A stretch of 33,278 bases of DNA. Source: Mogibacterium sp. Lineage in GTDB: Bacteria; Bacillota; Clostridia; Peptostreptococcales; Anaerovoracaceae. The notes beneath the pieces were generated by a model that was not told the DNA's origin, ran no database searches, and saw only the letters and a list, made by a program, of their open reading frames with translations. Of this stretch, positions 1-33,278 are shown in pieces (positions within the stretch are counted from its first letter, which is position 1; each line of letters starts with the position of its first letter). Location of the stretch: assembly GCA_017432075.1 (NCBI GenBank), contig JAFRJV010000107.1, positions 1 through 33,278 of the forward strand. Direction: 5' to 3'. The translations under genes were made by a program, and so were the position numbers.

Positions 1-8
1 TCCTCCTT
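1..8 (-). promoter_or_regulatory. Shine-Dalgarno of the next operon gene, beyond the window edge
   Basis: The minus strand ends in TAAGGAGGA exactly at base 1. This is a near-perfect ribosome binding site with no start codon left inside the window, so the defence operon continues with another gene immediately outside. Confidence 0.6.
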
Positions 9-89
9 ATGTTATTGAGTGGTTTCTATAACATAAGGGTATTGGCTGGCAGTTATGTCTGCAATGGATTTTTCATAGCCTGATGGAGA

Positions 90-473
90 TCAGGATCCGG
101 AGTATTTGTATCCGTATCCGCTGCAACTTTCTCCGTTTTGGAGATGCAACATTCTCCAATTTGCTCTGCAACTTTTGGTAATTACATTATGCAAAAAACA
201 CATGGAAACCGTTTCAGCAAACAGTTTTGTTGCCGGTTTTGTTATCGTCATTCCACGATAAGCAGACTCCATACTTGCCATCTGAAAAGAAATGCCGCCC
301 GTATTTCGATAAGCATCCTCTATCTCTATGCCTTTATTTATCGCCATGCGCCTTAAATCGTCTGAGCAATTCTTCACGGCATCCCGTCGCGATGTATCAC
401 CAGACACCGTCCGGAGATATGCATCGAGCAGCAATACTGCTTCATATTCTGTAAAAGGTGCCTGTCTTGCCAT
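90..473 (-). CDS. Hypothetical protein of the defence operon, possibly C-terminally truncated
   Basis: The 127-aa product begins 13 bases after the BrxA-like gene stops, with GAGGT about 11 bases before its ATG, so it belongs to the same operon. Residues 1-90 look like a compact helical domain (FTEYEAVLLLDAYL near the start, then YRNTGGISFQMASMESAY). From memory, similar N-terminal modules occur in larger clostridial proteins, but I cannot name a function. After about residue 90 the composition changes (Cys, Asn and Gly rich) and the coding DNA holds three near-copies of TGCAACTTTCTCC. The TGA stop can be read through in frame for 25 more codons to TAA at 12-14. It may therefore be an intact small gene or the remains of a longer one. 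Confidence that it is coding is fair; function is unknown. Confidence 0.6.
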   Translation of the reverse strand: MARQAPFTEYEAVLLLDAYLRTVSGDTSRRDAVKNCSDDLRRMAINKGIEIEDAYRNTGGISFQMASMESAYRGMTITKPATKLFAETVSMCFLHNVITKSCRANWRMLHLQNGESCSGYGYKYSGS

Positions 474-486
474 TTTCTATCTAACC

Positions 487-1116
487 TCAATCAATGCAAT
501 TAAAAGCTGGCAGAATGATATTCTGTCCTCTTTCTCTGATTGTTTTCTCTAACAGCGGATTAATCGAAACCTGCTGTAATATCTTAGCGTCCGTACTTTC
601 GAGATAACCATTCTCTACCAGCATTTTCGTAATCACCTGCCTGACCTTTGTCATGGTGGTACTGCTCCATGATGCCACCCACGGATCTTTGTTTTGAAGC
701 TCTTTAAGGTAGCTCTCCAAATCCTTCTTATCAAATGTGCTGTCCGATAATCGGTACTTAACACCAATAACATCAATCATGCAATCCATAACAATTCGAT
801 ACTGCTGCATCATTGCGTATAGGCAAATCTGTTTCCCTATCTGATCTGGTTGAGTAGCAATTGCCCTTATCAATGCTTCATCTCCTAATGCATTTAATCT
901 TCGCAGGCAAACTAATACCATCTTTCTCAAAGATTTATCTGAGGGATATTTATACAAATTTTCAGATACAATCCTGCTAATAACACTATCCTCGTTCAAT
1001 CCCTGATTAAGTAGCTGGGCAGTAATTTTCATCTCGTTGTATAAGAACTGCTCTCGCGTAATAGCTGCACTATATAGGCTCTTGCTCTTCAAATTTTTGT
1101 CGGTATTCTCTCTCAT
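487..1116 (-). CDS. brxA: BrxA-like protein (DUF1819 family), BREX phage-defence component
   Basis: The 209-aa length matches the roughly 200-aa DUF1819/BrxA family. The features that fit are the N-terminal SAAITREQFLYNEMKITAQLL, a middle block reading ICLYAMMQQYRIVMDCM, and the late block WSSTTMTKVRQVITKML followed by a short tail. In characterised BREX systems BrxA is a small helical DNA-binding protein encoded at the head of the operon, just before brxB, brxC and pglX. Here it follows an ABC-3C system and an XRE gene, with AGAGGT before its ATG. No brxB-sized gene follows inside the window; the next gene is the 127-aa unknown. The family call rests on remembered sequence pattern, not an alignment. 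Whether a full BREX locus lies to the left cannot be seen. Confidence 0.75.
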   Translation of the reverse strand: MRENTDKNLKSKSLYSAAITREQFLYNEMKITAQLLNQGLNEDSVISRIVSENLYKYPSDKSLRKMVLVCLRRLNALGDEALIRAIATQPDQIGKQICLYAMMQQYRIVMDCMIDVIGVKYRLSDSTFDKKDLESYLKELQNKDPWVASWSSTTMTKVRQVITKMLVENGYLESTDAKILQQVSINPLLEKTIRERGQNIILPAFNCID

Positions 1117-1135
1117 TTCATACCTCTAAGGATTT

Positions 1136-1369
1136 TCATTCCCCATCTTTATATCCTTCATCCCCTGGTTCGAGAACTGTTTCTACAATTTCATTAATAT
1201 TACAATTCAGGGCCTCACATATCTTCATTAGGACGTCTGTAGTAATATTTTCTCCCTTTCCCAGCTTGGCAAGAGACGCGGTGCTGATACCGCTAGCCTC
1301 CCTAAGCTGCTTTTTTGTCATTTCACGTTCTGCGAGTTTAATCCATAACGGTCTGTAACTGATACGCAT
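1136..1369 (-). CDS. XRE/Cro-CI family helix-turn-helix regulator
   Basis: The 77-aa product has a classic HTH core: KLAEREMTKKQLREASGIS then TASLAKLGKGENITTDVLMK and ICEALNCNINEIVE, as in small single-domain XRE regulators. It starts at ATG after a strong GGAGGTAAGGA site and lies between the DUF2326 ATPase and the BrxA-like gene in the same direction, so it is probably co-transcribed. It likely controls this operon. Candidate operators are the TTGTCCACG direct repeat in the leader and the TCTAACGTTAGA palindrome upstream of the promoter, but that link is inference. It has no ligand-binding or protease domain. Confidence 0.9.
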   Translation of the reverse strand: MRISYRPLWIKLAEREMTKKQLREASGISTASLAKLGKGENITTDVLMKICEALNCNINEIVETVLEPGDEGYKDGE

Positions 1370-1403
1370 TCCTTACCTCCATCGGATTCACTTTCCCAAA
1401 TTA

Positions 1404-3122
1404 TTACTCCGATTGCTGGGTTTCAGTATTTGTGTCTACGTCTTTATTATCTTCTTTTATCTTCTTAGCCCATGACCATCCAAATAATTCTCCTCCGTTC
1501 GCATAAAGGTCTATTACCCTCGTGTCATACAATGTTTTTGCTGTATATTCCGTAAACGCTTCAGCTTTATCAAAAGAAATGAATATCTGCTTCTTGCTCT
1601 GTACATAGAGCTGCATGATCTTATCAATAGGCAGATCAGCTACATTCTTAAAAATTAGCGAATCATGCATCAAGAACGGAAGATCCGAATTATTTAAGAT
1701 GCTCATGTCAAATATAATCAAGTTCTTGTAATTATCGCCGGTACTGGTATTGGTCTCGCATTTAAACTTATAGGTTGGTTTCCCAGTCCTCGTGTTCCCG
1801 AAGTGGATCTCCGGAGCGTATTGCTCCCCGTCATAAATGAAATCATTAAGGCGTACCATTGCCTGATTGATCATGGTCTCTAACTTCTCAAGCTGGTTCT
1901 CACGGGCAGTTTCCATCTGCTCCTTGGCAGCTTTCGTCTCAGCCGCAAGTGTACGTGTGCTTTCATAGCCTTCGTTCTGTTTTCTTAAAAAGTTTATCCT
2001 TCCTCGAAGTTCAACCGTCTTATCCAAAAACTTCTTTGATACATTGGTGGGGATACCTAGCTTGCGCTGCTCATCTTCGAGTTTTCGTACCTCCTCAGTT
2101 GCCGCATCAATCAACAGTTCCAGACGACTCACCTCATCTGTCATCTCACCTGTCAGGATAGTCTGCATCTTTTTATGAAAATTCTCGATAGTCTCCAGCT
2201 TCTCAATATCCACTTCTGGAAAATACTCCTGAAGTTCAACAATGTCATCGGATGTAGGCGTAAGACCTCCTTCTAGGTTTGCTTTTACAGCATTCAACTG
2301 AGATACCAGTCGGGTACGTTTTCTTTTCAAGATGGTAATCTGCCCCTTAATCTCTGCGGCCTTGTCCAAATTAGCAGTATCCTGTGCAGCGATATCGCTG
2401 TCTTCTTTATTTGTCAGTTCTGCAAGTTCTTGTTCAAGCCTCTCGATTTCTTTTTCGTTTTCCTTAACCTGCTTCTGTGTGGTGGCGATGGTCACGATCT
2501 CGCCGATGTCTGTAGCCTGTTTACGTACTTTCTTTCTCTTATCCTTCTCCTTATAAAAATCCTCATATTCCTTCACGAGGTCATAAATTCCGAAAAGCTG
2601 CTCCAATGCCATGATTGCAAGCTCCTCAGTCTCATCACCATACTTTAAAGGTCGGCGTTCATCATAATTATCCCTGCCGTAAATTCGTGAATAACGTCCT
2701 ACCAGACTTCGCCAGCTATTCTGGGCTGTCTGAATGGCATAGGATGCTCTCAAGTGTTTTCGAAAATCATCAATGTCCATCGGCTCCCCGTTTTGCTCAT
2801 AATCCTGACTGCAGGGGATGACCTTCTTGGAATCTAGCGTGCTTCTCTTGTAATACTCAATCCTATCTCCAAACTTGAAAGCAAAATTGATTGTATGTGT
2901 TTTTACATAACTGACAACGTTATTGATATCGTTATCCAGATAATCATCTCCGCCAAAGCAGAAATCCAGAGCTAACAGAAATGTGGATTTTCCTATCGCA
3001 TTTTCAGCCTTCTTATCTCCAAGGATAGTATTCAGTCCTTCGTGGAATCGTATCCGACCTCGCGGTACAAACTCTCCGTTTTTCTTCTCAGCAAATTTAT
3101 CACACTCGATCTCATATAACAT
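1404..3122 (-). CDS. ABC-3C system ATPase, DUF2326 SMC-like protein
   Basis: This 572-aa protein has the layout of a short SMC/Rad50-like ABC ATPase. The N-terminal P-loop reads ILGDKKAENAIGKST (GKST about residues 44-47). A long charged coiled coil covers roughly residues 190-440. The C-terminal half carries the DUF2326 pattern, with IIFDMSILNNSDLPFLMHDS and KKQIFISFDKAEAF then YANGGELFGWSW. In ABC-three-component systems this ATPase works with a middle component and an effector protein, and all three are encoded here in order. I chose the ATG at 3122 over one 27 bases upstream, because GAGG lies 9-12 bases before it and family members start MLYEIECDKF. It overlaps the previous gene by 11 bases, which suggests translational coupling. 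The trigger and target are unknown. Confidence 0.85.
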   Translation of the reverse strand: MLYEIECDKFAEKKNGEFVPRGRIRFHEGLNTILGDKKAENAIGKSTFLLALDFCFGGDDYLDNDINNVVSYVKTHTINFAFKFGDRIEYYKRSTLDSKKVIPCSQDYEQNGEPMDIDDFRKHLRASYAIQTAQNSWRSLVGRYSRIYGRDNYDERRPLKYGDETEELAIMALEQLFGIYDLVKEYEDFYKEKDKRKKVRKQATDIGEIVTIATTQKQVKENEKEIERLEQELAELTNKEDSDIAAQDTANLDKAAEIKGQITILKRKRTRLVSQLNAVKANLEGGLTPTSDDIVELQEYFPEVDIEKLETIENFHKKMQTILTGEMTDEVSRLELLIDAATEEVRKLEDEQRKLGIPTNVSKKFLDKTVELRGRINFLRKQNEGYESTRTLAAETKAAKEQMETARENQLEKLETMINQAMVRLNDFIYDGEQYAPEIHFGNTRTGKPTYKFKCETNTSTGDNYKNLIIFDMSILNNSDLPFLMHDSLIFKNVADLPIDKIMQLYVQSKKQIFISFDKAEAFTEYTAKTLYDTRVIDLYANGGELFGWSWAKKIKEDNKDVDTNTETQQSE

Positions 3123-3339
3123 AGCGTAGTACTTCCTCTTTCTCGTCATATTCTATTTTGTGAAGAGCATAAAGGCAGTCCAACACATCAATATACTCAT
3201 TCACCCCTGAAAGATTATTAATGACCTTCTGATATAGGTCATGGACTCCCATAGGCTTTTTCTTTAATTCCTTCAGTATAACCGGGAACTTACAAAGGAC
3301 GCTCTCGTTATAACTGAATAGTTTATTCGGTAATAACAT
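3112..3339 (-). CDS. ABC-three-component system middle component (MC6-like)
   Basis: This 75-aa protein begins MLLPNKLFSYNESVLCKF and continues through KKPMGVHDLYQKVIN to a C-terminal beta-rich DEKEEVLRYVI. Small proteins starting MLLP.K that lie directly before a DUF2326 ATPase match the middle component (type 6 as I remember it) of ABC-3C systems, thought to be a winged-helix-like adaptor. The start is ATG at 3339, with GAGGTG four bases upstream; another ATG four codons earlier lacks such a site. It overlaps the upstream gene by 17 bases and the downstream ATPase by 11. This tight coupling fits subunits made in fixed ratio. The subtype number is less sure than the role. Confidence 0.75.
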   Translation of the reverse strand: MLLPNKLFSYNESVLCKFPVILKELKKKPMGVHDLYQKVINNLSGVNEYIDVLDCLYALHKIEYDEKEEVLRYVI

Positions 3340-4483
3340 CAAACACCTCACATTTCTGGATAAAGTAGGAAATCACTATCTCACAGTAATCCCGTTCTTC
3401 ATTTGTTCCCCGTTGCAACCAGTCTGTAAGTTCACGATAGATGGTTACTTGATCCCGTCCTTTTTCCTTCAAATCCAGATAGTTCATCTTCACCTGCTCA
3501 CAGAACGGTTTGAAACGAAGTTCTCCCTCGCACCCCATCTGCTGCATTGTTTCTTGGACAATACTGAAGTAATAGTTCACATGCCCCTGTGCCTTCAGAT
3601 AAAGCGAAACGTTATCCGGTTCAATCTTTTTGCGGAGCATGACTGGATTGTAGTTCAAATCAACCGGTCCATTCGGGCGCATCTTAGGTATCTTTCCTAC
3701 GACCTTCCTAACACCTTCCTGAACTTTCTGGTCAGATAGCAATTCACGATCAATAGCCTGTTCAAGGAACTGTTTCTTTATTTCCTTCATCCGATGCATC
3801 GCAACCGATGACGGAAAGTTCTTATACTGTGCCGCACATTGCGGACACAACGCAATCAGATTATTTGGATCATCTGGCGATTCATCTGGATCAATAACCA
3901 CCACATCAAAAAGGAGTCCGAGATGTCCGTTCTCATCGACAAATAGTGTTCGAGTACATCCATCATTCGGGCAAATACTTCCCTCTTCAGATACAAGATA
4001 AAAACCATGTTTATTCTGTGGAAAATTGGTCAATGGTTGACCTTCTGTCGGAGCAGGAAGCACAGGTGTTTTTGCCTTCCGTTTTCTTTTACCCTTTGCT
4101 GCGGTCTGAATAATTGCTTCAAATCGTGCCCCGGTCTTTTCGCCATAGTTGCTGGCATCAATATCTTCGTAGTAATCTCGGAACTTCTCACAAATCTGTT
4201 CAATAACAGAATCTGTCTCTGTTTCAACGAAATCGGCAAACCCTTTAGGATCGAGGGAATCAGCTATCTTTTTTGCCAAAAAAGTAATGTCATGTTCTCC
4301 ATAAAAGTACGCCTTATACGTTCTATCCTCTGTCTCCTCTACGGGATGATCAACCTCTTTAGGAAGATAGATTGCAAGGAACATATCTTTTGTGAACTGT
4401 TCAGGCGATCTTCCGCCCTGAAAGAACGTTGAAAGAAAATGAGCGAACTCTTCGAATTCAGTTTTGTACTCCGTCTCCGGCAC
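3323..4483 (-). CDS. ABC-3C system effector with HNH-like zinc fold and C-terminal ABC-3C domain
   Basis: The 386-aa product starts at GTG 4483, where GGAAAGGAG lies eight bases upstream. A TTG 66 bases earlier has no site and would give a longer form. Residues 1-120 are helical. About 135-160 is a basic linker rich in KRKRKAK. Residues about 171-216 carry a treble-clef pattern: CPNDGC, then VVVIDPDES, then NNLIALCPQC (Cys 171, 176, 213, 216). This is the HNH-nuclease scaffold, but the usual catalytic His positions read Ile-Asp and Ala. The last 120 residues match the helical partner domain that follows effectors in ABC-3C systems, judging from context. It is the first gene of the operon. Whether it cuts DNA is open, because the His residues seem lost. 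Confidence 0.75.
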   Translation of the reverse strand: MPETEYKTEFEEFAHFLSTFFQGGRSPEQFTKDMFLAIYLPKEVDHPVEETEDRTYKAYFYGEHDITFLAKKIADSLDPKGFADFVETETDSVIEQICEKFRDYYEDIDASNYGEKTGARFEAIIQTAAKGKRKRKAKTPVLPAPTEGQPLTNFPQNKHGFYLVSEEGSICPNDGCTRTLFVDENGHLGLLFDVVVIDPDESPDDPNNLIALCPQCAAQYKNFPSSVAMHRMKEIKKQFLEQAIDRELLSDQKVQEGVRKVVGKIPKMRPNGPVDLNYNPVMLRKKIEPDNVSLYLKAQGHVNYYFSIVQETMQQMGCEGELRFKPFCEQVKMNYLDLKEKGRDQVTIYRELTDWLQRGTNEERDYCEIVISYFIQKCEVFDVITE

Positions 4484-4507
4484 GTTCTTCGACTCCTTTC
4501 CCTTAAG

Positions 4508-4526
4508 CGTGGACAAACGTGGACAA
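4508..4526. repeat. Direct repeat CGTGGACAA x2 in the defence-operon leader
   Basis: Two perfect 9-base copies (4508-4516 and 4518-4526) lie one helical turn apart, 25 bases before the chosen GTG start of the effector gene. The spacing suits a protein bound to one DNA face, such as the XRE regulator of the same operon, but this is inference. Confidence 0.45.
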
Positions 4527-4621
4527 TCATGTCTGCGCTTGTTCGGCAAAAAATCCGCTTTCTGATATTGTGTGCTTAGCGTTAGTAATGATCCCGATAG
4601 GTATAGGCACGCACATTACAG

Positions 4622-4650
4622 ATTATAGCACAAACACCTACGATGTTCAA
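4622..4650 (-). promoter_or_regulatory. Sigma-A type promoter of the ABC-3C/BrxA operon
   Basis: On the minus strand TTGAAC (4645-4650) and TATAAT (4622-4627) are separated by exactly 17 bases, a near-consensus housekeeping promoter. Transcription should start near 4615, giving a leader of about 130 bases before the effector gene. Confidence 0.8.
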
Positions 4651-4679
4651 TTGAAAGTTTACCATCGCAAATCTAACGT
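4651..4679 (+). promoter_or_regulatory. Possible divergent promoter for the 192-aa gene
   Basis: TTGAAA at 4651-4656 abuts the -35 of the opposite promoter to make the palindrome TTCAATTGAA. Seventeen bases on is TAACGT (4674-4679), a weak -10 that lies inside the 12-bp palindrome TCTAACGTTAGA (4672-4683). A repressor bound to that palindrome would block this promoter. The weak -10 keeps confidence low. Confidence 0.35.
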
Positions 4680-4680
4680 T

Positions 4681-4868
4681 AGAGATGACGATTTTATCAA
4701 GCATCTCTAGTCTATGGCAAAGACGAAAAACTTCCAATCATCAGGGAGTGAGCTGACCCCGATCAAGCCAGCGCCCGAAAGCCCACTGATGATTGCACCA
4801 AGTAAACCAGACCAGTCTATAGGGCAACTGGCCATTCAGACAAACAGGAGGTTTTCCTTTGAATGGCC
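4681..4868 (+). other. Gene-free divergent region with three inverted repeats ahead of the 192-aa gene
   Basis: The stretch 4551-4935 has no convincing long gene. Besides the promoters it holds three perfect inverted repeats: AGAGATG/CATCTCT (4681-4687 and 4702-4708), CAATCATCAG/CTGATGATTG (4735-4744 and 4786-4795), and GGCCATTC/GAATGGCC (4830-4837 and 4861-4868). The last has a 23-base loop containing AGGAGG (4846-4851), with TTG 4859 and ATG 4863 just after, so a ribosome site is held in a hairpin loop. As plus-strand RNA this would be a structured leader. It does not match a riboswitch I know. Confidence 0.5.
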
Positions 4869-4935
4869 GTCACGACAGACTAATTGAATATCGCCATCTT
4901 GCGGATGCCTCCGCGAAATTCACAGGAGGCAAAAG

Positions 4936-5514
4936 ATGGCCGATATCAATCTTAACCAGTACGCCGATAAAAAAACGTACAATAATCGTCCTGTACCAGA
5001 AGGACAGTTTCTTGCCCCTTTCCTTGTATCGGATTGGGCAGAGGTTAAAGCAATGAACTATCATCGCGAGAACCTTGAAACCTGGCACTTCAGCGGCATC
5101 GCCGTTTTAGTCGCCTTCACACCGGTCACGGCAGAACAGTTCCCCGGCACCATGAAGCTCTTTTGGAGTGATGTTCGAGACTATATTGCCGAACTTAAGG
5201 GTGATCCATATACTATCTCTTACGATAAGTTTTTGGAAGACATGAAAGCTGAAGGAGAAGGCGGCTATGATCCCGCCCAGACGGAATCCTTTGAGAACAC
5301 CACCCTGCTCGGAATGATCATTGATGATCTGATCCGTGAAGTCGGTGAGAAAAATCCTCGCTACGGTCGTATTCTTAATCTCATCAAGCAGGAATACACC
5401 AAGGGCGAAATCCTTGATGCGCTTCTCTCGGAATATGGCATCAAGAAAACCCAGGCATATTCCGAAATCAAAGCAGCTCAGAAGCTGGCTAAGGATCTCT
5501 ACTATGCCGACTAA
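4936..5514 (+). CDS. Mobile-element-type hypothetical protein with C-terminal HTH-like region
   Basis: The 192-aa acidic protein starts at ATG after AGGAGGCAAAAG, an excellent ribosome site. The N-terminal 100 residues (NLNQYADKKTYNNRPVPEG, then YHRENLETWHFSGIAVLVAF) resemble, from memory, uncharacterised proteins in clostridial integrative elements. The C-terminal 60 residues (NPRYGRILNLIKQEYTKGE, then ILDALLSEYGIKKTQAY) read like a helix-turn-helix of the sigma-region-4 sort. I have no function beyond possible regulation. It is the only long plus-strand gene of the accessory region, stands alone between the structured leader and a hairpin at 5537-5574, and diverges from the defence operon. 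Confidence 0.75.
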   Translation: MADINLNQYADKKTYNNRPVPEGQFLAPFLVSDWAEVKAMNYHRENLETWHFSGIAVLVAFTPVTAEQFPGTMKLFWSDVRDYIAELKGDPYTISYDKFLEDMKAEGEGGYDPAQTESFENTTLLGMIIDDLIREVGEKNPRYGRILNLIKQEYTKGEILDALLSEYGIKKTQAYSEIKAAQKLAKDLYYAD

Positions 5515-5536
5515 CACAGACCGGCACAAATGAAAG

Positions 5537-5574
5537 AAGCAGCGATACTGGAACTATCTCCGGTACCGCTGCTT
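5537..5574 (+). terminator. Hairpin after the 192-aa gene, possible bidirectional terminator
   Basis: AAGCAGCG pairs with CGCTGCTT, and the stem continues through TAC/GTA and TGGA/TCC with one mismatch. It lies 22 bases after the TAA of the plus-strand gene and 25 bases after the end of the minus-strand 92-aa gene. The T tracts on both sides are weak, so efficiency is unsure. Confidence 0.5.
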
Positions 5575-5598
5575 TGCTGTGTGCCATTATATTCGATT

Positions 5599-5877
5599 TT
5601 ATCTCTTAGACGGTCTGCCCTGCATCTGCCACCTGTCATGACTCTGTATGCTCCGGACAGCCTGCTTTAAGCTATTCGCACGACCGTGCTGGTGATATGG
5701 ATGTGATGCCTTATGCTTATGGAAAATGATACATGTCCCCGGTGTCGGATACTCCGGATTATGAATAAACCAGAAGTGCCCTGTATTCCGGCTCATAATC
5801 GTCACATCAAAAGCATCTGTAAAGATGATGGAGAAATACTTTGGATCCAGAACGGAAAGTTCATTCGCATCAAACAT
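5599..5877 (-). CDS. Small hypothetical protein coupled to the SymE-like gene
   Basis: The 92-aa product starts at ATG 5877 (MFDANELSVLDPKYFS), preceded by GGAGAGGGGGAAGG. A longer reading from 5931 would sit wholly inside the upstream gene and has no ribosome site. It overlaps the SymE-like stop by eight bases, so the two are translationally coupled. The middle holds MSRNTGHFWFIHNPEYP and IIFHKHKASHPYHQHGRA, His/aromatic-rich and suggestive of a small folded domain. I recall similar companions of SymE in clostridial mobile elements but know no function. It could be an immunity or accessory factor; that is a guess. Confidence 0.65.
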   Translation of the reverse strand: MFDANELSVLDPKYFSIIFTDAFDVTIMSRNTGHFWFIHNPEYPTPGTCIIFHKHKASHPYHQHGRANSLKQAVRSIQSHDRWQMQGRPSKR

Positions 5878-6208
5878 AGACCTTCCCCCTCTCCTGATCC
5901 TTAGCATATTCTGCCTGCCGCTCTGCCACAAACTGTGCGTGGAGCTTTTTCTTTTCCTTCAGAAAACGTTCATGCAGCCTTCTGGTCTCTTTCTCCATAA
6001 ATGCCTTCACTGCCTCGATCAGCTCCGCTCTTGCAGTGTCCAGGCTGATGATGAGCTTACCATCCTCGCACTTGACCAATACCGGATCTCCGATATGGAA
6101 ACCGGCAGCCTCCAGCCACTGTCCCATCAGCCGGATCGCCGGAACGGATTTGTAGTTGTATCCGCTCTGTGCGCAAACCTTCAGTTCCCGTTCGTTTTTC
6201 TTTGCCAT
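5870..6208 (-). CDS. SymE-like type I toxin family protein
   Basis: The 113-aa product starts at ATG 6208 after AAGGAGGACAAACAC. The N-terminal half (ELKVCAQSGYNYKSVPAIR, then LMGQWLEAAGFHIGDPVLV and KCEDGKLIIS) carries the SymE pattern, an AbrB-like fold known from the SOS-induced E. coli toxin, which acts as an RNase-like or nucleoid-binding factor. The C-terminal half (residues about 55-110) is a Lys/Arg/Glu-rich helix, longer than in E. coli SymE. A GTG further upstream at 6271 would begin inside the terminator stem of the neighbouring operon and is rejected. E. coli symE is repressed by LexA and an antisense RNA; I see no clear LexA box or antisense promoter here. Confidence 0.75.
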   Translation of the reverse strand: MAKKNERELKVCAQSGYNYKSVPAIRLMGQWLEAAGFHIGDPVLVKCEDGKLIISLDTARAELIEAVKAFMEKETRRLHERFLKEKKKLHAQFVAERQAEYAKDQERGKVYV

Positions 6209-6240
6209 GTGTTTGTCCTCCTTTTTCAATCGTTTGGCTT

Positions 6241-6288
6241 GAAACAAAACAAGCTGCAGATCTCGGATCACTTCCGCATCTGCAGCTT
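6241..6288 (-). terminator. Rho-independent terminator of the ruv-que-rlmD operon
   Basis: On the minus strand a perfect 11-bp stem AAGCTGCAGAT/ATCTGCAGCTT (6278-6288 and 6251-6261) with a 16-base loop is followed by GTTTTGTTTC. It lies about 38 bases after the rlmD-like stop and marks the likely edge between core chromosome and the accessory region. Confidence 0.8.
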
Positions 6289-6325
6289 ATCTATTCAAAT
6301 TCCTATTCGATTGTGAGGCTGAACT

Positions 6326-7627
6326 TTAAGTGGTAGAATTCTTCCCTTCGTTCTTGATGCGGTAGTAATCTTCCATCTCCACATCAAGCGTAATATAGGA
6401 TTCTTTCTTTGGTCTTTGGGTGTTGCTCAAGAGGCACACAGTCTCCACATGTTTTGTCATTGGGAAATTGTCATATGCCTTTATGGATCTTATCTCGTAA
6501 CCGTTAGCACGAAAACTGTCAAGATTAATGCAGAGTGTCTTCGGGTTGCAGCTGACATACACTATCTCGTCAATGCCATATCTGCAAAGCATCGCGACTG
6601 CTTTGTCATGGATACCAACCCTTGGCGGATCCACAACGATCACATCCGGTTTCTTCGGTATCTCATCCAGTTTTTCTTTTACATCTCCGCAAATGTAATG
6701 GCAGTTGGAGATGCCATTTAGTTCTGTATTTGAACGTGCGGCCACGATGGAATCTTCCACAATGTCTATCCCATACACATCTTTTGCCTTTGATGCCATG
6801 AGCTGGGATATCGTACCTGTACCACAGTAAAGATCGTAAACGGTTTTTCCGCTTACATCCGGCACTACATCCAGCACGTCACTGTAAAGTCTTTCGACCG
6901 CATCGATATTGGTCTGGAAGAAAGCAAATGCCTTTACTTTAAACTTCAGTCCCAGGATCTCCTCGTCGTAGTAATCACGTCCCCACAGTACTTTATGGCC
7001 CTCATCGATAACGGCATCAGCGAGGCTGTCATTAAGAGTCCTCATGATCCCGACGATCTTCATATCGCCTGTATCAAGTCCCAGCAGCATGTCACGGAAT
7101 GCTTCTTCATCGAAGAAAGCATTCGCTCCGTTTGCTTCACCGTCGCTGGCCGTCACAATGTTTACCAGCAGCTCTCCGGTCCTGACACCGCATCTTACGA
7201 CAAGATTGCGAAGCAGACCCGCATGTGTCTTGCGGTGATAAGGTCTGTACCCTTTGGAACGGCAGAATTCGAGCACAGCACGAAGAACTGTGTTAAATTG
7301 ACCCGGTACCAGCTGGCATTCGTCTGTCGTTATTATCGACATCCAGCGGCCTTTGTAGTGCATACCGAGCTCCAGCTCTCCGCCTTTCTCAAGATCGCCG
7401 AAAGTGTACTCCATTTTGTTTCTGTAGCCGCCTGTGCAGATGGCCGGCTCCATACCGAGGTATACGGACTCGTCGATATCATGTTTATCGAGCAGGCGTC
7501 TTACCGCTTTATCTTTCTGTCTGTATTGCTCAGCATAATCTGTGCCCTGATAAATACAGCCGCCGCAATGTTCGGCGGCCGGGCAGATCTTGTCAGAATA
7601 TAAAAGTTTTGTATCTTTCAGATCCAT
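6326..7627 (-). CDS. rlmD: 23S rRNA (uracil-C5)-methyltransferase, RlmD/RumA (TrmA) family
   Basis: The 433-aa enzyme uses S-adenosylmethionine to methylate carbon 5 of a uridine in 23S rRNA. The N-terminal cluster motif CPAAEHCGGC with a later Cys (PAICTGGYRNK) fits the RumA [4Fe-4S] site. YDLYCGTGTISQ is the SAM-binding motif, VVVDPPRVG the catalytic-domain motif and YVSCNPKTL holds the nucleophilic Cys. The usual N-terminal TRAM domain is absent: the Cys motif starts at residue 15, shorter than E. coli RumA. Firmicutes paralogues differ in target (U747, U1939 or both), so the exact position is not settled. It is the last gene of the operon, with AAAGGAAAG before the ATG and starting two bases after the 95-aa ORF ends. 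Confidence 0.9.
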   Translation of the reverse strand: MDLKDTKLLYSDKICPAAEHCGGCIYQGTDYAEQYRQKDKAVRRLLDKHDIDESVYLGMEPAICTGGYRNKMEYTFGDLEKGGELELGMHYKGRWMSIITTDECQLVPGQFNTVLRAVLEFCRSKGYRPYHRKTHAGLLRNLVVRCGVRTGELLVNIVTASDGEANGANAFFDEEAFRDMLLGLDTGDMKIVGIMRTLNDSLADAVIDEGHKVLWGRDYYDEEILGLKFKVKAFAFFQTNIDAVERLYSDVLDVVPDVSGKTVYDLYCGTGTISQLMASKAKDVYGIDIVEDSIVAARSNTELNGISNCHYICGDVKEKLDEIPKKPDVIVVDPPRVGIHDKAVAMLCRYGIDEIVYVSCNPKTLCINLDSFRANGYEIRSIKAYDNFPMTKHVETVCLLSNTQRPKKESYITLDVEMEDYYRIKNEGKNSTT

Positions 7628-7629
7628 AT

Positions 7630-7916
7630 CTATTTCTTTCCTTTGGTCATGATCCAGGAAGTAGCAAAAATAACTCTTCTAAACGGGGTATCACCGCCAT
7701 CCCGCATATCGATTGGATCGGCGTACCTTTTTACCCAGCGGAGAAATAATACTTTTTCACAGAAGAAAAAAGCCAGCGCATGAAAATAGATCTCACGCGC
7801 GATCTGCAGTTCGCTCATGCCGCGGAGTCTCCCCTCTGAAAGGATCTTACAGGCTGTCTCCATGCATATCTCTTTGCTGAGGAATTCTTTTTTTACTCTT
7901 ATTGAAAGTGTACTCA

Positions 7917-7917
<1 letters not shown>
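7630..7917 (-). CDS. Uncharacterised 95-aa protein between tgt and rlmD
   Basis: The ATG shares one base with the tgt stop (TAATG) and there is no Shine-Dalgarno, so it is probably translated by ribosomes finishing tgt. The protein is basic, starting MSTLSIRVKKEFLSKEICME, with a hydrophobic central stretch FHALAFFFCEKVLFLRWV and a basic tail. I see no known motif. It may be a helical peripheral membrane protein. Its position between two RNA-modification genes hints at a related role, but nothing in the sequence shows this. Confidence 0.65.
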
Positions 7918-9053
<1,136 letters not shown>

Positions 9054-10199
9054 CTATTTGATCAGCATCGCATCGCCATAGCTGAAAAATCTGTATCTCT
9101 CCTGTACAGCGATCTCATATGCCTTGAGTATTTCCTCCCTGTCATAAAGGGCGGATATAAGCATGAGAAGTGTTGACTTCGGCAGATGGAAATTCGTGAT
9201 GAGTGCATCCACTATCTTGAATTCATATCCGGGATAGATGAAGATCCCTGTTGAAGTCTCTCCTGCTCTGACCCTGAAGAGCTTATTAGCAGATCCTTTT
9301 CCGGAAAACGGCTGGAATGGCATCCCTGCCATGCTTTCAAGCGTTCTTGTGGATGTTGTTCCCACGGAAATGATGCGTCCGCCCTGCTCGATCGTATCGT
9401 TGATGATCGCAGCGTTCTCTTCGTCTATGGAGCACTCCTCAAAATGCATCTTATGATCTTCGATATTATCTACCTTTACAGGCCTGAATGTGCCGATACC
9501 CACATGAAGAGTCACATAGGCTATGCGCACTCCTTTTTCAGCAGCCCGGGCAAGCAGCTCCTTCGTGAAATGAAGTCCCGCAGTCGGGGCTGCTACTGAT
9601 CCGTCGATCCTGCTGTATACAGTCTGGTACATCTCCTTGTCATCATCTGTCGCGGCTCTTGTGATATAAGGAGGCAGCGGCATCGAGCCGATCTCCTCAA
9701 GCCTTTCCATGAAAATGCCGTCGTACTCGAACTCAACCAGCCTTGTCCCGTTGTCTTTGTCATGAAAACCGAGAACATGTGCCAGGAAAGACTGCTCTAT
9801 GCCGTTAACAAGGGTATAACCTTCTTCGGGAGCCTCACTTCCGGCAGGAACAGTATCAGTCTTACCGGCAAGAATAACGGTATCGCCTTCGTGGAGTCTC
9901 TTTCCCGGTTTTACCAGGCATTCCCACCTGTCTCCCTCTATACGCTTTATGAGCAGAAGCTCGATATGCGCACCTGTTCCCTGTTTCAGGCCGTACATCC
10001 TTGCAGGAATGACTCTTGAGTCATTGAGTACAAGGCAGTCGCCCGGGTTTAAATAATCTAATATATCGTAAAAATGACGGTGTTCAACCGTCTTTTCACG
10101 TCTGTCGAGGACCATCAGCCTGCATCCGTCTCTCTGCTCGAGCGGAGACTGAGCTATGAGTTCCTCAGGAAGATAATAATCAAAATCGTCAAGTCTCAT
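9054..10199 (-). CDS. queA: S-adenosylmethionine:tRNA ribosyltransferase-isomerase
   Basis: The 381-aa enzyme transfers and isomerises the ribosyl group of SAM onto preQ1 in tRNA, giving epoxyqueuosine. Diagnostic blocks are [81 protein letters not shown] and [13 protein letters not shown]. It is somewhat longer than the common 340-350 aa, owing to an insertion near residues 120-150. The start codon overlaps the ruvB stop by one base (TAATG). It is followed by tgt, the enzyme acting just before it in the pathway. Confidence 0.97.
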
Positions 10200-11236
10200 T
10201 ATTCAATATCCATCCGGAGCTGTTCTGTCTCAGGCTCTTTATAAAACCCCATCAGCCCCATGTGTTCATATGCAGCGCGTGATGCTACTCTTCCCTTTTG
10301 CGTTCTGTAGATCAGGCCTGCCTGTATCAGATAAGGCTCGTTGGCATCTTCTATCGTGACCCTCTCTTCGCCTATTGCAGAAGCGATGGTCTCGATACCT
10401 ACCGGTCCGCCGTTGAACCCCTTTATTATAGTTGTAAGAATGTCTCTGTCGAGTTTTTCAAGGCCGAGTTCGTCAACTCCCAGAGCGTCAAGCGCCTTCA
10501 TGGTGATATCAATGTCGATATTTCCGTCTGATATTACAGATGAGAAATCCCTGACGCGCTTTATAAGTCTGTTTCCTATACGCGGAGTGCCTCTGGAACG
10601 CCTTGCGATTTCGTCAAGTGACGCTTCATCAATAGAGGCATCGAGTACGTTCGCAGTTCTCCTCAGGATCTCCTTGATCTCAGCAGGAGTGTAGAATTCA
10701 AATTTCTCCACGATACCGAATCTGTCCCTCAGAGGTCCGGAAAGGCTTCCTGCGCGTGTTGTTGCTCCGATAAGAGTGAACTTCGCAATGTCTATCCTCA
10801 GCGACCTTGCCGCAGGACCTTTGCCGATGATGATATCGAGCACATAATCTTCCATTGCGGAGTACAGTACTTCTTCGACTGAACGGTTGAGTCTGTGGAT
10901 CTCATCGATGAAGAGGACGTCATTGTCGTTCAGATTTGTAAGGATCGCCGCAAGGTCTCCTGCCCTTCCAATGGCCGGTCCGGAGGTTATCTTTATATCG
11001 ACTCCCATCTCATTTGCGATGATGCCTGCAAGTGTGGTTTTGCCGAGCCCCGGAGGACCGTAAAAGAGTACGTGATCCAGAGGCTCTCCTCTCATCTTGG
11101 CTGCCTCGATGTATATTGACAGATTGTCTTTGGCGGCTGTCTGCCCGCAGTATTCACTCAGATACTGCGGTCTGAGAGTCATCTCGCCGGCAAGCTCGCC
11201 TGGTGTTGCTTTTGTCTGTGTTACTCTGTTATCCAT
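10199..11236 (-). CDS. ruvB: Holliday junction branch migration ATPase RuvB
   Basis: The 345-aa AAA+ motor forms hexamers that drive branch migration with RuvA. It has Walker A GPPGLGKT (residues 60-67), Walker [11 protein letters not shown], sensor 1 LIGATTRAG and the arginine finger region GPLRDRFGI. The C-terminal winged-helix domain ends in [16 protein letters not shown], as in the family. The N-terminal [12 protein letters not shown] is typical. The ribosome site is weak and the gene follows ruvA after 16 bases, so translation may depend partly on coupling. Confidence 0.98.
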
Positions 11237-11252
11237 CTTTTATATCATTGCT

Positions 11253-11858
11253 TTACAGCAGGAACTTCAGTGATTTCTTTACATATTCTTCAGCGCTGAG
11301 GTCTTCATCAGGCACTGATGCAACAGCCGACTCGGCCTCTTTCTTGCTGTAGCCGAGTGTTGTGAGTGCTATTACAGCTTCTCCTCTTTCTCCGCTTCCA
11401 GGTGCAGCAGCAGGTGCGATTCCTCCGCTTATGTCAGCTCCGTCGAACGGCAGTACTGACACCTTGTCTTTCAGCTCAAGGATGACTCTTTCGGCGGTCT
11501 TTTTACCTACCCCCTGTGCCATGGAGATCGATGCGGCATCTCCGGAAGAGATCACGGCTTTTATCTGATTAGGTGTACCGATTGACATGATCGCAAGACC
11601 GGCTTTAGGTCCTACGCCCTTAACAGTTATAAGCTGCTCAAAAAGTGCGAGCGCATCAGCATCAGCAAACCCGAAGAGTGCCATTCCGTCCTCTTTGACC
11701 TGCATATATGTATATACGCAGACTTCCTCTCCCTCGCGCGCAGTAAGAAGGCTGCTGGTATCGGATACGTTTACCCTGAAGCCTATGCCACCGGAAGTCT
11801 CGATAATCATGGCGCCTGATTCGTAATATAGATATTGACCTCTTAAAAATCTGATCAT
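11253..11858 (-). CDS. ruvA: Holliday junction DNA helicase subunit RuvA
   Basis: The 201-aa protein binds the four-way junction as a tetramer and loads RuvB. The N-terminal OB fold begins MIRFLRGQYLYYESGAMII. Two helix-hairpin-helix motifs are visible, at ITVKGVGPKAGLAIMS and SMAQGVGKKTAERVILELKD. A flexible Ala/Gly linker leads to the C-terminal RuvB-binding domain (AVIALTTLGYSKKEAESAV). Length is standard. It sits between ruvC and ruvB in one operon. Confidence 0.98.
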   Translation of the reverse strand: MIRFLRGQYLYYESGAMIIETSGGIGFRVNVSDTSSLLTAREGEEVCVYTYMQVKEDGMALFGFADADALALFEQLITVKGVGPKAGLAIMSIGTPNQIKAVISSGDAASISMAQGVGKKTAERVILELKDKVSVLPFDGADISGGIAPAAAPGSGERGEAVIALTTLGYSKKEAESAVASVPDEDLSAEEYVKKSLKFLL

Positions 11859-11892
11859 CTGTCTGTTTCCCTTTTATCTGTTTATGAAAAGC

Positions 11893-12390
11893 TCAGCGCC
11901 TCTGCAACGCAGCCAGTCTGCCGCCCGCATGATGTGCATGACATATGGCAGCAGCAAGTGCGTCGGCAGTGTCGTCAGGTTTTGGCACCTCGTTTAGATT
12001 GAGGATCATCTTGACCATGGTCTGCACCTGCTTTTTGTCAGCTCTGCCATAACCCGTCAGAGATGATTTTATCTGAAGCGGTGTATATTCCGATATCCTG
12101 ATCCCGGCTTTTGCGCACGCAAGAAGCGCCATGCCTCTTGCCTCTCCTACCATGATAGCCGTTGTTGCGTTGGTGTTGTAGAATAGTTCTTCTACAGACG
12201 CTTCCTCAGGCTTATACTCTGCGATGATGCTGCTGAGTTCATCGTATAAGACCATCAGCCGCTCCTCGTTGGGAGTATGTGCTTCGGTAGTGATAGAACC
12301 GTAAGCGACAGGCGTAAATCTGCTTCCTTTATAGTCTACTATCCCGTAACCCATAATGGCGTAACCAGGGTCGATTCCAAGTATCCTCAT
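11893..12390 (-). CDS. ruvC: Crossover junction endodeoxyribonuclease RuvC, probably translated leaderless
   Basis: The 165-aa nuclease cuts Holliday junctions. The acidic residues are visible: Asp 7 in GIDPG, Glu 67 in SVEELFYN, and Asp 140 and Asp 143 in [14 protein letters not shown]-terminal [17 protein letters not shown] matches the family start, so the ATG at 12390 is sound. There is no Shine-Dalgarno, and the -10 of the promoter ends only eight bases before the ATG, so the mRNA should start at or next to the A of ATG. It is the first gene of the ruvCAB-queA-tgt operon. Confidence 0.97.
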
Positions 12391-12397
12391 GCATTGG

Positions 12398-12426
12398 ATT
12401 TTACCATTATTGAGGCATATTGTCTA
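12398..12426 (-). promoter_or_regulatory. Promoter of the ruvCAB-queA-tgt operon
   Basis: On the minus strand TAGACA (12421-12426) and TAAAAT (12398-12403) are 17 bases apart. The expected start point, about seven bases beyond the -10, falls at 12390-12391, the first base of ruvC. No LexA-type box is obvious to me. Confidence 0.65.
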
Positions 12427-12577
12427 TGTTCGTTTTTTGTTCTTTTTTGCCTTGTGTCCCTTTAGTCACGTTTGATTTTACCGCAAAACAGAAGCTGCAC
12501 GGTTTTCGGCATATTCAGGTCTGAAAGCAGCATTATCATCACTTTTTTCTTTATTTATGCATTACAGCGTATTTTTA

Positions 12578-12586
12578 TGCTATAAT
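12578..12586 (+). promoter_or_regulatory. Extended -10 promoter of argR-recN
   Basis: TGCTATAAT is an extended -10 (TG-N-TATAAT). Only a poor -35 (TGCATT, 12558-12563) lies 17 bases upstream. AT-rich sequence around it could include an ArgR box for autoregulation, but I cannot point to a convincing one. Confidence 0.6.
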
Positions 12587-12622
12587 ATTCGGGAATACGT
12601 ACGCCATTGATTGGAGGCAGAC

Positions 12623-13081
12623 ATGAGACTATCAAGACAGAATAAAATACTGGAGATCATCAAGACGCATGAGGTGGAGACCCAGGATCAGCTGCTTACT
12701 CTTCTGAGAGAATCCGGGTACAGCGTAACACAGGCTACGGTATCCAGAGACATACGCGAACTTCAGCTCGTTAAAGGCCAGGGCAAGGATGGAAAATACA
12801 GATATACTTCAGGAAATTACGAGAACCGTCCTATCTCTGATCGCTTTAAAAAGATCTTCAGAGAGACCACCCTTTCATATGCCTGTGCTCAGAACCTTAT
12901 CGTAGTTAAGACTCTCCCGGGATGTGCAGGTGCCGCCGGCGAAGCGATCGACACTCTCAGTCTGGAGCATATGGTCGGTTCGGTCTGCGGTGACAACACC
13001 ATGCTTGTAATTGCAGATAAAGAAGAGAACGTTCCGTATATCACTGCTGAATTCGATAAAATACTCAACACCAACGAATAA
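12623..13081 (+). CDS. argR: Arginine repressor ArgR
   Basis: The 152-aa regulator senses arginine and controls its synthesis and breakdown. The N-terminal winged helix includes the SR recognition region in YSVTQATVSRDIRELQL. The C-terminal hexamerisation and arginine-binding domain ends with GSVCGDNTMLVIA. The start is ATG 12623 after GGAGGCAGAC; a TTG four codons earlier overlaps that ribosome site and is rejected. recN follows five bases after the stop, an argR-recN pairing common in Firmicutes. Confidence 0.96.
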   Translation: MRLSRQNKILEIIKTHEVETQDQLLTLLRESGYSVTQATVSRDIRELQLVKGQGKDGKYRYTSGNYENRPISDRFKKIFRETTLSYACAQNLIVVKTLPGCAGAAGEAIDTLSLEHMVGSVCGDNTMLVIADKEENVPYITAEFDKILNTNE

Positions 13082-13086
13082 TTCCA

Positions 13087-14718
13087 ATGATCGACCGTAT
13101 TGAAATAAACAATTTCGCGACTATCGAGCACCTGTCGTTTGATCTTGGTGCAGGTCTTAATGTGATAACCGGTGAGACCGGTGCAGGAAAGTCAGTGCTG
13201 ATAACCGCTGTCAGCACTGTTTTAGGTGACAGAGCCGATACAACAATGGTTCGTACCGGCACAGGCAAGGCATTTATCCAGATCGCAGGAACCAAGGACG
13301 GTGAGGATGTTGTCATTTCGCGAGAGATACTGTCAGGCGGCAAGTCCGTCTCCAAGCTCAACGGAGAGATGGTTACATTGGGTCAGATCAAAAATTTCTG
13401 CCGAGACTGGATCGATATACACGGACAGTACGACAATCAGCAGATCCTGGATCCTGAGAATCACATCCGTATCACTGACAGCTTCCACAGCGAAGTGCTG
13501 ACACCTGAGCTCGAGAAACTTCGCACCTGCTATGACGATTACAAAGCAGCTCAGAAAGAATACGAATATCTGCTGAAAGCTGAGGCAAATGCCGTCAGAC
13601 AGCAGGATTACTATAAATTTGAGTACAAATTCATTCAGGATCTCGGGCTTTATGCAGGCGAAGACGAAGAGCTTCAGGATCGCCTGGCGATGATGAAGAA
13701 CAGCTCAAGGATATTCCAGAGCGTGAAGTCTTCGTATGACCTGCTTCAGGGCAACGGCTATGAAGGCGGGCCTTCCCTTCTTGACGATCTCGGCAGAGTT
13801 GCTTCCGACCTTAGTGAAATAGGCAGTTACAGCGAACAGATATCCACCATGGCTTCCCAGGCATATGACGCGTATTATTCGCTTGAAGATATCTCTTTGG
13901 GTCTGCGCGACCTCCTCTCCTCCCTCAATTTCTCCGAGCAGGATATGGACGAGGTATCAGGCCGCCTTGCTGTTATCGAGGACGCTAAGCGCAAGTACCG
14001 CAAGTCAGTTGAAGAGATCCTCGAATTCAGGGACGAGCTTCGCAGCAGACTTGATATGATGCAGAATTTCGACAGTGAAAAGAAGCGGCTTGCAGAAGCT
14101 GCACATAAAAAATATGCCGCGCTTGAAGCTCAGGCTGAACATGTGAGTGAACTGAGGAAAATAATCGCAGGCAGGCTGGAGTCTGCTATAGTAAAAGAAC
14201 TTCAGGATCTTGAATTCGCGAATTCCGAATTCCGGATCGATATCAGTAAGCTGGATGAGATCGGTCCCCTGGGATTCGACAAAGTGGAATTTCTGATCTC
14301 AACTAATCCGGGTGAACCTCTCATGCCTCTTACAAAGATTGCTTCAGGCGGTGAGATATCAAGAATAATGCTTGCTTTCAAGCATATTATCGGTGAGACC
14401 GACCGTGTGGAGACCATGATCTTTGATGAGATCGACACAGGAATAAGCGGACATACAGCACTTGTAGTCGGCAGAAAGCTCGCAGGGATCGCAGATCACA
14501 GACAGATCATATCAGTCACCCATCTTCCGCAGATAGCAGCTTATGGTGACGATAATTATCTTATCAGCAAGTCGATCGACAATGACAAATCCTACACGAA
14601 TATCGATCATCTTGACGCTGAGTCGAAGGTGCGCATGATCGCAGCGCTGTTCAGCGGCTCCTCCGATAGTGAAAATGCCCTTCAGGCTGCCCGTGAACTG
14701 ATCGCTTCTGCTAAATAA
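13087..14718 (+). CDS. recN: DNA repair protein RecN
   Basis: The 543-aa SMC-like ATPase acts early in double-strand break repair. Walker A is VITGETGAGKS (residues 27-36). A coiled coil covers about residues 160-350. The ABC signature IASGGEISRIMLAF and Walker B TMIFDEIDTGISG come next, then SVTHLPQIAAYGD. There is no clear ribosome site; its ATG lies five bases after the argR stop, so expression probably depends on argR translation. Length is close to the usual 550-560 aa. Confidence 0.97.
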   Translation: MIDRIEINNFATIEHLSFDLGAGLNVITGETGAGKSVLITAVSTVLGDRADTTMVRTGTGKAFIQIAGTKDGEDVVISREILSGGKSVSKLNGEMVTLGQIKNFCRDWIDIHGQYDNQQILDPENHIRITDSFHSEVLTPELEKLRTCYDDYKAAQKEYEYLLKAEANAVRQQDYYKFEYKFIQDLGLYAGEDEELQDRLAMMKNSSRIFQSVKSSYDLLQGNGYEGGPSLLDDLGRVASDLSEIGSYSEQISTMASQAYDAYYSLEDISLGLRDLLSSLNFSEQDMDEVSGRLAVIEDAKRKYRKSVEEILEFRDELRSRLDMMQNFDSEKKRLAEAAHKKYAALEAQAEHVSELRKIIAGRLESAIVKELQDLEFANSEFRIDISKLDEIGPLGFDKVEFLISTNPGEPLMPLTKIASGGEISRIMLAFKHIIGETDRVETMIFDEIDTGISGHTALVVGRKLAGIADHRQIISVTHLPQIAAYGDDNYLISKSIDNDKSYTNIDHLDAESKVRMIAALFSGSSDSENALQAARELIASAK

Positions 14719-14741
14719 AAAAGCCTGCCTCATGGGCAGGC
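14715..14741 (-). terminator. Terminator of holA, overlapping its stop codon
   Basis: On the minus strand GCCTGCC-CATGA-GGCAGGC (14741 to 14723) is followed by TTTTTTAT. The holA TGA (14730-14732) lies inside the loop and stem, so the hairpin forms within the final codons. It also sits between the convergent recN and holA genes. Confidence 0.85.
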
Positions 14742-15755
14742 CGATATCGCTATCAACTCCAGGGCAACATCCTTATCGATGTTGCCGCTTTTTATGTCTC
14801 TGTCTGTGTTATACAGCTCCGTAAGTATCTTTCCGATGCGCCTTTTGCTGTACCTGCCTGCAGCATTGAACGCACGCTTGAATCTGAATTCGTTCACGCC
14901 TGTCTTCTTTGCCATCTGCGAAATACTGTAACCTTTTTCATTCAGTTCAAGAGCATCATACATGATCTCAAACTGTTTGGTCAGAAGAGCAAGGACAGCC
15001 ATCGATCCATCCTCGTCCCTTATGATGGCTTCAGCTATAGCAAGAGCTTTACCGCGGTCTCCGGCAACCAGCGCATCTACCAGACCGAACACGAACCTGT
15101 CGCTGTCTCCGATCAGTATCTCTTCTATGAGCTGTACGCCTACGGAATCTCCGCTGCATGCCTTTACGATTTTATCGATGTCTTTCTCAAGCTGTGCAAG
15201 ATCGTACAGGCTTCCTTTGTTATAATAGCCCGTGACATCTATCATATGCTCCAGTTCACGTCTTGCGATCATCTTGCCTGCCTTATGGACACGCTTGGTT
15301 ATAAACGCCTTTAGATCAGCGCGCTCCAGACGGGCAAATTCATATGCTCCGCAAGCCTTTGCCAGCTTCTTTCCATATGCTGTGAGATCCGGCGAGAACC
15401 TGCTCTCTACAACGAATATGACTACAGAGGAATCCTGAGGCTGTGCAGCAAAGTCCAGAAGCTCATTGGCGTTTACATCTGCGGACTTTCTGAATAGCGG
15501 CAGATAATTGCGCACTACAACAACTCTCCTCTCGGAGAACATCGAATACGCCCTTGCCTGAGCCATGATATCCGCAGCAGTTACCTGCTCCCCTTCAAGG
15601 TGGATCAGATCGATATCCCTGGCGGCTTCATCAACGTAGTCGTTCACGATGCTTTCGACAGCCCAGTTCATCAGAAAATCTTCCGCACCGTAGAAAAGCA
15701 GAACATCCTTCAGTATTCCTTTTTTCTTATCATTTGCAAAGTCTTTGTATGCCAT
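14730..15755 (-). CDS. holA: DNA polymerase III subunit delta
   Basis: The 341-aa clamp-loader subunit opens the sliding clamp. Family features: VLLFYGAEDFLMNWAVESI near the start, ERRVVVVRNYLPLF, VVIFVVESRFSPD, then LEHMIDVTGYYNKGSLYDL and KGYSISQMAKKTGVNEFRF in the C-terminal collar domain. It has no Walker A, as expected for delta. It follows comEC by 55 bases and has its own extended -10 promoter. Confidence 0.95.
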   Translation of the reverse strand: MAYKDFANDKKKGILKDVLLFYGAEDFLMNWAVESIVNDYVDEAARDIDLIHLEGEQVTAADIMAQARAYSMFSERRVVVVRNYLPLFRKSADVNANELLDFAAQPQDSSVVIFVVESRFSPDLTAYGKKLAKACGAYEFARLERADLKAFITKRVHKAGKMIARRELEHMIDVTGYYNKGSLYDLAQLEKDIDKIVKACSGDSVGVQLIEEILIGDSDRFVFGLVDALVAGDRGKALAIAEAIIRDEDGSMAVLALLTKQFEIMYDALELNEKGYSISQMAKKTGVNEFRFKRAFNAAGRYSKRRIGKILTELYNTDRDIKSGNIDKDVALELIAISACP

Positions 15756-15784
15756 ATGGTTTTCCGTCTTCAGTCAACGCAAAC

Positions 15785-15793
15785 ATTATACCA
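15785..15793 (-). promoter_or_regulatory. Extended -10 promoter of holA
   Basis: TGGTATAAT on the minus strand gives an extended -10 about 30 bases before the holA ATG. No good -35 is seen in the G-rich sequence upstream. It lets holA be expressed without comEC. Confidence 0.55.
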
Positions 15794-15810
15794 CACCCCC
15801 GCGCTTCCAA

Positions 15811-18303
15811 TCATCCGGCATTATACACATGCGTTTGTTTAAAAAAGTCGACGGAGATTTGGCCGTCATGGATGTCTATGCCAACTGCTCCGGAAACATC
15901 GGTGCGAAATACTTTGATGCCGCGGTCTTCAAGTCGTTCGAGCGTCTGTTTATGCGGATGGCCGTAGAAGTTATTGCGGCCGCATTGTATTACTGCTATA
16001 CGCGGTTTTGCGGCATCGAGAAATGCTTCACTTGAGCTGGACTTGCTGCCGTGGTGCGCTACCTTCAGGATATCGCATTCAAGGGTATCGGTACCTTCAT
16101 AGTATCTGACCATCTTCTGTTCGTCCTCTTCAAGGAGATCGCCTGTAACCATGATCTTAACGTCTTTGTAGTGGATCATGTAAACAGTGTTGTGCTCATT
16201 CGGGTCGTCGGCTGCCATCGGCTCATCTGATACCTCGACCGGCCATATCACATCTATGTATACTTCATCTGTTATATCCAGCTTTGTATCAGGGTTTATG
16301 TAATAGATTTTTGATGGATCGGGATATATCTCCGTTTGTTTGTCCTGATCGTCTGAAGATGCTGTGCCGGTGATCCTGTAGTCAGCCGGTATGCCTATAG
16401 CGCCTACCGGAAATATTTCTGATAGTTCTGCTATTCCTTTGTAATGATCAGCATGCAGATGTGTTACAAGGGCGATGTCTGCTGCGTCGGCGCCGCTGTG
16501 CATCAGATACGGCATCAGTATGCTTTTCCCGACATTGTAACCTTCCTTATCCCCATCGTTCCCGTATGTAGTCTGACCGCCTCCATCAATGAGAACATCG
16601 TGGTCTTCAGCTCTTATATGAACACAGTCTCCCTGGCCGACAGCAACAAATACGATCTCGTCATCAGATATCGTGTCATAAAGGCAGGAGAACAGCATCG
16701 TCAGCGGAAGCATAAGCAGTATCCCCTGCTTTATTATCGCCTTAAGGTCTTTTCTCAGGAGCATTATTCTTGTCCATTCAGACGCAAGTCCGAAAACGAT
16801 CATATATATCACGATCATCACAGCTGCACCCGGTCCGGCGGTCCTGATAGAAAAGCCGCCTCCAAAGTTAAGTATGTGATTGATTTTTATTACTGCATAG
16901 GAAATCAGCTCTGCAAGATCTACCCCTGTCTGAGGAACTCTCATAACAGCAACTTCAAGCATGAGCATGATAATGCAGAGAGGTACAAGAACCGAAGCGA
17001 GCATAATGACCGGAACGTTTATCAATATCGACAAAGGATTGATCCTGCAGTAGGAGTATGCGATCACGGGTAAAGTGCCGATCTGGACTGCAAGCATCAC
17101 CGCTATCGCCTCACCTGTCACTGCGCTTATCGGTCCGGTAAGGAATGCTATCCCGCACAGTGCAAGAAAAGACAGCTGGAAGCCTGAGTTGAAAAGCTGA
17201 TATGGCTGAAAGGTCAATATAAGGAATGCAGCAAGGCTTATGGAAGTCAGAAGATCGGAGCGCCTTCTGAGATGTGTTGAAAACAGGCTGATCGTCATGA
17301 CGATACAGGCCCTTACCGTTGCCGGGCTCCACATTGTCATTTCGCCGTAGAGGATTATTACTGCAATGATCAGCATCGATACCGGCAGCGTTCTTTTTCG
17401 TGATGTCATAAACCGCAGCAATCCGTAAAGGAATCCTATATGTAGGCCGCTGACTGCAAGGATGTGTCCGGTGGAGTTGTTATTGAATTCCTCGATGATA
17501 TCTTCATCTATTTCAGATTTGTCGCCAAATATCACCCCGCGTATGAAGCCCTGCGTTTCATCATCGAATCTTTTGATGAACGTTTCTCTTGAACTATACA
17601 GAAAACGCCTGATACCTGCGTTCAGTGAAGATCCTGTATCGGTCACTTCAAGGATATATGCCTTGAATCTTATGGTGACCCCCTTGCTTTTCATGTACAG
17701 GCTGTAGTCAAAACAGCCGGGATCATCAGCTGACGGGATCTCCGAGTATTCCCCTCCTGCTTCGATAGTTGAACCGATATATCCGCCTGCGCAGCTTCCG
17801 AATGATCCTGCAGTACTGAGTCCTGCATGTTCTGCTGAGTATTGTGCCGCGTGCTCATCCAGTGTCACAAGTATCTTTGCCGGACCTGCATCGCTGTTAC
17901 GGATGACAAACTGCACTTTTTCGTCTTTTACGGACACTGATGTGACCCGTCCTATGACATGGTTCTTTTCAGGAACGTATGATAAAGCCTCCTGATATGA
18001 CAGGAATCTGAATGAGAAAAGCAAAAATCCGGCCAGGAAAAAAATCAATAATATTGTTTTCTGCTTTTTGAGCATCTCCTTTCGTATGTTCAGGTGCTTC
18101 TCACTGCAGGCGGTACCGGACATGCTTTCCCTCTTCCGGTACGCGCAGTTCGTACTGTCGGGATCAGTAAAAAATACAGCGGCAAAAACAGCAGTGCAGA
18201 AGCCTGTCGATTCAAGTATCTGCGATCTTTCAAAAACAAAAAAACCGGCAGCGATACCGGCTATGTAAAGCAATGTATATAAAGCCAACCTTCTTCTCAG
18301 CAT
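15811..18303 (-). CDS. comEC: DNA internalization channel ComEC/Rec2
   Basis: The 830-aa inner-membrane protein forms the pore that brings single-stranded DNA into the cell in natural transformation. The first about 110 residues hold two short membrane segments. An OB-like extracellular domain follows, then the Competence domain with many helices (HILAVSGLHIGFLYGLLR; MWSPATVRACIVMTI). The C-terminal beta-lactamase-like domain (about residues 560-830) keeps the metal motif LVTHLHADHYKG and AHHGSKSSSS. The gene is full length, with CAGGAG before the ATG. With comEC intact, the host could be transformable, but the pilus genes are not in view. Confidence 0.95.
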   Translation of the reverse strand: MLRRRLALYTLLYIAGIAAGFFVFERSQILESTGFCTAVFAAVFFTDPDSTNCAYRKRESMSGTACSEKHLNIRKEMLKKQKTILLIFFLAGFLLFSFRFLSYQEALSYVPEKNHVIGRVTSVSVKDEKVQFVIRNSDAGPAKILVTLDEHAAQYSAEHAGLSTAGSFGSCAGGYIGSTIEAGGEYSEIPSADDPGCFDYSLYMKSKGVTIRFKAYILEVTDTGSSLNAGIRRFLYSSRETFIKRFDDETQGFIRGVIFGDKSEIDEDIIEEFNNNSTGHILAVSGLHIGFLYGLLRFMTSRKRTLPVSMLIIAVIILYGEMTMWSPATVRACIVMTISLFSTHLRRRSDLLTSISLAAFLILTFQPYQLFNSGFQLSFLALCGIAFLTGPISAVTGEAIAVMLAVQIGTLPVIAYSYCRINPLSILINVPVIMLASVLVPLCIIMLMLEVAVMRVPQTGVDLAELISYAVIKINHILNFGGGFSIRTAGPGAAVMIVIYMIVFGLASEWTRIMLLRKDLKAIIKQGILLMLPLTMLFSCLYDTISDDEIVFVAVGQGDCVHIRAEDHDVLIDGGGQTTYGNDGDKEGYNVGKSILMPYLMHSGADAADIALVTHLHADHYKGIAELSEIFPVGAIGIPADYRITGTASSDDQDKQTEIYPDPSKIYYINPDTKLDITDEVYIDVIWPVEVSDEPMAADDPNEHNTVYMIHYKDVKIMVTGDLLEEDEQKMVRYYEGTDTLECDILKVAHHGSKSSSSEAFLDAAKPRIAVIQCGRNNFYGHPHKQTLERLEDRGIKVFRTDVSGAVGIDIHDGQISVDFFKQTHVYNAG

Positions 18304-18370
18304 GACAGGTATCTCCTGCAGCTGATTCTACCGTGCTTTGATTCTTGAAGCTGTACAGTTTTTGAGGTGT

Positions 18371-18406
18371 AAAAAATGACGGAATTCATGTGAAATCCGT
18401 CATTTT
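18371..18406 (-). terminator. Terminator after rpe
   Basis: On the minus strand AAAATGACGGA pairs perfectly with TCCGTCATTTT over 11 bp, followed by a T run. It lies 30 bases after the rpe stop and closes the priA-rpe operon. The symmetrical A/T flanks could also work on the plus strand. Confidence 0.85.
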
Positions 18407-18435
18407 AAGTGCTTGTTATCTGACAATTCTCTATG

Positions 18436-19080
18436 CTAAGCCTTTATGGCTTTGATCTCGGCAGTTCTGTCAGCTGCCTTGAATACGGCCGATCCGGCAA
18501 CAATCATGTCTGCGCCGGCATCCTTTACGAGGTGGGCGTTGGCCGATCCTATGCCTCCGTCTACGGAAATCACATAATCAAGTCCGAGCTCTTCTTTCTT
18601 TGCTTTGTAATATGCGATCTTAGGAAGGCTGCTGTCCATGAATTTCTGTCCGCCGAATCCCGGTTCAACAGACATAACGAGGATCTGATCTATATCCTTC
18701 AGATATTCATCAAGTACCTCCGGTGCTGTACCCGGCTTTATTGAAACGCCGGTCTTTGCTCCGGCTTCCTTTATGTGTCTCAGAGTGTGAGCCAGATCGT
18801 CACAGGCCTCGTAGTGCACCGTAATGAATTCGGTCTTCGGAGTAATGAAGTTTTCGATATATCTGTCAGGATCCCAGATCATCAGATGGATATCGTATGG
18901 CACTGTGGTTATATCGTTAAGGCTTTTCATTACAGCCGCGCCAAAACTGATGTTTGGTACGAAAGATCCGTCCATGACGTCTATATGCAGATAATCGATA
19001 CCTCTGTCGCATATGTCTTTTACATCCTCTCCCAGTCTGGCGAAATCTGCTGCCAGTATTGAAGGTGCTATTTTTGCCAT
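18436..19080 (-). CDS. rpe: Ribulose-phosphate 3-epimerase
   Basis: The 214-aa TIM-barrel enzyme interconverts ribulose 5-phosphate and xylulose 5-phosphate in the pentose phosphate pathway. It has KIAPSILAADFARLG, the metal-ligand block YLHIDVMDGSFVPNISFG, HLMIWDPDRYI, MSVEPGFGGQKFM and the active-site DYVISVDGGI. Length is typical. It overlaps the rsgA 3' end by 13 bases, and its strong GAGGAGG site lies within rsgA codons, so the two are coupled. Confidence 0.97.
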   Translation of the reverse strand: MAKIAPSILAADFARLGEDVKDICDRGIDYLHIDVMDGSFVPNISFGAAVMKSLNDITTVPYDIHLMIWDPDRYIENFITPKTEFITVHYEACDDLAHTLRHIKEAGAKTGVSIKPGTAPEVLDEYLKDIDQILVMSVEPGFGGQKFMDSSLPKIAYYKAKKEELGLDYVISVDGGIGSANAHLVKDAGADMIVAGSAVFKAADRTAEIKAIKA

Positions 19081-19973
19081 TTCTTTACCTCCTCGGTCAT
19101 TGATAAATATGACTCATATCTTGAAACGGATATGCTTCCCTGCTGAAGTGCTTCCTTTACGGCGCACTCCGGCTCGTTGATGTGCATACAGTCCGAATAC
19201 CTGCAGTTTCTGTTGAGTTCCCTGAATTCCGGGAAAAGGTCCCTTACAGTCAGTGGTTCTACAGCCGGCATGTCCAGCGATGTGAATCCCGGTGTATCGT
19301 AGAGCATCGTCCCATCAGACAGAGGAAATATTTCCACATGTCTTGTTGTATGTCTGCCGCGTCCGGTCTTGCTGCTTATGCGTCCTGTAGCTGCCTTGAG
19401 GAGTGCCTCTTCGGCTTCTTCTATGCCCGGCTCCCCGGCATGGAGAAGGTTCGTTATCGTTGACTTGCCGACTCCCGATGGTCCGGCAAGAGCCACTTTC
19501 TTTCCGCTGATCATCTCCCTCAGCCGGTCGATTCCCTCACCTGTTATACCATTCACGCTTACCGACGGATATAACGGTGAATAAACAGAAAGCGCTTCAG
19601 CAACCGCTTCCTGTCCTGCAAGGTCAGCCTTGGAAATGCAGATCACAGGGTCTATACCGGCCAGCTCGCAGCCTGCTATAAGCTTGTCTACTACCGGATA
19701 ATTTACGGCCGGCTGTACTAACGAAAACACGACCACCAGGATATCCAGGTTGGATACCGGTGGTCTTGTCATATAATTCTTTCTCTCCTTCACGCGATGG
19801 ATGACGCACTCGCCATCTTTGTCGTTTTCGTCAATATCAAAATCAACGATGTCGCCCACGTAGATGAGTTCTTTATTTCTTTTGAGATTTCCGCGTGCTT
19901 TGCCCATGACGACAGATTCGCCATCATATACAAAGTAGAATCCCCCTATACCTTTGACAACAGTTCCTGTCAT
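19068..19973 (-). CDS. rsgA: Ribosome small subunit-dependent GTPase A
   Basis: The 301-aa circularly permuted GTPase checks late assembly of the 30S subunit. An N-terminal OB fold (residues 1-70) precedes G4 ISKAD (114-117), then G1 AGPSGVGKS (163-171) and G3 DTPGF (226-230). The C-terminal zinc finger uses Cys 257, Cys 262, His 264 and Cys 270. The order prkC-rsgA-rpe is the classic Firmicutes arrangement. In B. subtilis this GTPase is a target of the neighbouring kinase, which may explain the linkage. Confidence 0.97.
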   Translation of the reverse strand: MTGTVVKGIGGFYFVYDGESVVMGKARGNLKRNKELIYVGDIVDFDIDENDKDGECVIHRVKERKNYMTRPPVSNLDILVVVFSLVQPAVNYPVVDKLIAGCELAGIDPVICISKADLAGQEAVAEALSVYSPLYPSVSVNGITGEGIDRLREMISGKKVALAGPSGVGKSTITNLLHAGEPGIEEAEEALLKAATGRISSKTGRGRHTTRHVEIFPLSDGTMLYDTPGFTSLDMPAVEPLTVRDLFPEFRELNRNCRYSDCMHINEPECAVKEALQQGSISVSRYESYLSMTEEVKKWQK

Positions 19974-19988
19974 ATTCGATCCGTTCCG

Positions 19989-21740
19989 TTAACCGTTGCT
20001 GTTGTCATTATCGGTATCTTTGTCACCGTTGTCGCCGTTGATTTCAACGTTGATCAGCGGCTGCTCTTCAGGTTCCGGTTCTGGCTCCGGTCCGGAACTT
20101 ACCTGCAGATCGATCGATGTTCCCTTATCAAGCTGCGAATTTGCCTGATACTGCTGATATATTACATATCCCTTTCCGATCGTGGAATCATAATCGTAGG
20201 TAATGTTTCCGACTTTGAATCCTGCTGCTTCGATTGCTTTCTTCGCATCCTTGAGTGACATTCTGGTAACTGAAGGGACGATCGCCTTTTCAGTTCCCTT
20301 ACCATCAGATACTACGATATCCACAGCGCTCTCTTTATCGAGAGTCGAACCTGCAACAGGAGTCTGCTCAAGCACCATGCCGGCTTTCTCATATGACGTT
20401 ACAGTCTTGACATTTCCAAGCACATAGCCATAGCTCTTGAGGTAGTTTTCTACATCCTCCTCCTGCATGCCGATAACGCTCGGAACAAGGCCCTCTTTAT
20501 TACCTTTGGAAACATTGATGGTTATCGTGCCTTCCTTAGGCATCTCGACGCCCGGAGCAGGGTCCTGCTGGCATATCCTTCCTTCTGCATACTCAGAGGA
20601 ATAGATGTCGTTGCCCTGTTTTACCTTGAAGCCTTCAGCTTCAGCAAGTTCCTTTGCCTCATCAAAGGTCTTGTCGAGCAGGTCAGGCGCAGCCTTTGTC
20701 GGCGAGAATACTCCCATCTGCCATGCGGCATAACCGCCGGCTGCAGCACAGAGCAATAAAACTACTGCAATTATTATCGCTGTTGTTTTTCTGCGTTTTT
20801 TCTTCCTGTCGCGTTCCCTGGCCTCTACAACTTCTTCGATGTCCTTCTCCAGATCCTGTTTACGCTTGTTACGTTTTTCGACGACCGTGGTCGACTCAAA
20901 TATCGAATCCGGTGCGATCGCCGTAACGAAAGAAACATTGTCGAGATCCTGAATAAGCTCATCAGCGTTCGCATACCTGTTGGTCTGGAACTTGCTGGTT
21001 GCTTTCATCACGATTCTTTCGAGCGCAGGCGGTATGCTTGGCTCCAGCTCTCTAGGAGGTACTATCTCCTCGTTGATGTGCTTGAGAGCGACCGTTACAG
21101 GATTGTCTCCGTCAAACGGCACCTTACCTGTAAGCATCTCGTACATTACGATACCGAGCGAATATATATCTGAACGCTCATCTACGTAATTGCCCCTGGC
21201 CTGTTCAGGCGAGAAATAGTGAACGGAACCGACGATCTTGCTTCCTGTCGAAAGAGTGGCGTCATTTACCGCCCTTGCGATACCGAAGTCAGCCAGTTTG
21301 ACCACTCCGTCGTTTGTCACCATAATGTTGTGAGGCTTTACGTCTCTGTGTATGATCTTATTCTTGTGAGCTATCCTCAAAGCTGAAGCGACCTGTTTTG
21401 AAATGTCGATCACCTTGCGGTAATCCATTGGTGCTTCCTTCTCAATGATCTTATTGAGAGTGTCGCCCTCGATGAGCTCCATTACTATGTAGTTGATGTT
21501 GCCCTCACGGCCGACATCATAAACGCCCACGATATTCGGGTGAGAAAGACCCGCAGCAGCCTGCGATTCTCTTTTGAAATTCTCAACGAATGTCGCGTCT
21601 TTTGTAAACTCCGGTCTTAAGATCTTGACGGCAACAAAGCGGTTAAGGAGTTTATCCTTACCCTTATATACGACAGCCATACCGCCGTCGCCGATCTTCT
21701 CCAGGAGCTCGTATCGCCCGGATAGTATCCTGCTTGCCAT
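19989..21740 (-). CDS. prkC: Serine/threonine protein kinase with PASTA repeats (PrkC/Stk1)
   Basis: The 583-aa membrane kinase senses peptidoglycan fragments or lipid II. The cytoplasmic kinase domain (about residues 10-270) has GDGGMAVVYKG, HRDVKPHNIM and LADFGIAR. A basic juxtamembrane stretch leads to a single membrane helix (TTAIIIAVVLLLCAAAGGY). Three extracellular PASTA repeats follow, the second and third beginning LVPSVIGM and IVPSVTRM. The C-terminus is an unusual acidic Pro/Glu then Asp/Asn tail of about 30 residues. It starts after GGAGG, two bases after the phosphatase gene ends. Confidence 0.96.
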   Translation of the reverse strand: MASRILSGRYELLEKIGDGGMAVVYKGKDKLLNRFVAVKILRPEFTKDATFVENFKRESQAAAGLSHPNIVGVYDVGREGNINYIVMELIEGDTLNKIIEKEAPMDYRKVIDISKQVASALRIAHKNKIIHRDVKPHNIMVTNDGVVKLADFGIARAVNDATLSTGSKIVGSVHYFSPEQARGNYVDERSDIYSLGIVMYEMLTGKVPFDGDNPVTVALKHINEEIVPPRELEPSIPPALERIVMKATSKFQTNRYANADELIQDLDNVSFVTAIAPDSIFESTTVVEKRNKRKQDLEKDIEEVVEARERDRKKKRRKTTAIIIAVVLLLCAAAGGYAAWQMGVFSPTKAAPDLLDKTFDEAKELAEAEGFKVKQGNDIYSSEYAEGRICQQDPAPGVEMPKEGTITINVSKGNKEGLVPSVIGMQEEDVENYLKSYGYVLGNVKTVTSYEKAGMVLEQTPVAGSTLDKESAVDIVVSDGKGTEKAIVPSVTRMSLKDAKKAIEAAGFKVGNITYDYDSTIGKGYVIYQQYQANSQLDKGTSIDLQVSSGPEPEPEPEEQPLINVEINGDNGDKDTDNDNSNG

Positions 21741-21742
21741 GC

Positions 21743-22474
21743 TTAATCCTCCAAATCGATGCAGATCACGGAAATGTTATCATTTCCGCCATTTTCGTTA
21801 GCCATATAAACCAGGTCCTCTGCGCAGACCTTCATGTCGTCATACCTGTTGAGCACTGCAAGAATAGTGTCATCATCGACTTCATCGTAGAGTCCGTCAC
21901 TGCAGAGAAGGATGCGGTCGCCTTTTTCTATAGGAACGCTGAAGCAGTCAGGTTCGTTGTTGGCGTTTGCACCTATCGCTCTTGTGATGACGTTCTTGCG
22001 TGCGTGGAGATGGGCTTCATCCTTCGTAATGGCACCCATCTTTACAAGATCATTGACATATGTGTGATCGTCAGTGATCTGCTGTATCATGTCGCCGTGA
22101 GCAAGATACACCCTGCTGTCGCCGACATTGGCGACATACATCTCGTCGCCTCTTATATATGCGAATGTAAGCGTTGTTGCCATGCCGCCGTACTGCGGTT
22201 TGGCCTCAGACAGCTTGATAATGAACTGATTGACATAGTTGACGGCAGCTCTGAAATATCTGAAAACTTCGTCGCGCGATCCCAGCCATTCAGGCGGATT
22301 GTGACGAACAAATTTTTCAAGGGCATCCAGTGCCGACTGGCTGGCTATCTCGCCCGACCTGTTGCCTCCCACTCCGTCTGCGAGCATGAAGAAATTGAGA
22401 TCTTCACATGCCCTTAGTGAGTCTTCATTGGTAGGTCTGCGTCTGCCTCTGTCTGTCAAGTAACCGCTTTTCAT
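21743..22474 (-). CDS. prpC: PP2C-family Ser/Thr phosphatase (PrpC/Stp)
   Basis: The 243-aa metal-dependent phosphatase reverses the action of the adjacent PASTA kinase. Metal-binding motifs are RGRRRPTNEDSL, ADGVGGNRSGE, SDGLYDEVDD and GGNDNISVI; VANVGDSRVYL is also typical. It lies between rsmB and prkC in the same direction, with GGAGAA 11 bases before the ATG. Confidence 0.96.
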   Translation of the reverse strand: MKSGYLTDRGRRRPTNEDSLRACEDLNFFMLADGVGGNRSGEIASQSALDALEKFVRHNPPEWLGSRDEVFRYFRAAVNYVNQFIIKLSEAKPQYGGMATTLTFAYIRGDEMYVANVGDSRVYLAHGDMIQQITDDHTYVNDLVKMGAITKDEAHLHARKNVITRAIGANANNEPDCFSVPIEKGDRILLCSDGLYDEVDDDTILAVLNRYDDMKVCAEDLVYMANENGGNDNISVICIDLED

Positions 22475-22495
22475 GATAATCAGTTCTCCGTCCTG

Positions 22496-23761
22496 TTAAA
22501 TTGCATTTTTTCCGATAATACAATAGTAAAATCCTACTTTGCCATTATATGGCATAAGTGTTGACATTTCAATAACGCGGGCTGAAGTGCCCTCATTACT
22601 TAATACATGTTTAACAACCTCTTCGTTCTCATTTTTGTTGAGCGTGCAGGTTGAATATTCAAGCCTTCCGCCCGGTTTCAGATAGCGGAAAGCATTTGTA
22701 AGTATGTTCTTCTGTATCTCTGTAAGACTGCCATACTGCGATGGATCAGTTGTGAGTTTTATCTCAGGTTTGCTGGCGATTACGCCGAGCCCTGAGCATG
22801 GAACGTCCGCGAGGACATAGTCGAATGAGCCGTCCAGCGAGGCGTCATGCACGGCAGCATCGCGCTCTTCCAGAGCGCATATGCTCACGCCGAGTCTCTT
22901 CATGGCAGCCTGCGTGAGCATCAGCCTGTGCGGGTGAACGTCACAGGCTGTGATGCTGCCCTCGTTCCCCATCAGCTCCGCCATGTACCCGGTCTTTCCG
23001 CCGGGAGCGGCGCAGAGATCCAGTACCCTGCTTCCCGGTTCCGGCGCCAGGGCTTTTACGGCTATCATCGAAGACAGGCTCTGTATGGAATAATAGCCCT
23101 GTCTGTAAAGCCCACAGCTGACTATGCCGCTCCCGTTCGCCCGGATGGCTTCGCTGTTCTCTTCCGCCGCGCGGCCTTCTATGCCGTATTCTGCAAGTCT
23201 TTTTATGATCTCATCACGGTCTGCCTTAAGCGTATTTGCCCTTAAATAGACCTCAGAAGGTTCATTCAGTGCTTCCGCTATGCGGATTGCCTCATCACCG
23301 TATTGTTCGCTCAGGAGCGAAAATACGTCCTTACTCATGGAAAACCTTATATGCGGTTCCAGCTTGTCAGGGGCAAATTCGCCCCTGCGTCTCAGATAGT
23401 TCCTTAGCATGCCGTTCACGAAGCGGTCGCTTCCCTTTGCCACCGTTTTCGCAAGCTCAACAGCTTCGTTCACGGCCGCGTGATCAGGGACACTGCCCAG
23501 TTCGTCTATGGCATAGATACCCATTCTGAGGATGATGAGAGGTCTCTGCTTTATGCTGCTGATGCCTTTTCCTGCAAGGCTGTCTATCACATGATAAAGC
23601 CTTATGCTGCTCCTTATGACGCCTTTGGCAAACGAGCGAACGAAGCTCTCCCGCAATCCTTTACGGTGCGAAACAGCTTCGTTTATTGAGATATTGGAAT
23701 ATGCTCCATCGGCATATACGGCTTTCAGCGCCTCAAATACCGCAAGCCAGTCCTTGTTCAT
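22496..23761 (-). CDS. rsmB: 16S rRNA (cytosine(967)-C(5))-methyltransferase RsmB
   Basis: The 421-aa enzyme methylates C967 of 16S rRNA. The N-terminal NusB-like helical domain covers about residues 1-130. The SAM site is SRVLDLCAAPGGKTGYMAEL. The two catalytic cysteines are in ADVPCSGLGV and EYSTCTLNKNENE. Length is typical. The gene is preceded by GGAGATAAGG and starts seven bases after the zinc peptidase gene ends. Confidence 0.96.
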   Translation of the reverse strand: MNKDWLAVFEALKAVYADGAYSNISINEAVSHRKGLRESFVRSFAKGVIRSSIRLYHVIDSLAGKGISSIKQRPLIILRMGIYAIDELGSVPDHAAVNEAVELAKTVAKGSDRFVNGMLRNYLRRRGEFAPDKLEPHIRFSMSKDVFSLLSEQYGDEAIRIAEALNEPSEVYLRANTLKADRDEIIKRLAEYGIEGRAAEENSEAIRANGSGIVSCGLYRQGYYSIQSLSSMIAVKALAPEPGSRVLDLCAAPGGKTGYMAELMGNEGSITACDVHPHRLMLTQAAMKRLGVSICALEERDAAVHDASLDGSFDYVLADVPCSGLGVIASKPEIKLTTDPSQYGSLTEIQKNILTNAFRYLKPGGRLEYSTCTLNKNENEEVVKHVLSNEGTSARVIEMSTLMPYNGKVGFYYCIIGKNAI

Positions 23762-23767
23762 CAGGCC

Positions 23768-24472
23768 TTATCTCCTCCTGCCTGCTATCACAAATACCCT
23801 GAGCAGGCTGGCGATCGCTGTAGCAAGAGCTGCTACATAAGTCATGGCTGCGGCCTTGAGGACAGTCCTTGAACCGACATAGTCGTCTTCATTCACGAGT
23901 CTGAGTTCTCTGAGATTTGCCAGTGCGCGGTTCGAAGCGTTGAATTCTACCGGCAGCGTGATCAGATGGAAGAAGATAACGAACAGGAAGCAGATTACTC
24001 CGATGAGGAACATCAGGCTTCCGTAAGGCGATGCTGCGGACATGATGAGCCCGAAGAAAATCAGCGGCCAGGATACCATCTGGGTAAGATTGACTACCGG
24101 CACGATACCGTTTCTCAGCGCAAGCGGTGCGTAATGTGTTGCGTCCTGAATGGCGTGGCCTACTTCATGGCATGCTATGCATACTGCTGATACAGAACGT
24201 GATGCGTATACCTCTCTCGAGAGATTCAGGCTCTTTGTCTTTGGATCATAGTAATTGGTCAGTGAGTTCCCGCCGTTAAGAACATTGATGGCAACTCCGG
24301 TAAGACCGTTTGCATCCATCATTGCTCTTGCAGCCTCAGCTCCTGTAATGCCGGTGCTGACAGGCACCTGTGAATAGGTCCTGTATGCGCTGTTTATCCT
24401 TGCCTGTGTGATCATTGTCAGAATGATAGCCGGCAGAAGGACAAACCATGAATAGTCATAGTAGTAATACAT
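23768..24472 (-). CDS. Membrane zinc metallopeptidase, YugP family
   Basis: The 234-aa membrane protein has an N-terminal hydrophobic stretch (YYYYDYSWFVLLPAIIL), the zinc motif CIACHEVGHAIQDATHY, then three more hydrophobic segments, including VVNLTQMVSWPLIFFGLIM. It matches the neutral zinc metallopeptidase family of B. subtilis YugP. Its substrate is not known. The ATG overlaps the fmt stop by one base, and it sits in the priA-rpe operon between fmt and rsmB, as often seen in Clostridia. Confidence 0.93.
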   Translation of the reverse strand: MYYYYDYSWFVLLPAIILTMITQARINSAYRTYSQVPVSTGITGAEAARAMMDANGLTGVAINVLNGGNSLTNYYDPKTKSLNLSREVYASRSVSAVCIACHEVGHAIQDATHYAPLALRNGIVPVVNLTQMVSWPLIFFGLIMSAASPYGSLMFLIGVICFLFVIFFHLITLPVEFNASNRALANLRELRLVNEDDYVGSRTVLKAAAMTYVAALATAIASLLRVFVIAGRRR

Positions 24473-25413
24473 TATTTCTCCTCCCCTGCGCCGAACCGGT
24501 CTCCGGTCGAGAGCTTATGCCCTCTCATGAAATCTCCGGCGCTCATACGCTTTTTGCCCTGGAGCTGCTGCTCTAGCACTCTCAGCTTGCCGCTCCTGCA
24601 ATTGATGAAATAACTTTTCTTATCTGTACAGCTTACTGTTCCCGGCTCACCGTCGGGTTCCTCATCAATAACTTCAGCTTTGTAGAATTTGACCTGCTGC
24701 CCGTCAAGGTAGCTGTAACATGCAGGCCATTCGATAAACGCTCTTATCTTTCTCTCTATGCGTTCCGCGGGTTCATCGAAGTCAGTATATCCGTCAGCCT
24801 TGGAGATCATGCCTGCGTACGTAGCTTCTGCATCATCCTGCACCTCATATACGGCACTTCCGTCAGCGATATGAGGTATGGTCTCTGCAAGGAGTTTGGC
24901 ACCTGCTTCAGCAAGTATCTCAGAAACCTCGGTAAAGTCCCTGCCTTTTATATCGCATGTACATTTACTTATCATGTCTCCGGTATCGAGTCCTTCGGCC
25001 ATGCGCATTATTGTGACACCGGACTCTTCGAAGCCCTCCAGTACTGCTGCCTGCATAGGCGAAGCTCCCCTGAGTTTCGGAAGCAGCGACCCGTGCACGT
25101 TGACGCACCCAAATCTCGGTATATCGAGTACCGACTTCGGCAGTATCTGACCGAAAGCCGCTACGACTATCATGTCGGGAGCGATTTCCTTCAGGCGCTC
25201 GATCAGCTCCGGATCTTTCTTTATCCTGACCGGCTGAGCTGTCTCAATGCCGTGCTCAAGCGCCAGCTTCCTGACCTCGGACAGAACCATTTTATTGCGG
25301 TTACCCTTCCTGTCAGGCTGAGTAACAACAAGAGGTATCTCGTAGCCCTCATCTATTAACTTCTGAAGTGAACACGCTGCAAACGCAGGTGTTCCCATGA
25401 ATACTATCCTCAT
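24472..25413 (-). CDS. fmt: Methionyl-tRNA formyltransferase
   Basis: The 313-aa enzyme formylates initiator Met-tRNA. It has RIVFMGTPAFA at the start, the folate-site block NVHGSLLPKLRGASPMQAAV with catalytic Asn/His, then GVTIMRMAEGLDTGDMIS, and the smaller C-terminal OB-like tRNA-binding domain (about 205-313). It follows def directly, so formylation and removal of the formyl group are encoded together. Confidence 0.97.
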   Translation of the reverse strand: MRIVFMGTPAFAACSLQKLIDEGYEIPLVVTQPDRKGNRNKMVLSEVRKLALEHGIETAQPVRIKKDPELIERLKEIAPDMIVVAAFGQILPKSVLDIPRFGCVNVHGSLLPKLRGASPMQAAVLEGFEESGVTIMRMAEGLDTGDMISKCTCDIKGRDFTEVSEILAEAGAKLLAETIPHIADGSAVYEVQDDAEATYAGMISKADGYTDFDEPAERIERKIRAFIEWPACYSYLDGQQVKFYKAEVIDEEPDGEPGTVSCTDKKSYFINCRSGKLRVLEQQLQGKKRMSAGDFMRGHKLSTGDRFGAGEEK

Positions 25414-26007
25414 CTACTGATTGCTTCTTTCCTTTTTCTTTTCCCAGATCTCCGTATTGTCTGCATCTGAGTCTTCGTCGTCATCTGCATGCGCTTCCTG
25501 CAGCTCGTGAAGGATCTCCGAATACTCTTCGACAGTCATCATGTCCTTTGCGATGTCAGAGTAAAGTATTCCGTCGAGATGGTCGTATTCATGACAGAAT
25601 ACAGTCGCTTCGAATCCCTCGAATTCATACTCATGCTCCACACCCTGAAGATCCGTTCCTTTGATCCTGATTTTGTAAGGTCTGTCAACGAGTCCCATGT
25701 ATCCCGGTACCGACAGGCAGCCTTCGCTGGACTCCTGAGTTCCCTCCTTATAAGTGATCTCAGGGTTGATCATCACGTAGATCCTGTCTCTGGTCTCCTC
25801 GTCTTCTGCGTCCACGTGAGGCATCGCTATGAAGAATCTCTTCATGATACCTACCTGAGGAGCTGCAATTCCTACTCCGTCAGCTGCCATCATGGTCTCA
25901 ACCATGTCTGCGCACGCTTCCGCTATACGCGGGGTGATCTCTTTTACCGGTTTGCATTTTTTGGCGAGTATCTCATCGCCTCTGATAGTAATGTTTCTGA
26001 GTGCCAT
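25414..26007 (-). CDS. def: Peptide deformylase
   Basis: The 197-aa metalloenzyme removes the formyl group from new proteins. The three motifs are GVGIAAPQVG, EGCLSVPG and FCHEYDHLDGILY, with metal ligands Cys of motif 2 and both His of motif 3. It is longer than many Clostridial forms because of an acidic tail rich in Asp (residues about 175-190). AGGAAAG precedes the ATG. It lies between priA and fmt. Confidence 0.97.
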   Translation of the reverse strand: MALRNITIRGDEILAKKCKPVKEITPRIAEACADMVETMMAADGVGIAAPQVGIMKRFFIAMPHVDAEDEETRDRIYVMINPEITYKEGTQESSEGCLSVPGYMGLVDRPYKIRIKGTDLQGVEHEYEFEGFEATVFCHEYDHLDGILYSDIAKDMMTVEEYSEILHELQEAHADDDEDSDADNTEIWEKKKERSNQ

Positions 26008-26026
26008 AGTTCTTCTTTCCTGTGAT

Positions 26027-28021
26027 TTATATTGACCCGTAAGGGTTTATGTCTATTTCTATGAATGCAGGAGCCCTGTTTTCGGTCATGCGGTCGCGGA
26101 ACGCCATGTATTCATTAACATACCCGGCACGCGTTCCCTGAGGAGCCTTTATCAGGAACACAGCTCTTGCCTTCCCGTCGCTCCGTCTTTCATCGAGCCG
26201 CGGCATCATCACCATCGCTCCTTCAGGCGCCGATCTAAGACCGGTGAGTCTGTTCCTGAACGCATTCGCATAGGCCATAGCCGTTTCTTCGTCTTCTGCT
26301 ACGAGTCCGACGGAAATTATATCAGAGTACGGCGGATAATTCATAACACTTCTGTGCAGAAGCTCCGATTCGTAAAAACTCTCGTAATCACCCGCTGCCG
26401 CTTCGCGTATCACATCGCTGTCAGGCTCATATGTCTGTATGAGCACGCTGCTCTCGCCGCCTGCTCTCCCGGCTCTTCCCGCTACCTGCGTTATCAGCTG
26501 ATAAGTACGCTCTGAAGATCTGTAATCAGGGATATTCAGGCTGACATCGGCGTTTATTATACCTACAAGCCCCACGTTCCTGAAGTCCAGGCCCTTTGCG
26601 AGGAGCTGTGTACCTACAAGAATATCGGTGCGGCCTTTCTGGAAGTCGTTTATTACCTTGACCGGGTCATCTGCTGCAGATGCAGTATCTATATCGAACC
26701 TGTCCACGCCGGCTTCAGGCCAGATGCGTCTTACTTCTTCCTCGACCTTTTCTGTTCCGGTTCCTGCATACCTTATAAACTTGCTTCCACAGTCAGGACA
26801 TTTTGACGGTACCGGGAACTTGCGCCCGCAATAGTGGCATACCGCTGCGTTTACCGACTTATGGTATGTAAGCGATATCCCGCAGTCCGGGCAGGTCATT
26901 ATGAACCCGCAGTCCGGGCATAGTATGCGTGTCGAAAAGCCTCTGCGGTTAAGGAACAGTATCACCTGTTCCTTGCGTGCAAGAGTCCTGTCTATCCTCC
27001 GTGCAAGTTCCCTTGAGATCACGCTTGTATTGCCTGCGGCGGCTTCCTTTCGCATATCTACGATCTCAAGCTTAGGCATCTCGCTTTCGCCGATACGCTC
27101 TTTCATCTCTATGAGCTCATAAATGCCTGATTTTGCCCTGAAATACGACGTTACACCAGGTGTAGCGCTTCCGAGCACCAGTACGGCATTCGACAAGGAA
27201 GCTCTTTTGAACGCGACATCCACAGTCTCGTATTTCGGATTGTGGTCGGATTTGTAAGTGCTCTCGTGCTCTTCGTCGATAACGATAACACCTATATTGT
27301 TAATAGGAGCAAATACTGATGTCCTTGCCCCTATTACGATCTTAGCTTCGCCTCTTCTTATCCTCAGCCACTCCGAAAGTCTCTCGGATTTCTTAAGTCT
27401 GCTGTGCAGTGTGGCTATATTGTTGCTGCCGAAGCGCTCTCTGAAGCGCTGTGCAACCTGGGAAGCCAGTGCGATCTCCGGCAGAAGTATTATCGCCGTC
27501 CTGCCTGTTTCAAGCGCTCTGGCTGCTGCACGGATGTATACTTCAGTCTTGCCGCTGTTGGTCACACCTTTTATCAGATATGCCTTTGCTTCGCGCTTAT
27601 CTACCGAGGAACATATCCTTGCGGCTGCAGCTTCCTGTTCAGATGTCAGCTCATAGCCGGGATCGGATGCCTCAATACCCGCACCTGATTTAAGTGCTTT
27701 CTCACGCTTGCCTTCTACAGCAAACATCTTAAGGCCGTCTATGTATTTGACCCCATAGCGCCTGCGCATCCACATGGCAGTCTGAACCATCTCTCTGTTG
27801 AGAGAACGTTCAGGCTCATACGTATCTATTTCCTTTACCTTTGAATCATCGAGAGCACAGTTTACGCCTGTATCAACACAGTACGCATCGACGCTTTTGC
27901 TCCTTCTTGCGAAAGGTACTGTCAGCTTTGCTCCCACTTTCACCTCATCAGGTGCCTTATAGGTGTAGAAGCTGTCAGTATTCACGCTTTTGTTGTCTAT
28001 GACTACGTCGATGTACTGCAT
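26027..28021 (-). CDS. priA: Primosomal protein N', replication restart helicase PriA
   Basis: The 664-aa helicase restarts stalled forks. An N-terminal DNA-binding domain of about 100 residues, shorter than usual, gives a total length below the 730-800 of most homologues. Walker A is LIKGVTNSGKTEVYI, the DEAH-like box is VIVIDEEHESTYK, and there is an ATTP-like block LGSATPGVTSY. Two zinc sites lie in ILCPDCGFIMTCPDCGISL and CHYCGRKFPVPSKCPDCGSKF. Late helicase motifs GTQLLAKGLDF and QVAGRAGR are intact. The gene leads the def-fmt operon, 18 bases after asnA. Confidence 0.96.
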   Translation of the reverse strand: MQYIDVVIDNKSVNTDSFYTYKAPDEVKVGAKLTVPFARRSKSVDAYCVDTGVNCALDDSKVKEIDTYEPERSLNREMVQTAMWMRRRYGVKYIDGLKMFAVEGKREKALKSGAGIEASDPGYELTSEQEAAAARICSSVDKREAKAYLIKGVTNSGKTEVYIRAAARALETGRTAIILLPEIALASQVAQRFRERFGSNNIATLHSRLKKSERLSEWLRIRRGEAKIVIGARTSVFAPINNIGVIVIDEEHESTYKSDHNPKYETVDVAFKRASLSNAVLVLGSATPGVTSYFRAKSGIYELIEMKERIGESEMPKLEIVDMRKEAAAGNTSVISRELARRIDRTLARKEQVILFLNRRGFSTRILCPDCGFIMTCPDCGISLTYHKSVNAAVCHYCGRKFPVPSKCPDCGSKFIRYAGTGTEKVEEEVRRIWPEAGVDRFDIDTASAADDPVKVINDFQKGRTDILVGTQLLAKGLDFRNVGLVGIINADVSLNIPDYRSSERTYQLITQVAGRAGRAGGESSVLIQTYEPDSDVIREAAAGDYESFYESELLHRSVMNYPPYSDIISVGLVAEDEETAMAYANAFRNRLTGLRSAPEGAMVMMPRLDERRSDGKARAVFLIKAPQGTRAGYVNEYMAFRDRMTENRAPAFIEIDINPYGSI

Positions 28022-28039
28022 TTATGGTCTCACAAGTGT

Positions 28040-29050
28040 TTACAGAAGGAATATGTTATTTGCAGCGCATTCCTCATACATGTCTTCCGGCCATACCGAG
28101 ACCTGAACCTCTCCGATGTGGGCTTTTTTAAGGAAGAACATGCATAGTCTGCTCTGTCCGATACCGCCTCCGATGGTGAGCGGAAGCCTGTTGTTGATGA
28201 TGTCCTGATGGAATTTCAGTTCTTTTCTGTCTTCTTTGCCGTCGATCTCGAGCTGGCGTACCATGGATTCGGCATCGACACGAATGCCCATTGAGCTGAT
28301 CTCGAAAGCGTCTTCAAGGACCGGGTTCCAGAGTATGATGTCTCCGTTGAGTTCCCAGTCATCATAGTCAGGAGCTCTGCCGTCATGCGGCTTGCCCGAA
28401 TGGAGCTTGCATCCTATGCGCTTTACGAAGATAGCGCCGAACTCTTCAGCTGCGAAACGCTCTCTCTCCTTGGAAGTATTGTCCGGATACCAGTTCTCGA
28501 GCTCCTGGGAGTCGATGAACTTTATTTTGTCAGGAAGATCAATCCCGATCTCAGGATAATGATCGTTCACGTAATCAGCGAGATCTTTCAGGCACCAGTA
28601 GATCACTTTGACTGTATGCTCAAGGAATTCATCGTTTCTTTCATCGACCGTGATGACCTTCTCCCAGTCCCACTGGTCGACATATATCGAGTGGATATTG
28701 TCGAGTTCCTCGTCACGCCTGATAGCGTTCATGTCGGTGTAAAGACCGCGCCCCGGCTCTACTCCGTATCTTCCGAGCGCCATTCTTTTCCATTTTGCAA
28801 GCGACTGCACGACTTCAACGTTCTGCTCATCCATATCCTTTATGGTGAACTCTACTCTTCTCTCATAACCGTTAAGGTTATCGTTGAGTCCTGTCTGAGG
28901 GATAACAAACAGAGGTGCCGTAACTCTTCCGAGATTGAGGCCGTGTGCAAGCTCTCTCTGGAAGTGATCCTTGATCCTTTTGATGGCTCTCTGTGTTTCC
29001 GTCGGATCGAGCAGCGGCTTGTAGTCTTTTGGAATGAATAGTTTGCTCAT
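28040..29050 (-). CDS. asnA: Aspartate-ammonia ligase (asparagine synthetase A)
   Basis: The 336-aa class-II synthetase-like enzyme makes asparagine from aspartate, ammonia and ATP. Family blocks: FIPKDYKPLLDPTETQRAI, KRIKDHFQRELAHGLNL, RVTAPLFVIPQTGLNDNL, the core SIYVDQWDWEKVI and LTIGGGIGQSRLCMFFL near the end. The start at ATG 29050 has AAAAGGAGAAAGAAA upstream; a 21-codon longer reading lacks a site. It is coded 34 bases after queH and before priA. Confidence 0.97.
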   Translation of the reverse strand: MSKLFIPKDYKPLLDPTETQRAIKRIKDHFQRELAHGLNLGRVTAPLFVIPQTGLNDNLNGYERRVEFTIKDMDEQNVEVVQSLAKWKRMALGRYGVEPGRGLYTDMNAIRRDEELDNIHSIYVDQWDWEKVITVDERNDEFLEHTVKVIYWCLKDLADYVNDHYPEIGIDLPDKIKFIDSQELENWYPDNTSKERERFAAEEFGAIFVKRIGCKLHSGKPHDGRAPDYDDWELNGDIILWNPVLEDAFEISSMGIRVDAESMVRQLEIDGKEDRKELKFHQDIINNRLPLTIGGGIGQSRLCMFFLKKAHIGEVQVSVWPEDMYEECAANNIFLL

Positions 29051-29084
29051 TTTCTTTCTCCTTTTATATCTTAGTCCCCATAAG

Positions 29085-29657
29085 TTATTTTGAAGCGTAT
29101 CTTGCGAAATCACATCCGCAGAAGTTCTGTCTGTAAAGTCCGTATTTCTTTGAAAGCTCCACGCTCCGGCCGAATCCGTTCTTCTTTTTGAAGTCGATAT
29201 CGAGGAATTTTACTCCCGTCTCTTCTTCGAGTGCAAGTCCGAGCGCCTTTATTTTTTCATAGTTCTTATGCGGGCTCACCGACATTGTTGTAGTGAAGTA
29301 TTCCATGCCGAGTTCCTTTGCCATTCTGGCCGTCTCAGCAAGCCTCAGTGCGAAACAGAGGTCGCAGCGCTTTCCGCCCTCGGGCTCATCTGCAAGCGGT
29401 GAAGCCTTTATTATGAATCTGTCCGGCTCATATGCGCCCTCTATATACCCTACTGTGTACATGTCCTTGTGCTCTTCATTGAAAGCATCGAGAAAATGAA
29501 GCAGGGTGTCGCGCCTCAGGTAGTACTCTTCTCTGTCGGTTATGTTTGGATTATAATAGTACAGGGTCAGAGCATAGTCAGCAGCTGTCCTCTCCACACA
29601 AGAGGTGGAGCACGGTCCGCAGCAGGCATGCAGCAGGACTGAAGGCTTCTTAGGCAT
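29085..29657 (-). CDS. queH: Epoxyqueuosine reductase QueH
   Basis: The 190-aa iron-sulfur enzyme reduces epoxyqueuosine to queuosine in tRNA and replaces QueG in many anaerobes. Cysteine motifs are visible: LLHACCGPCSTSCVE at the start, EGGKRCDLCFALRL in the middle and RQNFCGCDFARY at the end. Other family parts are YYYNPNITDREEYYLRRD and TTTMSVSPHKNYEKIK. I prefer ATG 29657, with GGAG eight bases upstream; a reading extended to 29852 would run past the start of the divergent radical-SAM gene. Together with queA and tgt it completes base insertion and maturation. Confidence 0.93.
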   Translation of the reverse strand: MPKKPSVLLHACCGPCSTSCVERTAADYALTLYYYNPNITDREEYYLRRDTLLHFLDAFNEEHKDMYTVGYIEGAYEPDRFIIKASPLADEPEGGKRCDLCFALRLAETARMAKELGMEYFTTTMSVSPHKNYEKIKALGLALEEETGVKFLDIDFKKKNGFGRSVELSKKYGLYRQNFCGCDFARYASK

Positions 29658-29824
29658 GAGTGCCACTCCGGAGAGTTCTCCGGATATGAGATTCAGTTCT
29701 TCGCAGTTTATCTGCTGTATGCAGCCTGAAGTTTTTTTCAACGCTCTTCCCTTTCCATTATCTGCGTTTACGGATGTACGCAACAATTCATAATATTGTA
29801 TCACAAAAGGAGATTTCTTGATAC

Positions 29825-30745
29825 ATGCAAGGCGGTGAAAGATACAATTCAATAGGCGATCATCTGAAGTCGGAGTTCGGACGTAAAACAGTAAAGCTGA
29901 GCATCGACGCCGGTTTCACATGTCCTAACCGCGACGGCACCGCGGGCTACGGCGGCTGTGCTTTCTGCTCTGAAGGAGGATCAGGAGAACTTGCATCGCG
30001 TGCATCATCATCTGACACGGATTATTCGGCTTCCATCAGCGAGCAGATAGACAGGCTTTCAGAGAAATGGCCGGATGCCTGCTATCTCGCCTACTTCCAG
30101 TCGTTCACCAATACGTACGCACCGGTCGAAGTTCTGCGCTCACGATACTATGCAGCTCTTGACGATCCGCGCATCAGCGGCATTGCCATAGCCACAAGGC
30201 CCGACTGTCTGGGCGATGATGTGCTTGACCTCCTTGAAGAAATAAACAGAGATCATTATATGTGGGTCGAGCTGGGTCTTCAGAGCACTTACGATGAGAC
30301 TCTCAGTGCCATGAACACCTGCTACACATATGAGGATTATGAGAAAGCAGCCAAAGCACTGATCTCAAGAGGGGTACGTGTGGTTACTCACCTTATTCTG
30401 GGGCTGCCCGGGGAAACTCAGGAGATGATGCTGGAGTCTGTCAGAAAGGTGTGCAGCCTGCCTGTATTCGGAATGAAGCTGCATCTCATGAACATAGTAA
30501 AGACATCGCCTCTTTACAGAGCGATGCCTGATTACGTGCCTTTCGATTCGATCGAAGAATATGTGGACCTTGTGGTCCGCTGCCTTGAGATCATACCTCC
30601 CGGGGTTACGATACACAGACTTACAGGCGATGTACCGCGTAAGATCCTTGTTTCACCTGAATGGAGCTACAGAAAGCGTACTATACTGAACATGATAAAC
30701 AGTGAACTTAAAACCCGCGATACATGCCAGGGCGCTGCATTATAA
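29825..30745 (+). CDS. TIGR01212-type radical SAM protein (YhcC/YtqA family)
   Basis: The 306-aa protein has the Elp3-like radical SAM core. Its cluster motif is FTCPNRDGTAGYGGCAFCS, with Cys spacing of this family, where the first Cys is ten residues from the second. Other blocks are EGGSGELASR, LAYFQSFTNTYAPVEVL, GIAIATRPDCLGDDVLDLL and LGLPGETQEMMLESV, then VKTSPLYRAM. The substrate is unknown; some relatives bind tRNA or acyl-CoA. It is divergent from queH, with AAGGAG 12 bases before the ATG. Confidence 0.92.
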   Translation: MQGGERYNSIGDHLKSEFGRKTVKLSIDAGFTCPNRDGTAGYGGCAFCSEGGSGELASRASSSDTDYSASISEQIDRLSEKWPDACYLAYFQSFTNTYAPVEVLRSRYYAALDDPRISGIAIATRPDCLGDDVLDLLEEINRDHYMWVELGLQSTYDETLSAMNTCYTYEDYEKAAKALISRGVRVVTHLILGLPGETQEMMLESVRKVCSLPVFGMKLHLMNIVKTSPLYRAMPDYVPFDSIEEYVDLVVRCLEIIPPGVTIHRLTGDVPRKILVSPEWSYRKRTILNMINSELKTRDTCQGAAL

Positions 30746-30746
30746 A

Positions 30747-30771
30747 AAGGTCTCCTTCGGAGACCTTCTTT
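30747..30771 (+). terminator. Strong terminator between the radical-SAM gene and the glucosaminidase
   Basis: AAGGTCTCC-TTC-GGAGACCTT gives a 9-bp stem (arms 30747-30755 and 30759-30767), followed by CTTTAAT on the plus strand and by TTTTATAA on the minus strand. It serves both convergent genes. Confidence 0.85.
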
Positions 30772-30773
30772 AA

Positions 30774-32249
30774 TTACGGTAACTTTGTTGAAGACGGCAT
30801 GCCTTCGTATATCGGTATCTCAAACACCAGCGGCTGGTTCAGTATCCCGTATTTTGAGTAGGAAGACCTGGTCGAACCTGCCTCACTGTACGGAGCCATG
30901 ATGTTGGTCATGTACTGATGCGTTCCAGCTTTCTTCTCCCCGTTCCTTACATTGAATCTCTGATAGTAAGTAGTGTACTGACCCTGATTGATGTAGTTCT
31001 TTGCGAGTTCCTTGGCACCTCCTTCAACAGCCTTAGCCGGAGTCGTCCAGCCTTTTCCATATGCATAAACAAGCCCGTTGTACAGAGGATTTGTTCCCCC
31101 GAAAGCTCCTATATTAAACGGATTATAGACCTTTGTGCCAAGTATCTTTGTCCCGTTGATCGCATCGCTTCCGCCTCCTGTCTCCTGTCTGGCTCTCGAG
31201 GCAAGGAATACAGGACTGACGTTATTGGCTTTTCCCGCCTTGACGAATATTCCTGCGGTAAACCCATATCCAGGGAGCTTTGTCGGAGCCAGGATAGCGC
31301 CTACAACTGATGTAGTGTGGTACTTAGCCTTATACGTAAGGTCCTCAAACATATATATCCTGTCTTCATTAATGAAGTTGCGCGGATCCATGTAATATGC
31401 AACGACCTTGCTGCTTGCCTTATACCAGCCTTTCTCGTACTGTTTTGTTCCGTCTCTGTAAGATGACGGGAAGGATCCCGATACAAGAGATGTCCCTCCG
31501 CTCGTCTGTTTTGATAAAGCGGTGTTCCAGTTCATGTTAGTCTTGTATCCTACGAAGCCCCAGTTCGGATGAGCCTTGTGGAGCGTACGGAACTTATTTT
31601 TGTAAGACTCAGGAAAACCTTCGTTTGTAAGATACTGTTCGAACTCTTCTTCAGTCATATTTGCAAAGTCCGGAAATGAGTCCCAGTAAACAGTTGTGTT
31701 ATCGATCAGCTTCACCTTTCTGGAACAAACATAATAATACTTTGATCCTGCTTTGACCTTATACCACGTTTTGCTGGATCCCTTTGTCGATCTGACAGGA
31801 TTCGCTTTGAGGACCACAGTCACTTTTTTGCCTTTTTTGAATGATCCCTTCTGTTTCATTCTTGTTCCGGCACCTTTGCGGTACGCGATCCGGGCTTTTG
31901 TCTTTCCCTTCACCGACCCATATGTAATGTGATCAACAAGATCTGCTCTCACATATCCTTTTGATCCGTTTGCAGTCACGAGATACCATTTGTTTTTCCT
32001 GGCAGTACTCGTCTTTGACTTGAACACTTCCTTATGTATCGTGATCCTGGTGTTATCTGACAATACTGCTATGCTCGCAGAATTTACGGAAGCAGATCTT
32101 CTTAATACTGCGCCGTCATATGAGTTTATCTGTCCTGAGGCCGCTGGTACCGAAGCAGCAAAAGCTCCGGAAGAGAAAAGGATCATAATGACCGCAAAGC
32201 AGACTGTTATTATGCATATATTCAGTTTTGTGTTTTTGAGTCTAATCAT
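30774..32249 (-). CDS. Secreted N-acetylglucosaminidase-like wall hydrolase with SH3 domains
   Basis: The 491-aa protein has a signal peptide (basic start, then IITVCFAVIMILFSSGAFA). Two SH3-like repeats follow at about 40-115 and 115-185, which usually bind the wall. After a linker rich in FPSSYRDGTKQYEKGWY comes a glucosaminidase domain (about 300-480). Its likely catalytic Glu is in LASRARQETGGG, and YNPFNIGAFGGTNPLY and KNYINQGQYTTYYQRFN are typical blocks. It should cut N-acetylglucosaminyl bonds in peptidoglycan for daughter-cell separation or remodelling. No Shine-Dalgarno precedes the ATG. No sorting signal is seen at the C-terminus. Convergent to the radical-SAM gene. Confidence 0.9.
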   Translation of the reverse strand: MIRLKNTKLNICIITVCFAVIMILFSSGAFAASVPAASGQINSYDGAVLRRSASVNSASIAVLSDNTRITIHKEVFKSKTSTARKNKWYLVTANGSKGYVRADLVDHITYGSVKGKTKARIAYRKGAGTRMKQKGSFKKGKKVTVVLKANPVRSTKGSSKTWYKVKAGSKYYYVCSRKVKLIDNTTVYWDSFPDFANMTEEEFEQYLTNEGFPESYKNKFRTLHKAHPNWGFVGYKTNMNWNTALSKQTSGGTSLVSGSFPSSYRDGTKQYEKGWYKASSKVVAYYMDPRNFINEDRIYMFEDLTYKAKYHTTSVVGAILAPTKLPGYGFTAGIFVKAGKANNVSPVFLASRARQETGGGSDAINGTKILGTKVYNPFNIGAFGGTNPLYNGLVYAYGKGWTTPAKAVEGGAKELAKNYINQGQYTTYYQRFNVRNGEKKAGTHQYMTNIMAPYSEAGSTRSSYSKYGILNQPLVFEIPIYEGMPSSTKLP

Positions 32250-32284
32250 ATAATTATTAAATAATTTATTATTTGTAAATTAAA

Positions 32285-32351
32285 AATAGGGCAAGTGACA
32301 CTTTGCCATTCTTACCCGTGATTTTATAACTATTACCGGCCATAAAGGCCG
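32285..32351 (-). promoter_or_regulatory. AT-rich leader and promoter region of the glucosaminidase gene
   Basis: On the minus strand two hairpins can be drawn: CGGCC-TTTAT-GGCCG (32337-32351) and GGCAAAGT-GTC-ACTTGCC (with one bulged A), followed by CTATTTTTAATT. Between them TATAAAAT (32318-32326) could be a -10. The second hairpin with its T-rich tail looks like a terminator or attenuator ahead of the gene. Only a partial promoter is recognised. Confidence 0.35.
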
Positions 32352-32370
32352 ATTATTATCAAATATTCAT

Positions 32371-32395
32371 AAAGAAAAAAGCCCCGTCAGGGCTG
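32371..32395 (-). terminator. Terminator of the small XRE gene, overlapping its stop
   Basis: On the minus strand AGCCC-TGACG-GGGCT is followed by TTTTTTCTTT. The TGA stop of the 69-aa XRE gene is in the loop, so the hairpin lies right at the coding end and separates it from the glucosaminidase gene. Confidence 0.8.
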
Positions 32396-32596
32396 TTTGA
32401 AACGGTTTTCATGTATGAAAATCTCTTCTATAGGCATTTCCAGAAGATAAGCTATATCCATTGCAAGTTCAAGGGATGGAGTGCATCTGCCGTTCTCAAT
32501 GGAACTTATTGACTGTCTCGATACACCGAGCTGTTCGACCAGATAACTCTGCCCTATCTTTTTTTCTTTTCTGATCTTTGCGAGATTGTTTTTCAT
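32387..32596 (-). CDS. Small XRE-family transcriptional regulator
   Basis: The 69-aa single-domain helix-turn-helix protein reads NLAKIRKEKKIGQSYLVEQL, with recognition helix VSRQSISSIENGRCTPSLEL, and ends with EMPIEEIFIHENRF, the pattern of Cro/CI regulators such as YozG relatives. ATG 32596 has GGAG just upstream; an upstream start at 32623 lacks a site. It has its own promoter, lies between the tRNA array and the glucosaminidase, and its target is unknown. Confidence 0.9.
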   Translation of the reverse strand: MKNNLAKIRKEKKIGQSYLVEQLGVSRQSISSIENGRCTPSLELAMDIAYLLEMPIEEIFIHENRFKQP

Positions 32597-32636
32597 AAGT
32601 CTCCGTATCGAACATTTGTGCACCTTTTATATTGCT

Positions 32637-32664
32637 ATTGTACCATTTAATTATTATATGTCAA
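32637..32664 (-). promoter_or_regulatory. Sigma-A promoter of the small XRE gene
   Basis: On the minus strand a consensus -35 TTGACA (32659-32664) and TACAAT (32637-32642) are 16 bases apart, about 40 bases before the ATG. Confidence 0.8.
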
Positions 32665-32710
32665 GTATTCTTTACGTTAACGGACTATATATCAAAAAGC
32701 TCAAGAAAAG

Positions 32711-32736
32711 AAAAAATCTGCCGCTTATGCGACAGA
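32711..32736 (-). terminator. Terminator of the tRNA operon
   Basis: On the minus strand TCTGTCGC-ATAA-GCGGCAGA (8 bp with one GU pair) is followed by TTTTTT, starting six bases after the tRNA-Phe CCA end. Confidence 0.9.
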
Positions 32737-32741
32737 CTTCG

Positions 32742-32817
32742 TGGTGCTCAGGCCCGGAATCGAACCAGGGACACGGGGATTTTCAGTCCCCTGCTCTACC
32801 TACTGAGCTACCTGAGC
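32742..32817 (-). tRNA. tRNA-Phe(GAA)
   Basis: A 76-base tRNA with acceptor GCTCAGG/CCTGAGC, anticodon loop CTGAAAA (GAA), T-loop TTCGATT and a genomically encoded ACCA end. It is the last gene of the array, just before the terminator. Confidence 0.97.
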
Positions 32818-32821
32818 GTAC

Positions 32822-32897
32822 TGGTGGGCCATCTTGGGGTCGAACCAAGGACCGACCGGTTATGAGCCGGTTGCTCTAACCTCTGAGCTAATGGCCC
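32822..32897 (-). tRNA. tRNA with CAT anticodon (Met elongator or Ile2)
   Basis: A 76-base tRNA with acceptor GGGCCAT/ATGGCCC, anticodon loop CTCATAA (CAT), D-arm AGCTCAGAGGTTAGAGC, and encoded CCA. It is not the initiator type, as there is no run of three G-C pairs in the anticodon stem. The sequence cannot decide between elongator Met and lysidine-modified Ile2. Confidence 0.9.
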
Positions 32898-32919
32898 ATC
32901 TGCTTATATTTAAAAAAGT

Positions 32920-32996
32920 TGGTCGGGGTGGCAGGATTTGAACCCGCGGCCCACTGGTCCCAAACCAGTTGCGCTACCAAACTGCGCTACACCCCG
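32920..32996 (-). tRNA. tRNA-Pro(TGG), copy 1
   Basis: A 77-base tRNA with acceptor CGGGGTG/CACCCCG, anticodon loop TTTGGGA (TGG), T-loop TTCAAAT and encoded ACCA. Identical to the next copy. Confidence 0.97.
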
Positions 32997-33016
32997 GCAT
33001 ACTTTTTATTAACTTG

Positions 33017-33093
33017 TGGTCGGGGTGGCAGGATTTGAACCCGCGGCCCACTGGTCCCAAACCAGTTGCGCTACCAAACTGCGCTACACCCCG
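33017..33093 (-). tRNA. tRNA-Pro(TGG), copy 2
   Basis: The same 77-base sequence as copy 1, separated from it by 20 bases. The spacers on each side differ apart from a short stretch, so the repeat unit is the tRNA itself. Confidence 0.97.
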
Positions 33094-33100
33094 ATGTAAT

Positions 33101-33176
33101 TGGCAGGGGCAGTAGGACTTGAACCCACGGCACGCGGTTTTGGAGACCGCTGCTCTACCAACTGAGCTATACCCCT
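33101..33176 (-). tRNA. tRNA-Trp(CCA)
   Basis: A 76-base tRNA with acceptor AGGGGTA/TGCCCCT, anticodon loop CTCCAAA (CCA), T-loop TTCAAGT, discriminator G and encoded CCA. Only seven bases separate it from tRNA-Pro copy 2. Confidence 0.97.
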
Positions 33177-33181
33177 ACGGT

Positions 33182-33275
<94 letters not shown>

Positions 33276-33278
33276 AAA

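Follow-up and report, generated by a model that had tools for sequence, protein, structure and literature searches.

An ABC-3C cassette with an XRE gene heads a putative composite BREX operon of prophage origin in Mogibacterium sp.

Results

Gene content of the locus

The window, by which we mean the whole 33,278-nucleotide stretch analysed (Mogibacterium sp. assembly GCA_017432075.1, contig JAFRJV010000107.1), begins with six minus-strand frames: a CTD11 protein, a middle component (MC7), a DUF2326 ATPase, an XRE protein, BrxA and a broken sixth frame (Table 1), with successive spacings of −29, −38, +34, +19 and +13 nt. An earlier note, made from the sequence alone, had described a six-gene operon following one promoter; all of these frames exist on one strand behind one conserved promoter, but the sixth is a gene fragment. 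Its naming of the DUF2326, XRE, middle component and BrxA proteins was borne out by Pfam matches (PF10088, HTH_26, PF20292 and PF08849 respectively), with the DUF1819 and DUF2326 profiles both far above cut-off. The promoter scan returned 8 promoter-like sites against a mean of 11.7 in shuffled sequences, i.e. no excess, and the site at 4622..4650 was retained because it is conserved in the relative L059. The three cassette proteins match phage families, and in Streptococcus phage phiStag1 (L127), too, the cassette has a neighbour of phrog_2513, the family of the divergent upstream gene. An Rfam scan of window positions 1–6300 gave no match. Window base 1 is the end of the contig, and the assembly is incomplete.

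Table 1 Features at the start of the window, with the evidence for each.
Feature	Position	Strand	Evidence
End of IS21-family insertion element	1..199	-	93% identical over 201 bp to copy in L154
First 91 codons of 826-aa gene, transposon-broken	200..473	-	98% DNA identity to L006 4676-4949; no Pfam family
BrxA (DUF1819), type-1-like	487..1116	-	PF08849 4.5e-55; PADLOC BrxA 5.8e-56; tree
Small XRE/HTH_26 regulator, joint between cassette and partner	1136..1369	-	HTH_26 1.2e-18
DUF2326 ABC/SMC-like ATPase of ABC-3C	1404..3149	-	PF10088 2.5e-21, AAA_23 4.1e-10; phrog_5467 7.4e-124
ABC-3C middle component MC7	3112..3351	-	PF20292 2.4e-23; phrog_6259 6.5e-22
ABC-3C CTD11 protein, long form; probable start 4483	3323..4549	-	PF20277 5e-32; phrog_6948 2.7e-46
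Sigma-70-type operon promoter TTGAAC-17-TATAAT	4622..4650	-	Promoter scan; sequence and spacing kept in L059 (alignment)
Divergent phage-type gene phrog_2513, upstream of cassette	4936..5514	+	phrog_2513 1.7e-13

The ABC-3C cassette and the loss of the HNH histidine pair

A CTD-bearing effector, a middle component and an ABC ATPase are encoded in one operon with overlapping frames, which identifies the cassette as ABC-3C, although PADLOC matches it only in part, as LmuA and PDC-M68. We divided the CTD11 protein into an N-terminal domain (approximately aa 23–165), a degenerate HNH zinc ribbon (approximately 166–262) and the CTD11 domain (approximately 263–408); these limits are our own. The N-terminal domain is only 45% identical between the window and L059, as against 75–100% for the remaining parts. 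In the window protein it matches the PADLOC LmuA model (4e-12), and the model for HamA of Hachiman matches only in the N-domains of relatives (L090, 1e-8; L115, 6e-35), spanning the first 180 of 490 model positions in L115. The nuclease of HamA lies further along. Judged by these profile matches, the domain is homologous with the N-terminal domain of HamA and LmuA. AlphaFold modelling of the CTD11 protein (three sequences) gave a mean pLDDT of 46, too poor to identify the N-domain, and sequence searches of the PDB returned no match for the ATPase and two chance-level matches for the CTD11 protein.

The HNH motif comprises paired histidines (xHI ... N ... CxxCH), and at these columns the window protein reads VVID ... 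CPQCA. Both histidines are therefore absent, and the earlier label of HNH-like ABC-3C effector holds for the CTD11 domain (PF20277) but not for the HNH region, which we reject as a working effector. Among viral relatives, both histidines were kept in none of the 71 long forms as against 3 of the 6 short entries, and those three are without an XRE gene. Among entries from genomes and plasmids (a table which left out L095 and L126), the pair was kept in 7 of 9 stand-alone entries and lost in the coupled long forms tested. The intact-HNH forms constitute one clade (support 100/99).

The order of CTD-bearing effector, small middle component and SMC-like ATPase is that of the ABC-3C / Lamassu superfamily, as laid out in the available text of PMC10586767. 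The window cassette differs in the loss of the histidine pair, the additional N-domain and the XRE gene, and cassettes of this kind often have a modification system downstream.

An insertion element interrupts the sixth gene

Homology to L059 ends at window base 200. There the 826-aa gene is intact and leads a type 4 core, of which the window retains only the first 91 codons of that leading gene. The frame at 90–473 runs past this remnant into the insertion element as far as base 90, and was accordingly rejected as a real small gene. The L154 copy of the element encodes a 509-aa transposase and IstB (PF01695 4.4e-49) between inverted ends approximately 2.66 kb apart, and its transposase gene starts 7 nt past the position matching window base 1; the corresponding genes of the window's own element lie beyond the contig end. 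Since bases 1–199 match this IS21 end, the ribosome site at base 1, which had been read as the start of a possible BREX gene, very probably belongs to the transposase gene. Neither viral contigs nor plasmids contained a match to the element end.

A relative with an uninterrupted type 4 BREX operon

A search for the same gene order in other genomes found the whole operon in L059 and related cassettes at the head of other BREX and RM loci. The relative L006/L059 is 96% identical to the window at the amino acid level in the ATPase, 100% in the XRE protein, 93% in BrxA and 64% in the CTD11 protein. Its operon runs without interruption through ABC-3C, XRE, BrxA, the 826-aa protein, BrxP, BrxC, PglZ, BrxL (PADLOC bit scores of 790, 930, 330 and 681 for the last four), a small protein and a cysteine desulfurase. 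The predicted gene products make it a type 4 (phosphorothioation) BREX with a type-1-like BrxA.

The proposal that the ABC-3C genes lie directly upstream of a BREX operon, apparently under shared control, thus agrees with L006/L059, where they run into a whole BREX set. A fused ABC-3C/BREX locus is likewise consistent with the L059 gene order, but the BREX is of type 4, and queries with type 1 BrxB and PglX gave no tblastn match in L059. The brxB, brxC and pglX set which had been envisaged to the left of the window was not recovered: base 1 is a contig end within IS21, and a profile search found the BrxB family absent from the assembled genome. A PglZ search of that genome gave one sub-threshold match (contig C60), and the L006 segment spanning the 826-aa gene through the early portion of pglZ had no other DNA match in it. 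Genes for brxB and pglX do lie beside BrxA in other relatives and in L162 and L188. The 826-aa protein had no match in plasmids and BrxP none in viral contigs; genome matches to BrxP were partial only in 11 of 17 genomes (265–301 bits), which were left out.

In the available text of PMC12839542 (Rakesh and Krishnan 2026), type 4 BREX consists of brxPCZL and DUF4007 is taken as the type 4 counterpart of BrxA. L059 shares with this description a BrxP with PAPS reductase, a ferredoxin-like region and a weak DUF4007, together with type 4 BrxC, PglZ, BrxL, a 65-aa protein where the zinc-finger gene would lie, and a DndA-like cysteine desulfurase. It differs in having a canonical BrxA (DUF1819) besides DUF4007, the 826-aa first gene and the ABC-3C head. 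The main text of that paper contains no match for ABC-3C, DUF2326 or Lamassu.

The window BrxA is 57% identical to that of L162 and 56% to that of L188. These viral loci and a Ligilactobacillus salivarius plasmid (L003) carry type 1 BREX with an XRE-BrxA leader, their BrxA proteins being 55–57% identical to the window's; L162 and L188 are also headed by ABC-3C. All three continue with brxB, brxC and pglX (L003 also with pglZ and brxL) rather than with a type 4 core. The closest XRE proteins found were from viral ABC-3C loci: L188 (83%, type 1 BREX), L170 (80%) and L162 (71%, type 1 BREX); the Ligilactobacillus type 1 BREX XRE is 64% identical.

Recurrence of the cassette before modification systems

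Behind relatives of the cassette lie BREX of types 1 and 4, RM of type I, II-like and III-like kinds, and DUF499 and Druantia-type genes. In the genome sample, a modification operon lay directly downstream in 13 of 16 MC7 loci that adjoin an XRE gene versus 0 of 9 that do not (Fisher's exact test: P = 1.1e−4), as counted by BLAST with an RM/BREX query set, the window being included on the strength of BrxA and L059. The difference persisted without the window (12/15, P = 3.4e−4) and with the type III clade counted once (6/9, P = 0.009). MC7 matches that fell short of the Pfam cut-off (2 in one search and 4 in another) were dropped before counting.

Of 93 viral relatives 80 were kept and 13 left out, and 3 of the 80 were dropped as having no recognised CTD11 frame. 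Of the 53 viral loci in which 2 kb or more could be seen, 32 had modification genes downstream by BLAST, including BREX of type 1 (L162, L188) and type 4 (L164, L221), and same-strand modification genes above 60 bits were found upstream in 0 of 77. Ten of the 21 loci without BLAST modification genes were scanned with Pfam, and 7 contained genes for restriction, methylases or Druantia, in 4 cases on the opposite strand only. Among the 62 viral loci in which 500 nt or more could be seen downstream, 55 had an XRE gene next to the triad; these counts are from tblastn, as HMM calls missed some XRE genes (e.g. in L164 and L221). Of the 77 viral loci, 54 had divergent phage replication genes upstream, as did 10 of the 25 genome loci. 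Some XRE-bearing cassettes have no visible partner (L094), and several phage copies end after the XRE gene or enter other cargo. Type I RM genes also occur no more than 9 kb upstream of the stand-alone loci L092 and L095.

From its gene content and surroundings, the ABC-3C cassette is a recurrent prophage-borne head module of phage origin. Such recurrence in many loci fits the earlier suggestion of a guard or extra module under shared control. It should be noted that prophage cargo sites gather defence genes anyway, which counts against a second-line reading.

Given its well-supported branches, the ATPase tree needs 3 or more changes to account for type 4 BREX and 2 or more for type 1, so that it shows repeated exchange of partners. 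The window and L059 join L170 and the type 1 locus L162 at 100/100, and this grouping suggests that, in their lineage, the type 1 core behind BrxA gave way to one of type 4. The window XRE is closest to that of L188, yet the L188 ATPase lies on a different branch, so the components do not point to a single shared history.

Discussion

We consider it somewhat more probable than not (about 55%) that the locus forms the start of a composite operon derived from a prophage, in which ABC-3C and XRE form a portable 5′ module acting as a second line for a modification partner. The operon would combine a Lamassu-superfamily ABC-3C cassette, an XRE control gene, a type-1-like BrxA and a type 4 BREX core cut by IS21. 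We infer that the cassette is co-transcribed and that its products form a complex, as well as what would trigger it and with what outcome. The cassette would plug onto exchangeable modification-based defence systems, with the XRE protein keeping it and its partner co-expressed. The SMC-like ATPase with MC7 may sense phage DNA, or else that the partner has failed, as it might when a phage anti-restriction protein is present. This sensing would switch on the CTD11 protein; its sensor or effector would be the N-terminal domain, which changes fast, and not the dead HNH.

The loss of the histidine pair in coupled long forms, its retention in most stand-alone entries and in three viral entries without XRE, and the single clade of intact forms would also suit a sensor or loader without a nuclease, in which coupled ABC-3C recruits or licenses restriction by the downstream system (BREX or type I, II or III). 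That the N-domain matches only the part of HamA before its nuclease points the same way. However, it is difficult to see how one way of docking could serve such different partner enzymes, the N-domain may itself be an effector, and contact between cassette and partner proteins would have to be assumed; we regard this explanation as unlikely, though worth keeping in mind. Cassette and BREX or RM might instead be independent cargo piling up at one prophage site and sharing only the XRE-flanked position, as the upstream phage replication genes and the cassettes without a partner might indicate. This we judge improbable, given the fixed order and strand, the short gaps, the XRE gene beside most viral triads, the lack of same-strand modification genes upstream and the coupled branch's missing HNH pair. 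The earlier note had also allowed for BrxA serving a different, non-BREX system, with which the missing BrxB family and core stretch in the assembled genome would agree. With type 4 BREX immediately behind BrxA in L059, and the window breaking at IS21 inside the first gene of that core, this can hardly be right and we reject it.

Under the favoured reading of a portable second line, the closest parallel is the OLD-ABC/PARIS-type backup. In the available text of PMC12839542, backup modules beside BREX are OLD-ABC pairs and various nucleases. The OLD-ABC/PARIS type likewise unites an ABC-type ATPase with an effector and is a proposed second line at the BREX locus. The window cassette differs from it in being DUF2326/MC7/CTD11 rather than OLD/TOPRIM, in its place at the 5′ end and in also accompanying several RM types. 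No description of ABC-3C coupled to BREX or RM was found in titles and abstract openings, where PMC12409362 was the one paper naming both ABC-3C and BREX; an earlier account of ABC-3C beside RM may exist in the 2020 ABC-ATPase classification. Related literature includes PMC11931770, PMC10853773 and PMC12137116.

A bolder proposal, which we offer tentatively and with the odds somewhat against it, is that a universal plug-in immune head, made up of an SMC-like, nuclease-dead ABC-3C cassette and one XRE gene, travels on prophages as a common sensor or guard for BREX of types 1 and 4, RM of types I–III, DUF499 and Druantia-type systems, and that the window lineage swapped type 1 for type 4 BREX and kept its old BrxA. 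Type 4 BREX with a type-1-like BrxA does point to core exchange between BREX types, and, if the swap took place in this way, this BREX would now contain two alternative subunits for DNA recognition, BrxA and DUF4007. That the coupled branch no longer has the nuclease motif gives a sharp, testable prediction. The field has yet to explain how BREX and RM systems withstand phage anti-restriction proteins, and, if our reading is true, a single ABC-3C cassette standing before modification systems of unrelated kinds would serve as a general guard with a swappable partner, and its guard function could be probed against many partners in one set of experiments.

Operon structure in the window

The window corresponds to contig C19 of a genome assembly that is 83% complete (2.75 Mb in 160 contigs), and the contig ends at base 1. 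All six minus-strand frames described in the earlier note were found, with spacings of -29, -38, +34, +19 and +13 nt. Pfam matches far above cut-off identified the first five as CTD11, MC7, the DUF2326 ATPase, XRE (HTH_26) and BrxA, while no family was named for the sixth. The system to which the first three belong, ABC-3C, was reportedly named by Krishnan et al. in 2020. These three genes also match phage families (CTD11 phrog_6948, MC7 phrog_6259 and ATPase phrog_5467). The positions of features are listed in the table.

The window begins with the end of an IS21-family element, with 93% identity over 201 bp to an element in locus L154, whose inverted ends, about 2.66 kb from each other, enclose a 509-aa transposase and IstB. 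In the earlier note the ribosome site at base 1 was read as the sign of a further gene; it fits the IS21 transposase gene and not a BREX gene. The gene directly behind BrxA is split by this insertion.

Features and their positions
Sequence	Feature	Position	Strand	Remark
Window	End of IS21-family element	1-199
Window	Match to relative L006	200 to about 4680		Diverged stretch over start of CTD11 gene
Window	CTD11 N-terminal domain	about 4050-4483		Fastest-changing domain
Window	Promoter TTGAAC-17-TATAAT	4650..4622	minus	Kept in L059
Window	Divergent gene	4936-5514	plus	Phage family phrog_2513
Window	SymE-type toxin gene	5870-6271	minus	PF08845, 1.2e-14; between cassette region and genes from 6326 on
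Window's genome	PglZ-family match, sub-threshold	G000:C60:4181-4342		E 1e-3; 19.7 bits vs family cut-off 25
L115	HamA-matching CTD11 protein	10100-11338
L090	HamA-matching CTD11 protein	8835-9989
L199	Cassette before DUF499 + DUF1156 pair	10046-16583		BREX-related type
L203	Cassette before DruA-matching 1198-aa protein	10028-13624

A type 4 BREX core behind the cassette in a relative

An uninterrupted relative of the locus was found in L006 (full contig L059), which originates from a Eubacteriales MAG. The sixth frame of the window is the first 91 codons of a whole 826-aa gene in L059, which is followed by BrxP, BrxC, PglZ and BrxL (PADLOC: 790, 930, 330 and 681 bits), a 65-aa protein and a DndA/SspA-like cysteine desulfurase. 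These genes make up type 4 BREX as described in the text of PMC12839542, in which BrxB-like domains are also reported as fused into type 4 PglZ. The proposal that brxB, brxC and pglX beyond base 1 would make this a fused ABC-3C/BREX locus was therefore borne out in part: BREX does stand behind the cassette and BrxA in the relative, but its core is of type 4. The BrxP of L006 has a weak match to DUF4007 (0.0035, below the Pfam cut-off), which is regarded in the text of PMC12839542 as the type 4 counterpart of BrxA; as a separate BrxA is present, the operon seems to carry both.

A DNA search of the rest of the assembled window genome, using the part of L006 that spans the 826-aa gene through the beginning of pglZ, gave no other match; BrxB was absent from this assembled genome (83% complete) and BrxP had no match in it at the thresholds used.

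A search of 98 other genomes found BrxA in 13, and type 1 BrxB and BrxC adjoined it in all 13 fetched loci. From samples of 393 genomes (order) and 391 genomes (class), 16 BrxP stretches were fetched in all; tblastn found neither BrxA nor ABC-3C in any of them, the sequence upstream of BrxP being visible for 1.5 kb or more in 12. Homologues of the 826-aa gene (693-1055 aa; split in L151) precede BrxP in seven (L062, L063, L065, L149, L151, L152 and L153), with a small XRE gene directly before the homologue in L063, L151 and L153. The L006 826-aa protein had no Pfam, PADLOC or NCBIfam family match and may be an unlisted component of type 4 BREX.

Partners of the cassette in genomes

MC7 exceeded its cut-off in 13/391 genomes of the class sample and 13/398 of the phylum sample; with the window in both, this gave 25 distinct loci. 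An XRE gene of the window's family adjoins the triad in 16 of these (in L091 this gene was identified from an alignment). The search for the same gene order in other genomes, as the earlier note had suggested, showed that 13 of the 16 are followed directly, and on the same strand, by a modification operon: a type III-like N6_N4 methylase with ResIII in eight (L084, L091, L115 and L117-L121), type I in L087 and L090, C5 methylase, SNF2 and N6_N4 methylase in L088, an HsdR N-terminal domain at the contig end in L086, and BREX in the window, counted through L059. The other three are L122 (a 378-aa gene with no family, plus an opposite-strand C5 methylase), L089, which ends soon after, and L094, without a modification operon. 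When the RM/BREX query set was run by BLAST, none of the nine loci lacking XRE had a downstream modification operon, and two of them (L092 and L095) had type I RM genes within 9 kb upstream. XRE and a downstream partner were associated (Fisher: P = 1.1e-4; 3.4e-4 without the window; 0.009 with the type III clade counted once), although phylogenetic dependence inflates simple counts of this kind. In 10/25 loci, all with XRE, the cassette is preceded by divergent phage replication genes (weak in L117 and L118, 23%). The ATPase was found in five phage records, with the other cassette genes alongside. In two Streptococcus prophages (L127 and L128) the cassette and XRE are followed by IS66 genes or accessory cargo, with no modification system.

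Partners of the cassette on viral contigs

The viral query was an alignment of 11 coupled ATPases, and the best 80 of 93 relatives were kept (61 clusters at 90% identity); the rates are not base rates because the query contains coupled forms only, and the genome and viral samples overlap (L156-L158 ATPases are 100% identical to that of L090, and that of L166 is nearly that of L122). Of these best 80, 77 have a CTD11 protein. By BLAST, modification genes, some only fragments, lie downstream in 32/53 loci with at least 2 kb visible (24/43 by cluster): type III-like (n = 10), type I (n = 8), C5/SNF2 (n = 7), other N6_N4 (n = 3), type 1 BREX (n = 2) and type 4 BREX (n = 2). One labelled C5/SNF2, L199, has a DUF499 and DUF1156 pair by Pfam. 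A Pfam scan of 10 of the 21 loci unlabelled by BLAST found restriction, methylase or Druantia genes in seven (L160, L166, L172, L191, L203, L227 and L233; opposite strand only in L166, L172, L191 and L233) and none in L176, L180 and L197. Upstream of the cassette, no same-strand modification genes above 60 bits were found in the 77 loci, and divergent phage replication genes were found in 54. Among the 62 loci where 500 nt or more could be seen, XRE adjoins the triad in 55, following the ATPase in 45 and preceding CTD11 in 10.

Partner exchange

L162 and L188 have the order ABC-3C, XRE, BrxA, BrxB, BrxC, PglX, and L164 and L221 the order ABC-3C, XRE, 826-aa homologue, BrxP, BrxC; BrxA had no match in the latter two. 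The window BrxA is 57% and 56% identical to those of L162 and L188, and groups with BrxA of Ligilactobacillus salivarius type 1 BREX (55% identity, support 95/94). An ATPase tree was built from 39 rows of our choosing, 28 of them from the 80 viral loci. Stand-alone forms fall into a single clade (100/99) and type III-linked forms into a second (100/100). The minimum number of changes required by the well-supported branches is 3 each for type 4 BREX and type I, and 2 each for type II-like and type 1 BREX. The window and L059 ATPases group with those of L170 and L162, a type 1 BREX locus, with support of 100/100. The most economical explanation is an L162-like ABC-3C-XRE-BrxA-type 1 BREX ancestor in which a type 4 core took the place of brxB and the genes after it and left BrxA, a direction which we infer. 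The window XRE is closest to that of L188 (83%; L170 80%, L162 71%, L. salivarius 64%), and because L188 sits on another ATPase branch, this hints at recombination at the joint between cassette and partner.

The CTD11 protein

The HNH pattern is kept in 7/9 stand-alone entries, which are short CTD11 proteins of about 250 aa; the exceptions are L123, which does not align, and L116, which resembles a truncated long form. Both HNH histidines are present in none of the 21 long-form entries (the region is missing from L089, and a single histidine is kept in L115, the first, and in L086, the last). In the same columns, both were found in 0/71 viral forms of at least 300 aa (first only in 8, 5 of them type III-linked; second only in 7) and in 3/6 short viral entries, the other three being incomplete; these three intact loci are among the seven without XRE. 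With the histidine pair gone, the nuclease of the coupled form is very probably lost.

The N-terminal domain of the window protein resembles that of a PADLOC LmuA (4e-12), and those of its relatives match Hachiman HamA (L115, 6e-35 over the first 180 positions of HamA; L090, 1e-8), so this domain seems to be shared between different defence families. It is only 45% identical between the window and L059, vs 75% for the zinc ribbon, 77% for CTD11, 95% for MC7, 96% for the ATPase, 100% for XRE and 93% for BrxA, as if under arms-race pressure or recombination.

Possible role of the cassette

Backup effectors for BREX, for example OLD-ABC pairs, have been proposed in the text of PMC12839542; searching its main text for ABC-3C, DUF2326 or Lamassu gives no match. 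The cassette could be a mere passenger beside modification genes, which is less likely given its anatomy and its recurrence before such genes. The rival reading is a nuclease-less sensor or loader that would use the partner's nuclease, in line with the histidine loss in the long form. We favour a second-line guard, which would fire when the partner modification system meets or loses to a phage. Anatomy and recurrence favour the cassette being a module which would serve whatever modification system stands behind it.
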